Assembly (NCBI RefSeq): GCF_900101855.1
Contig: NZ_FMVC01000001.1
Location: 585,965-649,964 of the forward strand
Source of the DNA: Flavobacterium anhuiense
GTDB taxonomy: Bacteria; Bacteroidota; Bacteroidia; Flavobacteriales; Flavobacteriaceae
Direction of reading: 5' to 3'
DNA length: 64,000 bases
The position numbers and the translations under genes were made by a program. Of the stretch, positions 1 through 64,000 are shown piece after piece. Each line of letters opens with the position of its first letter. Position 1 is the stretch's first letter. The notes beneath the pieces were generated by a model. It was given only the letters and a program-made list of their open reading frames with translations. It searched no databases and had not been told where the DNA came from.

Positions 1-61
1 ATCTCCCATACCTTTACAGAACCATAACATTAGTAGGTTAAGTTTATGGTAGATTTGGGGC

Positions 62-92
62 AAAAAAGGCGGAACTTCTTTCCGCCTTTTTT
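62..92. terminator. Intrinsic terminator at the window edge
   Basis: GGCGGAA (68-74) and TTCCGCC (80-86) form a 7-bp stem with a 5-nt loop, an A run before it and a T run after it. It can work in both directions. It probably ends a plus-strand gene that lies outside the window; nothing coding is visible in bases 1-60. Confidence 0.75.
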
Positions 93-96
93 ATTT

Positions 97-216
97 TCTC
101 TTTTTTTGAGAATAGATGAAAGAAAATAGAGTAAAGATTATATACGAAATGTATAGATAAAAAAAGACGAGCACCTTTGGCACTCGTCTTTTCTCTATAT
201 TCTTTACTCTATTCTC
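97..216. repeat. Inverted low-complexity arms around the sod terminator
   Basis: The words AGAATAGA, GAAAATAGAGTAAAGA (left, about 108-137) are mirrored on the other side of the terminator by TATTCTTTACTCTATTCTCT (right, about 196-215). The right arm closely resembles 7611-7655, between araD and araA. I see no coding potential. Confidence 0.55.
161..193 (-). terminator. Terminator of the superoxide dismutase gene
   Basis: AAGACGAG (164-171) pairs with CTCGTCTT (183-190), with a small internal loop. A runs on the plus strand at 158-165 give the U tract for minus-strand transcription. It lies 24 bases past the dismutase stop. Outside it lie inverted low-complexity arms described under repeats. 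Confidence 0.75.
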
Positions 217-828
217 TTATTTTTCTAAAGCAAATCTTCTTGCAACTTCTGTCCAGTTAATTACATTGAAGAAAGCTTCGATATAATCTGGTCTTCTGTT
301 TTGATAGTTTAAGTAGTAAGCGTGCTCCCAAACATCCATCCCTAAGATCGGAGTTCCACCATGACCAGCAACTTCTGGCATTAATGGATTATCTTGATTT
401 GGAGTACCTACAACTTCTAACTTTCCTCCTTTTTGAACTGTTAGCCAAGCCCATCCAGAACCGAATTGCGTAGCACCAGCTTTAGCAAATTTTGCTTTAA
501 ATTCTTCGAATGATCCGAAAGAAGACTCGATTGCAGCTAATAAATCACCTGTTGGCAATCCTCCTCCGTTTGGAGACATTACAGTCCAGAATAAATTGTG
601 ATTGTAAAAACCTCCACCATTGTTGCGAACTGCTGCGTTAGATTTGTCCAAGTTGATTAAGATATTTTCGATAGTTTTTCCTTCTAAATCTGTTCCAGCA
701 ATAGCAGCATTAAGATTTGTAGTATATGCGTTGTGGTGCTTTGTATGATGGATTTCCATTGTACGTGCATCAATATGTGGTTCTAATGCATCGTATGCAT
801 AAGGTAATTGTGGTAATTCAAAAGCCAT
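217..828 (-). CDS. sodA: Superoxide dismutase (Fe/Mn family, Mn-like)
   Basis: Converts superoxide to oxygen and hydrogen peroxide in the cytoplasm. The 203-residue protein has the usual length and no signal peptide. Metal ligands are visible as H27, H77 (in NHNLFW), D165 and H169 (in [11 protein letters not shown]). The pair Gly-Gly before the second ligand and Gln145 in NQDNPLMPE matches the manganese-type pattern rather than the iron type; metal use is inferred only. It is a single-gene unit, with a -7 promoter element at 865-872 and its own terminator at 161-193. Confidence 0.95.
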
Positions 829-864
829 GGTATTATGATTTTTATGGTTTATAATAATTTATTC

Positions 865-872
865 CAAATTTA
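865..872 (-). promoter_or_regulatory. -7 promoter element of sodA
   Basis: On the minus strand this reads TAAATTTG, a match to the Bacteroidota TAnnTTTG element. Transcription would start near 858, giving a leader of about 30 nt before the ATG at 828. No clear -33 TTTG is visible. Confidence 0.5.
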
Positions 873-967
873 GACATTTAACTTTGGAATTGAAAATACT
901 ATTTCGTTATAATTAAATTAAATTCACTGATAATTTACATTTTTAGAATATAAACACCTGAAAATCT

Positions 968-1597
968 TTATTTTCCATTAAATGTAGTCATTGTATTTTC
1001 TAAACCTGCCGTTCCAAAAGTTCTAATAATTTCTGCCGACGTTTCTAAACGCTCTGGAAGTTTTGCTTCTTCTTCGGCATTCCATTCTCCTAAAACATAA
1101 TCTACCTGCTGTCCTTTTTTAAATTGGTCGCTGATACCAAATCTATAGCGGGTATAGTTTTGCGTATTAAGAACTAAATTGATGTTCTTAAGTCCGTTGT
1201 GGCCGCCATCGCTTCCTTTTGGTTTGATGCGGATTGTTCCAAATGAAAGGTTCAAATCATCTGTAATAACCAGAATGTTCTCTAACGGAATATTTTCCTT
1301 ATCCATCCAGTATTTTACCGCTTTACCGCTAAGATTCATGTAAGTGTTTGGCTTTAAAAGAAAAAAGGTTCTTCCTTTAAATTTATATTCAGCCAATGCA
1401 CCCAATTTTACGGTTTCGAATGAAAGCCCTTCTTTTTTAGCGAAAAAATCAAGCACTTTAAATCCGATATTGTGTCTGGTGTTTACGTATTCAGCTCCGA
1501 TATTTCCTAATCCTACGATTAAATATTTCTTCATATTGTCTTCTTTGTTCTCTTCTTTTGATGTTGATGAAAACATTTTTGTTATCCATTTTATCAT
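968..1597 (-). CDS. pth: Peptidyl-tRNA hydrolase
   Basis: Cleaves peptidyl-tRNA released by stalled ribosomes, freeing tRNA for reuse. The core starts MKKYLIVGLGNIGAEY with the conserved N and H in NTRHNIGF, then the PNTYMN and DDLNL segments typical of Pth. The reading frame is open up to 1633, but a -7 element TACTTTTG lies at 1603-1610, so codons above 1597 are not transcribed. Two starts remain: 1597, which would be almost leaderless and adds a 20-residue charged extension, or 1537, which gives the usual family length of about 189. I give the longer one. Confidence 0.9.
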   Translation of the reverse strand: MIKWITKMFSSTSKEENKEDNMKKYLIVGLGNIGAEYVNTRHNIGFKVLDFFAKKEGLSFETVKLGALAEYKFKGRTFFLLKPNTYMNLSGKAVKYWMDKENIPLENILVITDDLNLSFGTIRIKPKGSDGGHNGLKNINLVLNTQNYTRYRFGISDQFKKGQQVDYVLGEWNAEEEAKLPERLETSAEIIRTFGTAGLENTMTTFNGK

Positions 1598-1602
1598 GGT
1601 TG

Positions 1603-1610
1603 CAAAAGTA
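1603..1610 (-). promoter_or_regulatory. -7 promoter element of pth
   Basis: Reads TACTTTTG on the minus strand, a full TAnnTTTG match. It ends 5 bases before the ATG at 1597. Transcription would therefore begin at or just next to that ATG, which rules out the upstream part of the open frame. Confidence 0.55.
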
Positions 1611-1621
1611 AGATTAATTAG

Positions 1622-1925
1622 AGAATGCGGCAATTGGATAATTAGATAATTTGAAAATGCGGCAATTAAATAATTTCTTACTGGCCGTGGTTTAACCGCA
1701 AAGTCCGCAAGGGTTTACGCAAAGGACACTAAGATTTCTTGTCCTTCTTGTCATCCAAAGCGAAGTCGAAGGACCACAAAAAGAAGGTCGACAACCTAAA
1801 TTCCATACTTTGAGTTGGCTTCGACTCCGCTCAGCCTGACATGTTCAATATTTGTCAAGCTGAGCGGAGTCGAAGGTTACATAGCAAAAACCTTAGAATC
1901 TTAGCATCTTAGAAACTTAGAAGCT
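1622..1925. repeat. Non-coding repeat block between pth and rplY
   Basis: This gene-free stretch is made of repeat words. AATGCGGCAATT occurs twice, at 1624 and about 1656, each followed by a near copy of RRATAATT. A long inverted repeat has 23-nt arms at 1819-1841 and 1853-1875 (CTTCGACTCCGCTCAGC and its complement, one G-T wobble, 11-nt loop). A partial third copy, CGAAGTCGAAGGACC, lies near 1760. The right end repeats CTTAGAA-type words at 1884-1922. I see no gene. Confidence 0.8.
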
Positions 1926-1928
1926 AAA

Positions 1929-1961
1929 AAAAAGCCCCAATCGAAAGATTGAGGCTTTTTG
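1929..1961 (-). terminator. Terminator of rplY
   Basis: GCCCCAATC (1934-1942) and GATTGAGGC (1947-1955) form a 9-bp stem with one mismatch around a GAAA loop, flanked by A and T runs. It lies 17 bases past the rplY stop on the minus strand and could also stop plus-strand transcription. Confidence 0.85.
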
Positions 1962-1977
1962 TATAGTTTGAAAAAAA

Positions 1978-2589
1978 TTATTTTTTCTTTCCTTTTGCAG
2001 GAGCTTTTGCAGCTTTTGCAGCCTCTTGAGCAGCTTTCATAGCAGCACGAGAGATTCTCACTTGACAAACTACAGTGTTGTCTGGGTGCATAATTTTGTA
2101 CTCTGGTTTTCCAACTTTAGTAACGTATAATTTGTTACCCATTTCAAGTGGAGTGATGTCAGCTTCAACAAAATCAGGAAGATTTGCTGGTAAAGCTTTA
2201 ACTTTTAATTTACGTTGGTTTAAACGTAAAACACCTCCCGCAAGAACACCTTTAGATGTACCAACGATTTTCACAGGAACTTCCATTGTGATTTCTTTAT
2301 CATCAAATAATTGGAAGAAGTCGATGTGTAAAATTTTGTCAGTTACTGGGTGAACTTGGATATCTTGCAAAATTGCATTGAATGATTTTCCTTTTCCAAG
2401 TTCGATCACAACTGTGTGAGCGTTTGGAGTGTAAACCAAGTTTTTGAATGCAGTAACGTCTGCAGAGAAGTGTACTGCCTGGTTTCCTCCGTATAAAACG
2501 CAAGGTACCTGTCCAGCATTACGTAAGGCTTTAGTTGACACTTTGCCCACGCTTTCTCTTTCTGATCCTTTAATTGTAATCGATTTCAT
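1978..2589 (-). CDS. rplY: 50S ribosomal protein L25 / Ctc
   Basis: Binds 5S rRNA in the large ribosomal subunit. At 203 residues it is the long Ctc/TL5 form: an N-terminal 5S-binding beta barrel (about residues 1-92, starting [20 protein letters not shown]) and a C-terminal domain (about 95-180), then an Ala/Lys-rich tail ending KAPAKGKKK. It lies downstream of prs on the same strand with 73 bases between them, an arrangement common in Bacteroidota and in other bacteria. A terminator follows. Confidence 0.95.
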
Positions 2590-2631
2590 TGTAAAAAAAT
2601 ATAGTTATTAAATAAATATTCTAATTTTTAG

Positions 2632-2667
2632 TGTAGTGAGATTGCTTCGTTCCTCGCAATGACTACA
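2632..2667 (-). terminator. Hairpin at the prs stop codon
   Basis: TGTAGT (2632-2637) pairs with ACTACA (2662-2667), and inside it ATTGC pairs with GCAAT. The prs stop codon (2663-2665) lies in the stem. T tracts are weak, so it may be a leaky terminator or a repeat element; the word GATTGCTTCGTTCCTCGCAAT looks like a dispersed repeat. Confidence 0.45.
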
Positions 2668-3604
2668 TTATAAATTTTCCACTGATGGAATTGTTGTGGT
2701 GAACCATTTGCATTACCTCAGCAAATAGAGGTGCACAGCTTACCACTTTTATTTTCTTTGATTCTCTCTTTAACGGAATTGAATCTGTTACGATTAATTC
2801 TGTTAGTTTTGAGTTTTCAATTTTCTCATACGCTCCGCCAGATAAAATAGCATGCGTACAAATTGCTCTTACACTTAGCGCTCCTTTTTCGATCATTAGG
2901 TCTGCCGCTTTCGCTAAAGTTCCTCCTGTATCGATCATATCGTCTACTAAGATTACGTTACGTCCTTTTACTTCACCAATAAGCTCCATAGTATCGATAA
3001 CGTTGGCTGCTTTTCTTTGTTTGTAACAGATTACCACATCTGATTCTAAAAACTTAGAGTAAGCGTATGCTCTTTTTGAACCTCCCATATCCGGAGATGC
3101 AATTGTCAGATTTTCTAAATTTAAACTTTCTACGTACGGTAAAAAGATGGTAGAGGCAAATAAATGATCTACCGGTTTTTCAAAGAATCCTTGAATCTGA
3201 TCTGCGTGCAAATCCATTGTCATGATTCTTGTTGCTCCTGCAGCTGTTAGTAGATTTGCTACTAATTTAGCTCCAATTGGAACTCTTGGTTTGTCTTTTC
3301 TGTCTTGTCTTGCCCAACCAAAATAAGGCATAACAGCTGTAATATGTCTTGCTGATGCGCGTTTTGCCGCATCAATCATTAACAACAATTCCATCAGATT
3401 ATCTGCACTTGGAAAAGTTGAACATACGATAAATACTCGTAAACCTCTGATTGATTCTTCGTAAGACGGTTGAAATTCTCCGTCACTATACGTTGACATC
3501 GTTACTTTTCCTAACGGAATCCCGTAATCTTTTGCAATTTTTTCTGCAAGATAAACACTTTGTGAACAAGCAAAAATTTTAGCTTCTGGTTCTAGGTGCG
3601 ACAT
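2663..3604 (-). CDS. prs: Ribose-phosphate pyrophosphokinase
   Basis: Makes PRPP from ribose 5-phosphate and ATP for nucleotide, histidine and tryptophan synthesis. The 313 residues match the class I family. Seen directly: the DLHADQIQGFF segment that precedes the flexible loop, and the PRPP-binding loop VILVDDMIDTGGT near residue 220. It is the first gene of a prs-rplY unit. A promoter candidate at 3725-3759 would give a leader of about 110 nt. The tRNA-Leu gene diverges from the same intergenic region. Confidence 0.96.
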   Translation of the reverse strand: MSHLEPEAKIFACSQSVYLAEKIAKDYGIPLGKVTMSTYSDGEFQPSYEESIRGLRVFIVCSTFPSADNLMELLLMIDAAKRASARHITAVMPYFGWARQDRKDKPRVPIGAKLVANLLTAAGATRIMTMDLHADQIQGFFEKPVDHLFASTIFLPYVESLNLENLTIASPDMGGSKRAYAYSKFLESDVVICYKQRKAANVIDTMELIGEVKGRNVILVDDMIDTGGTLAKAADLMIEKGALSVRAICTHAILSGGAYEKIENSKLTELIVTDSIPLKRESKKIKVVSCAPLFAEVMQMVHHNNSISGKFIM

Positions 3605-3724
3605 TGTAATTTGTTGTTTTATTCCGTTACTTTTCTACAATCCAACTTTATTATTTAAATAAAGCAGAAAGCATATAAATGTCTCGGATGTAGTTAGTTG
3701 TGTGTGCTTCGTTTTAACGAGCTG

Positions 3725-3759
3725 CAAATTTATAAAATTTATTGAACACTGAAAGCAAA
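3725..3759 (-). promoter_or_regulatory. Promoter of prs
   Basis: On the minus strand a -33 TTTG (3756-3759) and a -7 TAAATTTG (3725-3732) are separated by 23 bases, within the range known for Flavobacterium promoters. The start would be near 3718, so the leader is long. I see no recognisable riboswitch in the leader. Confidence 0.5.
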
Positions 3760-3779
3760 AAATTAAGTATTTTTAGTAG

Positions 3780-3806
3780 TTGGTTTAAAATTATTTTTTA
3801 CATTTG
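3780..3806 (+). promoter_or_regulatory. Promoter of tRNA-Leu
   Basis: TTG at 3780-3782 and TACATTTG at 3799-3806, with 16 bases between them. Transcription would start near 3813, about 80 bases before the mature tRNA, so the precursor has a long 5' leader for RNase P to remove. Confidence 0.55.
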
Positions 3807-3892
3807 CACCGTGTTAAAGGAATGGGCGCAGAAATGAACTCATTCTATTGCGTTAAAATAATTGATTTATCATTTATTTTTTCGTCTGCTAC

Positions 3893-3972
3893 GCCCGGAT
3901 GGCGGAATTGGTAGACGCGCTGGTCTCAAACACCTGTGGGAAACCGTGCCGGTTCGACTCCGGCTCCGGGTA
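3893..3972 (+). tRNA. tRNA-Leu (anticodon CAA)
   Basis: An 80-base cloverleaf with the long variable arm of a class II tRNA. The acceptor stem GCCCGGA pairs with TCCGGGT, followed by discriminator A; CCA is not encoded. The D arm includes GAATTGGTAGA. The anticodon loop CTCAAAC (3925-3931) has T33 and anticodon CAA (3927-3929), which reads UUG. The T arm carries TTCGACT. The anticodon stem has one T-T mismatch (3921 with 3935). It stands alone, with its own promoter and terminator. Confidence 0.95.
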
Positions 3973-3978
3973 CTTAAA

Positions 3979-4006
3979 AACCTCTTCTTAACGGAAGAGG
4001 TTTTTT
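3979..4006. terminator. Bidirectional terminator after tRNA-Leu
   Basis: CCTCTTC (3981-3987) and GAAGAGG (3994-4000) form a perfect stem with a 6-nt loop, extended by A-T pairs, and followed by six T. Reversed, it also gives a T run for the minus-strand OsmC-like gene that ends at 4010. Confidence 0.9.
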
Positions 4007-4009
4007 CAT

Positions 4010-4480
4010 TTATACTGCTTCACAAACTGCATGATGCAAAACAGGAAAATTGCAGGAATTAGCAATAAAACACAACTCATTTGCTTTTTGATGCAATTCT
4101 AAGGCCAATTCAATTTTATCCGAACTTGAGATTTTTACTTTTGGATATAATTTTGCTTCAATAAAACGTCCACTCCCGTCCGGATTTACTTCTAATGTTG
4201 CTTCTGCGTTGTCTGAATATTCTAAAACTTCTATTCCGTTTTGAGAACAGACGTATAAATAGGACATCATATGGCAGGAAACTAAACTGCTCAACAATAA
4301 ATCTTCGGGATTGTATAATTCTGGATCACCTTTGAAGGCTTTTGCCGCTGAAACATCTAAAACTGGTTTTCCTTCAATTTTAATTTGATGGGTTTTGCTA
4401 TAGAATCTTTTAGAAGAATCAACTGCATTTTTTTGTGAAGCCCAATTTACTTCTGCTTTGAATATATGTTTGAAGGTCAT
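4010..4480 (-). CDS. OsmC family protein (peroxiredoxin-like)
   Basis: A 156-residue OsmC/Ohr-fold protein, probably a thiol peroxidase that reduces organic hydroperoxides. The pattern fits the OsmC branch: a glycine-rich start is missing, but the core segment NPEDLLLSSLVSCHMMSYLYV carries the first redox Cys (in VSCHM) and the C-terminal part has C in NELCFIANSCNFPVLHH. A conserved Arg was not located with certainty. It stands alone, convergent with the tRNA and sharing its terminator. No signal peptide. Confidence 0.85.
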   Translation of the reverse strand: MTFKHIFKAEVNWASQKNAVDSSKRFYSKTHQIKIEGKPVLDVSAAKAFKGDPELYNPEDLLLSSLVSCHMMSYLYVCSQNGIEVLEYSDNAEATLEVNPDGSGRFIEAKLYPKVKISSSDKIELALELHQKANELCFIANSCNFPVLHHAVCEAV

Positions 4481-4498
4481 AAATAATTATTATTTTTT

Positions 4499-4660
4499 GC
4501 CACGACCCGAACAATAGTGAACAGGCGAAGCAATTCACGAATTTACGCAAATTGAATCGCTTTAAAACGCTGCTTTTTTAATTTCACTAATTAAAATCAA
4601 TACTAATTACTAAGAAATTCGTGAATTGCTTCGCCTGTTCAATATCATTCGGGTCGTGGT
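4499..4660. repeat. Large inverted repeat with 45-nt arms
   Basis: The left arm (4500-4544) and right arm (4615-4659) are reverse complements at 42 of 45 positions; all three differences lie in one 7-base stretch. The spacer is 70 bases. The outer end is CCACGACCCGAA and the inner end GAAGCAATTCACGAATT, which shares CACGAATT words with the repeats at 20533, 24110 and 33855. No coding sense is visible. Confidence 0.85.
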
Positions 4661-4673
4661 AGAAAAACTTAAA

Positions 4674-4706
4674 TAAAAAAACCTCGAAAGCATTTCCTTT
4701 CGAGGT
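4674..4706 (-). terminator. Terminator of the ara operon
   Basis: ACCTCGAAAG (4681-4690) and CTTTCGAGGT (4697-4706) form a perfect 10-bp stem with a 6-nt loop. The A run at 4674-4680 gives the U tract on the minus strand. It lies 31 bases past the galM stop. Confidence 0.92.
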
Positions 4707-4737
4707 CTTTAGAAAATTAATTAACAAATTCTAAAAA

Positions 4738-5922
4738 TTATTTTTTAACTGAAAACTTAAAGGTTGTTTTCGTTTTATAATTTTCTCCTGGGTTTAGAAC
4801 CGTTGTTGGGAAGTTTTTTTGGTTTGGAGAATCTGGATAATGTTCTGTTTCTAAACATAATCCTGTTCTGTGTGCAAAAGTTCCTCCGTTGGGCATTGGC
4901 AATGTTCCATCAAGGAAATTTCCAGAGTAAAACTGAATTCCAGGTTCGTCTGTTGTCATTTCCATAACTCTTCCGCTTGCTGCGTGATATACTTTTGCAA
5001 TGATTGTTTTCCCTTTTTCAGGATTGTTCAATACCCAGCAATGGTCGTAACCTTTTCCTTTTTCTAACTGATCATTTTTAGCATTGATGTCTTTTCCAAT
5101 TAATTTTGGAGTTCTGAAATCGAAAGGAGTACCTGCAACATCATCTAATTTTCCTGTAGGAATTAAATCAGCATCAACTGGAACTAATTTATCAGCATTT
5201 AAAGTCAATTCATGATCTAAGATGGTTTTGGTGAAATCTCCAGATAAATTGAAATAAGAATGCTGTGTTAAGTTTACAACTGTTTTCTTATCAGTTGTTG
5301 CTTCGTATAAAACTTCCAACTGATTATCTTTTGTCAATGTGTAAGTCACAAAAACTTTCAAAGTTCCCGGATAACCTTCTTCCATATCTTTACTTACATA
5401 AGATAATTTTAAAGAAGCTGTTTCGCCAGATTTAACCTCATCTGCTTTCCAAACTACATTGAAGAATCCTTGCGGGCCACCGTGCAAAGCATTTGGCGCA
5501 TTGTTAATTGCTAACTGATATTCTTTGCCATCTAACGTAAACTTTCCTTTAGCAATTCGGTTTCCGAATCTTCCGATCAAAGCTCCAAAAAATGGATTTT
5601 CTTTTTCATATTGCGCCAAAGAATTAAATCCGATAACCACATTTTCTGAAACGCCAGCTTTATTGGGCACTTTCAAATCGGTAATTCTTCCTCCAAAAGT
5701 GATGATATCAACCTCCATCCCATTTTGGTTTTTCAGTTTATAGCTCTCCACTTTTTCGCCTTTAGCTGTTGTTCCGTATTCTGATTTTTCGATTGTAACT
5801 TCTGCTTTTTTATCTGAAGAAACTGTAGTGTTATCCATTTTTTTATCGCTTTTGCATTGAACTGTAACTATAGCAATACTTAACATGCTTAGTATGAAAA
5901 GGGAACGTTTTAATACATTCAT
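4738..5922 (-). CDS. galM: Aldose 1-epimerase (mutarotase), exported lipoprotein form
   Basis: Interconverts alpha and beta anomers of sugars, here probably L-arabinose. The 394 residues start with a hydrophobic stretch and Cys23 (VTVQC-KSDKK), a likely lipoprotein signal, followed by a Lys/Asp-rich linker to about residue 50. The GalM domain covers about 52-394, with NRIAKGKF, the ALHGG and NLTQHSYFNLSG motifs and the late FCLETEHYPDSPN segment. It is the last gene of araB-araD-araA-galM, 108 bases after araA, and is followed by a strong terminator. A second, cytoplasmic mutarotase is at 14223. Confidence 0.9.
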   Translation of the reverse strand: MNVLKRSLFILSMLSIAIVTVQCKSDKKMDNTTVSSDKKAEVTIEKSEYGTTAKGEKVESYKLKNQNGMEVDIITFGGRITDLKVPNKAGVSENVVIGFNSLAQYEKENPFFGALIGRFGNRIAKGKFTLDGKEYQLAINNAPNALHGGPQGFFNVVWKADEVKSGETASLKLSYVSKDMEEGYPGTLKVFVTYTLTKDNQLEVLYEATTDKKTVVNLTQHSYFNLSGDFTKTILDHELTLNADKLVPVDADLIPTGKLDDVAGTPFDFRTPKLIGKDINAKNDQLEKGKGYDHCWVLNNPEKGKTIIAKVYHAASGRVMEMTTDEPGIQFYSGNFLDGTLPMPNGGTFAHRTGLCLETEHYPDSPNQKNFPTTVLNPGENYKTKTTFKFSVKK

Positions 5923-5941
5923 AAATGATAGTTTTTTAAGT

Positions 5942-6023
5942 TAGTAAAGTCTCAAAGTCGAAAGTCTTAAAGTCAATTCCTCAAAGTAACTAAATCTTTA
6001 AGACTTTATGACATTAGACTTTT
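5942..6023. repeat. AAAGTC word repeat between araA and galM
   Basis: AAAGTC or AAAGT occurs four to five times in 5946-5987, followed by its complement GACTTT or GACTTTT at 6001 and about 6017. Together they form inverted low-complexity arms. No gene or promoter is evident. Confidence 0.5.
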
Positions 6024-6030
6024 GACTAAT

Positions 6031-7539
6031 TTAAAGTCCGTGCTGAAACAAATGATAGTATGCTTCGTTGGCATTGATTTTATCTTTAAACTCTCTTATC
6101 GTAGTTTTTTCATCAATAACCAACAATTCGATTCCGGCAATATCGGCAAAATCTTCCATATATTCTGTTGTTAAAGACTGGCTGTAAACCGTGTGGTGTG
6201 CTCCACCAGCCAAAATCCAAGCTGTTGCTGCAACTTCAAGATTTGGTTTGCAATCCCAAAGAACGCGTGCAACTGGAAGTTTTGGTAATTCTGCCATTGG
6301 TTTTACTGCTTCAACTTCGTTTACAATTAAACGGAAACGAGTTCCCATATCAACCAAAGAAACATTGATGGCATCACCAGCAGGTGAATTGAACACCAAG
6401 CGAGCTGGATCTTCTTTTCCGCCAATTCCTAATGGATGCACTTCGCAAGAAGGTTTTCCGTCAGCAATAGATGGACAGATTTCTAACATGTGCGATCCTA
6501 AAACGTATGATTTTTGTGGTGTAAAATGATACGTATAATCTTCCATGAAAGAAGTTCCGCCTTCTAAACCAACACACATTACTTTTAAAGCTCTAACCAT
6601 TGCAGCTGTTTTCCAGTCTCCTTCTCCACCAAAACCATAACCATCGGCCATTAATCTTTGTGTTGCGATTCCTGGCAATTGTTTCCAAACTCCAAGGTTT
6701 TCAAATGTATCTGTAAAAGCGCCAAATCCTCCTTCTTCAAGGAAAGCTCTTAATCCTAATTCGATTTTTGCTGCTTCAACTAATGAACTTCTTTGTGCTC
6801 CACCTTCTTTTAAAGAATCGGTTAAGTTATAAGAAGATTCATAAACCCCTAATAAATCGTTTAATTCTTTTTCTGTTACTTTCTCGATATGTTTCGTAAC
6901 GTCTGAAGAATCGTATCCGTTTACCGAAACGCCAAAACGAATTTGTGCCTCAACTTTATCACCTTCTGTAACGGCAACTTCACGCATATTGTCTCCAATT
7001 CGGGCAACTTTTAGATTTTGAAGTTCATCCCACCCTAAAGCAACTCTTGACCAAATGCCTAATTTTTTCTGAACTCTCTCGTCTTCCCAGTGTCCAACCA
7101 CAACTTTACGTTTTTTACGTAAACGAGACATAATGAAACCGAATTCACGATCTCCGTGAGCCGATTGGTTCAAGTTCATGAAATCCATGTCAATGCTTCC
7201 CCACGGAATTTCGGCATTGTATTGCGTGTGTAAATGGCATAATGGTTTTTTAAGGATATTTAATCCGCCAATCCACATTTTTGCCGGTGAGAAAGTGTGC
7301 ATCCAAGCAATAATTCCGATACAGTTTTTAGCTGAATTTGCAGCCAAACAAACATCTAAAATTTGTGAAGGAGATTTCACCACATCTTTATAAACCACTT
7401 TTACTGGAATACTAGGCGATGCATCTAACCCTTTTGCAATAATTTGCGAATGTTCTGCTACTTTTCTAAGCGTTTCTTCACCGTATAATTCTTGGCTGCC
7501 TACTACAAACCATACTTCTTTTTGAGATATATCAATCAT
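6031..7539 (-). CDS. araA: L-arabinose isomerase
   Basis: Converts L-arabinose to L-ribulose, the first step of arabinose breakdown, in the cytoplasm. The 502 residues match the family's usual length of about 500. The N terminus [17 protein letters not shown] is a hallmark, as are [15 protein letters not shown] and, near residue 300, the [14 protein letters not shown] stretch carrying a metal-binding Glu. The ATG at 7539 sits right at the conserved start. It follows araD after a 151-base gap holding low-complexity repeats and precedes galM, so expression probably comes from the araB promoter. Confidence 0.97.
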
Positions 7540-7599
7540 TTTGTTTAATCGTTTATTTGTTTAACCGTCAAATCGTTTTTCTTTATCTAAAAATTCACG

Positions 7600-7690
7600 A
7601 TTAACGAAAGTCTTTTCTCTATGTTCTTTATTCTATTTTCTTTAATCTAAAATCTGCACTCTAAAATCTGCACTCTAAAATCTAAAATCA
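7600..7690. repeat. Low-complexity repeats between araD and araA
   Basis: 7611-7655 resembles the right arm beside sodA (190-215): TCTTTTCTCTATRTTCTTTA and so on. It is followed by a tandem of the word ACTCTAAAATCTGC (two full and one partial copy, 7655-7687). The region contains no promoter match that I can support for araA. Confidence 0.55.
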
Positions 7691-8392
7691 CTATTGCCCG
7701 TAATACGAATCTTTTCCGTGTTTACGATTGTAATGTTTCTTTATTAATGAATCTTTTAATCTTGGTGCATTTGGATTTATTTGTAAAGTCAGGTAGGCCA
7801 TTTCTGCCACGACTTCTAAAACCTTACTATTGTAAACTGCTTTTGCTGCGTTTTTTCCCCAGGCAAACGGACCGTGATTTCCAATAAGGATCATTTCTAC
7901 TTCTTCGTATGAAAGATTTTTTTCTTTGAAACAATCCAAAATCTGAATTCCGGTATTGTGCTCGTAATTTCCTTCAATTAAATGATCTGCCATCGGGGGC
8001 GCACACGGAATATCTGCCGTTAAATGGTCTGCATGGGTGGTTCCGAAAATCGGAATATCCAATTGAGATTGCGCCCAAGCCACAGAATAAGTTGCGTGAG
8101 TATGCGCAACGCCTCCAATATTTGGCCAATGTTTGTATAAATAGGCGTGCGTTTTGGTATCTGACGACGGACGCAGATTTCCTTCTATAACATTATTGTC
8201 AAAATCGACAATTACGATATCTTCCGGTTTTAAATCTTCGTAAGGGACACCGCTTGGTTTTATAGCAAAAACACCATTTTTTCGGTCAACGGCACTTACG
8301 TTTCCAAAAGTGTATACCACCAAATTCAATGCATTTAGTTGCATGTTGGCTTCATAACACTCTTGTTTTAAATCTTTATAAAGAGAGCTCAT
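7691..8392 (-). CDS. araD: L-ribulose-5-phosphate 4-epimerase
   Basis: Converts L-ribulose 5-phosphate to D-xylulose 5-phosphate, which enters the pentose phosphate pathway. A class II aldolase fold of 233 residues with zinc ligands in HTHATYSVAWAQ and a later His in LIGNHGPFAWG. The open frame runs up to 8428, but MSSLYKDLKQECYEANMQL at 8392 matches the family start, while the upstream 12 residues do not. This start overlaps the end of araB by 17 bases, pointing to translational coupling. Confidence 0.95.
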   Translation of the reverse strand: MSSLYKDLKQECYEANMQLNALNLVVYTFGNVSAVDRKNGVFAIKPSGVPYEDLKPEDIVIVDFDNNVIEGNLRPSSDTKTHAYLYKHWPNIGGVAHTHATYSVAWAQSQLDIPIFGTTHADHLTADIPCAPPMADHLIEGNYEHNTGIQILDCFKEKNLSYEEVEMILIGNHGPFAWGKNAAKAVYNSKVLEVVAEMAYLTLQINPNAPRLKDSLIKKHYNRKHGKDSYYGQ

Positions 8393-10067
8393 GTTGCGAT
8401 ATTTTAAGGTTTGGATCTGCAAAAGCACTTAGTTTTTCGTACCCTAAAAGCAGTTTGTGATAGGCTTCAACTTTGTCTGTCTGAGGGAAATATTCTCCAT
8501 CAAAATCACTTCCGATTTTTTGGCTTGCTTCGATTACGTTTGGATAAATTCCGGCTGCAACGGCTGCGTAAATTGCCGCACCTAAAGCTGGAGTTTGGTC
8601 TGAAGCCGCAATTTTAATTGGCTTGTTTAAAACATTTGCCAAAGTCTGCATAATGAAAGGCGATTTACGAGCAACACCGCCAATTCCGATAACGCTGTCG
8701 ATTTTTACGCCTTCTTCTTCAAAACGATCTACAATTTTCTTTGCTCCAAAACAGATTGCGTTTACTAAAGCTTTGAAAATATGTGGTGCTTTTGTTCCTA
8801 AAGAAAGGTTAGAGATAGCACTTTTTACTTCTTGGTTCGCATCTGGAGTTCGTCGCCCGTTGATCCAGTCTAATGCAATTGGAAGACTTTCTGAAACTGG
8901 GATTTTCTCTGCTTCTTTTGTTAATTCCACAATTAATTTATCGCTGAATTCTTCTCTTAATTGTTCTTTTTGCGCATCATTTAAAGTTGATGAAGAAGCT
9001 AATAAATGTTCTGTCGGCCACATTAATAATTCTTTGTACCAAGCTAATAAATCACCAAAAGCAGATTGTCCCGCTTCTAAACCGATAAATCCTGGAATAA
9101 CAGAACCATCAACTTGTCCGCAGATTCCGCGAACGGTTTTTGTTCCCACTTCATCATAAGAACCCACTAGGATATCACAAGTTGAAGTTCCCATAACACG
9201 AACTAAAGTATTTTCTTCAATTTTAGCTCCAACTGCACCTGAATGCGCGTCGAAAGTTCCAACGGCTACAACTGTTTCTGTTGAAAGTCCTAAACGATCT
9301 GCCCATTCTTGGCTTAATTTTCCAGCAACTAAATCTGATGTATAGGTTTCATCGTATAAGTTGCCGCGAAGCTCTGCTAAGTATGGATGTAATTTTTCTA
9401 AGAATTCAACTGGCGGTAATCCGTTCCAGTCTGTGTGCCACATGGCTTTATGACCTGCTGCACAACGGCTTCTTTTGAAAGTTTTTAAATCTTTATCTTC
9501 AATTAACAAGTACGTCATTAAATCGCAGTGCTCCATCCAAGTATGTGCAGCATTTTTAACCGCTTCATCTTGTCTTGCAATGTGAAGGATTTTTGCCCAA
9601 AACCATTCAGAAGAATAAATTCCGCCCACATATTTCGTAACGTCTTCTCCTCCCCAACTTACTGCCAGTTCGTTGACTTCGTTTGCTTCGTTTATTGCTG
9701 TATGATCTTTCCACAACACCATCATTGCATTTGGATTTTCCTCAAAACCTTTTGTCAGAGCTAATGGTGTTCCGTCTTTTGTAACCGGAACAGGAGAAGA
9801 TCCTGTTGTATCAATACAGATTCCACGAACCAATGACGGATCGACTTTACTTTCTTTGACAACATTCTGTATCGTAATTTCCAATCCTTCGATATGATCT
9901 AAAGGATGCTGGCGAAACTGATTTATAGAGGCGTCACAATATTGTTTGTTTTTCCATCTTTTGTAATGAGAAACATTCGATGCCAGCTCCTGTCCATTCT
10001 CAGTATCAATCAGCACCGCGCGAACAGAATCTGTTCCGTAGTCCAATCCTATTACATAATTTTTCAT
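8376..10067 (-). CDS. araB: Ribulokinase
   Basis: Phosphorylates L-ribulose with ATP. A 563-residue FGGY carbohydrate kinase: N-terminal ATPase motif VIGLDYGTDSVRAVLID, TTGSSPVPV near residue 110, and the C-terminal signature around IGIGGVARKSPFIMQTLANVL (about 466-486), with GAAIYAAVAAG after it. It is the first gene of the araB-araD-araA-galM operon. Two copies of the inferred AraR operator lie upstream, at 10117 and 10206, the nearer one overlapping the promoter. Confidence 0.97.
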   Translation of the reverse strand: MKNYVIGLDYGTDSVRAVLIDTENGQELASNVSHYKRWKNKQYCDASINQFRQHPLDHIEGLEITIQNVVKESKVDPSLVRGICIDTTGSSPVPVTKDGTPLALTKGFEENPNAMMVLWKDHTAINEANEVNELAVSWGGEDVTKYVGGIYSSEWFWAKILHIARQDEAVKNAAHTWMEHCDLMTYLLIEDKDLKTFKRSRCAAGHKAMWHTDWNGLPPVEFLEKLHPYLAELRGNLYDETYTSDLVAGKLSQEWADRLGLSTETVVAVGTFDAHSGAVGAKIEENTLVRVMGTSTCDILVGSYDEVGTKTVRGICGQVDGSVIPGFIGLEAGQSAFGDLLAWYKELLMWPTEHLLASSSTLNDAQKEQLREEFSDKLIVELTKEAEKIPVSESLPIALDWINGRRTPDANQEVKSAISNLSLGTKAPHIFKALVNAICFGAKKIVDRFEEEGVKIDSVIGIGGVARKSPFIMQTLANVLNKPIKIAASDQTPALGAAIYAAVAAGIYPNVIEASQKIGSDFDGEYFPQTDKVEAYHKLLLGYEKLSAFADPNLKISQHELSL

Positions 10068-10092
10068 TCGTATTTTATTTTTAAAATATTGA

Positions 10093-10127
10093 CAAATATA
10101 GACATAAATATTTTATAAGTGTACAAA
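10093..10127 (-). promoter_or_regulatory. Promoter of the araBDA-galM operon
   Basis: On the minus strand: -33 TTTG (10124-10127), 23 bases, and -7 TATATTTG (10093-10100). The start would be near 10087, 20 bases before the araB ATG. The inverted repeat at 10117-10135 covers the -33 region, a repressor-like position. Confidence 0.6.
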
Positions 10128-10137
10128 AAACACTTAA
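10115..10137. promoter_or_regulatory. Putative AraR operator 1 (araB proximal)
   Basis: AAGTGT (10117-10122), 7 bases, ACACTT (10130-10135): a perfect 6+6 inverted repeat, extended outward by AT on the left. Same architecture and spacing as the sites at 10206, 11959, 12345 and 17602. Confidence 0.75.
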
Positions 10138-10203
10138 TTGAAAATGCATAATTAATTTTTGCTATAAATGCATTAAAACAGCATTTTAGCACTAAATCAA
10201 AAA

Positions 10204-10226
10204 ATAAATGTCAATGACACATTTAT
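10204..10226. promoter_or_regulatory. Putative AraR operator 2 (araB distal)
   Basis: AAATGT (10206-10211), 7 bases, ACATTT (10219-10224), extended to a perfect 8+8 inverted repeat by AT on both sides. It is the most symmetric copy and lies about 90 bases from operator 1. Between the two lies another imperfect inverted repeat, TGCTA-AAATGC with GCATTT-TAGCA (about 10160-10191). Confidence 0.75.
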
Positions 10227-10298
10227 AATATTGCGATTATTTCATCCTAAAACAAAAGTCAATTGTTTTAAAAATTGCATTTTGTTTGCTTAAGCTGT

Positions 10299-10328
10299 AA
10301 AATCTGTTCTTTTTTCCGAACAGATTTT
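10299..10328 (-). terminator. Probable terminator of the arabinofuranosidase gene
   Basis: AAAATCTGTTC (10299-10309) and GAACAGATTTT (10318-10328) form a perfect 11-bp stem with an 8-nt loop, 15 bases past the stop at 10343. The U tract on the minus strand is short, made by the end of the stem itself. Confidence 0.6.
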
Positions 10329-10342
10329 AAGATTTTCATCAA

Positions 10343-11887
10343 TTACTTTCCTTCTAAAACCAACACAGAATAAGGAGGCAATGTTATTTCAAGTTTCCCT
10401 TTTTTATTTTCAAAACCTTTAAAAGCAACTGGGACAATTTTATTTGGATTTTCGAAAGAATTATAATCCTGAAGTTTTGAAGCAGTGATTACACTTCCTG
10501 AAAAACCTTTTACACCAAGATCTTTTACATCAATTTCTATTTTGTTCTTATTTACTGGGTCAATATTTACCAGCGAAATATGAACAGAACCGTTCTGATC
10601 TTTTGAAGCTGAAGCCGAAACTGCTGGGATACTTTGTCCCTCAAAAACATAAGAAGGCGATTTAAAATCTATTGGCAATAATTTAGCATCCTGATGCACA
10701 GTGTACATTTTCATGACATGATAGGTTGGCGTCGTGATCATTTTTGCTTTGTCTGTTAAGATTACAGCTTGAAGCACATTAACACATTGGGCTAAGTTTG
10801 CCATACGAACACGATCTGCATGATTATTGAAAATATTTAAAGTCGCCCCAGCCAAAACTGCATCTCTCATCGTATTCTGCTGATATAAAAATCCTGGGTT
10901 TGTTCCTTTTTGAACATCATACCAGCCGCCCCACTCGTCAACAATCATGGCTACTTTTTTTTCTGGATCATATTTATCCATAACGGCAGCATGTTTTGTC
11001 ACTAATTCTTCCATTTTCAAGGCAGACTGCATCGTTAAAAAATATTCTTTTTCGGTAAAATCAACATCCGAACCTTTTTTCTCCCAATTGATTACTGCAT
11101 AATGGTGAACACCAACACCGCCAAGCATATTTAAAGGAATGTTTTTCATTAAAACTTCTGTCCAATTATAATCGGAACTGTTGGCTCCAGACGCAATTCT
11201 TGTAATTCCGCCTGTATTTCCCCAATCAGACATAAAAGTGGCAAACTTTTTATATTCGTTTGCATAATAATCTGCAGTCATATTTCCTCCGCATCCCCAA
11301 GCTTCATTTCCTATTCCCCAGTATTTTACTTTCCAAGGCTCGGTTCTTCCATTTTTCTTGCGAAGGTCACTCATAGGGCTTTTGCCTCCAAAATTGGTGT
11401 ACTGCACCCAGTCAGCCAATTCCTGAACTGTTCCGCTTCCAACATTTCCAGATAAATACGGTTCTGCTCCAAGCAATTCGCACATATTTAAAAAATCGTG
11501 TGTCCCGAAACTATTGTCTTCCGTAACACCTCCCCACCATTGGTTTACAATCGTTGGGCGCTGTTCTTTCGGACCTATTCCATCTTTCCAGTGGTATGTA
11601 TCGGCAAAACATCCGCCTGGCCATCTTAAATTTGGAATTTTTAAATCTTTTAGTGCTTTTACAATATCATTTCTGACTCCATTGGTATTTGGAATTTTAG
11701 ACGTATCTCCAACAAAAAATCCTCCGTAAATACAATGTCCCAAATGTTCTGCGAAGTGACCATATATATTTCTATTTATAGTTGGCGCCGAAGCATCATT
11801 TTTTACTGAAATAATTACGGACTCTTTCTGTGCAGATATGTTTTGAACGCAAAGCGCAGTAAACAATATCAGTGATAGCTTTTTCAT
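10343..11887 (-). CDS. Secreted alpha-L-arabinofuranosidase, GH51
   Basis: Releases terminal L-arabinose from plant arabinans and arabinoxylans, feeding the ara operon. 514 residues: a signal peptide ending about NISAQ20, a TIM-barrel GH51 domain, and a C-terminal beta domain ending PPYSVLVLEGK. The acid/base Glu is E195 in GIGNEAWGCGG and the nucleophile E318 in MIVDEWGGW; NLRWPGGCFADTYHWKDGIGP is the family signature. There is no lipobox, so it is probably periplasmic. An AraR-type operator at 11959 lies 70 bases upstream of the start. Confidence 0.94.
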   Translation of the reverse strand: MKKLSLILFTALCVQNISAQKESVIISVKNDASAPTINRNIYGHFAEHLGHCIYGGFFVGDTSKIPNTNGVRNDIVKALKDLKIPNLRWPGGCFADTYHWKDGIGPKEQRPTIVNQWWGGVTEDNSFGTHDFLNMCELLGAEPYLSGNVGSGTVQELADWVQYTNFGGKSPMSDLRKKNGRTEPWKVKYWGIGNEAWGCGGNMTADYYANEYKKFATFMSDWGNTGGITRIASGANSSDYNWTEVLMKNIPLNMLGGVGVHHYAVINWEKKGSDVDFTEKEYFLTMQSALKMEELVTKHAAVMDKYDPEKKVAMIVDEWGGWYDVQKGTNPGFLYQQNTMRDAVLAGATLNIFNNHADRVRMANLAQCVNVLQAVILTDKAKMITTPTYHVMKMYTVHQDAKLLPIDFKSPSYVFEGQSIPAVSASASKDQNGSVHISLVNIDPVNKNKIEIDVKDLGVKGFSGSVITASKLQDYNSFENPNKIVPVAFKGFENKKGKLEITLPPYSVLVLEGK

Positions 11888-11956
11888 GGTTTTTTAGTTT
11901 TTTGGTTTTAGAAATAAGACATAGCTTATTTTTCAATGCTTTTGGTTTTTTAAATT

Positions 11957-11979
11957 ATAAGTGTTTGTTTAACATTTGT
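11957..11979. promoter_or_regulatory. Putative AraR operator 3 (arabinofuranosidase)
   Basis: AAGTGT (11959-11964), 7 bases, ACATTT (11972-11977); 5 of 6 pairs match. It lies upstream of the minus-strand gene that starts at 11887. No convincing -7 element is seen between site and gene. Confidence 0.65.
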
Positions 11980-12342
11980 AAATTTAAATAAAAAAAAGCC
12001 ACATAAAAAAATAAAAACATCAAAACAACTGGTTGCAAAAAATGGATTTCGCAATTAGATCTTAAAAACCAACATAAATACAGAGTTCTTTAGATTATGA
12101 AAATGTAAAAACCAAAAAAAATCGACAAAAAACCTTTTGACAGTGGTATTTGTAACAAAATTTAAAAAATTTTGAATCTTGAACGCGAAATAATAATCCT
12201 TAGATCAATTCTCTTTTAAAAATGTTTCTACCTTTGACTTGTCATTTTGATATAAAACTGAGGACGAAATATAAAAGAACTGCCTTTCATCATGATCTTA
12301 TTAAAATTGATTGTCAGAAATTCTTTTTTTGCAACCTTAGTA

Positions 12343-12365
12343 TTAAGTGTAAAATTGACATTAAT
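12343..12365. promoter_or_regulatory. Putative AraR operator 4 (araR autoregulation)
   Basis: AAGTGT (12345-12350), 7 bases, ACATTA (12358-12363). Its right edge is 29 bases before the -7 element of araR, exactly the spacing seen at the symporter gene (operator 5). Confidence 0.65.
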
Positions 12366-12392
12366 AATTTATGATACGTTTTAAGAAGTTTA

Positions 12393-12400
12393 TATATTTA
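12393..12400 (+). promoter_or_regulatory. -7 promoter element of araR
   Basis: TATATTTA matches TAnnTTTG except for the last base. Transcription would begin near 12407, giving a leader of about 14 nt before the ATG at 12421. Confidence 0.4.
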
Positions 12401-12420
12401 CCTATCCAAATTAATTATAT

Positions 12421-13110
12421 ATGCTAAACAGTTATAGTTCTGCTGATAAAGTTTTACTGGCGGTGGACTGCATCATTTTCGGATTTGACAATGAGGGTCT
12501 GAAAATCCTTTTGATTCAAAGAGATTTTGAGCCTGAAAAAGGAAAATGGTCCTTGATTGGAGGATTTCTAAAGCGTGATGAAGTTTTAGATGCTGCTGCA
12601 ACCCGAATTTTAAATACCTATACTGGTCTCAACGATATTTATATGGAGCAGCTGTATGCTTACAGCGAAATTGATCGTGACCCGGTAGAAAGAACCATTT
12701 CGGTTTCTTATTTTGCTTTGATTAATATCGAAAACCATAATGCAGAACTAATTAAAAATTATCACGCAGAATGGTTTCCTATTAATGATGCGCCAAACTT
12801 AATTTTTGACCATAACGAAATGGTCGAAAATGCCATTAAGAGACTACGCTACAAAACTTCGATCAAACCAATTGGTTTCGAATTGCTTCCTGAGAAATTT
12901 ACCATGCGTCAGCTTTTAGAATTGTATGAAGCTATTTTGAGCAAAGAACTCGACAAAAGAAATTTCATCAGTAAAATTAATTCTCTTGAAATTCTAAATA
13001 AATTAGACGAAAAAGACATGCAGTCTTCTCGAAAAGGTTCTTATCTGTACACTTTTAACAAAGAGAAATACGAAGAAAAACTACTAAATAATTTTGTGCT
13101 CAATTTATAA
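12421..13110 (+). CDS. araR: AraR, Nudix-fold transcriptional regulator of arabinose use
   Basis: A 229-residue protein of the NrtR/AraR type described in Bacteroides: N-terminal Nudix-like ligand domain (about 8-140) and C-terminal winged helix (about 150-229). The Nudix box at 47-70 (GGFLKRDEVLDAA to TYTGL) has lost the catalytic REUXEE glutamates, with Arg-Ile and Thr-Tyr in their place, so it should sense a ligand rather than hydrolyse one. It lies beside the ara genes, and an operator copy sits at its own promoter. L-arabinose as effector is established for the Bacteroides relative and inferred here. Confidence 0.88.
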   Translation: MLNSYSSADKVLLAVDCIIFGFDNEGLKILLIQRDFEPEKGKWSLIGGFLKRDEVLDAAATRILNTYTGLNDIYMEQLYAYSEIDRDPVERTISVSYFALINIENHNAELIKNYHAEWFPINDAPNLIFDHNEMVENAIKRLRYKTSIKPIGFELLPEKFTMRQLLELYEAILSKELDKRNFISKINSLEILNKLDEKDMQSSRKGSYLYTFNKEKYEEKLLNNFVLNL

Positions 13111-13120
13111 TTGGCATTTC

Positions 13121-14113
13121 CTATAAAGAATTCCTGAGTATAAGAGCAGATTTGTTTTCGATCTGCTCTTTTATTCCCTGCAAAACCATATCGGCCAGAA
13201 TTTTTCCCATTAATTCAAAATTGGTCGAAATTGTCGTAATTCCGTTTGCTGCAATTTTTTTCAATGGCGTTTCGTTGTACGATATAATTCCGAAGTCCTC
13301 TCCTAATTTCAAGTTTCTGCTCATTGCATTTTCTATCACCAAAAGCAAATCACGGTCATGCGGAATAATATATAAATCTCCCAAAGCAATAGACTGATCA
13401 CTGAAATCTGAAATAATTTCATAATCAAAACTGTAGGCTTGGCAAAAAGATTCAAAACCCAGTTTCATTCCTGGAGGCTCTCTAAATCCAGGGAAAATTA
13501 AAATCAGTTTCTTATATTTTGACAATCGAGATTTACCTTTCATTAACCCTTCGTAAATATCTTTTTGGTGGTTCTGATAAATCGCCGGGAACATTTTTAA
13601 CTCTGGATTGGTCTGATCCAATATAATTACATCGTTTACTGGTAGGGTTTTTATCGAGTCGACAATATCGGTTAGGTTGGTCGGCATGATAATATATTTT
13701 GTATAATTTCCATTACTGTCATTTATGAGTTTTTTGAAAACCTGAACATTAAAATGATGAAAGAAAATATCAACCTGCACATTTTTTCCAATGTTTTTTA
13801 AAAACGAATTATAAATATCTTCTTTAAAAATATTCAATTCATCAAAAAGCAAGAAAATCTTCTGAGTTATAGTGATTTCAACACTTTTAACATAATATCC
13901 TTTGCCTGGAATGGCATAAATAATTCCTCTTTTCTTTAATTCGTCATACGCCAATAAGACCGTGTCTCGAGACAAGGAAAAAGCCAAACAGACTTTATTG
14001 ACAGATGGAAGCCTATCTCCTTTAATTAAATTCCCTTCTTCAATTGCTTTTTCGATTGAAAGAATTATCTGCCTATATTTTGGCAGACCAATATTATTTT
14101 GAATTGAAATCAT
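13121..14113 (-). CDS. GntR family regulator with sugar-binding domain
   Basis: A 330-residue regulator. The N-terminal GntR winged helix (about 1-75) has the run KYRQIILSIEKAIEEG, LPSVNKVCLAFSLSRDTVLLAYDELKKRGII; the rest (about 85-330) resembles the periplasmic-binding/LacI fold used for sugar sensing. It diverges from the galM-galK-galT operon, and a tandem ACTGGTA pair lies between the two starts, so I infer control of galactose use. Its last codons contain the terminator stem of the convergent araR gene. Confidence 0.85.
   Translation of the reverse strand: MISIQNNIGLPKYRQIILSIEKAIEEGNLIKGDRLPSVNKVCLAFSLSRDTVLLAYDELKKRGIIYAIPGKGYYVKSVEITITQKIFLLFDELNIFKEDIYNSFLKNIGKNVQVDIFFHHFNVQVFKKLINDSNGNYTKYIIMPTNLTDIVDSIKTLPVNDVIILDQTNPELKMFPAIYQNHQKDIYEGLMKGKSRLSKYKKLILIFPGFREPPGMKLGFESFCQAYSFDYEIISDFSDQSIALGDLYIIPHDRDLLLVIENAMSRNLKLGEDFGIISYNETPLKKIAANGITTISTNFELMGKILADMVLQGIKEQIENKSALILRNSL
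13142..13173 (+). terminator. Terminator of araR, inside the end of the GntR gene
   Basis: AAGAGCAGAT (13142-13151) and ATCTGCTCTT (13161-13170) form a perfect 10-bp stem with a 9-nt loop, then TTATT. It lies 31 bases past the araR stop, but within the coding sequence of the convergent GntR regulator, whose stop is at 13121. Confidence 0.7.
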
Positions 14114-14152
14114 GCTCTACGATAAAGTCGTTTTGACTATTTATAATTAAAA

Positions 14153-14169
14153 ACTGGTAGGTACTGGTA
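14153..14169 (+). promoter_or_regulatory. Tandem ACTGGTA pair, candidate operator of the gal region
   Basis: ACTGGTA occurs at 14153-14159 and 14163-14169, ten bases apart, so both face the same side of the helix. It sits between the GntR regulator and the gal operon promoter (-7 at 14191). I infer that it binds the GntR protein. Confidence 0.5.
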
Positions 14170-14190
14170 TGCAAATATAGAAAATGTTTC

Positions 14191-14198
14191 TACTTTTG
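14191..14198 (+). promoter_or_regulatory. -7 promoter element of the gal operon
   Basis: TACTTTTG is a full match to TAnnTTTG. A start near 14205 leaves 18 bases to the ATG at 14223 and shows that an earlier in-frame ATG at 14184 is not the real start. Confidence 0.6.
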
Positions 14199-14222
14199 GA
14201 TTTCATTTTTGCTAAAAATTAT

Positions 14223-15275
14223 ATGAAAATAAAACACATATCGCATTTAAAAGAGATTCATAATTGCAAATTGTTTGGTTTAATGCCCAATCAGGAAGAA
14301 ATTTATTCTTTTGATTTGGTTAACAAAAATGGAATGAAAGTTCAAATTATCAATTATGGCGCAACGGTTACTTCCATCCAGATTCCGATCAATGAAAAAC
14401 TTACAGATATTGTTTTAGGCTTTGATAATTTAGAAGCATATTTAGAATCTTACAATTTGCCAAGCGCACCGTATTTTGGAACAACGGTTGGCCGTTATGC
14501 TGGACGAATTCACAATGCTACTTTTAGCCTTAACGATAAAAAATTTCAACTCGGCAGTAACAATAACGGCAATTCACTGCATGGCGGAGAAATGGGGTTT
14601 GGGAGAAAAGTCTGGAATGTAACTGATGCAAAAACTGGTGAAAATCCTTCCATTATTTTTGGACTATTGAGCGAGCATTTAGATGAAAATTTTCCTGGCG
14701 AAATGACTGTTTATTTAACGTATACTCTGACAGAAGAAAACGAATTAAAACTAGAATATAAAGCAACCTCAACCGAGGATACCATTATCAATTTGACACA
14801 TCACAGTTATTTTAACCTTGACGGTCACGACGGAAATGTTCTAGAACAGCAAATGTTTATCAAATCGGCCAAAATGCTGGAAACAAATCCAGATAATATT
14901 CCAACCGGAAATTATACTGATTTAACAAATCATGATTTTGATTTTAGAACTCCAAAACAATGCCCGTTTCCAATTGACAATTCTTTTGTGGTAAATTCTA
15001 AAACTGAAATTGTAGCGCAATTAATCAGTTTAAAAAATAAATTGAGAATGAACGTTTACACCGATCAGCCAAGTGTACATATATATGTAGGCGGAAATTG
15101 TTTCGGAAAACTGAAAGGAAAAGAAAATGTTGATTACAATGCTCAAAGCGGAATCTGTTTTGAAACGCAGAATTTTCCAGATGCGCCAAATCATCCTCAT
15201 TTCCCAAATGCTGTTCTTAAAAAAGGAGAACAATATTCTCAAAAGACACTTTACAAATTTGAAACCTTAAACTAA
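14223..15275 (+). CDS. galM: Galactose mutarotase (aldose 1-epimerase), cytoplasmic
   Basis: Turns beta-D-galactose into the alpha form that galactokinase uses. 350 residues, no signal peptide, starting MKIKHISHLKEIHNCKLFGL. Family motifs: GRYAGRIHNATF, NSLHGGEMGFGRKVW, NLTHHSYFNLDGH (catalytic His), and the late CFETQNFPDAPNHPHFP with the catalytic Glu. First gene of the galM-galK-galT operon, 33 bases before galK. It is a homologue of the lipoprotein mutarotase at 4738, but without its export signal. Confidence 0.93.
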   Translation: MKIKHISHLKEIHNCKLFGLMPNQEEIYSFDLVNKNGMKVQIINYGATVTSIQIPINEKLTDIVLGFDNLEAYLESYNLPSAPYFGTTVGRYAGRIHNATFSLNDKKFQLGSNNNGNSLHGGEMGFGRKVWNVTDAKTGENPSIIFGLLSEHLDENFPGEMTVYLTYTLTEENELKLEYKATSTEDTIINLTHHSYFNLDGHDGNVLEQQMFIKSAKMLETNPDNIPTGNYTDLTNHDFDFRTPKQCPFPIDNSFVVNSKTEIVAQLISLKNKLRMNVYTDQPSVHIYVGGNCFGKLKGKENVDYNAQSGICFETQNFPDAPNHPHFPNAVLKKGEQYSQKTLYKFETLN

Positions 15276-15308
15276 CTATTTACACAATACACCAATTACA
15301 CAACAATA

Positions 15309-16469
15309 ATGAATGATATTTTAATACAAAATACTGTTGCTTTTTTTGAGAAATCTTTCGGTTCTTCTCCACAGAAAACGGTGCTTTCTCCAGGAAGAAT
15401 CAACATCATTGGAGAGCATATTGATTACAATGACGGTTATGTTTTACCTGCTGCAATTGATAAAGTAATTTGCTTTGCTTTTGCAAAAAACAACACAAAA
15501 ACATCTAAAGTAATTGCTATTGATTTAAACGAAGAATTTGAAATCGATTTGACTCAGGAAGTAAAACTGAGCGATGTCGTTTGGACCAATTACATTCGTG
15601 GCGTTATCAAACAATTGCAAGATAACGGATTTTCTTTTGAAGGTTTCAATTGTGTTTTCAGCAGTAATATTCCGGTTGGTTCTGGATTATCTTCTTCGGC
15701 AGCTTTAGAATGTGGAATGATTTTCGGAATCAAATCTCTTTTCGATTTAAAAATTGAAAAAAAAGACATTTCACTATTAGGACAGAAAGCAGAACATTGG
15801 GTTGGAATCAACTGCGGAATTATGGATCAGTTTTCGAGCGTTCATGGTCTTGAAAATAAAGTAATCCAGTTAGACTGCAACACTTTAGACTTTGAATATC
15901 ATAATGCCGACTTTAAAGACTATTCTTTGATTTTATTTGATTCTAATGTTAAACATTCGCTCTTTACATCAGAATATAATACCAGAAGAATTGAATGTGA
16001 AGAAGGTTTATCGATCATAAAAAGTCATTTTCCAGAAGTAAAAACTTTTAGAAATGCTACAGAAGAACAGGTTTTGAGCCTTAAAGATAAAATGACTGAA
16101 AAAGTTTTTGCTAGAGTTCATTTTGTAGTAAAAGAAATCAATCGCGTTATCAAAGCTTGCAAAGCTTTAGACCAAGGAAATATTGAACTTTTAGGAGAAT
16201 TGCTTTTTGAAACACATTACGGATTGTCGCAAGAATATGAAGTAAGCTGCGAAGAATTAGATATGCTTGTTGATACAGCAAAAGAAGATGATGCCATTAT
16301 TGGTTCCCGACTTATGGGAGGCGGTTTTGGCGGCTGCACTATCAATTTAGTTAAAAAAGGACATGAAAATGAGGTTAAGCGTAAGTTTTCAAAGCTTTAT
16401 TTAGATACATTTGGAATTGAATTAAAATTCTATGATGTAAAAATATCAAACGGAACAACGCTACTTTAA
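15309..16469 (+). CDS. galK: Galactokinase
   Basis: Phosphorylates alpha-D-galactose at C1 with ATP. A 386-residue GHMP kinase: galactokinase signature GRINIIGEHIDYNDG (29-43), the ATP-binding loop PVGSGLSSSAALE (122-134), and the C-terminal GHMP motif LMGGGFGGCT. It lies between galM and galT, with 16 bases to galT, forming a Leloir operon. No galE is present in the window, so UDP-galactose epimerase must be encoded elsewhere. Confidence 0.97.
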   Translation: MNDILIQNTVAFFEKSFGSSPQKTVLSPGRINIIGEHIDYNDGYVLPAAIDKVICFAFAKNNTKTSKVIAIDLNEEFEIDLTQEVKLSDVVWTNYIRGVIKQLQDNGFSFEGFNCVFSSNIPVGSGLSSSAALECGMIFGIKSLFDLKIEKKDISLLGQKAEHWVGINCGIMDQFSSVHGLENKVIQLDCNTLDFEYHNADFKDYSLILFDSNVKHSLFTSEYNTRRIECEEGLSIIKSHFPEVKTFRNATEEQVLSLKDKMTEKVFARVHFVVKEINRVIKACKALDQGNIELLGELLFETHYGLSQEYEVSCEELDMLVDTAKEDDAIIGSRLMGGGFGGCTINLVKKGHENEVKRKFSKLYLDTFGIELKFYDVKISNGTTLL

Positions 16470-16485
16470 AACCACACACACTACA

Positions 16486-17544
16486 ATGAAAAATTTTGAC
16501 ATTAACGAAGATCCGCACAGACGCTTCAATCCATTAATTAACGAATGGGTATTAGTATCGCCACATCGTGCAAAACGCCCTTGGCAAGGGCAAAATGAAA
16601 CCATTTCTACAGAAGAACTTCCTAAATATGACCCAACTTGCTATTTGTGTCCAGGAAATGTTCGTGCTAATGGAATGAATAATCCGCAATACGAAAACAG
16701 TTTTGTTTTTGAAAATGATTTTGCCGCTATGAAACAGGACGAAATCATTTTTGAAGATGATATTAAACATACTTTTTTTAAGGCAAAGCCAGAACAGGGT
16801 ATTTCTAGAGTAGTTTGCTTTTCTCCAAGACATGACCTGACTCTTCCAGAAATGGAAATTGCCGATATTGAAAACATCATCAAAACTTGGCAGAAAGAAT
16901 ATACCGATTTAGGAAACATTAAATATATCAACCACGTTCAGATTTTTGAAAACAAAGGAAGTGTTATGGGCTGCAGCAATCCGCATCCGCACGGACAAAT
17001 TTGGGCTCAATCTTCTCTTCCTACTCAAGTTGAAAAAACACAAAACAGCTTAAAATCATATTACGATAAAAACGAGAGAACTTTATTGGAGGATTATGTT
17101 AAAGCTGAATTGAAAGCTGGCGAAAGAATCGTAATCGAAAATGATCATTTTGTTGCGCTAGTTCCTTTTTGGGCAATCTGGCCTTACGAAACAATGATTG
17201 TAAGTAAAAGAGCCGTAAACAAAATCACCAATTTTACTGCTGAAGAAAGCACCGCTTTCGCGAAAATCTTAAAACAGTTAACTACGAAGTACGACAATTT
17301 ATTTAATACTTCTTTTCCATATTCATCAGGAATTCACCAATCGCCAACAGACGGTTTACTGCATCCAGAATGGCATTTCCACATGCATTTTTATCCGCCG
17401 TTATTAAGATCTGCAACCGTAAAAAAGTTTATGGTTGGATACGAAATGCTAGGGGAATCGCAAAGAGACATTACACCAGAAAAAAGTGCTGAAATTTTGA
17501 GACAACTTTCGGATGTACATTACAAAAGCACTGTAAAAGTATAA
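16486..17544 (+). CDS. galT: Galactose-1-phosphate uridylyltransferase
   Basis: Swaps UMP between UDP-glucose and galactose 1-phosphate. A HIT-superfamily enzyme of 352 residues. The active-site HPHGQ (167-171) follows CSNP, and Cys52 and Cys55 (CYLC) are probable zinc ligands. Other hallmarks are RRFNPLINEWVLVSPHRAKRPWQG at the N terminus and GIHQSPTDG with HFHMHFYPPLLRS late. Last gene of the gal operon; no clear terminator follows before the symporter region. Confidence 0.97.
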   Translation: MKNFDINEDPHRRFNPLINEWVLVSPHRAKRPWQGQNETISTEELPKYDPTCYLCPGNVRANGMNNPQYENSFVFENDFAAMKQDEIIFEDDIKHTFFKAKPEQGISRVVCFSPRHDLTLPEMEIADIENIIKTWQKEYTDLGNIKYINHVQIFENKGSVMGCSNPHPHGQIWAQSSLPTQVEKTQNSLKSYYDKNERTLLEDYVKAELKAGERIVIENDHFVALVPFWAIWPYETMIVSKRAVNKITNFTAEESTAFAKILKQLTTKYDNLFNTSFPYSSGIHQSPTDGLLHPEWHFHMHFYPPLLRSATVKKFMVGYEMLGESQRDITPEKSAEILRQLSDVHYKSTVKV

Positions 17545-17599
17545 TAGCCTTCTCGTTGTAGTAAAGCCAAAAATAAAAATTTAACATAATAATTATCAA

Positions 17600-17622
17600 A
17601 TAAATGTAAAAAACACATTTAC
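17600..17622. promoter_or_regulatory. Putative AraR operator 5 (SSS symporter)
   Basis: AAATGT (17602-17607), 7 bases, ACATTT (17615-17620): a perfect 6+6 inverted repeat extended to ATAAATGT on the left. It lies 29 bases before the -7 element, the same distance as at araR. Confidence 0.72.
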
Positions 17623-17649
17623 TAATGACTGATTTCTAAATTTTTATTT

Positions 17650-17657
17650 TACATTTG
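17650..17657 (+). promoter_or_regulatory. -7 promoter element of the SSS symporter
   Basis: TACATTTG, a full TAnnTTTG match. The start would be near 17664, giving a leader of about 130 nt rich in A and C. I see no riboswitch-like fold in it. Confidence 0.55.
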
Positions 17658-17795
17658 GCTTCTGCTTTTATTTTCGCAAAAAAATAACAGAAATAAAACA
17701 CATCTTGCATTTTTAACAAGATTTAACAACATAAAAACAAATTTAAAACCACATAAACAAACAACCTATAATAATTATTTAAAATACTACTAACA

Positions 17796-19484
17796 ATGAA
17801 CCAAAACCTCGCTTTCGCAGACTATGCGGTTTTTATTATTTATTTTATCGTAGTCTCTGTCTACGGTTACACCGTTTACCGCAAACGTAAACAGGACGAA
17901 CATGATGCTAAAGCTTACTTTTTGGCTGAAGGAAATTTAACTTGGTGGGCAATTGGAGCTTCTCTTATTGCTTCTAATATTTCGGCAGAGCAATTCATCG
18001 GGATGAGCGGTGAAGGTTTCTTCTTAGGAATCGCTGTCGCTGCTTACGAATGGCTTGCTGCCGTTGCCCTTATTATCGTGGCGGTATGGTTTATTCCTGT
18101 TTATCTTAAAAACAAGATTTACACGATGCCACAGTTCTTAAAAACACGTTACAACGAATCTACTGCGCTTATCATGGCAGTATTTTGGCTGTTTTTATAT
18201 GTTTTTGTAAACCTTACTTCTATTTTATATTTAGGAGCAGTTGCGATTAACAAACTTGCTGGTGGAGAATACCTTCACGTAATTATGCTTGGATTGGCTA
18301 TTTTTGCTTTGTTTATTTCGCTTGGAGGAATGAAAGTTGTAGCGTATACAGACGTTATCCAAGTTGCCGTTTTAATTATTGGAGGTTTGGTAACTTCTTA
18401 TATTGCCTTAACAACAGTTGCGGAAGCTTTTGGTGTTGGTCAAAATGCAATTGCCGGTTTTAAAGTTTTAATGCAGCAGGCACCAGAACATTTCAAAATG
18501 ATTATTCCGAAACCAACTGCAACATCTTCTCAACTTGAAATCGATAAATATTTAACTTTCCCTGGATTGTTATCTTATGCCGCTGGTATCTGGATTATCA
18601 ACTTAAATTACTGGGGATGTAACCAATACATTACGCAGAGAGCACTTGGAGCAGATTTACAAACAGCTCGTACAGGAATTTTGTTTGCTGGTATGCTTAA
18701 ATTATTAATGCCGCTTATTGTAATGCTTCCTGGTATTGCTGCTTACGTTTTATACACAAGCGGACACTTACCTCAATTAGAGGGAGGAGTAAAAGATGAG
18801 GCATATTCTGCTATATTAACATTCCTTCCAACCGGATTAAAAGGTCTTTCTGTTGCTGCTCTTACTGCTGCAATCGTAGCTTCTTTGGCAGGAAAAGTAA
18901 ACAGTATTTCTACAATCTATACATTAGACGTTCATAAAAAATACATTCAAAAAAATGCTGGCGAAAGACAGCAGGTAAACATCGGTCGTCTTGCCGTTTT
19001 TGTTGCTATGCTTTTGGCCGTTTTATTTACATGGAATGACGTTTTAGGAATTGGTGGCGTTGGAGGATTTACCTACATCCAAAAATACACTGGATTCATC
19101 AGCCCTGGAGTTTTTGCCATGTTCTTCTTGGGTATGTTCTGGAAAAGAACTACTGGAACAGCGGCAATCGTGGGTGTAATCTTAGGATTCTTATTATCTG
19201 TTTTATTCAACGAATACGCTCCAGCTTTATTTGGAAATGATACACTTTTATACACAGCTTACCCTAATGGAAAAGGAGCTTTCGAAATTCCGTTCCACAT
19301 CTGTATGGGATTATCATTCTTATTTACAATGATTGCAATGATATTAATAAGTTTTGCTGGTCCAAAAGTAAACCCTAAAGCATTCGAAATTGATTCTGAA
19401 ATGTTTAAAGTAAAACCGCAGACAACAGTCTTAATCGTTATTACGCTATTGATTATTGCTGCGCTTTATGTTAAGTTCTGGTAA
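17796..19484 (+). CDS. Sodium/sugar symporter (SSS family), probably for L-arabinose
   Basis: A 562-residue SGLT-like inner-membrane symporter with about 14 hydrophobic segments. Hallmarks are FAEGNLTWWAIGASLIASNISAEQFIGMSGEGF near residue 50 (here written with LAEGN), and WIINLNYWGCNQYITQRALGA near 270. It lies after galT and before the deoxysugar genes, so galactose would be the naive guess. The AraR-type operator at 17602 instead links it to arabinose. Substrate remains inferred; galactose is the main alternative. A strong terminator follows. Confidence 0.9.
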   Translation: MNQNLAFADYAVFIIYFIVVSVYGYTVYRKRKQDEHDAKAYFLAEGNLTWWAIGASLIASNISAEQFIGMSGEGFFLGIAVAAYEWLAAVALIIVAVWFIPVYLKNKIYTMPQFLKTRYNESTALIMAVFWLFLYVFVNLTSILYLGAVAINKLAGGEYLHVIMLGLAIFALFISLGGMKVVAYTDVIQVAVLIIGGLVTSYIALTTVAEAFGVGQNAIAGFKVLMQQAPEHFKMIIPKPTATSSQLEIDKYLTFPGLLSYAAGIWIINLNYWGCNQYITQRALGADLQTARTGILFAGMLKLLMPLIVMLPGIAAYVLYTSGHLPQLEGGVKDEAYSAILTFLPTGLKGLSVAALTAAIVASLAGKVNSISTIYTLDVHKKYIQKNAGERQQVNIGRLAVFVAMLLAVLFTWNDVLGIGGVGGFTYIQKYTGFISPGVFAMFFLGMFWKRTTGTAAIVGVILGFLLSVLFNEYAPALFGNDTLLYTAYPNGKGAFEIPFHICMGLSFLFTMIAMILISFAGPKVNPKAFEIDSEMFKVKPQTTVLIVITLLIIAALYVKFW

Positions 19485-19511
19485 TAAATTATCAGTTCTA
19501 TTCTCTCTATT

Positions 19512-19552
19512 TTTACAGCTGTTGTTTGTCATGAACAACAGCTGTAAATTTT
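19512..19552 (+). terminator. Terminator of the SSS symporter gene
   Basis: TTTACAGCTGTTGTT (19512-19526) and AACAACAGCTGTAAA (19534-19548) form a perfect 15-bp stem with a 7-nt loop, followed by TTTTT. Confidence 0.88.
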
Positions 19553-19560
19553 TAAAAATG

Positions 19561-19701
19561 TTTTAACACATAGAAGCATAGATTTTTAGCCCATAAGAAA
19601 GAGCAAAAAACAAATCTAGATTTGAACACATAGCTATGTGCTTTAAAAAAAATGAAATGCCTTTTTAGGCAAATTAAAACTATGTTTCTATGTGTTTAAA
19701 A
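19561..19701. repeat. CACATAG-family inverted repeat, copy A
   Basis: The left arm TTTTAACACATAGAAGCATAG (split here as two words) at 19561-19581 is mirrored by CTATGTTTCTATGTG plus TTTAAAA at 19680-19701. Inside are a smaller palindrome CACATAGCTATGTG and GCCTTTTTAGGC. Copy B at 29118-29266 has the same arms and the same inner elements in the same order. Confidence 0.8.
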
Positions 19702-19733
19702 ATGTTAGCAATAAATTATAATAAAATAAAATC

Positions 19734-20513
19734 ATGCAGTTATCATTAACCCAAAAAATCATTATCGTTACGGGAGGAGCAAAAGGAATCGGTTTAGGAA
19801 TCGTTAAGGTTTTAGCCGAAGAAAATGCAATTCCGTTTATCGTTGGACGTAACGAAAATGATAACATCAAAGCCGTAGAAGAATTAAAAGCCATCGGAAA
19901 GGAAGCGCATCAAGTTGCTGCCGATTTAACAAAACCAGAAGACTGCAAAAAAGCCGTTGAAGCTGTAATCGCAAAATTTGGTCGTATTGACGGATTGGTA
20001 AACAATGCCGGAGTTAATGACGGTGTTGGATTAGAAAACGGAAATTATGAAGATTTCGCTGCTTCGCTTCACAAAAATTTAGTGCACTATTATTTAATGG
20101 CACAGCATGCTCTTCCGTATTTGAAAGAATCAAAAGGCGCCATTGTGAACATCGGTTCTAAAACTGCCGAAACCGGGCAAGGTGGAACCTCAGCTTATGC
20201 CGCTTCAAACGGTGGAAGAAATGCGTTAACTAGAGAATGGGCTGTTGAATTATTGAAATACCGCATCCGCGTAAATGCCGTAATTGTAGCAGAATGTTAC
20301 ACACCACTTTACGAAACGTGGATTAATACTTTTGAAAATAAAGAAGAAAAACTAGCTGCAATTACCAAAAATATTCCGTTAGAAAACAGAATGACAACAG
20401 CTGAAGAAATCGCCAATATGGTGGTTTTCCTTCTTTCAGAAAAATCAAGCCACACCACTGGACAGATTATTTATGTTGATGGCGGTTACACACATTTAGA
20501 TAGATCTATTTAG
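19734..20513 (+). CDS. SDR dehydrogenase, probable L-fucose (deoxysugar) dehydrogenase
   Basis: A 259-residue short-chain dehydrogenase, probably oxidising L-fucose or a related sugar to its lactone with NAD(P). The cofactor loop TGGAKGIGLG (13-22), NNAGVND (90-96) and the IGSKTAETGQGGTSAYAAS region are clear. The catalytic YxxxK reads Y155-A-A-S-N159: the Lys is replaced by Asn, confirmed in the DNA as AAC. Start and end are normal, so this is not damage. It is the first gene of the deoxysugar set, separated from the rest by the AraC regulator. Confidence 0.82.
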   Translation: MQLSLTQKIIIVTGGAKGIGLGIVKVLAEENAIPFIVGRNENDNIKAVEELKAIGKEAHQVAADLTKPEDCKKAVEAVIAKFGRIDGLVNNAGVNDGVGLENGNYEDFAASLHKNLVHYYLMAQHALPYLKESKGAIVNIGSKTAETGQGGTSAYAASNGGRNALTREWAVELLKYRIRVNAVIVAECYTPLYETWINTFENKEEKLAAITKNIPLENRMTTAEEIANMVVFLLSEKSSHTTGQIIYVDGGYTHLDRSI

Positions 20514-20532
20514 TTTTTTCGCAATTTTTTTC

Positions 20533-20588
20533 GCCACGAATTCACGAATTTTTATAAATCATAATTCGTGAATTCGTGGCTATTTTTT
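20533..20588. repeat. GCCACGAATTCACGAATT inverted repeat, compact copy
   Basis: Perfect 18-bp arms at 20533-20550 and 20563-20580 around a 12-nt loop, followed by a run of eight T. It lies between two convergent genes and probably also serves as terminator of the SDR gene. The same arms recur at 24110 and 33855. Confidence 0.88.
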
Positions 20589-20605
20589 TTAAGGATTGAG
20601 CAAAA

Positions 20606-21469
20606 TTATATAGCACTATTCTTAAAATCCGAAGGCGTAATTCCTTTAACCTTTTTGAAGAGTTTATTGAAGTTTGAAGCTGTTTTATATCCACATGCGT
20701 ATGCAATCTCAGACATACTTTTGTCAGTTTCCAACAATAATTTACAGGCATTTGAAATTCGGATTTCGTGCAGATAATCCACAAAATTTTTCTTGGTTTT
20801 TACTCTAAACATTCTGCAGAAAGAAGTCCGCGTCATATTCGCGACAGCGGCAATTTCTTCTAAGGAAATATTCTTTTTATAATTCTTATTGACATATTGA
20901 AAAACCTCTGAAAGACGATCTACTTTCGAATCTTTCTGCATTAACGAATAAATTTCGTCGTTGATGTAAATCTTATCCTGACTTTCCGAAAGAATAGACA
21001 AAATCTCAAAAAGTCCGATAATAACTTCGAAGTCTTTTTTTGAAACTAATTTCTCCAGTTTTTTAGCAATCTGTCTATTGGTTTTTCCGATAATCGAAAT
21101 TCCTTTTCCCGCCTGAACAAAAAGTTCGTTGATTTTTTGGGTTTCTTTTAATTCATAAAAAGTTGGTCCGAAAATATCTTTATGAAAATATACGACAATC
21201 GAATTGGCTCTTAAATCCTCAATTCCCTGATAATATTTCTCATCATTCAGCCAAACATGCGGAATATCAGAACCTAAAAAAACCATATCACCAGGCTCAA
21301 ACGGCATTACCGAATTTCCGATAATACGTTTTCCATAACTCTCTTTCACGTAAACCAATTCCAATTCCGGATGCGAATGAAACGGCGCCTGAAAAAACGG
21401 TTCAATGCGATTGAGTACCGAAACTTTTGTGTTGAGATAAGACGCTATTTTGGTTTGTTCCAGCTTCAT
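20606..21469 (-). CDS. AraC family transcriptional regulator
   Basis: 287 residues: an N-terminal cupin sugar-sensing domain (about 20-150, with PFHSHPELELVYV and FEPGDMVFLGSDIPHVW) and a C-terminal double helix-turn-helix (about 190-287, with LEEIAAVANMTRTSFCRMFRVKTKKNFVDYL and SEIAYACGYKTASNFNKLFKKVKGITPSDFK). It diverges from the UxaA-type dehydratase gene and most likely controls the deoxysugar genes on both sides. The -7 element ends 4 bases before the ATG, so the message is close to leaderless. Confidence 0.9.
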   Translation of the reverse strand: MKLEQTKIASYLNTKVSVLNRIEPFFQAPFHSHPELELVYVKESYGKRIIGNSVMPFEPGDMVFLGSDIPHVWLNDEKYYQGIEDLRANSIVVYFHKDIFGPTFYELKETQKINELFVQAGKGISIIGKTNRQIAKKLEKLVSKKDFEVIIGLFEILSILSESQDKIYINDEIYSLMQKDSKVDRLSEVFQYVNKNYKKNISLEEIAAVANMTRTSFCRMFRVKTKKNFVDYLHEIRISNACKLLLETDKSMSEIAYACGYKTASNFNKLFKKVKGITPSDFKNSAI

Positions 21470-21473
21470 ACTG

Positions 21474-21481
21474 CAAAGATA
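21474..21481 (-). promoter_or_regulatory. -7 promoter element of the AraC regulator
   Basis: On the minus strand this reads TATCTTTG, a full match to TAnnTTTG. With four bases to the ATG at 21469 the predicted start falls on or next to the initiation codon. Confidence 0.5.
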
Positions 21482-21640
21482 ATTAAAGATTAGATACGGA
21501 TAATATTAGACTATTAATAAATAGGTAAAAAGGCTAATTTTATTTTTCGTTAACTGCCGGAATTCTATACAAAATCAGAAGATTAAAATGTTATAAAATG
21601 AAAGCAGTGACATCAAAAAAAGAAAAAAAACAACAACACA

Positions 21641-23296
21641 ATGTCTGAGAATAACACAAAAAAACTGGTTGTAAAACTGCATCCAGATGATAATGTATTG
21701 GTTGCCTTAACCGATCTTCAAAAAGGCGATTCGATTCATTTTGAAAACGAAACTTACGTTTTGCAAGACCTCATCAAAGCCAAACATAAATTCTACATGC
21801 AGGACATGAAGCAAGGAGAAGAAGTAAACATGTATGGCGTTTTGGTTGGAAAAGTGCAAAATGATGTGGCAAAAGGAAGTTTAATGACGACCGAGAACTT
21901 AAAACACGCCGCAGATCCTTACGCTTACAGAAATGCTTCATACGAATGGAATGCTCCTGATGTTTCAAAATTCGAAAATAGAACTTTTAAAGGTTACAAA
22001 AGAAAAGACGGACGCGTTGGAACGGCCAATTACTGGCTTTTTATCCCAACTGTTTTTTGTGAAAACAGAAATTTGGATGTTATTAAAGAAGCCTTACACA
22101 AACAATTAGGTTATGCTGTAACGGATAAATACAATCAATTTACGCATGAACTGCTGGAAAGTTATTTGAACGGAAATGACATTAACGATATCCATATTGA
22201 ATTGAATCCAACTCCAAAAAACAAACGTGTTTTTGAAAATGTAGACGGAATCAAATTCTTAAATCACCAAGGCGGCTGTGGCGGAACGCGTCAGGATGCT
22301 TCTACTTTGAGCGCTTTATTGGCTTCTTATGCAAACCACCCGAACGTTGGCGGAATCACACTTTTGAGTTTAGGATGCCAGCATTTGCAAGTTCAGGATT
22401 TTGTAAATGATGTCAAAAAACAAAACCCAGATTTCGATAAACCATTATTTATTTTTGAACAGCAACAGACAGAAAGCGAAGAAATTTTGATTACCAATGC
22501 CATCAAAAAAACTTTTGAAGGTTTAATCGAAATTAACCAATACGAAAGAACCGAAGCGCCTTTAAGCGATTTATGCATTGGCGTAAAATGTGGCGGAAGC
22601 GATGGTTTCAGTGGTGTTTCTGCAAATCCTGCTGTGGGCTACACTTCAGATTTAGTCGTAGCTTTAGGCGGAAAAATTCTTTTGGCAGAATTCCCAGAAT
22701 TATGCGGTGCAGAGCAGAATTTAATCGACAGATGTGTTACCGAAGATAAAGCTAGAAAATTCATCAATTTAATGGAATCTTATGATGAACTGGCACATAA
22801 AGTGGGTTCAGGGTTTCATATGAATCCGTCACCAGGAAATATCAAAGACGGATTAATTACGGATGCCATCAAAAGTGCTGGAGCAGCCAAAAAAGGCGGA
22901 ACTTCTCCTGTAGTTGATGTTTTAGATTATACTGAATTGGTTACAAAACCTGGTCTAAGTTTGGTTTGCACGCCAGGAAATGACGTAGAAGCGACAACTG
23001 GAAAAGCAGCTTCTGGAGCAACTTTAATTTTGTTTACAACGGGATTGGGAACACCGACAGGAAATCCAGTTTGTCCTGTAATTAAAGTGGCAACGAACTC
23101 AGTTTTGGCAACAAGAATGAAAGATATTATCGATATTGACTGCGGACCAATCATCAGTGGTGAAAAATCTATTGAAAAAATGGGCGAGGAAATTTTAGAA
23201 TACTGCATCAAAGCGGCAAGCGGCGAAATTATTCCGAAAGCGGTTCAATTAAACCAAGACGATTTTATTCCGTGGAAACGCGGCGTATCTTTGTAA
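21641..23296 (+). CDS. UxaA family dehydratase (altronate dehydratase-like)
   Basis: Dehydrates a sugar acid to its 2-keto-3-deoxy form; from its neighbours the substrate is probably L-fuconate rather than altronate. 551 residues: an N-terminal SAF domain (about 1-105, with VKLHPDDNVLVAL) and the catalytic UxaA domain (about 120-551). Visible landmarks are NHQGGCGGTRQDA, LSLGCQHLQVQ, CIGVKCGGSDGFSGVSANPAVG and FTTGLGTPTGNPVCPVIKVATN, with conserved cysteines that bind a metal. It opens the forward cluster with SDR, FAH hydrolase and mutarotase genes. No uronate isomerase or altronate dehydrogenase is nearby. Confidence 0.88.
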   Translation: MSENNTKKLVVKLHPDDNVLVALTDLQKGDSIHFENETYVLQDLIKAKHKFYMQDMKQGEEVNMYGVLVGKVQNDVAKGSLMTTENLKHAADPYAYRNASYEWNAPDVSKFENRTFKGYKRKDGRVGTANYWLFIPTVFCENRNLDVIKEALHKQLGYAVTDKYNQFTHELLESYLNGNDINDIHIELNPTPKNKRVFENVDGIKFLNHQGGCGGTRQDASTLSALLASYANHPNVGGITLLSLGCQHLQVQDFVNDVKKQNPDFDKPLFIFEQQQTESEEILITNAIKKTFEGLIEINQYERTEAPLSDLCIGVKCGGSDGFSGVSANPAVGYTSDLVVALGGKILLAEFPELCGAEQNLIDRCVTEDKARKFINLMESYDELAHKVGSGFHMNPSPGNIKDGLITDAIKSAGAAKKGGTSPVVDVLDYTELVTKPGLSLVCTPGNDVEATTGKAASGATLILFTTGLGTPTGNPVCPVIKVATNSVLATRMKDIIDIDCGPIISGEKSIEKMGEEILEYCIKAASGEIIPKAVQLNQDDFIPWKRGVSL

Positions 23297-23332
23297 AAGA
23301 CTCAATTAAAATAACTTAAAAAAATTATATAA

Positions 23333-24097
23333 ATGTTTTCATTACAAAATAAAAAAGCAATTATCACAGGCGGAGGAAGCGGAATTGGAAGAGCGATTTC
23401 TTTCTTATTTGCTAAACAAGGAGCTGAAGTTCACATTTTAGAATTGACGGAAGAAAGCGCAAAAGAAACGGTTGAAGAAATCAAATCTGCTGGAGGAACT
23501 GTTTTTGCGCACGCTTGCGACGTTTCAAATCACGAACAAGTTAAATCAACTTTTGAGAAAATCGGAAATATTCATATTCTGGTAAACAATGCTGGAATCG
23601 CACACGTTGGAAAAGTAGACACAACTTCTGAATCTGATTTTGACCGTATCATGAATGTAAACGTAAAAGGTGTTTACAACTGTCTTCACGCTTCGATTCC
23701 GGCACTAAGAAATTCTGGCGGAGGTGTAATTTTAAATTTAGCCTCTATTGCAAGCTGGGTTGGTATTCCAGATCGTTTTGCTTATTCTACTGCAAAAGGT
23801 GCTGTTATGGCGATGACTTTATCAGTTGCTAAAGATTATTTACACGATAAAATCAGATGTAATTCTATTTCTCCTGCGAGAGTGCACACGCCATTCGTAG
23901 ATGGATTTATTGCTAAAAATTATCCTGGAAAAGAAGAAGAAATTTTCGAAAAATTATCTCAATCACAGCCAATCGGCCGTATGGGAAAACCAGAAGAAAT
24001 CGCCACTTTAGCCTTATTCTTATGCAGTGACGAATCGTCTTTCATCACAGGTTCTGACTACCCAATTGATGGTGGATTTATCAAATTAAACAACTAA
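23333..24097 (+). CDS. SDR dehydrogenase, probable 2-keto-3-deoxy-L-fuconate dehydrogenase
   Basis: A 254-residue classical short-chain dehydrogenase. It has TGGGSGIGRA (10-19), NNAGIAHVG, the catalytic S in NLASIASWVG and Y-STA-K in FAYSTAKGAVMAMT, all intact, unlike the SDR at 19734. In the Xanthomonas L-fucose pathway a homologue oxidises 2-keto-3-deoxy-L-fuconate to the 2,4-diketo acid, which is the step the next gene's product would use. It follows the dehydratase gene by 36 bases. Confidence 0.85.
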   Translation: MFSLQNKKAIITGGGSGIGRAISFLFAKQGAEVHILELTEESAKETVEEIKSAGGTVFAHACDVSNHEQVKSTFEKIGNIHILVNNAGIAHVGKVDTTSESDFDRIMNVNVKGVYNCLHASIPALRNSGGGVILNLASIASWVGIPDRFAYSTAKGAVMAMTLSVAKDYLHDKIRCNSISPARVHTPFVDGFIAKNYPGKEEEIFEKLSQSQPIGRMGKPEEIATLALFLCSDESSFITGSDYPIDGGFIKLNN

Positions 24098-24109
24098 AAA
24101 AAGGAAATA

Positions 24110-24218
24110 GCCACGAATTCACGAATTAAAATGATTAAAAAAAATCTGTGAAATCTACTTAAAAAATTAAGCTAAGAATTTCACGAATTGTAATTTTTAT
24201 AATTCGTGAATTCGTGGC
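24110..24218. repeat. GCCACGAATTCACGAATT inverted repeat, second copy
   Basis: Perfect 18-bp arms at 24110-24127 and 24201-24218, with a 73-base spacer that itself contains degenerate half words such as AATTTCACGAATT. It splits the deoxysugar operon between the SDR and FAH-hydrolase genes, so if transcribed it forms a long hairpin inside the mRNA. Confidence 0.88.
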
Positions 24219-24249
24219 TAAAAAAAACATTACTAAAAAATAAAAGATT

Positions 24250-25104
24250 ATGAAACTTATTAGATTCGGAGAAGAAGGAAAAGAAAAACCAGGAGTTTTA
24301 ATAAATGATAAAAGATACGATGTTTCGTCTATTGTAACAGATTACAACGAAGCTTTTTTTGAAAACGACGGTTTAGCAAAATTAGGAGAAGCCTTAAAAA
24401 ATAATCCTTCTTTACCAGAAGTGAGCGATTCAGTTCGTTTAGGATCTCCTGTGGCACGTCCGTCAAAAATTATCTGCATCGGATTAAATTATGTAGATCA
24501 CTGCGAAGAAACTGGAGCTGCAATTCCAGAAGAGCCAATTATTTTCTTCAAATCAACCACTTCTTTATGCGGACCAAATGATAATTTGATCATCCCGAAA
24601 AACAGCGAAAAAACAGACTGGGAAGTGGAATTGGCATTTGTTGTAGGTAAAAAAGCAAGCTACGTTTCTGAAGAAGATGCACCTAATTATATTGCAGGAT
24701 ATTGCCTTTTAAATGATTATAGCGAAAGAGCATTCCAAATTGAGCGTGGCGGGCAATGGGCAAAAGGAAAAGGTTCTGATACCTTTGCTCCTCTTGGGCC
24801 AATTATGGCAACTCCAGATGAAGTTGGCGATGTTAATAACCTAAAAATGTGGCTTACTGTAAACGGAAAAACATTCCAAAACAGTAACACTTCAAACTTG
24901 ATTTTTAAAATTCCATTTTTAGTACATTATTTAAGTCAATTTATGACATTGCTTCCTGGCGATGTAATTAGTACAGGAACGCCTCCAGGGGTTGGATTAG
25001 GAATCAAACCAGATCCAATTTACATTAAAGCAGGTGACGTAATCGAATTAGGAATTGAAGGTTTAGGTACAAGCAAACAAACTGCTGTAGCTTACCAAGG
25101 ATAA
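24250..25104 (+). CDS. FAH family hydrolase, probable 2,4-diketo-3-deoxy-L-fuconate hydrolase
   Basis: A 284-residue fumarylacetoacetate-hydrolase fold. The metal ligands are visible as E125 and E127 (WEVELAFVVG) and D156 (LLNDYSER), and PSKIICIGLNYVDHCEE is the family signature. In the non-phosphorylative fucose route a homologue splits 2,4-diketo-3-deoxy-L-fuconate into pyruvate and L-lactate. Placement straight after the two dehydrogenase-pathway genes supports this. Product assignment is inferred from context. Confidence 0.87.
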   Translation: MKLIRFGEEGKEKPGVLINDKRYDVSSIVTDYNEAFFENDGLAKLGEALKNNPSLPEVSDSVRLGSPVARPSKIICIGLNYVDHCEETGAAIPEEPIIFFKSTTSLCGPNDNLIIPKNSEKTDWEVELAFVVGKKASYVSEEDAPNYIAGYCLLNDYSERAFQIERGGQWAKGKGSDTFAPLGPIMATPDEVGDVNNLKMWLTVNGKTFQNSNTSNLIFKIPFLVHYLSQFMTLLPGDVISTGTPPGVGLGIKPDPIYIKAGDVIELGIEGLGTSKQTAVAYQG

Positions 25105-25113
25105 ATTTAGATT

Positions 25114-25449
25114 ATGGCAACTCAAAAATTCTATCTGGCTTTAGACCTAAAAGATGATGCCAATTTAATTGCAGAATACAAAGAACTGCATGAAAATGTC
25201 TGGCCAGAAATCAAGAAAAGCATTCAAGATTCTGGAATTGAAGTTCTAGATATTTACTGTACTGGAAACCGATTGTTTATGATTATCGAGGCTGATGCCG
25301 ATTTTACTTTCGAAAAGAAAGATCAGGCTGATGCTGCAAACGAAAAAGTTCAGGAATGGGAAACTTTAATGTGGAAATTTCAGCAAGCTCTACCATGGGC
25401 AAAACCAGGACAAAAATGGGTTGTAATGGATAAGATTTTTGGATTATAA
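25114..25449 (+). CDS. L-rhamnose/L-fucose mutarotase (RhaM family)
   Basis: A 111-residue ferredoxin-like-fold sugar mutarotase of the RhaM (DUF718) family. Landmarks are the EYKELHENVWPEIKKSI segment with the catalytic His, and a late WVVMDKIFGL. It supplies the correct anomer of a 6-deoxysugar to the dehydrogenase. It starts 10 bases after the FAH hydrolase stop and ends the operon, with a terminator following. Confidence 0.87.
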   Translation: MATQKFYLALDLKDDANLIAEYKELHENVWPEIKKSIQDSGIEVLDIYCTGNRLFMIIEADADFTFEKKDQADAANEKVQEWETLMWKFQQALPWAKPGQKWVVMDKIFGL

Positions 25450-25471
25450 CTTCTAACTTTCTTCAAATGAT

Positions 25472-25504
25472 AAAAAAAGGATTTCAACTTTGGAATCCTT
25501 TTTT
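25472..25504 (+). terminator. Terminator of the deoxysugar operon
   Basis: AAAAAAGGATTTC and GGAATCCTTTTTT form an A-T-rich stem of about 12 bp with a 6-nt loop and a T run, 23 bases after the mutarotase stop. Confidence 0.85.
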
Positions 25505-25608
25505 GTTTTGAAGCAAAATGAGATTAAAACTTTAATATAAAATAAATTATATATTCATCCTTTTGATTATTTTAGTCGCATAAAAATCAAACCTAATTAA
25601 CCAAAAAA

Positions 25609-26214
25609 ATGAAAAAACTAATTATTGCATGTTTCCTTATTTCAGGAGCTATGTTTGCCCAAGACATTAATATTGTTCAAGGAAATTTTGACTTTTTAAA
25701 AGATCAGAAAGAAATCAATACCATATTTGATTATAGTAATTTTACTATGATGAAAGAGAAAAAATCTGAGGCGCAATATGTAAAAGAACACAAAGCTGAT
25801 TTAGACGAAAAAGCAAAAGGAAACGGGAATCTTTGGGAAAAAAGATGGATTGTGGCAAAAGATCAAATATGGACTCCAAAATTTTTGGAAATTGCAAACA
25901 TTGTTTTGACTAAAGAAAAGAAAGACTTAAATTTTCAAGAAGGAATAAATACCCCTTATACTTTAATTGTACAGGCTGTTTGGATCTATCCAGGCTGGGA
26001 CGCAGGAATTATGAAGCAGCCAGCAAAAGTAACAACCAATTTGAAGTTTGTTGAAACGGCTAACAAATCAAATGTATTGTTAGAAATTAACAGTGAAGAA
26101 GCTCCAGGAGACCAATGGGGAAGCAATTTTAATAATGAAACCCGAATTGGTGAAGGATTCGCAAAAACAGCAAAAACACTGTCAAAACTTATAGTGAAAA
26201 AAGCATATAAATAA
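25609..26214 (+). CDS. Secreted protein of unknown function
   Basis: I do not recognise this 201-residue protein. It begins with a clear signal peptide (MKKLIIACFLISGAMFAQ, cleavage after AQ is typical for the phylum). The mature part is Lys-rich with WEKRWIVAKDQIWTPKF and a late VQAVWIYPGWDAG stretch; no membrane segment or lipobox. It stands alone, with its own terminator, and faces the flavin oxidoreductase gene. Nothing ties it to the pigment cluster except position. Confidence 0.8.
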   Translation: MKKLIIACFLISGAMFAQDINIVQGNFDFLKDQKEINTIFDYSNFTMMKEKKSEAQYVKEHKADLDEKAKGNGNLWEKRWIVAKDQIWTPKFLEIANIVLTKEKKDLNFQEGINTPYTLIVQAVWIYPGWDAGIMKQPAKVTTNLKFVETANKSNVLLEINSEEAPGDQWGSNFNNETRIGEGFAKTAKTLSKLIVKKAYK

Positions 26215-26242
26215 AAAAAAAGCTCTGATTATTCAGAGCTTT
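26213..26242. terminator. Bidirectional terminator between convergent genes
   Basis: AGCTCTGA (26221-26228) and TCAGAGCT (26233-26240) form a perfect 8-bp stem with a 4-nt loop after nine A. The stop codon of the minus-strand gene (26229-26231) lies in the loop. Confidence 0.82.
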
Positions 26243-27479
26243 GTTCTTTTTGCATATTTAGCAAATACGCCATATTGGCAATTACGTGATCATGTTTTTT
26301 GACAAACGAATTTTCTTCGTTCCACACATAACCAGCTAAAACGGCACATATTTTTTCTTTAACTTCTGGATTTTCTGGCTGATGGAAGAATAATGTCTGC
26401 AGATTTCCTGTATACCATTCTTGCACGTAAGTGGTGAAAACAGCAATTCCGCGTTTCATGTATTGTGTAAATTCAACTTCCCAATCAACAGGAATTCCTT
26501 GTGATTCTTTCAAATATAATTTTGCTGCTAGCATTCCGGATTCGGTTGCAAAAGCAACTCCAGAAGAGAAAACCGGATCTAAGAATTCAGAACTGTTCCC
26601 TGTTAAGGCAAAACCGTCACCATACATTCTTTTTACAGCTCTTGAGTAGTTTTCTAATTTAACCGGTTCAAACAAAAATTCTGTTCCAGCAAATCTTTTA
26701 ATATAATAATCTGATTTCTGAATGGCATTTCGTAAAGCCTCAGCATTATCTTTATTTTCAGAAAGCGAATTGATGAAATCTGTTGGCCCGACAACACCCA
26801 AACTTGTATTTCCGTTAGAAAATGGAATTACCCAAAGCCAAACTTCGGTTTCCAGAATATCAAACGAAATTTGAGTTCCCTCTACCCCTTCTTCTCTATT
26901 AATATCTTTAACATGGGTAAAAATAGAAGAATGCGGATCTAATTTTGAAGGCGTATCCAAATCTAAAAGCCTTGGCAATACTCGTCCGTATCCGCTCGAA
27001 TCGATGATAAATTTAGCGTGAATTTCTTTTAAATTTCCATCCTTATCTTTTACAATAGTTTTTGAATTTTTCCCTTCAAAAGAAACTTCCAGAACTTCTG
27101 TTTCAAATTCTAAATCAATTCCTTTTCTTATAATTTCCTGAGCCATTGTATTGTCAAAATCAGCTCTTGGAACCTGCCAAGTCCAGTCCCATCCTTCGCC
27201 AAATTTTACGCTGAAATCAAAATTGCATATTTCTTCTCCTCTGATAAAACGAGCTCCTAATTTTTTTTCGAAGTTCATCCCATCTAGGGCGTCAAACAAT
27301 TCTGCTTCAGCAAAATGGTCCATTACACGCGGAATAAGACTCTCGCCTACTACAAGTCTTGGAAACTTTGTTTTTTCTACAACTTTAACCTTTACGTTGT
27401 TTTTAAAAAGGTACGATGCCGAAACACATCCAGACGGTCCCGCACCAATCACTAAAACATCAACAAACTCCTTTGTCAT
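26229..27479 (-). CDS. Flavin-dependent oxidoreductase/halogenase-like protein
   Basis: A 416-residue FAD monooxygenase related to tryptophan halogenases. The FAD loop GAGPSG (12-17) and the halogenase-type WLWVIP (214-219) are visible, as is the second FAD motif around DGFALTGNSSEFLDPVFSSGVAFA. It diverges from the tyrosine ammonia-lyase gene at the edge of the flexirubin cluster. It could chlorinate or hydroxylate the phenol ring of the pigment. Which one cannot be decided from sequence; I did not find an unambiguous halogenase lysine. Confidence 0.82.
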   Translation of the reverse strand: MTKEFVDVLVIGAGPSGCVSASYLFKNNVKVKVVEKTKFPRLVVGESLIPRVMDHFAEAELFDALDGMNFEKKLGARFIRGEEICNFDFSVKFGEGWDWTWQVPRADFDNTMAQEIIRKGIDLEFETEVLEVSFEGKNSKTIVKDKDGNLKEIHAKFIIDSSGYGRVLPRLLDLDTPSKLDPHSSIFTHVKDINREEGVEGTQISFDILETEVWLWVIPFSNGNTSLGVVGPTDFINSLSENKDNAEALRNAIQKSDYYIKRFAGTEFLFEPVKLENYSRAVKRMYGDGFALTGNSSEFLDPVFSSGVAFATESGMLAAKLYLKESQGIPVDWEVEFTQYMKRGIAVFTTYVQEWYTGNLQTLFFHQPENPEVKEKICAVLAGYVWNEENSFVKKHDHVIANMAYLLNMQKEQSSE

Positions 27480-27505
27480 ATTAGAATTATTATCATTAAT
27501 TAGCC

Positions 27506-27513
27506 TACATTTG
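27506..27513 (+). promoter_or_regulatory. -7 promoter element of the tyrosine ammonia-lyase gene
   Basis: TACATTTG matches TAnnTTTG. The start would be near 27520, about 60 bases before the ATG at 27581. It lies in the 100-base divergent region shared with the flavin oxidoreductase. Confidence 0.5.
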
Positions 27514-27580
27514 CCATCATCAAAATAACTACATTTATTTTGATAAATAAAATTAAATTAGCGCAACCAAAATCGATTTG

Positions 27581-29101
27581 ATGAATACAATAAATGAATA
27601 TCTAAGTTTAGCAGAATTTGAAGCCATAATCTTTGGAAAAAACAAAGTTGCCATAAGCGATGTGGTCTTAAATCGAGTAAACGAAAGTTTTAATTTCTTA
27701 AAAGAATTCTCAGGAAATAAAGTAATCTACGGAGTAAATACAGGATTTGGTCCAATGGCTCAATACAGAATTAAGGAGTCAGACCAAATTCAATTGCAAT
27801 ATAATTTAATCAGAAGCCATTCTTCTGGAACTGGAAAACCTTTAAACGCTGAGTGCGCAAAAGCAGCAATTTTGGCAAGGTTAAATACACTTTCTTTAGG
27901 GAACTCAGGCGTTCATTCTTCTGTAATTCATTTAATGGCAGAATTAATCAATAGAGATATTACGCCTTTAATTTTTGAACATGGTGGTGTTGGTGCCAGC
28001 GGAGATTTAGTGCAATTATCACACTTAGCTTTGGTTTTAATTGGCGAAGGCGAAGTTTTTTATAAAGGTGAAAGACGCGCAACAGCAGAGGTTTTCGAAA
28101 TTGAAGGTTTAAAACCCATTCAAGTAGAAATTAGAGAAGGTCTGGCGTTAATCAACGGAACTTCTGTAATGACAGGAATTGGAGTAGTAAATGTTCATTA
28201 TGCAAAAAAATTATTAGACTGGTCGTTAAAAGCTTCTTGTGCAATTAACGAATTAGTTCAAGCTTACGATGATCATTTCTCAGAAGAATTAAACCAAACC
28301 AAACGTCATAAAGGACAGCAGGAAGTTGCTGAAAGAATGAGACAAAATCTTTCTGACAGTACTTTGATCCGTAAAAGAGAAGACCATTTATATTCTGGCG
28401 AAAACACCGAAGAAATCTTCAAAGAAAAAGTTCAGGAATATTATTCATTAAGATGCGTTCCTCAAATTCTTGGGCCAGTTTTAGAAACTATTAATAATGT
28501 CGCTTCTATTTTGGAAGACGAATTTAACTCGGCAAACGATAATCCAATCATCGACGTGAAAAACAAACACGTTTACCACGGCGGAAATTTCCACGGAGAT
28601 TACATTTCGCTTGAAATGGATAAACTGAAAATCGTTATTACGAAATTAACGATGTTGGCAGAACGCCAATTGAATTATTTATTGAATTCTAAAATCAACG
28701 AAATTCTTCCTCCATTCGTAAACTTAGGAACATTAGGTTTTAATTTCGGAATGCAGGGTGTTCAGTTCGTTGCCACTTCAACCACTGCAGAATGCCAAAC
28801 ATTATCTAACCCAATGTATGTGCACAGTATTCCAAACAACAATGACAACCAAGACATTGTGAGTATGGGAACCAATGCGGCAGTAATTACATCAAAAGTT
28901 ATCGAAAATTCTTTTGAAGTTTTAGCAATCGAATTAATCACTATTGTTCAGGCAATTGATTATTTGAAACAAAAAGATCAAATCTCGTCTACGACTAAAA
29001 AATGGTACGACGATATCAGAAATATAATTCCAGAATTTAAAGAAGATCAAGTAATGTATCCTTTTGTTCAAAAAGTAAAAGATTATTTGATCAACAGTTA
29101 A
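27581..29101 (+). CDS. Tyrosine ammonia-lyase (flexirubin starter unit)
   Basis: Removes ammonia from L-tyrosine to give 4-coumarate, the aryl starter of flexirubin. 506 residues of the aromatic ammonia-lyase family. The A-S-G triad that forms the MIO group is at 139-141 (GGVGASGDLVQLSH), with YGVNTGFGPMA (50-60) and the FGMQGVQFVATSTTAEC region. The sequence is very close to the well-studied F. johnsoniae TAL, as I recall it. TTG at 27578 precedes the ATG; the ATG is the likely start. Histidine lyase is the alternative but unlikely here. Confidence 0.93.
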   Translation: MNTINEYLSLAEFEAIIFGKNKVAISDVVLNRVNESFNFLKEFSGNKVIYGVNTGFGPMAQYRIKESDQIQLQYNLIRSHSSGTGKPLNAECAKAAILARLNTLSLGNSGVHSSVIHLMAELINRDITPLIFEHGGVGASGDLVQLSHLALVLIGEGEVFYKGERRATAEVFEIEGLKPIQVEIREGLALINGTSVMTGIGVVNVHYAKKLLDWSLKASCAINELVQAYDDHFSEELNQTKRHKGQQEVAERMRQNLSDSTLIRKREDHLYSGENTEEIFKEKVQEYYSLRCVPQILGPVLETINNVASILEDEFNSANDNPIIDVKNKHVYHGGNFHGDYISLEMDKLKIVITKLTMLAERQLNYLLNSKINEILPPFVNLGTLGFNFGMQGVQFVATSTTAECQTLSNPMYVHSIPNNNDNQDIVSMGTNAAVITSKVIENSFEVLAIELITIVQAIDYLKQKDQISSTTKKWYDDIRNIIPEFKEDQVMYPFVQKVKDYLINS

Positions 29102-29117
29102 CTGCTGGTTATAATTA

Positions 29118-29266
29118 TTTTTAAACACATAGAAACAATAGATTTTAGTTTTAAATAAAAGAAAAAAGGTAAAAGAAAAAACTAGTTTTCACATATCGCT
29201 ATGTTTATTTCAAAAAAGTGAAACGCCTTTTATTGACAAAGAAAAACTATGTTTCTATGTGTTAAA
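29118..29266. repeat. CACATAG-family inverted repeat, copy B
   Basis: Left arm with AAACACATAGAAACAATAG (about 29121-29141) and right arm CTATGTTTCTATGTGTT (29247-29263). Inner elements CACATATCGCTATG and GAAACGCCTTTTATTG correspond in order to those of copy A at 19561. Confidence 0.8.
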
Positions 29267-29355
29267 TTAAATCTTGGTTAATTTGTAATTTCATCCAAAG
29301 GTTTAAAACAGTTAAAAATCTTTAATTTACAGTATTAATATTGAATCTTAAAACC

Positions 29356-30567
29356 ATGAAAAAGTCACTTGTTTTTTTATTGCTATCCTGCATTCAATTT
29401 GTTAATAGCCAAGAATTAGCATTAGTTAAGAAAAATGCTAAAATTGGATATCTGTCTAAAGACGGATCTTTTAAAATAGAGCCTCAATATAAATCTGCCA
29501 GAAGTTTTTCTGAAGGTTTAGCAGCTGTAGAAAATGGCGGAAAATGGGGATTTATCGATGCAAAAGGAAGCTGGGTAATTCCAGCCGATTTTAAAGATGC
29601 TAAAGATTTTAACAGCGGAATTGCAGTTGTACAAAAAGACAAAGACTGGGTTTACATTAATACAAAAGGAGAAATTCAAAAAGCACCTGCCTCAGAAAAA
29701 TTATTTGATTTTAATGACGGCGTTGCTTTTATCAGACAAAATAATAAAGTTGGGCTAATCAACAATAAAATGGGAGTGGTTTTAGAACCAAAATACGACC
29801 AGATCAAACCATTTGAAAATGGATACGCCAGAGTTGAATTAAACAAAAACTGGGGAATTATTGACACTAACGGAAAAGAATTGGTTGAACCTATTTATGC
29901 CGAAGTTGGAAACTATTTTAAAGGCACAACTTGGGCAAGGAAAGACAAAACTTTCGGATTGGTAAGCGGCGGAAAATTTATCCCGGTTGACGGAGCTGAA
30001 AAAATCTGGGATTTTGAAACTCAAGATTTGACTTACGCTAAGAAAAACGGAAAAATTGGATATATCGATTTAAAAGGAAATTGGGTAATTCTTCCTATTT
30101 ATGATAAAGGAAAAGCGTTCTCAAAAAACCTTGCTCCTGTTTTAGTTGGAAAAAAATGGGGATTCATTAACCCACAGGGGAAATTTGTAATCGAACCAAC
30201 TTACAACGATGCCGAAGTTTTCAGCACAAACGGTTTAGCACCAGTAAAAGAAAGCAACTGGGGATTCATTAATGAATCTGGAAAACTGGTAATTCCAACT
30301 CAATATGGGATCACTACAAATGCTATTATTGCCATGTTTACACAACAAGACAAAGGATTTATTGGTGGTGTAGCCAGAGTAAAAAACGAAGGGAAATGGG
30401 GATTTCTTAAACCTGACGGAACAGTTTTGGCCAACCAATGGTTTGAAAATGCGGAACTGTTTTCTAAAAGTGCAGAAAAACCTCAGCCTGCTGCAGCTCC
30501 AGCCGAAAAACCAAAAGAAGAAACTAAACCAATAGCTAAAAAACCAGCAGCGAAAAAAAAGAAATAA
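29356..30567 (+). CDS. Secreted WG-repeat protein
   Basis: A 403-residue exported protein built of about ten WG repeats: units such as GKWGFIDAKGSWVIPA recur throughout, each about 40-45 residues. A signal peptide precedes (MKKSLVFLLLSCIQFVNSQ), so the ATG at 29356 is the start, not the upstream in-frame TTG. The C-terminal tail from about 375 is Ala/Lys/Pro-rich. Function unknown; WG repeats are thought to bind proteins or envelope components. It lies between TAL and fabG but need not belong to pigment synthesis. Confidence 0.85.
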   Translation: MKKSLVFLLLSCIQFVNSQELALVKKNAKIGYLSKDGSFKIEPQYKSARSFSEGLAAVENGGKWGFIDAKGSWVIPADFKDAKDFNSGIAVVQKDKDWVYINTKGEIQKAPASEKLFDFNDGVAFIRQNNKVGLINNKMGVVLEPKYDQIKPFENGYARVELNKNWGIIDTNGKELVEPIYAEVGNYFKGTTWARKDKTFGLVSGGKFIPVDGAEKIWDFETQDLTYAKKNGKIGYIDLKGNWVILPIYDKGKAFSKNLAPVLVGKKWGFINPQGKFVIEPTYNDAEVFSTNGLAPVKESNWGFINESGKLVIPTQYGITTNAIIAMFTQQDKGFIGGVARVKNEGKWGFLKPDGTVLANQWFENAELFSKSAEKPQPAAAPAEKPKEETKPIAKKPAAKKKK

Positions 30568-30596
30568 TATTTATCTCCAAATAAATTAGAAATTTG

Positions 30597-30636
30597 CATA
30601 AATGAAATCGCATTCTATAACGCGGTTTCATTTATG
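30597..30636. other. 15-bp hairpin upstream of fabG
   Basis: CATAAATGAAATCGC (30597-30611) and GCGGTTTCATTTATG (30622-30636) pair over 15 positions with one G-T wobble and a 10-nt loop. No T run follows, so it is not a standard terminator. It lies 26 bases before the fabG start. Confidence 0.7.
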
Positions 30637-30662
30637 ACGAATAAAAATAAAACCAACATTAA

Positions 30663-31394
30663 ATGAAATGTGTATTAGTAACAGGCGGTTCAAGAGGAAT
30701 TGGAAGTGCGATTTGTAAAAAACTAGCCGTAGAATCCGATTATCATATTCTGATTAACTATCATTCGAATAAAACGGCTGCCGAAGAAACATTGCAAGAA
30801 GTACAAAAATTAGGTGCAACAGGCGAAATCTTAGGATTTGACGTTTCTAATTTTGAAGAAGTACAAAATGTTTTAACTGCTTGGCAGGAAGCCAATCCTG
30901 AAAAATTGGTTGAAGCCATTGTAAACAATGCCGGAATTACCAAAGATGGCCTTTTTATGTGGATGACACCAGAAGACTGGAACGGCGTTATGAACACAAG
31001 TGTTAACGGTTTCTTTAATGTTACGCAATTTTTTATTCAAAAAATGTTACGCAATAAATATGGCCGAATCGTAAATATAGTTTCTGTTTCTGGAGTAAAA
31101 GGAACTGCAGGACAAGCCAATTATTCTGCGGCAAAAGGTGCGATCGTAGCAGCAACTAAGGCCCTAGCGCAAGAAGTTGCCAAAAGAAATATTACTGTAA
31201 ATGCTGTTGCTCCGGGCTTTATTAGAACCGATATGACGAGCCAACTGGACGAAAAAGAATTATTAAAATTAATTCCGGTAAATCGTTTTGGGGAAGCAGA
31301 AGAAGTAGCAGATTTGGTAAGCTTTTTGATTTCTAAAAAAGCAAGCTATATTACAGGAGAAATTATCAATATAAACGGCGGAATATATTCTTAA
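30663..31394 (+). CDS. fabG: 3-oxoacyl-ACP reductase (FabG-like)
   Basis: Reduces the beta-keto group of ACP-bound intermediates with NADPH, one step per polyene extension cycle. A 243-residue SDR with TGGSRGIG (7-14), NNAGITKDGLFMWM, S in VSVSGVKGTAGQANYSAAKGA (catalytic S, Y and K intact) and the FabG-type end SYITGEIININGG. Flexirubin and aryl-polyene clusters carry a dedicated FabG, and the following ketosynthase and ACP genes fit that role. Confidence 0.92.
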   Translation: MKCVLVTGGSRGIGSAICKKLAVESDYHILINYHSNKTAAEETLQEVQKLGATGEILGFDVSNFEEVQNVLTAWQEANPEKLVEAIVNNAGITKDGLFMWMTPEDWNGVMNTSVNGFFNVTQFFIQKMLRNKYGRIVNIVSVSGVKGTAGQANYSAAKGAIVAATKALAQEVAKRNITVNAVAPGFIRTDMTSQLDEKELLKLIPVNRFGEAEEVADLVSFLISKKASYITGEIININGGIYS

Positions 31395-31462
31395 GAATGG
31401 TATGTTTGCGAGATTATTTTAAGATTGTTAAACATATAAATTACACTTTAAGGATAAAAAAT

Positions 31463-31470
31463 TACTTTTG
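31463..31470 (+). promoter_or_regulatory. -7 element before the first ketosynthase gene
   Basis: TACTTTTG, a full TAnnTTTG match, ends 7 bases before the ATG at 31478. It suggests an internal promoter in the pigment cluster with an almost leaderless message. Confidence 0.45.
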
Positions 31471-31477
31471 AAAGACG

Positions 31478-32713
31478 ATGAATAGAAGAGTTGTAATTAC
31501 TGGAATGGGAATTTATTCTTGTATCGGAACTTCTTTAGACGAAGTAAAAGATTCGTTGTACGAAGGAAAATCTGGTATTCAGTTTGATTCTGAACGAAAA
31601 GAATTTGGTTTTCAATCGGCCTTGACAGGAATGGTTCCGAAAACCGATCTTAAAAATTTATTGACAAGAAGACAACGTATGAGCATCGGCGAAGAAACCG
31701 AATATGCTTATATGGCCACTATAGAAGCATTGAAAAATGCGAATATTGATGACGCTTTTTTTGATACTCACGAAGTAGGTATTATGTACGGAAACGATAG
31801 TGTTTCTAAAGCTATTATTGATGCAACAGATATCATACGAGAAAAAAAAGATACTGCTCTAATTGGTTCTGGAGCCATTTTCAAATCGATGAATTCTACG
31901 GTTACGATGAATCTTTCCACGATTTTTAAACTTCGCGGCATCAATCTTACCGTTAGTGCCGCTTGTGCGAGTGGTTCTCACTCAATCGGTTTGGCTTATT
32001 TTTTAATTAAAAGCGGTTTTCAAGACATTGTAATTACTGGCGGAGCTCAAGAAATCAATAAATATGCAATGAGCAGTTTTGATGGATTAGGTGTTTTTTC
32101 TAACAGAGAAGGAGATCCAACAAAAGCGTCAAGACCTTTTGATGCTGGTCGTGATGGACTTATCCCGAGTGGCGGAGGAGCCACTTTAATTCTTGAAAGT
32201 TACGAATCTGCAATTGCGCGCGGTGCCAATATTATCGCAGAAATTGGTGGGTACGGATTTTCTTCAAACGGAGGACACATCTCAACTCCAAACGTCGAAG
32301 GGCCTGCGACAGCAATGAAACGCGCACTTGACGATGCAAAATTAGAAGCTTCGGATATTGAATATATAAATGCTCATGCCACCTCAACTCCTGTTGGAGA
32401 TGCAAACGAAGCAAAAGCCATTTTTGAAGTTTTTGGAGAAAAAAATCCTCCGGTAAGCTCTACAAAATCTATGACAGGCCACGAATGCTGGATGGCCGGA
32501 GCAAGCGAAATCATTTATTCTATCTTAATGATGCAGCATGATTTTATTGCACCAAACATCAATTTGGAAAACCCAGACGAAGATGCGTCAAAATTAAATT
32601 TAGTTAAAACTACGTTAAACAAAAAATTTGACATATTTTTGTCCAATTCTTTCGGTTTCGGAGGAACCAACTCTGCGTTGGTGGTTAAAAAGTTTAAATT
32701 GAACAATGAATAA
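31478..32713 (+). CDS. Beta-ketoacyl-ACP synthase (FabF-like), pigment cluster
   Basis: Condenses malonyl-ACP with a growing acyl chain. 411 residues of the KAS I/II fold with a complete active site: C163 (SAACASGS), H300 (INAHATSTPVGDANEA), K330 and H335 (STKSMTGHE). It overlaps the following ACP gene by 8 bases, so the two are probably translated together and work as a pair. One of five ketosynthase-like proteins in the cluster; which chain it builds cannot be told from sequence. Confidence 0.92.
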   Translation: MNRRVVITGMGIYSCIGTSLDEVKDSLYEGKSGIQFDSERKEFGFQSALTGMVPKTDLKNLLTRRQRMSIGEETEYAYMATIEALKNANIDDAFFDTHEVGIMYGNDSVSKAIIDATDIIREKKDTALIGSGAIFKSMNSTVTMNLSTIFKLRGINLTVSAACASGSHSIGLAYFLIKSGFQDIVITGGAQEINKYAMSSFDGLGVFSNREGDPTKASRPFDAGRDGLIPSGGGATLILESYESAIARGANIIAEIGGYGFSSNGGHISTPNVEGPATAMKRALDDAKLEASDIEYINAHATSTPVGDANEAKAIFEVFGEKNPPVSSTKSMTGHECWMAGASEIIYSILMMQHDFIAPNINLENPDEDASKLNLVKTTLNKKFDIFLSNSFGFGGTNSALVVKKFKLNNE

Positions 32714-32960
32714 AGAAGAGATTATAGCAAAAATTAATGGTTTTTTAGTTGATGAATTTGAAGTTGATAATGACGACATTGAACCAAATGCTAATTTAAA
32801 AGATACACTTGGGTTAGACAGTCTGGATTATGTTGACTTAGTCGTTTCAATAGAGGCAAACTTTGGTGTAAAACTAGTTGAAGCAGATTTTGTTGGAATT
32901 TCTGATTTTCAAAGTTTTTATGACTTAATCGAAACTAAAATCAAAGCCAAATCAGCTTAA
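32706..32960 (+). CDS. Acyl carrier protein 1
   Basis: An 84-residue acyl carrier protein. Ser39 in LGLDSLDYVDLV is the phosphopantetheine attachment site; the protein is acidic, as expected. It overlaps the ketosynthase stop by 8 bases and its own stop is followed directly by the acyltransferase start, so three genes form one tight unit. Confidence 0.93.
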   Translation: MNKEEIIAKINGFLVDEFEVDNDDIEPNANLKDTLGLDSLDYVDLVVSIEANFGVKLVEADFVGISDFQSFYDLIETKIKAKSA

Positions 32961-33845
32961 ATGAGTCAATGGGATGGTAAATCCAAAGGAACTGTTTTAG
33001 GTTATAAAATATTCGTTTTTTTAATTCAAAAAGCGGGTGTAAAAGCTGCTTATGTCTTACTTTACTTTGTTGCTTCTTATTATTTTTTATTTCTAAAAAA
33101 AAGCAACAGAGCCATTTTTTATTATTTTAAAGAAAGACTTCAGTATTCCTATTTCAAATCTAAAAAGATGGTTTTCAAAAGCTATTATACTTTTGGGCAA
33201 ACCATTATTGACAAAATTTCTATTTCGGCAGGAATGCGCAACAAATTCACGTACGAATTTGATGGAATAGAAACACTAAAAAAATTACTTGCCGAGAAAA
33301 AAGGCGGTGTTTTAATTAGCGCTCATGTTGGTAATTTTGAAATTGCAGAACATTTTTTTGGAGAAATCGACCTTGATTTCCAAATCAATCTCGTTACAAC
33401 AGATTTAGAACATTCTGCCATTAAAAATTATCTGGAAAGCGTTTCTAAAAAACCTACCGTAAAATTTATTATCATCAAAGAAGATCTTTCTCATATTTTT
33501 GAGATCAATGCTGCTTTGGCCAAAAACGAACTGATCTGCTTTACAGGTGACCGTTATTTTGAAGGAACAAAATCACTTTCCGAGAATCTTTTAGGCAAAG
33601 AGGCCAATTTCCCTGCAGGTCCATTTCTAATTGCTTCAAGATTAAAAGTTCCTGTAGTTTTTGTTTATGTAATGAAAGAACCAAATCTTCATTATCATTT
33701 GTACGCAAGAGAAGCCGAAGTAAAACACCGTGACGAAAAAGCGCTTTTGAAAGAATATGTAAAAAGCGTAGAGAGCATCCTTCATCAATACCCTTTACAA
33801 TGGTTCAATTATTTTGATTTTTGGAACGATATAAAGGAGTCTTAA
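32961..33845 (+). CDS. Acyltransferase of the LpxL/HtrB family
   Basis: 294 residues of the lysophospholipid/lipid A acyltransferase family, which moves acyl groups from ACP to an acceptor at the inner membrane. One membrane segment near 30-50 and an HxxxxE active site in SAHVGNFEIAE near residue 120. It follows the ACP with no gap. In the pigment context it may join the polyene acyl chain and the dialkylresorcinol, or act on a lipid. Lipid A acylation is the alternative. Confidence 0.85.
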   Translation: MSQWDGKSKGTVLGYKIFVFLIQKAGVKAAYVLLYFVASYYFLFLKKSNRAIFYYFKERLQYSYFKSKKMVFKSYYTFGQTIIDKISISAGMRNKFTYEFDGIETLKKLLAEKKGGVLISAHVGNFEIAEHFFGEIDLDFQINLVTTDLEHSAIKNYLESVSKKPTVKFIIIKEDLSHIFEINAALAKNELICFTGDRYFEGTKSLSENLLGKEANFPAGPFLIASRLKVPVVFVYVMKEPNLHYHLYAREAEVKHRDEKALLKEYVKSVESILHQYPLQWFNYFDFWNDIKES

Positions 33846-33854
33846 ATTTTTTCC

Positions 33855-34048
33855 GCCACGAATTCACGAATTTTCGCTAATCATTTGTGTCGAAATTTTA
33901 ATCCTGAATTTCACCAATTTTCATTAATCTGTTTTTGTAAAAATCAAAACTTTTGCACGAATCATCATTCGTGAAATAAAATATCATTCATAATTTATAC
34001 AAAATCATTCAGCATTCCAGCATTTTGAATAATTCGTGAATTCGTGGC
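33855..34048. repeat. GCCACGAATTCACGAATT inverted repeat, long copy
   Basis: Perfect 18-bp arms at 33855-33872 and 34031-34048 with a 158-base spacer. The spacer carries degenerate half copies (GAATTTCACCAATTTTC, CACGAATCATCATTCGTG). It fills most of the 287-base gap between the LpxL-like gene and darA. Confidence 0.85.
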
Positions 34049-34099
34049 TAATAAAAAACCATTGGTCGAATTAAGAAAATTCGTTTAAATAAATTTACT

Positions 34100-34107
34100 T
34101 ACTTTTG
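34100..34107 (+). promoter_or_regulatory. -7 promoter element of darA
   Basis: TACTTTTG, full match to TAnnTTTG, 25 bases before the ATG. With the repeat upstream it separates darA and the following genes into their own transcription unit. Confidence 0.5.
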
Positions 34108-34132
34108 CGAACCACCAAAGCCAAAAGACCTA

Positions 34133-35035
34133 ATGAAAAATGTTCTCGTAATTTATTATTCTCAATCTGGACAATTGGAATCTATTGCAAGAAATATTGC
34201 AAAACCGTTTCTAAATTCAGAAGAAATAAATCTTACTTTTCACGAAATACAATTGGAGAAACCGTTTCCGTTTCCTTGGAACAAAGAATCATTTTTTGAT
34301 GCGTTTCCAGAATCGTTTTTACAGATTCCGACTGCATTAAAACCTGTTCCAGAAGAAATCTTAAACACAAAGTTTGACTTAATTTTATTTCATTATCAGG
34401 TTTGGTATTTATCGCCTTCAATTCCGATCAATTCATTTTTGAAAAGTGACGATGCCAAGAAAATTTTGAACAATACGCCAGTTATCACCATAAGCGGTTC
34501 AAGAAACATGTGGATAATGGCTCAGGAAAAAATCAAAGTTCTGCTAAGAAAAGCCAATGCCAATTTGGTTGGAAATGTAGCTTTGGTAGACCGCGTTGGA
34601 AATTTAATCAGCGTTATAACCATTGTAGAATGGATGTTTTCTGGAGTAAAGAAAAAATATTTAGGTATTTTTCCGCTTCCGGGAGTTTCAGAAAAAGACA
34701 TACAAGAATCGAGTCAGTTTGGAGAAATCATGCTTGATTCTTTGCAAAAAGATAATTTAACGCAATTACAGCCAAAATTGGTCGAGGCTGGCGCTGTAAA
34801 AATAAGTTCCTATTTAGTGACTGTTGACAAAACGGCCAATAAAATTTTTAATAAATGGTCAAACATCATTTATAAAAATCAAAAAAAGCGAAAACAGCTG
34901 CTTAAAGTATTTAATATTTATTTATTCCTTGCGATATGGTTAATTTCACCAATAGTGTATATATTGCACCTTATTACCTATCCGCTTAAGTTCAAAAAAA
35001 TAAAAAAGGAAACTCAATATTATCAGGGAGTTTAG
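34133..35035 (+). CDS. darA: DarA, dialkylresorcinol condensing enzyme
   Basis: Works with DarB to form the dialkylresorcinol half of flexirubin, where it aromatises the cyclised intermediate. 300 residues: an N-terminal flavodoxin-like fold with the flavin loop YYSQSGQLESIA (8-19), then FHYQVWYLSPSIPINSFL, and a hydrophobic C-terminal segment (about 262-285) suggesting membrane attachment. It lies 17 bases before darB, the constant partner of this gene in dialkylresorcinol clusters. Confidence 0.88.
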   Translation: MKNVLVIYYSQSGQLESIARNIAKPFLNSEEINLTFHEIQLEKPFPFPWNKESFFDAFPESFLQIPTALKPVPEEILNTKFDLILFHYQVWYLSPSIPINSFLKSDDAKKILNNTPVITISGSRNMWIMAQEKIKVLLRKANANLVGNVALVDRVGNLISVITIVEWMFSGVKKKYLGIFPLPGVSEKDIQESSQFGEIMLDSLQKDNLTQLQPKLVEAGAVKISSYLVTVDKTANKIFNKWSNIIYKNQKKRKQLLKVFNIYLFLAIWLISPIVYILHLITYPLKFKKIKKETQYYQGV

Positions 35036-35052
35036 AAGACGAAATTTAGATT

Positions 35053-36186
35053 ATGTTTGAAGTATATATTACAAAAGCTGCAAAGTATTTGCCAAACGAA
35101 GCCGTTTCAAATGACGAAATGGAAGCCTACTTAGGCCTTATCAATGATACTGCTTCAAAAGCAAGACGTATTATTTTGCGCAACAATAAAATTACAAGCC
35201 GATATTACGCTGTTGACAAAGAAGGAAAGAGCACTCATAGTAATGCCGAATTAACAAGAAATGCTATTTTACCGTTATTCGACGAAAATTTTACGCCTCA
35301 GGATTTAGAAGTACTTTCATGTGGGACCTCAACTCCCGACATTTTTCTGCCTTCGCATGCTGCGATGGTTCATGGTCTGCTAAAAAACAAATCGGTAGAA
35401 TTAAACTCTTCAACGGGAGTTTGCTGTGCTGGAATGAACTCTCTTAAATTTGGTTTTCTTTCTATTAGATCTGGAAATTCAAAAAATGCAATCTGCACAG
35501 GATCTGAAAAAGTTTCTACCTGGCTAAATGCTCAAAAATACAATCACGAGGCTGACAATTTAAAAAGCCTTGAAGAACAGCCAATCATTGCCTTCAAAAA
35601 AGATTTCCTTCGCTGGATGTTATCTGATGGTGCTGGAGCTTTTTTATTAGAAAATAAACCAAGAGGACCGATTTCGCTAAAAATCGAATGGATGGAAGCT
35701 TTTTCGTATGCGTACGAATTGGAAACGTGCATGTACGCTGGAGGTGATAAATTGGAAAATGGAGAAATTAAAGGCTGGAGCGATTATTCTCCAGAACAAT
35801 GGCTGAACGAATCTGTTTTCTCAATAAAACAAGACGTTAAATTATTAGACGAATTTATCCTGTCTAAAGGTGCAGAAAGCATGAAAGAGGCAATGGATAA
35901 AAACAATATTAAATCGGAAGATATCAATTACTTTATTCCCCACGTTTCTTCTAACTTTTTTGTGGAAGGACTGAAGAAAGGATTAAACGAAAAAGGTATC
36001 GGAATGAGCGATGACAAATGGTTCATGAATCTTTCTAGAGTTGGAAATGTTGGCTCTGCTTCTATTTACCTGGCTCTTGAAGAATTAATGAATTCAGGAA
36101 ATTTGAAAAAAGGAGATAAAATTTTATTATCTGTTCCAGAAAGCGGAAGATTCTCTTTTGCTTACGCATATTTAACGGTTTGCTAA
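35053..36186 (+). CDS. darB: DarB, KAS III-like ketosynthase
   Basis: Joins a beta-ketoacyl and an acyl thioester to build the alkylresorcinol ring carbon skeleton. 377 residues with a thiolase fold of the FabH type: active Cys125 in TGVCCAGMNS, His297 in FIPHVSSNF and Asn332 in SRVGNVGSAS complete the C-H-N triad. Its stop codon overlaps the ATG of the next hotdog gene by one base. Placement beside darA makes the identification firm. Confidence 0.9.
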   Translation: MFEVYITKAAKYLPNEAVSNDEMEAYLGLINDTASKARRIILRNNKITSRYYAVDKEGKSTHSNAELTRNAILPLFDENFTPQDLEVLSCGTSTPDIFLPSHAAMVHGLLKNKSVELNSSTGVCCAGMNSLKFGFLSIRSGNSKNAICTGSEKVSTWLNAQKYNHEADNLKSLEEQPIIAFKKDFLRWMLSDGAGAFLLENKPRGPISLKIEWMEAFSYAYELETCMYAGGDKLENGEIKGWSDYSPEQWLNESVFSIKQDVKLLDEFILSKGAESMKEAMDKNNIKSEDINYFIPHVSSNFFVEGLKKGLNEKGIGMSDDKWFMNLSRVGNVGSASIYLALEELMNSGNLKKGDKILLSVPESGRFSFAYAYLTVC

Positions 36187-36617
36187 TGGAAACAATGGCA
36201 CTTCTAGAAAAAGAAATGGTAGAAAATTTATTGCCGCAAAAGTTTCCTTTTGTGATGGTAGATGCTATGCATTCTTATTCTGAAACTTCTTTGGTTTCTG
36301 GTTTAGAAATTAAGCACGATAATATTTTAGTATCAAATGATGTTTTTCTTGAAGCCGGACTAATAGAACATATGGCACAGTCTGTTGCGTTGCATACTGG
36401 ATATCAATATTTTTTAAGAAACGAAATTGCCCCAACTGGCTACATTGGTTCTATTAAAGAAATTGAGATTAAAGAGCTTCCAAAGACAAACGACAATATT
36501 CAATCTGAAGTAACAATTCTACAGGAATTTGCTGGAATTACTTTGGTGGATATTGTAACAACATTAAACAATGAAGAAATTGCCAGGGGACAAATGAAAA
36601 CTGTTTTGGCAAAATAA
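36186..36617 (+). CDS. Hotdog dehydratase subunit (Glu-bearing, ApeP-like) 1
   Basis: A 143-residue FabZ/ApeP-type hotdog protein. The FabZ catalytic Glu is present (E61 in LIEHMAQSVAL), but the FabZ catalytic His, expected 14 residues earlier in a GHFP motif, is missing: Ile47 is there. LPQKFPFVMVD at the N terminus replaces the usual LPHRYPF. It therefore looks like half of a heterodimeric dehydratase. The frame is open to a TTG at 36180; the ATG overlapping the darB stop is the better start. Confidence 0.82.
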   Translation: METMALLEKEMVENLLPQKFPFVMVDAMHSYSETSLVSGLEIKHDNILVSNDVFLEAGLIEHMAQSVALHTGYQYFLRNEIAPTGYIGSIKEIEIKELPKTNDNIQSEVTILQEFAGITLVDIVTTLNNEEIARGQMKTVLAK

Positions 36618-36625
36618 AAACCATA

Positions 36626-37090
36626 ATGAAGGCTACTGCTGTTGACATACAAAATTATTTACCCCACCGAGCACCAATGCTTATGGTGGATTTGATTTTG
36701 AATATTGATTCAAGTTCAGTAGAAACTGTTTTTCTTGTTGAAGAAGACAATATTTTTGTTCAAAACAATATTTTTATTGAAGCAGGTTTAATCGAAAACA
36801 CCGCTCAGACTTGTTCGGCAATTGTTGGAAAAAAATACTTTTTTGACGACAACGGACTTGAAAATGAAAACGTAAACGTAATCGGATTTATCAGTGCTTT
36901 GAAAAATGTAAAAATTCATGCGCTTCCAAAAGTCGGTGAGACTATTATAACCAAAGCTGATTTAGTTTCGAAATTTACTGGCGACGATTATACTTTATGT
37001 ACAATGAGCTGTCAAAGTTCTGCTGAAGACCAGATACTCTTAGAATGCGAAATTAACTTGTTTATTCAAAAAACAATTTCGGTTGGATAA
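36626..37090 (+). CDS. Hotdog dehydratase subunit (Glu-bearing, ApeP-like) 2
   Basis: A 154-residue paralogue of the preceding protein, starting 9 bases after it. LPHRAPMLMVD is kept, the catalytic Glu is E57 (GLIENTAQTC), and the His position 14 residues earlier is again Ile (I43). Two Glu-only subunits beside each other, plus the His-bearing one at 49753, suggest two alternative heterodimers, perhaps one per product chain. Confidence 0.82.
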   Translation: MKATAVDIQNYLPHRAPMLMVDLILNIDSSSVETVFLVEEDNIFVQNNIFIEAGLIENTAQTCSAIVGKKYFFDDNGLENENVNVIGFISALKNVKIHALPKVGETIITKADLVSKFTGDDYTLCTMSCQSSAEDQILLECEINLFIQKTISVG

Positions 37091-37403
37091 TACAAAGAAA
37101 ATTATTTTACATCTTGTAATCCGAATAGGAATTCTGATCCTTTTGCTTGGTTTGGTTTTCGCATTTTGGCATTTTTCTTTTGACCCTCATAAATATTGCG
37201 ACGAAACGAAACACAGGCATGTCGACGGTGGATTAGGATTATTTATAATCGCATTTCTAATAACACAAATGTTTTATCTGGGATTGTTGATAGAAATGAT
37301 TTATTTATTCGTGAAGAAAAAGCGAATTTTAGCTTTCGCAAATCTTGGATTTTTAATAATTAGTTTATGTATAGTTTTAATCTGTATGTTTCTAATAAAT
37401 TAA
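37083..37403 (+). CDS. Small membrane protein, unknown
   Basis: 106 residues with three hydrophobic segments (about 8-30, 48-75 and 82-104) and a His-rich loop (FDPHKYCDETKHRHVDGG). The only good start is a TTG that overlaps the hotdog stop by 8 bases; no ATG gives a sensible length. I do not recognise the family. Gene order suggests a role in the cluster, perhaps membrane assembly, but that is only inference. Confidence 0.6.
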   Translation: MDNTKKIILHLVIRIGILILLLGLVFAFWHFSFDPHKYCDETKHRHVDGGLGLFIIAFLITQMFYLGLLIEMIYLFVKKKRILAFANLGFLIISLCIVLICMFLIN

Positions 37404-37412
37404 ATTAGCAAA

Positions 37413-37817
37413 ATGGAAAAAGATAAAGTACCTCAGGATCAAAGCAATTTAACGAAAAACAACGTTAAAGAACTTTTGTACGCAACAGATGAAAACGGTA
37501 ATTATACCACAACTTTAAGTACAGGCTGGGAACCTAAAACAATAGCGCTTTCAAATTCTATTGATGAAATAAACGAGCGAATTGCCGATGCCAAACAGCA
37601 GGTTTTGAATGGCGAAGCAAGTCCGATTGTGTATTTTATGGAAGCCAATAAAATGGATCTTAACATATTATCAAGTTATGTGGGATTTTGGAAATGGCGT
37701 GTAAAAAGACATTTTAAACCTAGTGTTTTTGCCAAACTAAACGATAAAATCCTGAAAAAATATGCAGATACTTTTGGAGTATCAATCGAAGAATTAAAAA
37801 ACAGCATTACCAAATAA
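37413..37817 (+). CDS. Conserved hypothetical protein of the pigment cluster
   Basis: 134 residues, soluble, no signal peptide, no family I can name. It is charged, with WEPKTIALSNSIDEINERIADAK in the middle and a basic WKWRVKRHFKPSVF stretch. It stops one base before the BtrH-like gene, so the two are surely cotranslated and may act together. Confidence 0.7.
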   Translation: MEKDKVPQDQSNLTKNNVKELLYATDENGNYTTTLSTGWEPKTIALSNSIDEINERIADAKQQVLNGEASPIVYFMEANKMDLNILSSYVGFWKWRVKRHFKPSVFAKLNDKILKKYADTFGVSIEELKNSITK

Positions 37818-38816
37818 ATGGAATTAACTTTCACACATCATCAGTCTGCTCATTGCGAGAATGGAGTAGCGTCAAATCTGCTAAAAAACAGCGGACTAAA
37901 CATTAGCGAACCGATGGTTTTTGGTATTGGCTCTGGATTGTTTTTTGTATATCTACCTTTTATAAAAGTGAATCATGCACCGGCAATAAGCTACAGAACT
38001 TTGCCTGGACAGATTTTCAATAAAGTGGCCACTCGTTTACATTTAAAAATAAAAAGACAAAAATTTTCTTCTATAGCAAATGCGAATAAAGCTTTAGACG
38101 AAAATTTAAAAAATAATATCCCAACCGGATTACAGGTTGGCGTTTACAACTTAAGTTATTTTCCTGACGAATATCGTTTTCATTTCAACGCGCACAATTT
38201 AGTCGTTTACGGAAAAACCGAAACAGAGTATTTAGTGAGCGATCCAGTAATGGAAACCGTTACGACTTTAACTTATGAAGACATGAATAAAGTACGTTTT
38301 GCCAAAGGAGCTTTTGCACCGCGTGGACAAATGTACTATCCAATTCAGATTCCAAAAGATGTCGATTTAAAAAGCGCCATCATAAAAGGAATCAAAAATA
38401 CTTGCAGAGATATGCTGGCGCCAATGCCAATTGTTGGTGTTCGCGGCATCAAAATGGTTTCTCGCCAGATTCGTAAATGGCCTAAGAAACATGGAGTAAG
38501 AAAAGCCAATCATTACTTGGCTCAAATGGTTCGTATGCAGGAAGAAATTGGAACTGGTGGCGGTGGTTTTCGTTTCATTTATGCGGCATTTTTACAAGAA
38601 GCTTCGGTTATTTTAGGTAACGAAGAATTAAAAGAACTTTCTAAAGAAATGACTCAAATTGGAGATTCATGGCGTGATTTTGCTGTTGAAGCTTCACGTA
38701 TTTACAAAAACAGAAGTGCCAAAGAAGACGCCTACAACACTATTGCCGATGAACTTTTGGACATTGCCAATAGAGAAGAAATCTTTTTCAAAAAATTAAA
38801 AAAAGCGATTAGCTAA
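37818..38816 (+). CDS. BtrH-like acyltransferase
   Basis: 332 residues with an N-terminal BtrH domain: MELTFTHHQSAHCENGVASNLLKNSG carries the likely nucleophile Cys13. BtrH of butirosin synthesis moves an acyl chain from ACP to an aminoglycoside, so here a transfer from ACP to the resorcinol or another acceptor is plausible. The C-terminal half (about 200-332) is helical and basic. It sits directly before an ABC exporter. The assignment of acceptor is inference. Confidence 0.8.
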   Translation: MELTFTHHQSAHCENGVASNLLKNSGLNISEPMVFGIGSGLFFVYLPFIKVNHAPAISYRTLPGQIFNKVATRLHLKIKRQKFSSIANANKALDENLKNNIPTGLQVGVYNLSYFPDEYRFHFNAHNLVVYGKTETEYLVSDPVMETVTTLTYEDMNKVRFAKGAFAPRGQMYYPIQIPKDVDLKSAIIKGIKNTCRDMLAPMPIVGVRGIKMVSRQIRKWPKKHGVRKANHYLAQMVRMQEEIGTGGGGFRFIYAAFLQEASVILGNEELKELSKEMTQIGDSWRDFAVEASRIYKNRSAKEDAYNTIADELLDIANREEIFFKKLKKAIS

Positions 38817-38825
38817 CACACTATT

Positions 38826-39578
38826 TTGCAGTCTATCATTCAAATAGAATCCCTTTCGAAAAAGTACAAAAATGCAGAAATGTATTCTTTGAACAGCGTT
38901 TCGCTAAATATAAATGAAGGTCAGATTTTTGGCTTACTTGGCCCCAATGGCGCTGGAAAAACTACTTTAATTTCCATGCTCTGCGGATTAGTAAAACCAA
39001 CTTCTGGGCATTTTACAATTGATGGTTTAGATTATCAGCATCACGCTTCAAAAATTAAAAAAATCATAGGCGTTGTTCCTCAAGAATATGCTTTGTACCC
39101 AACGTTGACAGCCAGAGAAAATCTGCTTTATTTTGGAAGTATGTACGGTTTAAAAGGTTCTGATTTAAAAGATAAAGTAATCGAAACTCTGGATCTTTTG
39201 GGTTTATTGAAATTTGCCGATAAACAAGTTCAGACTTTTTCGGGCGGAATGAAACGCCGTGTCAATCTGATTGCAGGAATTCTTCATAATCCGAAAGTTT
39301 TGTTTTTGGATGAACCAACAGTGGGTGTCGATGTGCATTCTAAAACTGCTATTATTGATTATTTAAAAGTGTTGAACCAAAACGGAACGACTATTATTTA
39401 TACTTCTCATCATTTGGCTGAAGCCGAAGATTTCTGTTCTCAAATTGCGATTTTAGATCAAGGGCAGATTTATGCGCAAGCAACTCCATCAGCATTAATT
39501 GAATCGACAAAAGATGCTCGAAATCTTGAAGATGTTTTTATTTCATTAACTGGTAAAGCGTTGAGAGATGATATATAA
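38826..39578 (+). CDS. ABC transporter ATP-binding protein
   Basis: 250 residues with Walker A GPNGAGKTT (38-46), signature FSGGMKRR and Walker B VLFLDEPTVG. It is of the DrrA/ABC-2 export type. The start is TTG at 38826; the first ATG in frame would remove the first strand of the domain. It overlaps the permease gene by 11 bases. With it, it probably exports the pigment or a precursor. Confidence 0.93.
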   Translation: MQSIIQIESLSKKYKNAEMYSLNSVSLNINEGQIFGLLGPNGAGKTTLISMLCGLVKPTSGHFTIDGLDYQHHASKIKKIIGVVPQEYALYPTLTARENLLYFGSMYGLKGSDLKDKVIETLDLLGLLKFADKQVQTFSGGMKRRVNLIAGILHNPKVLFLDEPTVGVDVHSKTAIIDYLKVLNQNGTTIIYTSHHLAEAEDFCSQIAILDQGQIYAQATPSALIESTKDARNLEDVFISLTGKALRDDI

Positions 39579-40851
39579 AATTTGGATGTCGGTAGTAAAA
39601 GAATTCCTTTTGCTAAAAAGAGATTTAGGCGGACTGATTATTTTATTTGTCATGCCTTTGGTTTTGGTAATTGCCGTAACCTTAATCCAAGACAGCACTT
39701 TTAAAGCAGTAACCGATTCTAAACTTCAGATTCTTTTGGTCGATAAAGACCACGGATCTGTTTCTAAAACCGTTTTTGAAAATTTAGAAAAAAGCAAATA
39801 TTTTACCGTTGTAACACAAATTGACAATAAACCGATTACCGAAGAAATTGCAAAGGAAAATGTATACAAAGGAAAATTTCAACTGGCAATTGTAATTCCA
39901 GAAAATTTAAGTTCTGATTTGCAAGAAAAAGTAAATCAAAATGTAGAGAAAATTGTGAGTAATTTAGGTTTGAGCGATAGTACCTCAACCACCGAACCTC
40001 AACGCGTTATTAAAGAAAAAGAAGTAAAACTGTATTTTGATCCAGCCGTTCAGATGAGTTTCAAAAATGCGGTTATGAGTTCGATTGACAAAATGATTTC
40101 GCAGATTGAAACCAAATCGATTTATTCAACTTTTCAAAAACAATTAGGAGAAGAAACGATCGATTTTGAGCAAAAGAATTTTATCACTTTCAAAGAAATA
40201 ATTCCGAGAATCAACAACAAAGAAGTTCGACCAAATTCGGTTCAGCATAATGTTCCCGCTTGGACACTTTTTGCGATCTTTTTTATTGTAATTCCGTTAT
40301 CTATCAATATTGTAAAAGAAAAATCGCAAGGGACTTTTGTTCGATTACGAACCAATCCTGTTTCTAATCTTGTGGTGATTATTGGCAAAACCATCACCTA
40401 CTCGATCATTTGTATGATTCAGTTTTACATGATGGTTGCCGTTGCGGTTTTCTTATTTCCATCAATCGGATTGCCTTCTTTAAATATTGAAGGTCATTTT
40501 GTATTAACAAGTGTTGTCGCATTATTTTCAGGTTTTGCTGCAATCGGATTCGGAATTTTATTAGGAACTGTTGCCAGCACGCAAGAACAATCTGCTCCTT
40601 TTGGCGCGACAAGTGTGATTATTTTAGCCGCGATTGGTGGTGTTTGGGTTCCTGTTTTTGCTATGCCGAAAATTATGCAGTATATCGCAAAATCATCTCC
40701 AATGAACTGGGGATTAGAAGCTTTTTACGATGTTTTATTGCGTAACGTTTCTTTCGTCGAAATCATACCAAGAATAAGTTTATTATTTTTGTTTTTCATT
40801 ATTACCACTTCCATCGCATTATTTTATGATAAAAAGAAAAGAGCAGTTTAA
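39568..40851 (+). CDS. ABC-2 type transporter permease
   Basis: A 427-residue ABC-2 permease: one membrane segment near the N terminus (about 22-40), a large periplasmic domain (about 45-225), then five membrane segments (about 228-420). The stretch FVRLRTNPVSNLVVIIGK and SSPMNWGLEAFYDVLLRN are typical. It overlaps the ATPase before it and, by 26 bases, the thioesterase after it, so all three are tightly coupled. Confidence 0.92.
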   Translation: MIYKIWMSVVKEFLLLKRDLGGLIILFVMPLVLVIAVTLIQDSTFKAVTDSKLQILLVDKDHGSVSKTVFENLEKSKYFTVVTQIDNKPITEEIAKENVYKGKFQLAIVIPENLSSDLQEKVNQNVEKIVSNLGLSDSTSTTEPQRVIKEKEVKLYFDPAVQMSFKNAVMSSIDKMISQIETKSIYSTFQKQLGEETIDFEQKNFITFKEIIPRINNKEVRPNSVQHNVPAWTLFAIFFIVIPLSINIVKEKSQGTFVRLRTNPVSNLVVIIGKTITYSIICMIQFYMMVAVAVFLFPSIGLPSLNIEGHFVLTSVVALFSGFAAIGFGILLGTVASTQEQSAPFGATSVIILAAIGGVWVPVFAMPKIMQYIAKSSPMNWGLEAFYDVLLRNVSFVEIIPRISLLFLFFIITTSIALFYDKKKRAV

Positions 40852-41275
40852 AGAAGCTACAGATCTAACCGTTTCTCACGAAATCAGGATTCGTTTTAAC
40901 GAAACAGATCCGCTTGGAATTGTTTGGCACGGCAATTATATCACGTATTTTGAAGATGGACGAGAAGCTTTTGGACGCCAACATGGACTTACTTATCTGG
41001 ATATTGCAGCAACAGGCTATACAACTCCAATTGTAAAATCAACCTGCGAACATAAATTGTCTTTGCGTTACGGAGATGTAGTAACAATTGAAACAACGGT
41101 TGTTGACACTCCAGCAGCAAAAATGATATACCGTTTTAAAATTATTGACGATAAAGGAGAAGTGGCCTGCACAGGCGAAACGACTCAGGTTTTTTTAGAT
41201 AAAGAAGGGAATTTAATGCTGACGAATCCTCCTTTTTATGAGGAATGGAAACGAAAAGTGGGGTTATTAAAATAA
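40826..41275 (+). CDS. Acyl-CoA/ACP thioesterase (4HBT hotdog)
   Basis: 149 residues of the 4-hydroxybenzoyl-CoA thioesterase type. The active-site Asp is in FNETDPLGIVWHGNYITYFEDG (about 25-46). It releases or proof-reads acyl chains from ACP. Thioesterases are regular members of aryl-polyene clusters. The ATG at 40826 overlaps the permease end by 26 bases. Confidence 0.9.
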   Translation: MIKRKEQFKEATDLTVSHEIRIRFNETDPLGIVWHGNYITYFEDGREAFGRQHGLTYLDIAATGYTTPIVKSTCEHKLSLRYGDVVTIETTVVDTPAAKMIYRFKIIDDKGEVACTGETTQVFLDKEGNLMLTNPPFYEEWKRKVGLLK

Positions 41276-41282
41276 AGTTTTA

Positions 41283-41388
41283 GCCACTCCCAATAGCTAT
41301 CGGATCACGAATTACTAAAAATTAAAATCAGAATCTGCTTAATCTGCCAAATCTGCGAGCAAAAATTTCACGAAATTAGAATCATAAA
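41283..41388. repeat. Degenerate CACGAATT repeat remnant
   Basis: The 113-base gap before the next ketosynthase holds TTAGCCACT, TCACGAATTACT and TTTCACGAAATTAG, with AATCTGC words between them. It resembles a decayed copy of the GCCACGAATTCACGAATT element whose right arm is lost. Confidence 0.45.
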
Positions 41389-42531
41389 ATGTTAAGAGAA
41401 ATATATATTAACGAAACTAACTGCATCACCCCTTTAGGTTTTGATGTTGAATCTAATATTAGCGCCATTCTTAATGGTGATTCTGGAATTCAGCTTCATA
41501 ATGATGTTTCTTTGATGCCGAATCCGTTTTATGCTTCAATTATTTCTGATGAAAAAATAAACAGTGCTTTTTCAAAAATCAGCACTGAAACCAAATATTC
41601 GCGTTTAGAGAAAATGATGATTTTGGCTTTAGAACCGATTATCAAAAATTCTAATGTAGAATTAAATTCAAAAACAGCTTTTATACTTTCTACCACAAAA
41701 GGAAATGTAACCGCTCTAGCAAATGATTCTGAAGAAAGTTTCAACAACGCACATTTAGATGTTTTAGCTAAAAACGTTGCCGATTTCTTCGGATTCCAGA
41801 CTCAACCCATTGTGGTTTCAAATGCATGCGTTTCTGGAATTTTAGCTGTTTCAGTGGCCAAAAGAATGATTCAATCTGAACTTTACGATACTATTTTTGT
41901 AGTGGCTGGCGACGAAGTTTCTGAATTTGTTCTGTCAGGTTTTAATGCTTTCCAAGCGATGAGCGAACTGCCTTGCAAGCCGTATTCTAAAAATAGAACC
42001 GGTGTAAGTTTAGGCGAAGCAACAGCAGCTGTTTTAGTTTCAGCGAATCTGGCAACTGCTAAAATAAAAGTGATTGGCGACAGTTCGATAAACGATGCCA
42101 ATCATATTTCGGGTCCGTCAAGAACAGGTGAAGGTTTGTTTAGAAGTATTCAGAATGCTTTGAAAGAAGCGCAAATTGAAGCCAACAAATTAGATTATAT
42201 TTCAGCACACGGAACTGCAACGCCTTACAATGACGAAATGGAAGCGATTGCTTTAAATCGTTTAGATTTACAAAATGTTCCCGTTAACAGTTTGAAAGGA
42301 TTCTACGGTCATACACTTGGCGCTTCGGGATTATTGGAAACGGTAATTGCGATAGAATCTGCCAATCAAAACAAGCTTTTTGAATCAAAAGGTTTCGATG
42401 AAATTGGTGTTAGTGAAGATATCAATGTGATTGAGAAAAATGGAGAAAAGAAAATTGATTATTTTCTAAAAACGGCTTCTGGTTTTGGAGGTTGTAATAC
42501 GGCGGTTGTTTTTGAAAAAATGAAACTCTAA
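41389..42531 (+). CDS. Beta-ketoacyl-ACP synthase 2, pigment cluster
   Basis: 380 residues of the KAS I/II fold, shorter and more diverged than the one at 31478. The active site is complete: C147 (VSNACVSG), H274 (ISAHGTATPYNDEMEA), K303 and H308 (SLKGFYGHTLGASG). In related clusters the next gene is the short ketosynthase-like protein; here a SUKH-like gene separates them. Confidence 0.9.
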   Translation: MLREIYINETNCITPLGFDVESNISAILNGDSGIQLHNDVSLMPNPFYASIISDEKINSAFSKISTETKYSRLEKMMILALEPIIKNSNVELNSKTAFILSTTKGNVTALANDSEESFNNAHLDVLAKNVADFFGFQTQPIVVSNACVSGILAVSVAKRMIQSELYDTIFVVAGDEVSEFVLSGFNAFQAMSELPCKPYSKNRTGVSLGEATAAVLVSANLATAKIKVIGDSSINDANHISGPSRTGEGLFRSIQNALKEAQIEANKLDYISAHGTATPYNDEMEAIALNRLDLQNVPVNSLKGFYGHTLGASGLLETVIAIESANQNKLFESKGFDEIGVSEDINVIEKNGEKKIDYFLKTASGFGGCNTAVVFEKMKL

Positions 42532-42556
42532 ATACACAAATTTTCACGAATTATTC

Positions 42557-42616
42557 AACTGTTCGGAAATTCCGAACAGTTCAAAAAAACTAACTTGCAA
42601 GGAAAACTTGCAAGTT
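42557..42616. repeat. Two adjacent perfect palindromes
   Basis: AACTGTTCGGAA (42557-42568) pairs with TTCCGAACAGTT (42570-42581) around a single base, and AACTTGCAAG (42592-42601) with CTTGCAAGTT (42607-42616) around GAAAA. They stand only 10 bases apart, just upstream of the SUKH-like gene. Neither is followed by a T run. Confidence 0.85.
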
Positions 42617-42630
42617 CAAAATTTAAGCAA

Positions 42631-43107
42631 ATGAATTTAGACGAATCTCTTTTTAAAAAAGCTTTAAAAATTCAAAATTTTGATAATGAAGTCATCAAAG
42701 TAACTGACAAAACAATCGAATTTCTAGAAAGTATTGGTTTATCTTCTGAAACAATAGAGTTTTTCAAAACGTTTTCTTTTAGAGAAGAGATTGAATTTGG
42801 AAATGTTTATTTCAATTGTGTAAATAGAATCAGAACTGAAAATCTCGAGGAAGAAAATAAAGAAATTTACAAAAATCACTTATTAATTATTGGCTCTGGA
42901 CTTAATGGCGATCCAATTGTTTTAAATACAAAAACATTGAATGTTGGATATATTTTTCATGACATTCTTTGGGAAGAAGATAATATTGAAGATTTAAATA
43001 AAATTTATATTGACTTAAAAATGAGTGTTGGAACTTTCTTTTACAAATCAATTAGTAAAGAAGATTTTCCTGTTGACGCTTATGAAGCAGAAGATTATAT
43101 AAAATAA
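42631..43107 (+). CDS. SUKH-like (SMI1/KNR4) protein
   Basis: 158 residues resembling the SUKH superfamily, which includes many toxin-immunity proteins: the pattern LLIIGSGLNGDPIVLNTKTLNVGYIFHD followed by an acidic patch and FYKSI is typical. The open frame extends to TTG at 42595, but that start lies inside the upstream palindrome; ATG 42631 is better. It is out of place between two ketosynthase genes and more AT-rich than they are, so I suspect insertion. No toxin gene is adjacent. Confidence 0.68.
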   Translation: MNLDESLFKKALKIQNFDNEVIKVTDKTIEFLESIGLSSETIEFFKTFSFREEIEFGNVYFNCVNRIRTENLEEENKEIYKNHLLIIGSGLNGDPIVLNTKTLNVGYIFHDILWEEDNIEDLNKIYIDLKMSVGTFFYKSISKEDFPVDAYEAEDYIK

Positions 43108-43109
43108 AA

Positions 43110-43727
43110 ATGACTCAAAACATATCCTACATACAATCCTACATCACCATTCAAAACAACGAAATTGTTTTGAACGGAACTTCTGTATTCAAAATTGAAC
43201 CGACAGATTTTGCTGATTTCTCGAAACAAGCGTATCGTAATTTTGAAATGCAGTATCCAAAATTTTTCAAAATGGATGCTTTGAGCAAACTGGCTTTTTT
43301 AGGATCAGAATTGCTTTTGAGTCCGATAACCTCAACAGAGCAGGAAAATAATATCGCTTTGGTTTTAGCCAATAAATCGTCGAGTTTAGATACCGATGTA
43401 AAATATCAGGAATCTATTTCAGACAAAGAAAACTATTATCCGAGTCCAGCGGTCTTTGTTTATACGCTGCCAAATATTTGTTTGGGCGAAATAAGTATCC
43501 GCCATCAGCTGAAAAGTGAAAATTCTTTTTTTATATTTGATGCTTTCAATGCCGAATTTTTGTCGAACTATTCGGGGATTTTGTTAAACACAAATAAAGC
43601 AGATTCTGTTTTGTGTGGCTGGGTAGAATTTTTTAATGAGAGTTATAAAGCGTTTCTTTGCATCATAAGTGCAGACGAAAACACAAAATATAAAAACGAA
43701 ACAATCAATACATTATACAATAAATAA
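43110..43727 (+). CDS. Ketosynthase-like N-terminal domain protein
   Basis: 205 residues resembling the short beta-ketoacyl-synthase-like proteins of aryl-polyene clusters. The stretch YPSPAVFVYTLPNICLGEISIRHQLKSENSFF corresponds to the substrate-tunnel half of a ketosynthase. No catalytic Cys is present, and the His/Lys half is absent, so it cannot condense alone. A scaffold or accessory subunit of a ketosynthase is likely. It ends 2 bases before the second ACP. Confidence 0.8.
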   Translation: MTQNISYIQSYITIQNNEIVLNGTSVFKIEPTDFADFSKQAYRNFEMQYPKFFKMDALSKLAFLGSELLLSPITSTEQENNIALVLANKSSSLDTDVKYQESISDKENYYPSPAVFVYTLPNICLGEISIRHQLKSENSFFIFDAFNAEFLSNYSGILLNTNKADSVLCGWVEFFNESYKAFLCIISADENTKYKNETINTLYNK

Positions 43728-43729
43728 TC

Positions 43730-43987
43730 ATGGAAGCATTAAAAGAAGAATTAAAAAATAAAATCATAACTACTTTAAACCTTGAAGATATCGCAGTTGA
43801 AGATATTGCAGATAACGACCCATTGTTTGGAGACGGTTTAGGTTTAGACTCGATTGATGCACTTGAATTGATCGTGATTTTAGATAAAGATTACGGAATT
43901 AAATTGGTTGACCCGAAAGAAGGAAAAGCTATTTTCCAGTCAATCGAAACTATGGCAGCATATATCAGCGCTAACAGAACGAAGTAA
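43730..43987 (+). CDS. Acyl carrier protein 2
   Basis: 85 residues. Ser41 in GDGLGLDSIDALEL is the phosphopantetheine site. Its motif DSID differs from the DSLD of ACP 1, so the two carriers probably serve different chains, one for the polyene and one for the resorcinol acyl part. A word-repeat block follows. Confidence 0.93.
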   Translation: MEALKEELKNKIITTLNLEDIAVEDIADNDPLFGDGLGLDSIDALELIVILDKDYGIKLVDPKEGKAIFQSIETMAAYISANRTK

Positions 43988-44127
43988 GACTTCTTAGACT
44001 CACTTAGATTTTTAGACTTCTTAGACAATGTTTTCCAAAAATCTAAGAAGTCTAATATCTAAAATTCTAAGCCAGTCTAAAAAAATCTAAGAAAGTCTAA
44101 AATTCTAACAATCTAAGAAGTCTAAAA
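43988..44127. repeat. CTTAGAC/GTCTAAG word array
   Basis: The left part (43988-44025) repeats GACTTCTTAGAC-type words; the right part (44040-44124) repeats their complement, AATCTAAGAAGTCTAA, at least four times with changes. The whole 140-base gap forms inverted, iterated arms. The word CTTAGAA also fills 1884-1922 near pth. No gene. Confidence 0.75.
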
Positions 44128-45324
44128 ATGAAAGGTGTTGCAATAACGGGAATGGGAATTATCTCTGCGATTGGCAATTCGGTTGAGGAAAATTATATTT
44201 CGCTGACCGAAAACAAAATCGGCATTTCTCGTATTCAAAATATTTCGACTGTTCACGCAGATATAATTAAAGTTGGCGAAATCAAAAAAACCAACGAAGA
44301 GCTTATCGATGAACTGAAATTAAATGAGAATAATAACTTCTCCAGAACGGCTATGATTGGCACTTTGGCAGCAAAACAAGCTGTTGAAAATGCTGGCATT
44401 ACCGATATCAATGAATTTAGAACCGGACTTATCTCAGCTACGAGCGTGGGCGGAATGGATATGACGGAAAGACATTATTACGATTATTTCGAAAAGCCAG
44501 AACTGGTTAAATATATCACTTGTCATGACGGCGGAGATGTTGCCGAAAAAATTGCTGAAGAATTAGGTTTAAAAGGAATGGTAACGACTATTTCTACGGC
44601 TTGTTCATCTGCGGCCAATTCGATTATGTTGGGTGCAAGATTGATCAAAACGGGGAAATTAGATCGAGTAATTGTAGGCGGTGCCGATGCTTTGGCAAAA
44701 TTCACCATCAACGGATTCAAAACTCTGATGATTTTATCTGACGATTACAACAAACCTTTTGACAATACAAGAAAAGGATTAAATCTTGGGGAAGCTGCTG
44801 CATTTTTGGTTTTAGAATCGGATGAAATTGTAGAAAAGCAAAACAAAAAAGTGCTGGCAAGAGTTTCGGGTTACGGAAATGCAAACGACGCTTTTCACCA
44901 GACTGCTTCTTCAGAAAATGGAGACGGCGCTTATTTGGCGATGAAAAAAGCGTTTGATGTTTCGGGTTTAAAACCTTCTGAAATTGATTACATTAACGTT
45001 CACGGAACTGCAACTCCGAACAACGATTTGTCTGAGGGAAGAGCTTTACTTCGAATTTATGAAAACGAAAAAGTTCCAGATTTTAGTTCTACAAAACCTT
45101 TTACGGGACATACTTTAGCGGCGGCGGCGGCTATTGAAGCTGTTTACAGTGTTTTGGCAATTCAAAATAATGTGGTTTATCCAAATTTGAATTTTGAAGT
45201 TCCGATGGAAGAATTTGATTTGAAACCGCAGACAACTTTAAAAAATAAAAACATCGAACACGTTTTATCCAACTCTTTTGGTTTTGGAGGAAACTGTTCA
45301 ACTCTTATATTTTCAAAAAGCTAA
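44128..45324 (+). CDS. Beta-ketoacyl-ACP synthase 3 (ApeO-like), pigment cluster
   Basis: 398 residues of the KAS II fold with a full active site: C159 (STACSSAANS), H292 (NVHGTATPNNDLSE), K323 and H328 (STKPFTGHTLAAAAA). Its stop codon overlaps the start of the following Cys-less ketosynthase by one base. Such pairs of an active ketosynthase and a chain-length factor build the polyene in aryl-polyene systems. Confidence 0.92.
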   Translation: MKGVAITGMGIISAIGNSVEENYISLTENKIGISRIQNISTVHADIIKVGEIKKTNEELIDELKLNENNNFSRTAMIGTLAAKQAVENAGITDINEFRTGLISATSVGGMDMTERHYYDYFEKPELVKYITCHDGGDVAEKIAEELGLKGMVTTISTACSSAANSIMLGARLIKTGKLDRVIVGGADALAKFTINGFKTLMILSDDYNKPFDNTRKGLNLGEAAAFLVLESDEIVEKQNKKVLARVSGYGNANDAFHQTASSENGDGAYLAMKKAFDVSGLKPSEIDYINVHGTATPNNDLSEGRALLRIYENEKVPDFSSTKPFTGHTLAAAAAIEAVYSVLAIQNNVVYPNLNFEVPMEEFDLKPQTTLKNKNIEHVLSNSFGFGGNCSTLIFSKS

Positions 45325-46388
45325 TGACAAAAAAAACATATATAAATGGAGTAGGCTGTATTTCGACTCAAAAAACATTTGATACTGTTTTTTTGGAAGA
45401 GGCCAATGTTAATCACGACGAAAATGTACTGGCAATTGTTCCGCCATCGTACAAAGATTATATTACGCCAGCTGCAAGCCGACGCATGGCAAAAGGCGTA
45501 AAAAACGGAATCGTAGCTTCGGCTTTGGCTATGAAAGATGCGAATGTTGAAAGCGTTGATGCGATTATTACAGGAACTGGTTTAGGATGTATTGAAGATT
45601 CTGAAAAATTCCTGAAAAGCATTTTAGATAATAACGAAGAGTTTTTAACTCCGACTTCTTTTATTCAATCTACTCACAATACAGTTGGTGCGCAGATTGC
45701 ACTTTTACAGCAATGTAAAGGTTATAATTTTACGTATGTTAATGGTGCAGTTTCTTTTGAATCGGCTCTTATTGATGCAAAAATGCAAATTGAAGAAGAT
45801 GAAGCTAATTCGATTTTAGTGGGAGGCGTAGATGAAAATGGAGATTATACCACTTCCCTTTTTAAATTAAACGGCCGTATTAAAGCAGATAATAATGCTC
45901 CTTACGATGTTTTAAATTCTACAACAAGTGGAGCTGTTTATGGCGAAGGCGCTAGTTTTTTTGTTTTAGAAAACGAAAGAAAAGAAAACACTTATGCCGA
46001 ACTTCTAGACGTTTCTATTGTAAATACTTTGGAAGAAAATGAAGTTGAAGCAGCCATTCAATCATTTTTAAAATATAATAATTTAGAAATTTCAGATATC
46101 GATGCCATAGTTTTAGGTTTTGATGGAAATGCTGATTTTGAAAATTATTATAGAAATCTTACCAAAAATTCGTTTGCACAAACTCCTATTTTATATTACA
46201 AACATTTGAGTGGCGAATATGATACGGCTTCGGCTTTTGCTTTTTGGATGGCTTCTAAAATATTGAAAATTCAAGAAATTCCTGAAATCGCAAAAGTAAA
46301 TACTGTCGAAAAATCAGAGTACAAAACGATTTTATTATACAATCAATTAAACGGAAAAAACCATAGTTTTACGCTGCTGTCAAAATGA
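45324..46388 (+). CDS. Chain-length-factor-like ketosynthase (no active Cys)
   Basis: 354 residues of a ketosynthase fold. In place of the active-site Cys motif it has TYVNGAVSFESALIDA (about 137-152), so no Cys is in position. PTSFIQSTHNTVGAQIALLQ is typical of the group, and YKHLSGEYDTASAF keeps a Lys-His pair. It should be the partner of the active ketosynthase before it. It overlaps the deacetylase-like gene after it by 4 bases (ATGA). Confidence 0.85.
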   Translation: MTKKTYINGVGCISTQKTFDTVFLEEANVNHDENVLAIVPPSYKDYITPAASRRMAKGVKNGIVASALAMKDANVESVDAIITGTGLGCIEDSEKFLKSILDNNEEFLTPTSFIQSTHNTVGAQIALLQQCKGYNFTYVNGAVSFESALIDAKMQIEEDEANSILVGGVDENGDYTTSLFKLNGRIKADNNAPYDVLNSTTSGAVYGEGASFFVLENERKENTYAELLDVSIVNTLEENEVEAAIQSFLKYNNLEISDIDAIVLGFDGNADFENYYRNLTKNSFAQTPILYYKHLSGEYDTASAFAFWMASKILKIQEIPEIAKVNTVEKSEYKTILLYNQLNGKNHSFTLLSK

Positions 46389-47161
46389 TAACGCACAAAA
46401 ACATATCGCTGTTTTTTATCTTTTTATTGCTTTTATTGTTTCTTCTGAATCTTTACATCGCAATTCATTTTCTGTGGTTTATTGTTATAATTCTAATTTG
46501 GATTGGAATAAATGCTTTTGGTTCTGCACGAATTTCTTCCAATTATCATGTAAAAGCATTTTGCAGTAATCCGTTCGAAACAGAAAAAAAAATCGCGCTT
46601 ACTTTTGATGACGGTCCGAGCATTTATACTTTGGACGTTTTAGCGCTTCTGAAAAAATACAATGCCAAAGCGACTTTTTTCTGCATTGGAAAAAACATTG
46701 AAATGCATCCTGAAATCCTTCAAAAAGTAATTTCCGAAGGTCATTTAGTTGGAAATCATTCGTACTCGCATTCTAAATTTTTTGATTTTTATAATGCTAA
46801 AAAAATAACCGAAGAAATTAAAAGGACAGATACGCTTCTGGAAAAATTCACTTCCAAAAAAATCAACTTCTTTCGTCCGCCTTATGGAGTTACGACGCCT
46901 TCAATCAGAAGGGCTTTAAAAGTAACGGGACATAAAACAATTGGTTGGAATATCCGTTCTCTTGATGGAGGAACCCAAAATCAGGAATTAATTTTCAATC
47001 GGTTAATTAAACATATTTCTCCTGGCGGAATCGTACTTTTGCACGACACAGGCGAGCACTCTGTTTTGGTCTTGGAACAGTTTTTGCAATTTTTACAGCA
47101 AAATAATTATCAAGTCGTTTCGATTGAAGAACTTTTGAATCTTAAAGCTTATGAAAATTGA
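46385..47161 (+). CDS. Polysaccharide deacetylase (NodB) family protein
   Basis: 258 residues. Two hydrophobic segments (about 8-27 and 30-46) anchor it in the inner membrane. The NodB domain (68-250) has the TFDDGPS motif with D75 and D76, metal ligands H125 and H129 (NHSYSH), and FFRPPYGVTTP. The fold normally removes acetyl groups from sugars or peptidoglycan. Why it sits in a pigment cluster is unclear; deacylation of an intermediate is possible. It is translationally coupled to the ketosynthase before it. Confidence 0.85.
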   Translation: MITHKNISLFFIFLLLLLFLLNLYIAIHFLWFIVIILIWIGINAFGSARISSNYHVKAFCSNPFETEKKIALTFDDGPSIYTLDVLALLKKYNAKATFFCIGKNIEMHPEILQKVISEGHLVGNHSYSHSKFFDFYNAKKITEEIKRTDTLLEKFTSKKINFFRPPYGVTTPSIRRALKVTGHKTIGWNIRSLDGGTQNQELIFNRLIKHISPGGIVLLHDTGEHSVLVLEQFLQFLQQNNYQVVSIEELLNLKAYEN

Positions 47162-47280
47162 ACGCGGATGAAACAGATTCGCTTTCGCGAAGACGCGGAT
47201 AAAACCGGATTTTATTAAATTAAAATTCGTGGAAATTGGTGTAATTCGCGGCAGAATAATAAGCACATTTTTGAAAAAAT

Positions 47281-47907
47281 ATGAAAACTAAAATAGCATT
47301 ACTCATTCTATTTATATCTAGCAATTTGTTCGCGCAAGAACAAAAAATGACCGATGCCGAAATCGCGTCTTTTAAGCAAGACGTGAATGTCGTGGCGAAA
47401 AAAATCAAAACCTTAACTACTGATTTTGTTCAGTACAAGCATTTAGACTTTTTATCGAAAGACATTGAAACTTCAGGAAAAATGGTTTTTAAAGAACCAG
47501 CTTTACTTCAATGGCAATATAAAAAACCGTACAACTACAGCATTACTTTCAAAAACGGGAAAATTTTAATTAATGACGAAGGAAAGAAAAGCGCTGTTGA
47601 TATTGGAAACAGTAAAATCTTCGCTCGAATCAATAAATTAATTGTGGGAAGCGTAAGCGGAAATATGTTTGATGACAAAGAATTTACGATTTCGTATTTT
47701 AAAGTGAAAGGTCAGAATCTGGCGAAATTCATTCCGAAAGATGCGACGCTGAAAAAATATATTAAACAAATTGAACTGACTTTTGATAAAGAAGAAGCAA
47801 CTGTTGTTCAGGTAAAACTGTTAGAATCATCTGAAGATTATACTAGAATTGTACTTAAAAATAAAGTGATCAATGCAAAAATCGACGATTCAGTTTTTAC
47901 TAATTAA
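47281..47907 (+). CDS. LolA-like outer-membrane lipoprotein carrier
   Basis: 208 residues with a signal peptide (cleavage after SSNLFAQ) and a LolA fold: TTDFVQYKHLDFLSKDIETSGKMVFKEPALLQWQYKKPYNYSITFKNGK is typical. It is periplasmic. A LolA copy inside aryl-polyene clusters is thought to carry the hydrophobic product to the outer membrane. The housekeeping lolA is presumably elsewhere. It overlaps the following lipoprotein gene by 35 bases. Confidence 0.87.
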   Translation: MKTKIALLILFISSNLFAQEQKMTDAEIASFKQDVNVVAKKIKTLTTDFVQYKHLDFLSKDIETSGKMVFKEPALLQWQYKKPYNYSITFKNGKILINDEGKKSAVDIGNSKIFARINKLIVGSVSGNMFDDKEFTISYFKVKGQNLAKFIPKDATLKKYIKQIELTFDKEEATVVQVKLLESSEDYTRIVLKNKVINAKIDDSVFTN

Positions 47908-48508
47908 TTGCTTTCTGGCAATTGTTTTAATTTCTTGCGGCTCAGTTACAAAAAATTATACGCCTAAAAAATTAGATAAAACATCTTATACAGTTCCGTA
48001 TTTCACAGATTCAAAAACCGATTATGTTTATAAAACCAATATCAGTGTTTACGGAAATGAATTGTCTGGAATTTTCATTGCCAAGAAAATAAACGACACG
48101 ACACACCGAATTGTTTTTACTACCGAATTCGGAAATAAATTGATGGATTTTGAAATTTCAGAAACCGATTTTAAAATCAATTCTATTGTTTCAGAATTAG
48201 ATAGAAAAATATTAATCAACACTTTAAAAGAAGATTTTAGACTGCTTTTAAAGAAAGAATATCCGATTCAGGAACAATTTGAAAACTCTTCAAATGACAT
48301 TTACAAATCGGCAGATGGAAAACGGGACAATTATATTTTTATCTCCAAAAAAGATCAGAAATTAGAAAAGATCGTTCATGCTTCTAAAACAAAAGAAAAA
48401 TTTACACTACTTTTCAATTCAGAAAACAATATTTTTGCTGAAAAGATCCAAATCATCCATCAGAATATTAAACTGAAAATTGAGCTGAATTATTTCAAAT
48501 CAGAATAG
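47873..48508 (+). CDS. Lipoprotein of unknown function in the pigment cluster
   Basis: 211 residues with a lipoprotein signal: MQKSTIQFLLINCFLAIVLISCGS, Cys at position 22. The rest is beta-rich with no motif I recognise. The 35-base overlap with lolA and its envelope location suggest that it works with LolA as an acceptor (LolB-like role) in moving the pigment. That function is inference from position only. Confidence 0.75.
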   Translation: MQKSTIQFLLINCFLAIVLISCGSVTKNYTPKKLDKTSYTVPYFTDSKTDYVYKTNISVYGNELSGIFIAKKINDTTHRIVFTTEFGNKLMDFEISETDFKINSIVSELDRKILINTLKEDFRLLLKKEYPIQEQFENSSNDIYKSADGKRDNYIFISKKDQKLEKIVHASKTKEKFTLLFNSENNIFAEKIQIIHQNIKLKIELNYFKSE

Positions 48509-48545
48509 AAAATTAAACAAACCATAAACTTTAAATCAATTAAAA

Positions 48546-49133
48546 ATGAGAAATTTTGTTGTACTTGCATTTGTTTTATTAATCGGAATCCAGGCAGAAG
48601 CGCAGGTAAAAGTTAGCCCTGGACTTAGAGGCGGTTTGAATATATCAACACTAAGCAATATTGATGATAACAGTTCTAAAACTGATTTTTATGTTGGTGG
48701 ATTGGTAAATATTAAATTCAATAGATTTTTTTCGGTTCAGCCAGAATTAAATTATTCAAGACAAGGTGATGAAGGAAGATACTTTGAAAATGGTCGTTAT
48801 TATTCTGAAAAGTATGAGTTGAATTATATAACACTTGGAGCGGTTGCAAAATTTAACTTTAACGGTGGCGGTTTTCATCTGTTAGCAGGGCCATCTTTAG
48901 ATTTAAAAGTTAGTGATAACTATATAAACACTAAACCTGAAGATTACGATCTTTCATTTGTTGGAGGTGTTGGTTATACTTTGCCAAATGGCTTAACTTT
49001 TGAAGCTCGATTCAAACAAGGGTTAATTGATATTTATGGTTACGATGGAATCGACGATGGTTATTATTATGATCAAGTAATTTTAAATCAGGTTTTCCAG
49101 CTTGGTATTAGTTATACGTTTAAAACAAAATAA
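48546..49133 (+). CDS. Outer-membrane beta-barrel protein 1
   Basis: 195 residues: signal peptide ending IQAEAQ, then an eight-stranded porin-family barrel. Markers are SPGLRGGLNISTLS at the start, FFSVQPELNYSRQGDEG and the aromatic C-terminal strand FQLGISYTFKTK. It is a tandem paralogue of the next gene, 2 bases downstream. Position beside LolA suggests a role in the outer-membrane seat of flexirubin. Confidence 0.85.
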   Translation: MRNFVVLAFVLLIGIQAEAQVKVSPGLRGGLNISTLSNIDDNSSKTDFYVGGLVNIKFNRFFSVQPELNYSRQGDEGRYFENGRYYSEKYELNYITLGAVAKFNFNGGGFHLLAGPSLDLKVSDNYINTKPEDYDLSFVGGVGYTLPNGLTFEARFKQGLIDIYGYDGIDDGYYYDQVILNQVFQLGISYTFKTK

Positions 49134-49135
49134 AA

Positions 49136-49747
49136 ATGAACAAAAGAATATTCTTCTTTTTTGCTGTTTTTTTTACGGTTTTAAATATTCAGGCTCAAGT
49201 ATCGGCGAAACCTGGTTTAAGAGCAGGATTTAGTTTTTCGACCATTTCTGAAATGCATGCCGATTATAAAACTGATTTTTATGCTGGTGGTTTTACTGAT
49301 ATTAAGATTACAAAAATTTACTCGCTACAGCCAGAAATTAATTATAGCAGACAAGGTTCTAATAATGTTGCGCGAAATTATTATGACGAAGCTAGTCAAA
49401 CCAATAAGGTAGAATATTTGGATTTGGATATCAATTATTTGTCACTTTCTGTAATCAATAAATTTACTCTGCCACAAGGAATTCAGTTTCAAGCGGGACC
49501 AACTTTAGATATTTTATTAAATGATAATCTTGCGGTTAGAAAAGCACAAAATGATCTTGGTTTGGTTTTAGGTGTTGCTTATGCTCTGCCTTCTGGATTA
49601 ACATTTGAAGCTCGATTTAAAAAAGGTTTGCTTGATGTTTTAAGCAGCGATTATTATCAAAATGACTCCAATAATTATTATTTATTTGGAGATTATAACA
49701 CAAATATTAATTTTCAGTTAGGAGTTTCCTACTCATTTGGAAAATAA
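49136..49747 (+). CDS. Outer-membrane beta-barrel protein 2
   Basis: 203 residues, paralogue of the preceding protein: signal peptide ending NIQAQ, KPGLRAGFSFSTIS, KTDFYAGGFTDIK, YSLQPEINYSRQGS, LTFEARFKKGLLD and the C-terminal strand FQLGVSYSFGK. The pair arose by tandem duplication. The next gene, a hotdog subunit, starts 5 bases later, so these barrels are within the pigment operon. Confidence 0.85.
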   Translation: MNKRIFFFFAVFFTVLNIQAQVSAKPGLRAGFSFSTISEMHADYKTDFYAGGFTDIKITKIYSLQPEINYSRQGSNNVARNYYDEASQTNKVEYLDLDINYLSLSVINKFTLPQGIQFQAGPTLDILLNDNLAVRKAQNDLGLVLGVAYALPSGLTFEARFKKGLLDVLSSDYYQNDSNNYYLFGDYNTNINFQLGVSYSFGK

Positions 49748-49752
49748 AAAAT

Positions 49753-50124
49753 ATGATTTTACAAGATTTTTATAAAATACTATCAGAAGAAAAAATATCT
49801 GATTCAAAATATATTGTTACCATTTTAGTCAATGAAAAACATGAGGTTTTTAAAGGGCATTTCCCTGGAAATCCTATTATGCCTGGTGTTTGCATGATTC
49901 AGATTATCAAAGAACTTACAGAATCGATTACCAAAAGTTCATTGATGATTCAGTCTTTGGCGAATGTAAAATTTATGGCACTTATTAATCCTGAAGTTAC
50001 ACCAGAATTAAGATTGGAGCTTGATGTTACAACAACTGAAGACGGTTTAGTAAAAGTGAAAAACACGACTTACTTTAACGACACAACAGCTCTTAAATTG
50101 AGTAATGTGTACAAAAAAATATAA
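49753..50124 (+). CDS. Hotdog dehydratase subunit (His-bearing, ApeI-like)
   Basis: 123 residues of the FabA/FabZ fold. It keeps the catalytic His (H36 in KGHFPGNPIMPGVCMIQ), but the Glu expected 14 residues later is Gln50. It complements the two Glu-only subunits at 36186 and 36626, consistent with a heterodimeric dehydratase like ApeI:ApeP of aryl-polyene synthesis. It lies 13 kb from those genes, between barrel and hypothetical genes. Confidence 0.85.
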   Translation: MILQDFYKILSEEKISDSKYIVTILVNEKHEVFKGHFPGNPIMPGVCMIQIIKELTESITKSSLMIQSLANVKFMALINPEVTPELRLELDVTTTEDGLVKVKNTTYFNDTTALKLSNVYKKI

Positions 50125-50126
50125 TT

Positions 50127-50612
50127 ATGAAACTATTATTGACATTCCTTTTATGGGTTAATTTTGCTGGAACGCCAGATTTGGCTTCGATCCGCAAAAT
50201 GTATGCTGATGTAGCAAAATCAGAAAGCAATGCCAAAGATTTTGTCGCAAAACTTTCTGGAGTTTCAAATAACGATGATAAAATTTTAGTGGCTTACAAA
50301 GCAGCTTCAATTTTAGTAGATTCTAAATTTGAAAAGAAATTAAGGCAAAAAATGGATCGTTTTAAAGAAGGTGCAAAATTGCTTGAAGCAACGATAAAAA
50401 GTGACCCAAGTAATATTGAAATGAGAATGATCCGATTAAGCGTTCAGCAAGATGTTCCTGCTATTACGGGTTATAAGAAAAATATAAAAGAAGATAAAAA
50501 ATTCATAACAACCTATTATGCATCACAAGGTGCCGCTTTGAAAGATTATCTTAAAGACTTTGTTTTACAATCTGAAAGTTTCTCTGAAAAAGAGAAGCAA
50601 TTTGTAAAGTAA
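50127..50612 (+). CDS. Exported protein of unknown function, pigment cluster
   Basis: 161 residues with a short N-terminal hydrophobic stretch (MKLLLTFLLWVNFAGTPDLA), probably a signal peptide. The rest is helical and Lys-rich, with ILVAYKAASILVDSKFEKKLRQKMDRFKEGAKLLEATIKSDP that looks TPR-like. Starts 2 bases after the hotdog gene. I do not recognise a family. Confidence 0.72.
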   Translation: MKLLLTFLLWVNFAGTPDLASIRKMYADVAKSESNAKDFVAKLSGVSNNDDKILVAYKAASILVDSKFEKKLRQKMDRFKEGAKLLEATIKSDPSNIEMRMIRLSVQQDVPAITGYKKNIKEDKKFITTYYASQGAALKDYLKDFVLQSESFSEKEKQFVK

Positions 50613-50628
50613 GCTCAAAAAATACCAC

Positions 50629-51804
50629 ATGAAATCACAGCAAGAATTACTTAGTTCGATTCACTTTTGCGTTATTGTGCCTACTTACAATAACCAAAAA
50701 ACACTGAAAAAAGTACTGGATTCTATTTTAGATTTCACCACAAATATTATCATTGTCAATGACGGCTCGACTGATTCTACTAGCGAAATTTTAAAATCGT
50801 ATTCGCAAGTGACTCAAATTCATCATCCTAAAAATTTAGGAAAAGGACGAGCGCTAAGAAATGGATTTAGAAAAGCGTTGGAACTGGGTTTTGAATATGC
50901 CATTACAATCGATTCTGACGGACAGCATTTTGCCGCTGATATTCCTGTTTTCTTGAAAGCAATACAAGACGAGCCAAACGCTCTCTTGATTGGAAGCCGA
51001 AATATGACGCAGGAAAATGTTCCGAAGAAAAGCAGTTTCGGAAACAAGTTTTCTAACTTTTGGTTCAAGTTTGAAACTGGAATCAAGCTAGACGATACAC
51101 AGTCCGGATTTAGATTATATCCGCTTCGATTGCTTCCAAAACGTTTTTTCACTAATAAATTTGAATTTGAAATCGAAGTTATTGTGCGTGCAGCATGGAA
51201 AGGAATTGTGGTAAAAAACATTCCGATTCAGGTTTTGTATGATCCTGCTGAAAGAGTTTCGCATTTTCGTCCGTTTCAAGATTTTACCCGAATTAGCATT
51301 TTAAATACGGTTTTGGTGACCAATGCCTTGCTGTATATAAAACCAAGAGACTTTTTTAGAAGAGCAAAAAAAAAAGGTTTTAAAAAATTCTTTCTAGAAG
51401 ATATTTTAGAAAGCAACGATTCTAATTTTAAAAAATCAGCTGCAATTGCGCTTGGTATTTTTATCGGACTTTCTCCTTTTTGGGGATTTCAGACCGTATT
51501 GCTTTTTACGTTTGCAGCTTTGTTCAGACTTAACAAAGTCATTGCTTATCTCACTTCAAACGTAAGTTTTCCGCCTTTTATACCGTTTATTATTTATGCT
51601 TCGCTTCAAGTTGGGAGTGTTTTTGTCAGCAGTGAAACGCCACTGGTTTTGGACAGTTCAATAACTCTTGACGATATTCAAAAAAATGCTACGCAATATA
51701 TCGTAGGAAGTCTTATTTTAGCAACCGTTTCAGCACTATCAGTTGGCTTTATAAGTTATTTGCTTTTAACGGCTTTTAGTTCTAAAAACAAAACAAATAT
51801 TTAA
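50629..51804 (+). CDS. Family 2 glycosyltransferase fused to DUF2062
   Basis: 391 residues: an N-terminal GT2 domain (about 10-245), with NDGSTDSTSEI (44-54) and the DxD-like IDSDGQH (94-100), and a C-terminal DUF2062 membrane domain (about 265-385) beginning KKSAAIALGIFIGLSPFWGFQT. It resembles dolichol-phosphate-mannose-synthase-like enzymes. This fusion recurs in aryl-polyene clusters; a glycosylated or lipid-linked product is possible but not proven. Confidence 0.87.
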   Translation: MKSQQELLSSIHFCVIVPTYNNQKTLKKVLDSILDFTTNIIIVNDGSTDSTSEILKSYSQVTQIHHPKNLGKGRALRNGFRKALELGFEYAITIDSDGQHFAADIPVFLKAIQDEPNALLIGSRNMTQENVPKKSSFGNKFSNFWFKFETGIKLDDTQSGFRLYPLRLLPKRFFTNKFEFEIEVIVRAAWKGIVVKNIPIQVLYDPAERVSHFRPFQDFTRISILNTVLVTNALLYIKPRDFFRRAKKKGFKKFFLEDILESNDSNFKKSAAIALGIFIGLSPFWGFQTVLLFTFAALFRLNKVIAYLTSNVSFPPFIPFIIYASLQVGSVFVSSETPLVLDSSITLDDIQKNATQYIVGSLILATVSALSVGFISYLLLTAFSSKNKTNI

Positions 51805-51817
51805 GCTATGTTTCCTT

Positions 51818-51873
51818 CGAATTTCACAAATTAGCACAAATTAATTCGTGAAAATTCGTGAAATTCGTGGCTT
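51818..51873. repeat. CACGAATT-family repeat, half-decayed copy
   Basis: GAATTTCACAAATTAGC and its partner AATTCGTGAAATTCGTGGC are complementary at about 20 of 24 positions around a short centre. The end GAAATTCGTGGC matches the outer arm of the GCCACGAATTCACGAATT family. It fills the gap before the 1224-residue fusion protein. Confidence 0.6.
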
Positions 51874-51893
51874 AAAAAACTTAAGCGATAATC

Positions 51894-54800
51894 ATGCATC
51901 AATATTTCTACGCCATTCATTTGTTTGTTAATCGAAGAAAATCTCTTTCGGTGCTATTGGCTATTTTGATGCTTTTGGTTTTTGGATTTTTCGCTTCAAG
52001 ATTAAAGTTTGAAGAAGATATCACCAAACTTATTCCAACAAACGACAAAACCGATGTTACCGCCAAAGTTTTAAAACAATTAAACTTTGCCGATAAAACC
52101 ACCGTAATTTTTAGCTTAGATAAAAATGGTTCTGCAGATGATTTGAAGGAAATGGCAACCATTTTTTCAGACAGCGTTGCTAAGTCCTGCAAACCTTACA
52201 TAACGGGAATTCAGGGAAAAATTGACGAAGAAAACATTCAAGAAACTATTGATTTTGTTTACAATAATTTGCCGCTTTTTCTAGATGACAAAGATTATGA
52301 TGCTATCGAAAAGAAACTCCAAAAAGACAGTATTGCAGCAACCGTTCAAGGAAATTACAAATCGATTATTTCTCCGTCTGGATTTATTACCAAAGATTTT
52401 ATTCTGCAAGATCCGTTTGGGATTTCTTTTATCGCTTTAAAAAAATTACAGCAATTAAATATTGGAGACGATTTTACGCTTGAAAATGGTTTTGTAATGA
52501 CAAAGGATAAAAAGAAATTATTGCTTTTTATCACTTCTAATATTCCATCTAGCGAGACAGAAAAGAATACCATTTTTGCTGAAAAACTAAAATCAATTCA
52601 GGAAAATCTAAATACGCAGTTTAAAGGAAAAACTTCTGTCAGTTATTTTGGTTCTGCTTTAATTGCCGTTGCCAATGCTAAACAAATTAAGGGAGATATT
52701 ATTCTCACGACTTCAATTGCGATGTTTACCTTAATGCTAATCCTAATTTTATTTTATCGAAAACTGTTAATTCCGCTGATTATATTTTTGCCGACAGTTT
52801 TTGGAGGTTTGTTTGCGGTTGCGTTCCTATACTTCGTTAGAGAACAAATCTCAGCAATTTCATTAGGAATCGGTTCAATTTTACTCGGAATTACGATTGA
52901 TTATTCCATTCATATTCTCACACATTACAAGCATAACAGCGATGTAAAAACTTTGTACAAAGACATTACAATGCCTGTCATTATGAGTAGTTCTACTACT
53001 GCTGTTGCGTTTTTGTGTCTGCTTTTTGTAAAATCGGATGCGCTAAATGATCTCGGAATTTTTGCCGCCGTTATCGTTATTGCTTCTGCTGTTTTCTCGC
53101 TTTTAATTGTTCCGCATTTATACAAACCAAAAGAAAATCCTGCAGATCATAAAAAGAATGTGATCGATAAAATGGCTCATTTTTCTTTTCACAATAATAA
53201 AATCTTAATCGCACTTTGTGTTATCATTACCATAATTTGCTGTTTCACTTATAATGATGTTGGTTTTAATAACGATTTGTCACAGCTGAATTTTATTCCG
53301 AAAGAAATTAAAGCGGCCGAAAAACAGTTGGAAGAAAGTACGAGTTTAACTTCCAAAACGATTTATGTTGCTTCTTACGGAAAAACTATGGAAGAAGCTT
53401 TGCAGCATAACAGCAAACTTTTTGACGATTTATCCAAAGAAAAAAATCAGAAGAGAATTTTAAATTTCAGTTCTGCTGGCGGAATTGTATTTGCTCAAAA
53501 AGAACAAATCGAAAAAATTGAAAAGTGGAATTCGTTTTGGACTCCGCAAAAAAAACAATTCATACAATCAGAATTAATTGCTGAAGGATCAAAACTTGGC
53601 TTTAAACCCACAACTTACAATTTATTTTTTGATCATTTAGATTTTGACTTCAAACCTGTTTCGGCAGATGAATTTTTAAAAATTAAAGCACTTCAATTAC
53701 AAGAATTTATAACCGAAAAAAATGGCTTTTATACCATTTCAACTTTAGTAAAAGTATCACCAGAACAACGAGATGCTTTTGTAAAATTGGCCTCTGCAAA
53801 AGAAAACGTAATTGCAATTGACCGTCAGCAGATGAACGAAACATTTTTCAGCAATCTAAAAACCGATTTTAATTCGTTGGTAAATTATTCTTTTGTAGCG
53901 GTAATTTTAATTCTATTTTTCTTTTTTCGAAGAATCGAATTGGTAATTATCAGCTGTATTCCAATTGCTTTGACCGGAATTGTAACAGCTGGAATTATGG
54001 GCATTTTTGGCATTCAGATGAACATTTTCAGTATGATTGTCTGCACCTTAATTTTTGGTCATGGAGTCGATTTTAGTATTTTCATGACCAGTGCATTGCA
54101 AAAAGAATATACTAATGGCGTTAACGAAATTGCCATTTATAGAACCTCAATTATTCTGGCGGTAATCACAACCATTTTAGGAATTGGTGCGATGATTTTT
54201 GCCAAACATCCCGCGCTTACTTCAATTTCACTGGTTTCATTAATCGGAGTTTTTGCTGCGCTGATCATTACTTTTATTTTCTATCCGATTTTATTCAAAC
54301 TGTTTTTATCCAATCGCCCGAAAAAAGGAAATCCGCCATTTCAATTGCGAACTTTTGTTCATGGCGTAATTTCCTTTGCGTATTATGGTTTGGGCGGAAT
54401 CGTAATGTCGATTTTCAGCTTTACGATTATGCCGATTTTGCCTTTCAGCAAAAAATCAAAAATGAAAACTTTCCGATATGTGATTTCAAAATTCATGAAA
54501 TCGGTTTTGTATTCAAATCCGTTTATTCGCAAAAAAGTCGTTAATAACTTCAATGAAACTTTCGAAAAACCAGCCGTAATTATTGCCAATCATTCTTCTT
54601 TTTTGGACATTTTAGCCATCGGAATGTTAAGTCCAAAAATCATTTTCTTGGTAAGCGACTGGGTTTACAACTCTCCTATTTTTGGCGGTGTTGTGAGAAA
54701 AGCAGGTTTTTATCCTGTTTCTGAAGGTCTTGAAGGCGGAGTCGAACATTTGCGTAAAAAAGTAAACGAAGGATATTCTTTGATGGTTTTTCCAGAAGGA

Positions 54801-55568
54801 ACGCGATCAGAAAATAATGTGGTAAAACGATTCCATAAAGGAGCATTCTTCCTTGCCGAAGAATTTAAAATAGATATTATTCCTATTGTTATTCATGGCG
54901 CATCAGAATTAATTCCGAAAGGCGATTTTGTCATTCATCACGGAAAGTTGACGGTTACCATTTTAGAAAGAATCACGCCTGATAATTTTTCATTTGGAGC
55001 CAATTATGTTGAAAGAACCAAGCAAATAAGCACTTTCTTTAAAGCTGAATACCGCAAAATAAGACAAGAACTTGAAGGTCCTGATTATTTCAAAAAAATG
55101 CTTATTAACAGCTACGATTATAAAGAAATCGAGGTTGGAAATAGCGTGAAAAAGGATTTAAAACAAAATCTAGAAAGGTATTACAGCTTAAACAAATACA
55201 TTCAGCCAAAAGCAAAAATCCTACATTTAGCAAACGATTTTGGGCAATTGGATGTTTTACTGGCTTTACAGGAACCACAGCGAAAAATATTTTCTTTTAT
55301 AAATGATGAAGAAAAATTGCTGGTTGCCAAAACGAATTATATTGTTACAAAGAGAAAAATATTCTATCTCGACAATTTAGAATCGGCACTTGAAAATCAT
55401 TACGATATTCTTTTAGTTTCAGACGAAGATTATCAGGATCAAATCGGAAAAGTAATTTCGAAAGCTGCTTCTATAATTTTAGTGAATTGTTCCCATTTAA
55501 GAAATCAGTTTGAGGATTTTGAAATTGTTTCTGAAGAAAATGCTTTATTAGTTTTAAAGAAAAAATAA
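51894..55568 (+). CDS. MMPL transporter fused to acyltransferase and a C-terminal Rossmann-like domain
   Basis: 1224 residues in three parts. Residues 1-830: an RND/MMPL exporter with an N-terminal membrane segment, two large periplasmic domains and two groups of five to six membrane segments. About 860-1060: a lysophospholipid acyltransferase with NHSSFLDILAIG (HxxxxD, His about 900) and FPEGTRS (about 965-971). About 1090-1224: a degenerate Rossmann/methyltransferase-like fold (PKAKILHLANDFGQLDVLLAL). It may acylate and export the pigment in one machine. It overlaps the next start by one base. Confidence 0.87.
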   Translation: MHQYFYAIHLFVNRRKSLSVLLAILMLLVFGFFASRLKFEEDITKLIPTNDKTDVTAKVLKQLNFADKTTVIFSLDKNGSADDLKEMATIFSDSVAKSCKPYITGIQGKIDEENIQETIDFVYNNLPLFLDDKDYDAIEKKLQKDSIAATVQGNYKSIISPSGFITKDFILQDPFGISFIALKKLQQLNIGDDFTLENGFVMTKDKKKLLLFITSNIPSSETEKNTIFAEKLKSIQENLNTQFKGKTSVSYFGSALIAVANAKQIKGDIILTTSIAMFTLMLILILFYRKLLIPLIIFLPTVFGGLFAVAFLYFVREQISAISLGIGSILLGITIDYSIHILTHYKHNSDVKTLYKDITMPVIMSSSTTAVAFLCLLFVKSDALNDLGIFAAVIVIASAVFSLLIVPHLYKPKENPADHKKNVIDKMAHFSFHNNKILIALCVIITIICCFTYNDVGFNNDLSQLNFIPKEIKAAEKQLEESTSLTSKTIYVASYGKTMEEALQHNSKLFDDLSKEKNQKRILNFSSAGGIVFAQKEQIEKIEKWNSFWTPQKKQFIQSELIAEGSKLGFKPTTYNLFFDHLDFDFKPVSADEFLKIKALQLQEFITEKNGFYTISTLVKVSPEQRDAFVKLASAKENVIAIDRQQMNETFFSNLKTDFNSLVNYSFVAVILILFFFFRRIELVIISCIPIALTGIVTAGIMGIFGIQMNIFSMIVCTLIFGHGVDFSIFMTSALQKEYTNGVNEIAIYRTSIILAVITTILGIGAMIFAKHPALTSISLVSLIGVFAALIITFIFYPILFKLFLSNRPKKGNPPFQLRTFVHGVISFAYYGLGGIVMSIFSFTIMPILPFSKKSKMKTFRYVISKFMKSVLYSNPFIRKKVVNNFNETFEKPAVIIANHSSFLDILAIGMLSPKIIFLVSDWVYNSPIFGGVVRKAGFYPVSEGLEGGVEHLRKKVNEGYSLMVFPEGTRSENNVVKRFHKGAFFLAEEFKIDIIPIVIHGASELIPKGDFVIHHGKLTVTILERITPDNFSFGANYVERTKQISTFFKAEYRKIRQELEGPDYFKKMLINSYDYKEIEVGNSVKKDLKQNLERYYSLNKYIQPKAKILHLANDFGQLDVLLALQEPQRKIFSFINDEEKLLVAKTNYIVTKRKIFYLDNLESALENHYDILLVSDEDYQDQIGKVISKAASIILVNCSHLRNQFEDFEIVSEENALLVLKKK

Positions 55569-57085
55569 TGAAAAAACAATACGATGTAGTTATAATTGGC
55601 AGCGGTTTAGGCGGATTGGTTTCTGCCGTTATTCTGGCAAAAGAAGGCTACAGCGTTTGTGTACTCGAAAAAAACAATCAATATGGAGGAAATCTGCAGA
55701 CTTTCGTAAGAGATAAAACCATTTTTGATACGGGAATTCATTACATCGGAGGTTTAGGCGAAGGCCAAAATCTCCATCAATATTTCAAATATATTGGAAT
55801 AATGGATCATTTGAATCTGAAAAAAATGGACGAAAATGGTTTTGATATGATTTCTTTTGATGACGATAAAACCGAATATCCGCATGCGCAAGGTTTCGAA
55901 AATTTCATTCAACAGCTAACCAATTTATTTCCTGAAGAAAAAGAAAATCTAGAACGTTATTGCCAGAAAATAAAAGCGGTTTGCAAAACATTTCCGCTTT
56001 ACAATCTGGAATCTCAAGGAAAATATGACGATGAAATTTTAATGCTTAACGCAAAAGAAACCATCGATTCTTTTACTGAAAATGAAAAGCTAAAAGCAAT
56101 TTTGGCAGGTTCTAATTTTCTCTATGCGGGAATTCCTGATAAATCGCCTTTTTATGTTCATGCTCTTATTGTCAATTCCTACATAGAAAGTTCATGGCGC
56201 TGTATAAATGGCGGAAGCCAAATTACCAAACAATTGCTGAAACAACTTAAAAAATTTGGCGGAGAATTTTTTAAACATAAAGAAGTCACAAAAATTGAAG
56301 TTGAAGACCAAAAGGTAAATTCGGTACAAATGAAAGACGGAACCAAGGTTTCGGGAACGTTTTTTATTTCGAATATCGAACCGAAAACGACTTTAAAAAT
56401 GGCCGGCCAGGAAAATTTCAGAAAACCATTTTTCAATAGAATTCAAAATCTCGAAAACGTACTTTCTGCTTTTAGTTTATACATTGTTTTTAAACCTAAA
56501 ACTTTCAAATATATCAATCATAATTATTACCATTTTAAAAGTGCAAATGATGTTTGGGCCGCACACGAATACGACGAAAATTCATGGCCCAAAACCTTTA
56601 TGGCATGTATGAATCCGTCGAAAAAAGATGAGGAATGGGCAGACGGAATGACATTTTTGACCTATATGAAATATGATGATGTCAAAGCTTGGGAAAACAC
56701 TTTCAACACTACTTTCGAAGAAAATGATCGCGGAGAAAGTTATGACGAATTCAAAGCCAAAAAAGCCGAAAAGCTTTTAAAAGAAATCGAAAAAAAATTC
56801 CCAGGCATAAAAGATTGCATCAAATCGGTTCATACTTCTACGCCACTTTCTTACCGCGATTACATTGGTGGAGACGGTGGAAATATGTACGGATATGTTA
56901 AAGATTCAAATAATCCAATGAAAACTTTGATTCCAAACAAAACTAAAATAGAAAATCTTTATCTTACAGGCCAAAGTATTAATATGCACGGTGTCTTGGG
57001 TGTTACAGTTGGAGCGGTCATAACTTGCTCTGAAATTGTAGGAAAAGAATATCTGCTGGAAAAAATAAAAAAAGCATCTGAATAA
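55568..57085 (+). CDS. Phytoene-desaturase-like FAD oxidoreductase
   Basis: 505 residues of the CrtI/amine-oxidase fold. The FAD loop GSGLGG (11-16) lies in YDVVIIGSGLGGLVSAVILAKEGYSVCVLEKNN, with a C-terminal FAD motif around NLYLTGQSINMHGVLGVTVGA. It could desaturate or oxidise the polyene or ring. It overlaps the fusion gene by one base and precedes the C45 gene by 5 bases. Confidence 0.87.
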   Translation: MKKQYDVVIIGSGLGGLVSAVILAKEGYSVCVLEKNNQYGGNLQTFVRDKTIFDTGIHYIGGLGEGQNLHQYFKYIGIMDHLNLKKMDENGFDMISFDDDKTEYPHAQGFENFIQQLTNLFPEEKENLERYCQKIKAVCKTFPLYNLESQGKYDDEILMLNAKETIDSFTENEKLKAILAGSNFLYAGIPDKSPFYVHALIVNSYIESSWRCINGGSQITKQLLKQLKKFGGEFFKHKEVTKIEVEDQKVNSVQMKDGTKVSGTFFISNIEPKTTLKMAGQENFRKPFFNRIQNLENVLSAFSLYIVFKPKTFKYINHNYYHFKSANDVWAAHEYDENSWPKTFMACMNPSKKDEEWADGMTFLTYMKYDDVKAWENTFNTTFEENDRGESYDEFKAKKAEKLLKEIEKKFPGIKDCIKSVHTSTPLSYRDYIGGDGGNMYGYVKDSNNPMKTLIPNKTKIENLYLTGQSINMHGVLGVTVGAVITCSEIVGKEYLLEKIKKASE

Positions 57086-57090
57086 TTATT

Positions 57091-58755
57091 ATGAAAAACC
57101 GCATCCTATATATTTTCTTCGTCGGTTTTTTTAGTTTGCTGACTTCCTGCGGTACTTCAAAATCAAAAAAACATACGCCTGATATTACCGCTTTCAACAA
57201 TACAAAACCTGTTGTAAACAAATTATCTGACAGTATTTTTCTTTCTGGAAAAAATTCGCTTTTAAAAAATAAACAAGGTCTTTGGGAATTATATGTAGAA
57301 GGTGATCCTCTCGAAATTGGACTTTCTACTGGTGCTTTGACTGATTCGCTTTTGCACAAACAGCAACGCATTTTTTTCTCTAAAATTACCGATTTGATAC
57401 CTTCAAAATTTCAGCAAAAACTGCTTCGCCAGTTTCTGAAATGGTACAATCGAAAATTGTATTTGAATGTTCCCGACGAATATCAAACGGAGATTTATGG
57501 CGTTTCGCAATATACTTCGAATGATTTTGATAATATCGCACCTCAATATCAGCGCAGTTTGTATCTGCATGCAGCGCACGATATTGGGCACGCTTTACAG
57601 GATTTAGCTTTGGTTGGCTGTTCTTCTTTTGCTGCTTGGAATGAAAAATCGGAAGATGGAAATTTAATTCTTGCTCGAAATTTTGATTTTTATGTCAATG
57701 ACGCTTTCGCGGAAAATAAAATCGTGGCCTTTATAAAACCAGAAGAAGGTTATCCGTTTATGATGGTCACTTGGCCCGGAATGATTGGCGCCGTTTCTGG
57801 AATGAATTATGAAGGGTTGACCGTAACGATAAACGCTTCGAAATCTAAAATTCCGCTTAGCGCGAAAACGCCAATTTCCATCTTAACTCGCGAAATTTTA
57901 CAGCATGCTAAAAATTTAGACGAGGCTGTTGCAATCGCAAAAAAAAGAAAAGTATTTGTCTCTGAATCGATTATGGTCGGAAGTGCCAATGACAACAAAG
58001 CGATTTTAATTGAAGTTTCTCCAAATAAAATGGACGTTTATGATGTTCCAAACAGCGATCAATTAATTTGTTCCAATCATTTTCAAGGCGAAGCTTTTAA
58101 AGAAGATAAAAGAAATCTGGAACAAATTGCCAACAGCCATTCTAAATACCGTTACGAAAGAATGCAGGAATTGCTATCTGAAAATCCCAAAGTAAATCCT
58201 GAAATTGCTTCGGAAATTCTTCGAAACAAAGAAGGCTTAAAGGACATTTCTTTAGGATATGGAAATGAAAAAGCCTTGAACCAACTGCTGGCGCATCACG
58301 GAATTATATTTAAACCAAAAGAAAAGTTGGTTTGGGTTTCTGCAAATCCCTATCAATTGGGCGAGTTTGTCTGTTATGATTTAAATGAGATTTTTGGAGA
58401 AAACAGAAATACAGTAAAATCTTTTCAAAAGGAAAATTTAAACATTGCCAAAGATCCTTTCTTAGAAACAACTGCCTTTCAGAATTTTAAAGAATTCAAA
58501 ATAGAAGATCATAAAATGGACTCGATTTTAAAAAAGAAAGAAACTGTTTCTCCAGAATTTCTTGAAGATTATCAAGCACTAAACCCTAATTATTGGGTTG
58601 TATATTATAAGGTAGGATTGTACTTTTACCAAAAAAAGGAATTTCTTCAGGCAAAGCTTAATTTTGAAAAAGCTTTAAGCCACGAAATCACTACAGTTCC
58701 GCAAAAAGAAGAGATTGAAAAATATTTAAAAAAAGTCAAAAGAAAAGTACAATGA
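57091..58755 (+). CDS. C45 family acyltransferase/peptidase-like lipoprotein
   Basis: 554 residues with a lipoprotein signal (FSLLTSCGT, Cys20). The C45/acyl-transferase domain (about 60-420) has the likely N-terminal nucleophile Cys177 in LVGCSSFAAWNEKSEDGNLILARNFDFY, followed by TWPGMIGAVSGMNYEGLTVTINA; in this family autocleavage before the Cys activates the enzyme. A TPR-like tail is at about 510-550. It could make or break an ester or amide in the envelope. It overlaps the ligase gene by 4 bases. Confidence 0.82.
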   Translation: MKNRILYIFFVGFFSLLTSCGTSKSKKHTPDITAFNNTKPVVNKLSDSIFLSGKNSLLKNKQGLWELYVEGDPLEIGLSTGALTDSLLHKQQRIFFSKITDLIPSKFQQKLLRQFLKWYNRKLYLNVPDEYQTEIYGVSQYTSNDFDNIAPQYQRSLYLHAAHDIGHALQDLALVGCSSFAAWNEKSEDGNLILARNFDFYVNDAFAENKIVAFIKPEEGYPFMMVTWPGMIGAVSGMNYEGLTVTINASKSKIPLSAKTPISILTREILQHAKNLDEAVAIAKKRKVFVSESIMVGSANDNKAILIEVSPNKMDVYDVPNSDQLICSNHFQGEAFKEDKRNLEQIANSHSKYRYERMQELLSENPKVNPEIASEILRNKEGLKDISLGYGNEKALNQLLAHHGIIFKPKEKLVWVSANPYQLGEFVCYDLNEIFGENRNTVKSFQKENLNIAKDPFLETTAFQNFKEFKIEDHKMDSILKKKETVSPEFLEDYQALNPNYWVVYYKVGLYFYQKKEFLQAKLNFEKALSHEITTVPQKEEIEKYLKKVKRKVQ

Positions 58756-60050
58756 TTCCAGCAATAGAAAAAGATTCTTTAGAAGAGATTAAAATTTTTC
58801 AAGAAAAAAAATTAGCCGAACTTTTAGCTTATATCGGCGAAAATTCTCCTTTTTATAAAAGACTTTTTGCAGGACAGAATATTGATATTTCGAAAGTAAA
58901 AACGCTGGAAGATTTACAGCATTTACCTGTTACCACCAAAGAAGATTTACAGCAATATAATGATGATTTTTTGTGTGTTCCGCAGCATAAAATTATCGAT
59001 TACGCCTCAACATCGGGAACTTTAGGAGATCCTGTTACTTTTGGCCTAACCGATTCTGATTTGGATCGTTTGGCTTATAATGAAGCGATTTCTTTTGCCT
59101 GTGCCGGAATTGCAGAAGGCGATGTGGTGCAATTAATGACTACAATCGACAGGAAATTTATGGCTGGCTTGGCTTATTTTCTAGGTTTAAGAAAACTGAA
59201 AGTTGGCGTAATTCGTGTTGGAGCCGGAATTCCAGAAATGCAATGGGATTCGATTTTAAAATACAATCCGAGTTATCTGATTACAGTTCCCTCTTTTCTT
59301 TTGAAATTAATTGAATACGCCGAAATGCACGGAATCGATTATAACAATTCGAGCATAAAAGGTGCCATCTGCATTGGAGAATCTTTGAGAGAACAGGATT
59401 TTTCAATGAATATTTTATCCAAAAAAATTACAGATAAATGGAATATTAAGTTGTTTTCGACTTATGCCTCTACTGAAATGAGTACTGCTTTTACAGAATG
59501 CGAACATGGAAAAGGCGGACATCATCATCCAGAATTGATCATTGTAGAAGTTTTAGACGAAAATAATCAGCCTGTAAAAAATGGAGAAACTGGAGAACTT
59601 ACTTTTACTACTTTAGGAATTGAGGCGATGCCTTTACTGCGTTTCAAAACAGGCGATATGGTTCAGTTTCATGACGAGCCTTGCGCTTGTGGCAGAAATA
59701 CTTTACGCGTTGGACCAGTTGTTGGTCGCAAAAAACAAATGATTAAATATAAAGGAACAACATTGTATCCGCCAGCGATGAACGATGTTTTGAGCAGTTT
59801 TGACAATATCGAAAATCATTTGATTGAAATCTCTACAAACGATTTAGGTACCGATGAAATCCTAATTAAAATTGCCGTTAAAAATCAAACCCCAGAATTT
59901 TTACAGGAAATAAAAGATCATTTTAGAGCCAAATTAAGAGTTACGCCAAAAATAGAATTTGCTTCAAAAGAAGTTTTAAATCCGTTAGTTTTTAATCCAA
60001 TGAGCAGAAAACCAATTCGTTTTTTTGATTACAGAAAAACTTCTGTTTAG
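58752..60050 (+). CDS. Phenylacetate-CoA-ligase-like acyl-activating enzyme
   Basis: 432 residues of the AMP-forming PaaK type. The phosphate loop is STSGTLGDP (86-94), then LFSTYASTEMSTAFTECEHGKGGHHHPE and FKTGD near 300; the CACGR motif resembles metal-binding sites in PaaK relatives. It probably activates 4-coumarate from tyrosine ammonia-lyase, or the finished polyene acid, for transfer to ACP or CoA. Last gene of the cluster, followed by a terminator. Confidence 0.87.
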   Translation: MIPAIEKDSLEEIKIFQEKKLAELLAYIGENSPFYKRLFAGQNIDISKVKTLEDLQHLPVTTKEDLQQYNDDFLCVPQHKIIDYASTSGTLGDPVTFGLTDSDLDRLAYNEAISFACAGIAEGDVVQLMTTIDRKFMAGLAYFLGLRKLKVGVIRVGAGIPEMQWDSILKYNPSYLITVPSFLLKLIEYAEMHGIDYNNSSIKGAICIGESLREQDFSMNILSKKITDKWNIKLFSTYASTEMSTAFTECEHGKGGHHHPELIIVEVLDENNQPVKNGETGELTFTTLGIEAMPLLRFKTGDMVQFHDEPCACGRNTLRVGPVVGRKKQMIKYKGTTLYPPAMNDVLSSFDNIENHLIEISTNDLGTDEILIKIAVKNQTPEFLQEIKDHFRAKLRVTPKIEFASKEVLNPLVFNPMSRKPIRFFDYRKTSV

Positions 60051-60056
60051 GAGATA

Positions 60057-60085
60057 AAAAAAGCCTAGTTTTAAACTAGGCTTTT
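60057..60085. terminator. Terminator at the end of the flexirubin cluster
   Basis: AAGCCTAGTTT (60061-60071) and AAACTAGGCTT (60073-60083) form a near-perfect palindrome between an A run and TTTT. It serves the ligase gene and the convergent lipoprotein gene. Confidence 0.9.
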
Positions 60086-60088
60086 CTA

Positions 60089-61195
60089 TTATAAAGCTTC
60101 TTCTAATACACCTGTTGATTGGACTACCATCGGCTGCGTTGAAAATGACTGGCCATTTGCATCAATTACTCTTAAATATAAATTATAATAAATAGATTTA
60201 ATTGATGTTTTTGTCAATAAATATAAAGCAGAACCTGTTCCAACTTGCAAATAAAATGAATCTGGATCTTGTTGACGCTTAAGCCACCATGTAAGTTGAT
60301 ATGGCGCTGTTCCTCCACTAACCGTTGCAGTCCAAGAACCCATTGATGTTTTTGTTACATAAGTAGAACCCGTAAAGCTTGCTGCAGGAGATGGCGGAGT
60401 GTTTGATGCTAAAGTAAAATTATATGAACTAGTAACCGTTTTTGGAAATGATGTATTATTTATTATTACATTTCTTTGATGTGTAGCACTTAAACCAACA
60501 GTATAGCTACCTGCTACTGCATTGTCTTTCACTTTAAGAGTAATACTGCTACCATTGTTTGATACTAACTCTAAATTTGCTGTATTATAAGTCCAAATAT
60601 ATTGTATTTCTAATTCAGCTGCAAAGTGTTGAAGTGAAACTGTAAAAGTCTGTCCTCTTACGGGAGCAGTGGCTGGAGTATTTAAATCTACATTTAAAGC
60701 ATAAGTCCTATAATAACTTTTTGCAGTATTCAGATAATAATATCCAATACAATTTCTATAAAGACCTGTTAACCCTTGTTTAGAATAAACAGTTGTATTT
60801 CCACTATCTGTAATAATGGCAGCGTGATCTACAGCTCTATAATCTTTCGCATTATAACCAGCAAGTTCATTCCAGTATAGAACCTTGGTTGCTTTATTAC
60901 TGTAATCTTCTTTAAATATTCCTGAATCAATATATGCCGCATATATTTCCGCATTGTCCATTGTTTTTTTCACTCCTGTTTCACTTAAAGAAAAAGCGAG
61001 TCCAAAGCAGTTGTAAGTATCATCTGCAGCACCAATTAGAGTAGGTGTACTACAATCTTCGGCTAAAATTTTTTGTGTAGTTGTGCTGCTTTTTACGGTT
61101 GAAACAACTTCTGCTTCTTGTTTAATGGTTTCCTCAGAACAGGAAAAAAATGTCAAAACGACAAATGACATCATCAATAATTTAAAATTTTTCAT
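60089..61195 (-). CDS. Lipoprotein with a possible papain-like domain and Ig-like repeats
   Basis: 368 residues. The lipobox is VLTFFSCSE with Cys19. A domain at about 48-150 has the pattern YNCFGLAFS, then AVDHAAIITDS and YSKQGLTG, a spacing of Cys and His like small papain-like amidases; activity is not shown. From about 170 two beta-rich Ig or PKD-like modules follow (FTVSLQHFAAELEIQYIWTYNTAN; GSWTATVSGGTAPYQLTWWLKR). It is convergent with the pigment cluster and probably not part of it. Confidence 0.75.
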   Translation of the reverse strand: MKNFKLLMMSFVVLTFFSCSEETIKQEAEVVSTVKSSTTTQKILAEDCSTPTLIGAADDTYNCFGLAFSLSETGVKKTMDNAEIYAAYIDSGIFKEDYSNKATKVLYWNELAGYNAKDYRAVDHAAIITDSGNTTVYSKQGLTGLYRNCIGYYYLNTAKSYYRTYALNVDLNTPATAPVRGQTFTVSLQHFAAELEIQYIWTYNTANLELVSNNGSSITLKVKDNAVAGSYTVGLSATHQRNVIINNTSFPKTVTSSYNFTLASNTPPSPAASFTGSTYVTKTSMGSWTATVSGGTAPYQLTWWLKRQQDPDSFYLQVGTGSALYLLTKTSIKSIYYNLYLRVIDANGQSFSTQPMVVQSTGVLEEAL

Positions 61196-61341
61196 AGGAT
61201 TAAATGGTATTGGGGGTTTGTTAGTGTTAAACCAAATATATAATAATTTAAGATAAATCCTATGTTACAAATCAAAATATTGTAAAAGTATATTTACAAG
61301 TAAAACCTTTATCCTTTGTTAATCTGCACCTTTAACCTCAA

Positions 61342-61375
61342 TTTGGCACAAATTGAACTAAATGTTGTAATTTTG
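61342..61375 (+). promoter_or_regulatory. Promoter of dusB
   Basis: -33 TTTG (61342-61345), 22 bases, -7 TAATTTTG (61368-61375). The start near 61382 leaves about 9 bases to the ATG at 61391. This rules out the upstream in-frame TTG at 61316. Confidence 0.6.
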
Positions 61376-61390
61376 CAAAAAATTACGAAG

Positions 61391-62383
61391 ATGGTCAAGA
61401 TTGGCAACATAGAATTACCCGAATTTCCTTTATTACTAGCACCGATGGAAGATGTTAGCGATCCGCCGTTTCGCAGGTTATGCAAAACACACGGAGCAGA
61501 CATGATGTACTCTGAATTTATTTCATCGGAAGGATTAATTCGTGACGCTATAAAAAGCCGCATGAAGCTGGATATTTTTGATTACGAACGCCCTGTCGGA
61601 ATTCAGATTTTTGGTGGTGATGAAGAAGCAATGGAAATGTCATCTAAAATCGTTTCAACTGTAAAACCAGATTTAGTGGATATCAATTTTGGATGTCCAG
61701 TAAAAAAAGTCGTTTGCCGTGGCGCAGGTGCAGGAGTCTTAAAAGATGTTGATTTGATGGTTCGTTTGACAAAAGCGGTTATCAAAGGAACTGATTTGCC
61801 TGTTACAGTAAAAACACGTTTAGGCTGGGATGAAAACTCTATCAACATTGATGAAGTTGCAGAAAGACTTCAAGACATTGGTGTTCAAGCCTTAACAATT
61901 CACGCTAGAACCCGTGCTCAAATGTATAAAGGCCATTCTGACTGGTCACATATTGCGCGTGTCAAAAACAACCCAAGAATTACAATGCCAATTTTCGGAA
62001 ATGGCGATATCGACAGCCCAGAAAAAGCATTACAATATAAAAACGAATACGGAATTGACGGTATCATGATCGGCCGTGCAGCCATTGGCTATCCGTGGAT
62101 TTTTAATGAGATAAAACACTATTTCAAAACAGGGGAACACTTACCTGCTCCAACGGTTATTGATCGTGTTGAAGCGGCAAGAAATCATTTAAAATGGTCT
62201 ATGGAATGGAAAGGCGAACGCTTAGGAATTGTAGAAATGCGTCGTCATTATACTAATTATTTCAAAGGAATTCATTCGTTTAAAGAATTCAAACAAAAAC
62301 TAGTTACCACAGATGCTCCTGAAGATTTATTCGCTATTATGAAAGAAATCGAGGAAGTTTATGCAGGATATGAATTTGTTTAA
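61391..62383 (+). CDS. dusB: tRNA-dihydrouridine synthase
   Basis: Reduces specific uridines in tRNA D loops with FMN and NADPH. A 330-residue TIM barrel: LLAPMEDVSDPPFRRLC (about 15-31), the catalytic Cys in DINFGCPVKKV (C102), VTVKTRLGWDE, HARTRAQMYKGHSDW and GNGDI with IMIGRAAIGYPW late. The open frame is longer upstream, but the promoter and family length both point to the ATG at 61391. No fis gene follows, unlike in enteric bacteria. Confidence 0.94.
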   Translation: MVKIGNIELPEFPLLLAPMEDVSDPPFRRLCKTHGADMMYSEFISSEGLIRDAIKSRMKLDIFDYERPVGIQIFGGDEEAMEMSSKIVSTVKPDLVDINFGCPVKKVVCRGAGAGVLKDVDLMVRLTKAVIKGTDLPVTVKTRLGWDENSINIDEVAERLQDIGVQALTIHARTRAQMYKGHSDWSHIARVKNNPRITMPIFGNGDIDSPEKALQYKNEYGIDGIMIGRAAIGYPWIFNEIKHYFKTGEHLPAPTVIDRVEAARNHLKWSMEWKGERLGIVEMRRHYTNYFKGIHSFKEFKQKLVTTDAPEDLFAIMKEIEEVYAGYEFV

Positions 62384-62404
62384 AAATCTCATAACAAAAG
62401 TTTA

Positions 62405-62460
62405 AATCTTTGTCGAGCTTCTTATGGAGATTTCTCCTTCGTCGAAATGACAAAAAATAC
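62405..62460. repeat. TCGTCGAAATGAC repeat fragment
   Basis: Words GTCGAGCTTCTTATGGAGA, TTTCTCCTTCGTCGAAATGAC lie after dusB. TGGAGA and TCTCC form a short stem. The words resemble the CGAAGTCGAAGG-type repeat near pth. Confidence 0.4.
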
Positions 62461-62491
62461 GCAAATTAACTTTGACAAAAAATATTGATAC

Positions 62492-62525
62492 AAAAAAAGA
62501 CCTTCAAAATTGAAGGTCTTTTTCT
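62492..62525. terminator. Bidirectional terminator between dusB and the MATE gene
   Basis: AAAGACCTTCAA (62496-62507) and TTGAAGGTCTTT (62510-62521) form a perfect 12-bp palindrome between A and T runs. Confidence 0.92.
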
Positions 62526-62529
62526 TTTG

Positions 62530-63957
62530 TTATACTTGTACCCTCTTCCACTTTCCTCTTTTATAGAAAACAATTCCAGTTAAAGTAATTGCGGTTTCTG
62601 CAACAGGAATGGCAATAAAAACTCCTGTTGGTCCCATATTGAAATGCTTCGCTAAAACAAAAGCCAGCGGAATTTGAAATAGCCAAAACCCGAAGAAGTT
62701 AATTCCTGTTGGTGTCCAGGTATCTCCTGCTCCATTAAAAGTATTGATTAAAACCATTCCAATTCCGTAGAAAATAAATCCTATGCTCATAATCTGCAAA
62801 GCTTCAATCGCAATGGTTTTGACCTGCTGATCATTCGTGAAAAACGAAATAATATATTGTCCAAAAACCAAAGTAATAATCATAATCGAAGCCATGAAAA
62901 TTACATTATATCTTGCGGTTGCATAAACGGATTTTTCGGCACGCTCAATTTGTTTCGCCCCTAGATTTTGACCAACCAAAGTTGCGGCGGCATTGCTCAA
63001 TCCCCACGCAGGAAGAATAAAAAACATCATAATTCTCAAAGCAGTCTGGTATCCCGCAGAACCGTGGTCTCCACCAGTTGTTGCGACTAACTGAGCTAAG
63101 AAAATCCAGCTGCAAGAAGCAATTACAAATTGTAAAATTCCAGGTGCAGCAATTTTTATTAAAGCTTTTATCTGTGTAAAATCTGGAGCGAAATATGGTA
63201 TTTTGATTTTTAAAATGCTATTGCCAAAAAACAAATGATAGACTTGGTATAAAACCCCGATGCTTCTTCCAATTGTTGTTGCCAGAGCAGCGCCAACCAG
63301 TCCGAAAGCAGGAACTGGTCCAAAACCATTAATTAAAATCGGGCATAAAATAATGTTGCAAATATTGGCAATCCAAAGACTTTTCATAGCAATTGCAGCA
63401 TTTCCAGCTCCGCGAAAAATTCCATTTATTAAGAACAAAAGCATAATACACAAACTAGAACCAATCATAATTTGAGTAAATCGAAAACCATGTTCGGCAG
63501 ATTCTACAGAAGAACCCATTAAAATCAAAATATCTTTTGCGTATATAATTCCGAGAATGCTCATTACACTATTAATAGCAAAAGCTACAATAATGGCTTG
63601 CATTCCCGCTTTTGCAGCGGCAACTGGATCTTTTTCTCCAATACGTCTTGCTACAACTGCTGTTGCGGCCATGCTCATTCCGATCGCAAGCGAATAAATT
63701 ACAGTCAATACCGATTCGGTCAAACCAACAGTCTGAATAGCAAAACTGCTGTGTTCCAAATGTCCGACGAAATATAAATCGACCAAAGCAAAAACCGATT
63801 CCATCATCATTTCCAAAACCATCGGAATGGCTAATAGAATTACAGCTTTTTTAATACTTCCAGAAGTATAATCAAATGAATCATCGCCTTTTAAGGCTTG
63901 TTTTAAAGTGGTAAAAATTTTAGAAAAGAAGCTTTTCTTTATAGTTGTTTCTGTCAT
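62530..63957 (-). CDS. MATE family efflux transporter
   Basis: 475 residues with 12 membrane segments, which exports drugs or metabolites using a sodium or proton gradient. The N-terminal cytoplasmic tail (about 1-30) is followed by SGSIKKAVILLAIPMVLEMMMESVFALVDLYFVGHL, and the second half repeats the fold with WGLSNAAATLVGQNLGAKQ. It is a NorM/DinF-like member. Its promoter is at the window edge and not identifiable. No link to neighbouring genes is visible. Confidence 0.92.
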   Translation of the reverse strand: MTETTIKKSFFSKIFTTLKQALKGDDSFDYTSGSIKKAVILLAIPMVLEMMMESVFALVDLYFVGHLEHSSFAIQTVGLTESVLTVIYSLAIGMSMAATAVVARRIGEKDPVAAAKAGMQAIIVAFAINSVMSILGIIYAKDILILMGSSVESAEHGFRFTQIMIGSSLCIMLLFLINGIFRGAGNAAIAMKSLWIANICNIILCPILINGFGPVPAFGLVGAALATTIGRSIGVLYQVYHLFFGNSILKIKIPYFAPDFTQIKALIKIAAPGILQFVIASCSWIFLAQLVATTGGDHGSAGYQTALRIMMFFILPAWGLSNAAATLVGQNLGAKQIERAEKSVYATARYNVIFMASIMIITLVFGQYIISFFTNDQQVKTIAIEALQIMSIGFIFYGIGMVLINTFNGAGDTWTPTGINFFGFWLFQIPLAFVLAKHFNMGPTGVFIAIPVAETAITLTGIVFYKRGKWKRVQV

Positions 63958-64000
63958 GATTATTTAGGATAAATGATAAAATTGGTCCAGATGTAATTTT

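Follow-up and report, generated by a model that had tools for sequence, protein, structure and literature searches.

For aryl polyenes and flexirubins, the joining to a partner, the crossing of the inner membrane and the arrival at the outer membrane were ascribed to 'yet unknown mechanisms' in the consulted part of a study on these pigments (PMC3992019, 2014). The locus described here raises the question of whether making, holding and exporting such a pigment may be joined in one polypeptide. In the window, a stretch of 64,000 nucleotides from Flavobacterium anhuiense, an open reading frame on the forward strand (51894..55568) starts with ATG and runs in a single unbroken frame over 1,224 amino acids. 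Analysis of the ORF, Pfam, a genome search and an alignment with intact orthologues characterize its product as a fusion of an RND/MMPL exporter (residues ~1-810), a PlsC-type acyltransferase (~815-1049) and a class I methyltransferase fold (~1050-1224), the last being probably a pseudo-methyltransferase. The three-part fusion claimed in an earlier note on this DNA is therefore confirmed by the single frame, by the Pfam families MMPL and Acyltransferase and by the predicted class I methyltransferase fold. Only one full-length match was obtained in the source genome, and three other matches with 24-29% identity and partial coverage are located elsewhere. When the window protein was aligned with 80 named relatives, which are the best 80 of 581 confirmed matches and hence close relatives by selection, the same build with 1,214-1,236 residues was encountered in 78 of the 81 sequences, and such a near-constant length indicates that the fusion is not due to chance. 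The outliers are L129 (1,074 aa), which stops at a contig end, L119 (858 aa), where the C-terminal part alone is in one frame, and L123 (1,198 aa), in which seven residues are unreadable. In the openly accessible literature searched, we found no account of such a fusion and no experiment on the fusion protein or on a coupling of synthesis and export; among the papers listed for flexirubin transposon mutants none mentions flexirubin, and no paper was found for flexirubin together with 'MMPL family transporter' or for RND proteins with a fused acyltransferase domain in Bacteroidetes.

The gene forms part of a flexirubin cluster, in which the tyrosine ammonia-lyase FlxA (27578..29101), LolA2 (47281..47907), LolB2 (47873..48508) and the acyl-CoA ligase FlxY (58752..60050) were identified by profile matches above their own cut-offs; these and the following genes are all on the forward strand. 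A GT2 glycosyltransferase gene (50629..51804) is located just upstream of the fusion, and the start of an FAD oxidoreductase gene (55568..57085), whose product is similar to CrtD/carotenoid isomerase below their cut-offs, overlaps the fusion's stop. A dialkylresorcinol pair (34133..36186) consists of DarA (34133-35035) and DarB (35053-36186), names that rest on gene order and neighbouring genes, matched to the dar list in the consulted part of PMC3949708, and not on a family model. An LpxL/HtrB-like acyltransferase (32961..33845) and a C45-family autoproteolytic acyltransferase/hydrolase (57091..58755) are candidate rival ester synthases.

The exporter part (51894..54323) was delimited by Pfam, a hydropathy scan and a profile search. 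Pfam MMPL matches it in two stretches (9.7e-16; 58.1 bits, cut-off 20.5), and 12 transmembrane (TM) segments were counted on the hydropathy scan, with the large loops at ~39-268 and ~457-655 presumably in the periplasm. As in other RND/MMPL exporters, acidic residues are present in both TM4 and TM10. According to the alignment, D726 of TM10 (54069..54071) is common to all 81 short forms (the window and the best 80 of 581) and to all 24 relatives with an intact methyltransferase domain, while D336 of TM4 (52899..52901), which presumably acts in a proton relay as in RND pumps, is found in 80 of the same 81 short forms and in 16 of the 24 intact relatives, N or S occupying this position in the other eight. 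We predict that this part serves the cluster as its exporter and carries flexirubin across the inner membrane, a prediction that shares the grade given below to the explanation as a whole.

For the acyltransferase part (residues 815-1049; 54336..55040), delimited by Pfam and structure comparison, the Pfam Acyltransferase family (PF01553) gave 1.1e-21 and 77.5 bits (cut-off 23). The HxxxxD motif of the earlier note is indeed present as H900-D905 (54591..54608), and an FPEGTR motif follows at residues 966-971 (54789..54806). H900 is found in 81/81 short forms (best 80 of 581 plus window) and in 23 of 24 intact relatives, the remaining one (L009) being unreadable there; D905 is likewise found in 81/81 short forms of this set and in 19/24 intact relatives, and is replaced by E in the other five. 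Comparison of the model (1-249, including an N-terminal two-helix membrane motif) with PlsC (5kym) gave a Foldseek value of 4.3e-13 and a VIA Z of 23.3 (rmsd 3.1, 240 aligned), so that profile, both motifs and fold all agree with the PlsC/LPLAT group. The PlsC-like two-helix motif comes after the 12 TM segments and has positive charge on both sides, and from this topology and the PlsC match we infer that the acyltransferase and the last domain most likely face the cytoplasm, in line with the orientation that had been suggested for the enzyme.

The C-terminal domain (residues 1050-1224; 55041..55565) was assigned by structure prediction and a Pfam comparison. Its AlphaFold model, a seven-stranded class I fold, has a pLDDT of 95.4 and matches methyltransferase structures with Z values up to 15.7, and the alignment with intact orthologues supports the same fold, which bears out the degenerate methyltransferase-like domain proposed earlier; that proposal had placed it at residues 1090-1224, and the structure prediction, while giving the expected fold, sets its start near 1050. 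A Pfam scan, methyltransferase families included, gave no match in the last 175 residues, whereas all five of the 24 intact relatives that were scanned exceeded the cut-off of Methyltransf_25/31/11. The intact orthologues, found elsewhere in the class, carry D-x-G-x-G-x-G and the ribose-binding Asp in 24/24 aligned sequences (D1111, G1113, G1115, G1117 and D1136, each in 24/24). At these S-adenosylmethionine (SAM) positions the window protein has H1111, A1113, D1115 and I1136, thus lacking both motif I and the acid of strand 2. None of the 80 readable short forms (relatives being the best 80 of 581) has an acid at 1111 or at 1136 or the second glycine (position 1115), and 14 of them keep the first glycine (position 1113); the reported lack of a SAM-binding glycine motif therefore holds for the short forms. 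In its place, the rewritten loop (residues 1111-1120, HLANDFGQLD; 55224..55253) follows in the alignment a clade signature H-x-x-x-D-x-G-Q-x-D, with H1111 in 77/80, D1115 in 71/80, G1117 in 80/80 and Q1118 in 72/80 of these readable short forms. Within the short domain, conservation is highest at the columns of G1117 and H1111, and the best-scoring 11-residue windows of its core all overlap the loop. Judged from these alignments, an intact methyltransferase was the ancestor of the domain. The SAM loop is no case of simple drift since it has turned into a new conserved signature, which favours the binding of something else over plain decay. The domain is probably a repurposed pseudo-methyltransferase.

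Our best explanation, to which we give an even chance as a whole, combines an exporter, an ester-forming acyltransferase and a repurposed pseudo-methyltransferase in one chain. The exporter would be the counterpart of E. coli ApeM, followed by a cytoplasmic acyltransferase that would correspond to ApeD and then by the pseudo-methyltransferase. The acyl group moved by the acyltransferase at the inner leaflet would most likely be the aryl-polyenoyl chain, delivered by its ACP, and the acceptor may be a hydroxyl of the dialkylresorcinol or of a lipid anchor. The attached exporter would take up the product, driven by the proton gradient via D726/D336, and the product would then be handed to LolA2/LolB2 for the outer membrane. 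The former methyltransferase would have lost methylation and kept its folded module, its rewritten loop binding a ligand or partner such as the acceptor, acyl-ACP or a neighbouring enzyme, and would probably position or gate the acyltransferase-exporter.

The ester-forming role has a serious competitor, which we consider quite possible, albeit somewhat below an even chance: the fused acyltransferase might resemble the homologous ApeD in acylating a carrier or a lipid anchor of the glycerol or sugar type, with the C45-family or the LpxL-like protein making the ester. In the consulted part of PMC8253772, E. coli apeD and apeJ mutants accumulate late intermediates that are improperly attached to the final lipid, and Schoner et al. 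(2014), in the part consulted, suggest that a 'ligase-like' FlxW forms the ester and count the acyltransferase with the export genes (PMC3992019). The two further acyltransferase-like genes within the cluster also agree with this alternative, as does the presence of C45 in 55 of 80 named neighbourhoods (best 80 of 581; up to +/-10 kb). Co-occurrence with DarA points in both directions. No DarA match was obtained in three near-complete genomes that carry the fused acyltransferase (G073, G170 and G226), and three other near-complete ones (G114, G054 and G603) possess DarA and have no fusion match at E<=1e-20, which weakens the simple ester-synthase reading; G067, G196 and G209 show the latter pattern at the same threshold, but these genomes are 60-83% complete. 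On the other hand, among the genomes looked at, an exporter devoid of the fused acyltransferase occurs only in G342 and G107, which are both DarA-negative, and G342 retains C45 and the LpxL-like gene, so these two genes are not dialkylresorcinol-specific either. In addition, 21 of the 80 named loci (best 80 of 581) have DarA-DarB immediately after the fusion, and the gene neighbourhood in Chryseobacterium favours the fused acyltransferase as the maker of the polyene-resorcinol ester.

A different challenge concerns the last domain, which might be a decaying, unneeded methyltransferase that persists as a ligand-free structural cap. In the tree, the short forms constitute one clade (support 1.0) of Flavobacterium, Chryseobacterium and their kin, with Sphingobacterium nested within. 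Counted from position 1106, the core comprises 119 residues in the window protein and 113-131 across the tree's 35 short forms versus 171-180 in the 24 intact forms; the short core has thus lost about 55 residues, including the RHxGTxxTExxST region of the intact form, and a differently truncated core of 56 residues occurs in G170. Such losses would suit decay, as would the p-distance ratio of methyltransferase core to MMPL, which is 1.35-3.2 in short forms versus 0.88-0.95 in intact forms; this faster evolution would also fit a partial relaxation towards a mere cap. However, the median dN(domain)/dS(gene) of 139-140 pairs is 0.22 for the core, about four times that of the exporter (0.058) yet far below 1, indicating that selection keeps the domain, and the near-constant length, the well-modelled fold and the conserved new motif argue in the same direction. 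We regard plain decay as rather unlikely. A methyltransferase that remains active through some unusual mode of SAM binding is highly improbable; the retained class I fold and the invariant G1117 would agree with it, but the altered acid and glycine positions and the missing Pfam methyltransferase match speak against it.

Three possible reasons for the loss of methylation were considered. A replacement of the fused methyltransferase by an ApeB-type enzyme was rejected, as ApeB-type genes (E<=1e-40) are commoner in long-form genomes (30/38) than in altered-form genomes (3/23; of these 23, 22 belong to the short clade and the remaining one is G170). Among the 38, intact motif I was read in 27, of which 22 have an ApeB-type gene, and 11, of which eight have one, were judged solely by ORF length or match position. 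An ApeB-type gene is also present in G342 and in five named short-form loci; a search with ApeB gave no match in the window's genome, and the intact fused protein L010 gave no significant BLASTP match to ApeB. The frequency of ApeB-type genes in long-form genomes implies that the fused methyltransferase was a second one, and ring methylation is better assigned to ApeB. Dialkylresorcinol as the cause of the loss was rejected as well, since 36/38 long-form genomes have a DarA match, and a halogenase taking over the ring position is unsupported, because halogenase-like genes also adjoin fusions with an intact methyltransferase (L150, L154, L163 and L164).

Returning to the repurposed domain, its SAM pocket might have been rebuilt, throughout one entire branch within the Bacteroidota, into a new binding site formed by the H-x-x-x-D-x-G-Q-x-D signature. 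By sensing or holding a precursor of flexirubin, an acyl carrier or a partner enzyme, this site would gate the acyltransferase-exporter as a loading valve that links pigment synthesis to export, an idea that we put forward as speculative and rather improbable in this specific form. The pseudo-methyltransferase reading makes a precise residue prediction (H1111, D1115, Q1118 and D1120), and the domain would represent a change from enzyme to pseudoenzyme for which intact and altered orthologues exist in matching gene neighbourhoods. With acyltransferase and exporter in one chain, coupling can be tested by point changes in a single gene of a tractable laboratory bacterium.

Among known systems, the flexirubin cluster of Chitinophaga pinensis belongs to the same pathway, and its genes flxP-flxU, which include a 'predicted exporter' and a phospholipid/glycerol acyltransferase, were proposed as pigment export genes; in contrast to the window protein, neither a fusion nor a third domain is named in the consulted part of that work (PMC3992019). 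In the aryl polyene cluster of E. coli CFT073, which like that of the window has LolA/LolB-like, GT2, KS, ACP and DH genes, the exporter ApeM (21% identity, 6e-19) and the lysophospholipid acyltransferase ApeD (27% identity, 3e-13) are homologous to the respective parts of the fusion. There they are separate genes, whereas in Flavobacterium they are fused and joined to a methyltransferase fold. A profile comparison with the PDB ranks the hopanoid RND transporter HpnN (6wu0, 5khn) as the nearest solved structure to the exporter part, but the score of the window protein against the NCBIfam HpnN model (107.5 bits, cut-off 751.85) places it outside this equivalog. We know of no enzyme fused to HpnN. 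PlsC of Thermotoga maritima (5kym) shares fold, two-helix membrane motif and sequence motifs with the acyltransferase part, but is a stand-alone enzyme with lysophosphatidate as acceptor. The animal fatty acid synthase contains a pseudo-methyltransferase, a methyltransferase fold without SAM chemistry in a multi-domain lipid enzyme; it is an unrelated protein without an exporter, whereas the domain described here has a new conserved motif at the SAM loop.

The fusion gene (51894-55568, + strand) is a single uninterrupted open reading frame of 1224 residues in which an MMPL/RND exporter, an acyltransferase and a Rossmann-like domain are joined, as the earlier note had claimed, and it is the only full-length match of this kind in its genome. 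A GT2 gene ends 89 bases upstream, and the first base of the downstream gene coincides with the final base of the fusion's stop codon (55568). Around the fusion, FlxA, FlxY, LolA2 and LolB2 (NCBIfam models for flexirubin biosynthesis) all scored above their cut-offs, and the flexirubin cluster spans about 27.6 to 60.0 kb of the window. A Trp-halogenase-like FAD enzyme (26229-27479, - strand) adjoins FlxA; its relatives are also found beside fusions with an intact methyltransferase and in the exporter-alone cluster of genome G342. Two adjacent outer-membrane beta-barrel genes (48546-49133 and 49136-49747; TDE1717-like, below cut-off) lie between LolB2 and the dehydratase, and one or both are present in many Flavobacterium relatives. 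A C45-family autoproteolytic acyltransferase/hydrolase (57091-58755), encoded near the fusion in 55 of the 80 closest relatives (best 80 of 581 confirmed matches), may act as an ester synthase or a processing enzyme.

No Pfam match was obtained in residues 1050-1224. Their structure, predicted from an alignment of 74 sequences (pLDDT 95.4, pTM 0.90), has seven strands, ordered as in class I methyltransferases. A Foldseek search with this model returned 703 PDB matches at E<=0.001, and among the 50 listed nearly all are named methyltransferases, a few (3gnl, 3lec, 1ne2, 1ufk) being uncharacterised by title; a second structural comparison gave Z scores of up to 15.7 (TrmR, rmsd 4.1, 162 residues aligned). 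At the SAM loop, D1111, G1113, G1115, G1117 and D1136 are present in all 24 fusions that end in a complete methyltransferase (intact forms). Among the 80 shortened forms with a readable C-terminus, the window included, none combines a glycine at 1113 with one at 1115 and none has an acid at 1136, bearing out the absence of a clear SAM glycine motif noted earlier, and a different loop is found instead (H1111 in 77, D1115 in 71, G1117 in 80, Q1118 in 72, D1120 in 71).

In a survey of 247 genomes drawn from the class, 45 matched the fusion (E<=1e-20); FlxA was above cut-off in 40, of which 37 also matched the fusion at this threshold. From the draw, 25 loci outside the window's order were taken; one (L030) ends early at a contig end, and the other 24 have longer frames (1281-1316 codons) with a complete methyltransferase at the end, as do three further loci (L189-L191). 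All five intact forms scanned (of 24) passed Pfam methyltransferase cut-offs. The best 80 of 581 matches, hence selected for closeness, come from Flavobacterium, Chryseobacterium, other Flavobacteriales, a few loosely labelled metagenome bins and three Sphingobacterium. Comparison of 20 neighbourhoods of about 20 kb each, from intact forms apart from one from G170, revealed a gene order shared with the window (ACP, KS, CLF, deacetylase, LolA, LolB, DH, GT2, fusion, FAD, C45, FlxY), fullest in L150, L154, L159 and L160; elsewhere several fusions are separate from the rest. When a tree was built from the exporter and acyltransferase parts, with the unfused G107 protein as root, 35 short forms (the window, 30 of the best-80 relatives and four others) constituted one clade with support of 1.0, which lies within the 24 intact forms; the path below this clade, which would place its sister, is poorly supported (0.2 and 0.0). 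Fusions from Sphingobacterium (L124, L130, L142) fall within this Flavobacteriales clade and their gene order is much alike, so horizontal transfer of the cluster is likely. Outside the clade, the G170 fusion (L165, 1160 codons) ends in a methyltransferase that was truncated separately and carries the loop DNCGQGE. A Flavobacterium-like flexirubin cluster (L093) in a record titled Bifidobacterium breve MAG very likely reflects a mislabelled bin. The FlxY and FlxA models were each above cut-off in one control genome; Bacteroides ihuae, among the controls matching both and the only one matching a stricter FlxA search, may harbour a flexirubin-like cluster, or the models may be broader than their names.

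Loss of the SAM residues might reflect plain decay, and the shortened domain does evolve faster: the ratio of core to exporter protein distance is 1.35-3.2 in short forms versus 0.88-0.95 in intact forms, and dN(domain)/dS(gene), from pairs among the window and L066-L097 with gene dS between 0.15 and 1.2, is 0.223 for the methyltransferase core, compared with 0.058 in the exporter and 0.087 in the acyltransferase. In 51 short forms less than 70% alike, conservation across the entire domain is highest in the columns of G1117 and H1111. For the motif window the score is 2.97 (core mean 1.71), exceeded only by two windows starting one and two residues beyond. Together, these values show that purifying selection persists, less strict than formerly, and that a newly constrained site has arisen where SAM once sat, a pattern that we read as reuse rather than plain decay. 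With respect to the former target, flexirubin of C. pinensis carries a methionine-derived methyl group on the polyene ring, as described in PMC3992019. The fused domain is the less favoured ring methylase: ApeB-type methyltransferase genes occur in 30 of 38 long-form genomes versus three of 23 altered-form genomes, sometimes beside FlxA (e.g. G162, G146), a distribution that makes ApeB the better candidate. No ApeB-type match was obtained in the window's genome.

The exporter occupies residues 1-810 and contains 12 hydrophobic segments as well as two large loops; the nearest solved relative of its profile is HpnN (3.6e-27). D726 in TM10 is present in 81/81 short and 24/24 intact sequences examined, D336 in TM4 in 80/81 and 16/24. 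Residues 815-1049 model as PlsC with its two-helix membrane motif (5kym: Z 23.3, rmsd 3.1, 240 residues aligned), and H900 and D905 of the HxxxxD motif are present in all 81 short forms. The helix at about 825-851 is hydrophobic and positively flanked on both sides (net +3 in 806-818, +9 in 849-880), which fits an in-plane anchor and the cytoplasmic location previously proposed, both of which are inferred. Motif III reads FPEA (22) or FPES (3) rather than FPEG in 25 loci within L101-L145, possibly a change of acceptor; FPEA loci are mostly from Chryseobacterium, with L121, L129, L132 and L139, and FPES occurs in L103, L105 and L116. HxxxxE replaces HxxxxD in five genomes (L020-L024).

Evidence on whether this acyltransferase joins polyene and dialkylresorcinol points both ways. 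DarA and DarB directly follow the fusion in 21 of the best 80 of 581 relatives, all Chryseobacterium or Epilithonimonas, and, among the genomes looked at, an exporter lacking the acyltransferase was seen in only two (G342, G107), both DarA-negative, which favours the ester role. Counting against it, DarA is not matched in G073, G170 and G226, which keep the domain, nor in G151 and G223 (78% complete), which match the fusion; and no fusion match at E<=1e-20 was found in DarA-bearing G114, G054 and G603, nor in G067, G196 and G209 (60-83% complete), which also have DarA. Schoner et al. grouped the acyltransferase with export genes and proposed FlxW for the ester (PMC3992019). We give ester formation by the fused enzyme somewhat less than an even chance. 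In G342 (L193, L194), of the window's family, an ApeB-type methyltransferase is present and DarA gives no match. Its JmjC/cupin-like gene, as read from sequence, occupies the usual place of the FAD enzyme.

The earlier interpretation is supported in part, namely in the three-domain build, the lost SAM motif and the likely cytoplasmic side of the enzyme, and the putative coupling of synthesis to export is plausible. The most interesting part of the fusion is the pseudoenzyme domain, which has probably been repurposed. In E. coli, apeD and apeJ mutants are reported to make late intermediates whose attachment to the final lipid is faulty (PMC8253772). The fusion can be regarded as a new version of the known aryl polyene exporter.
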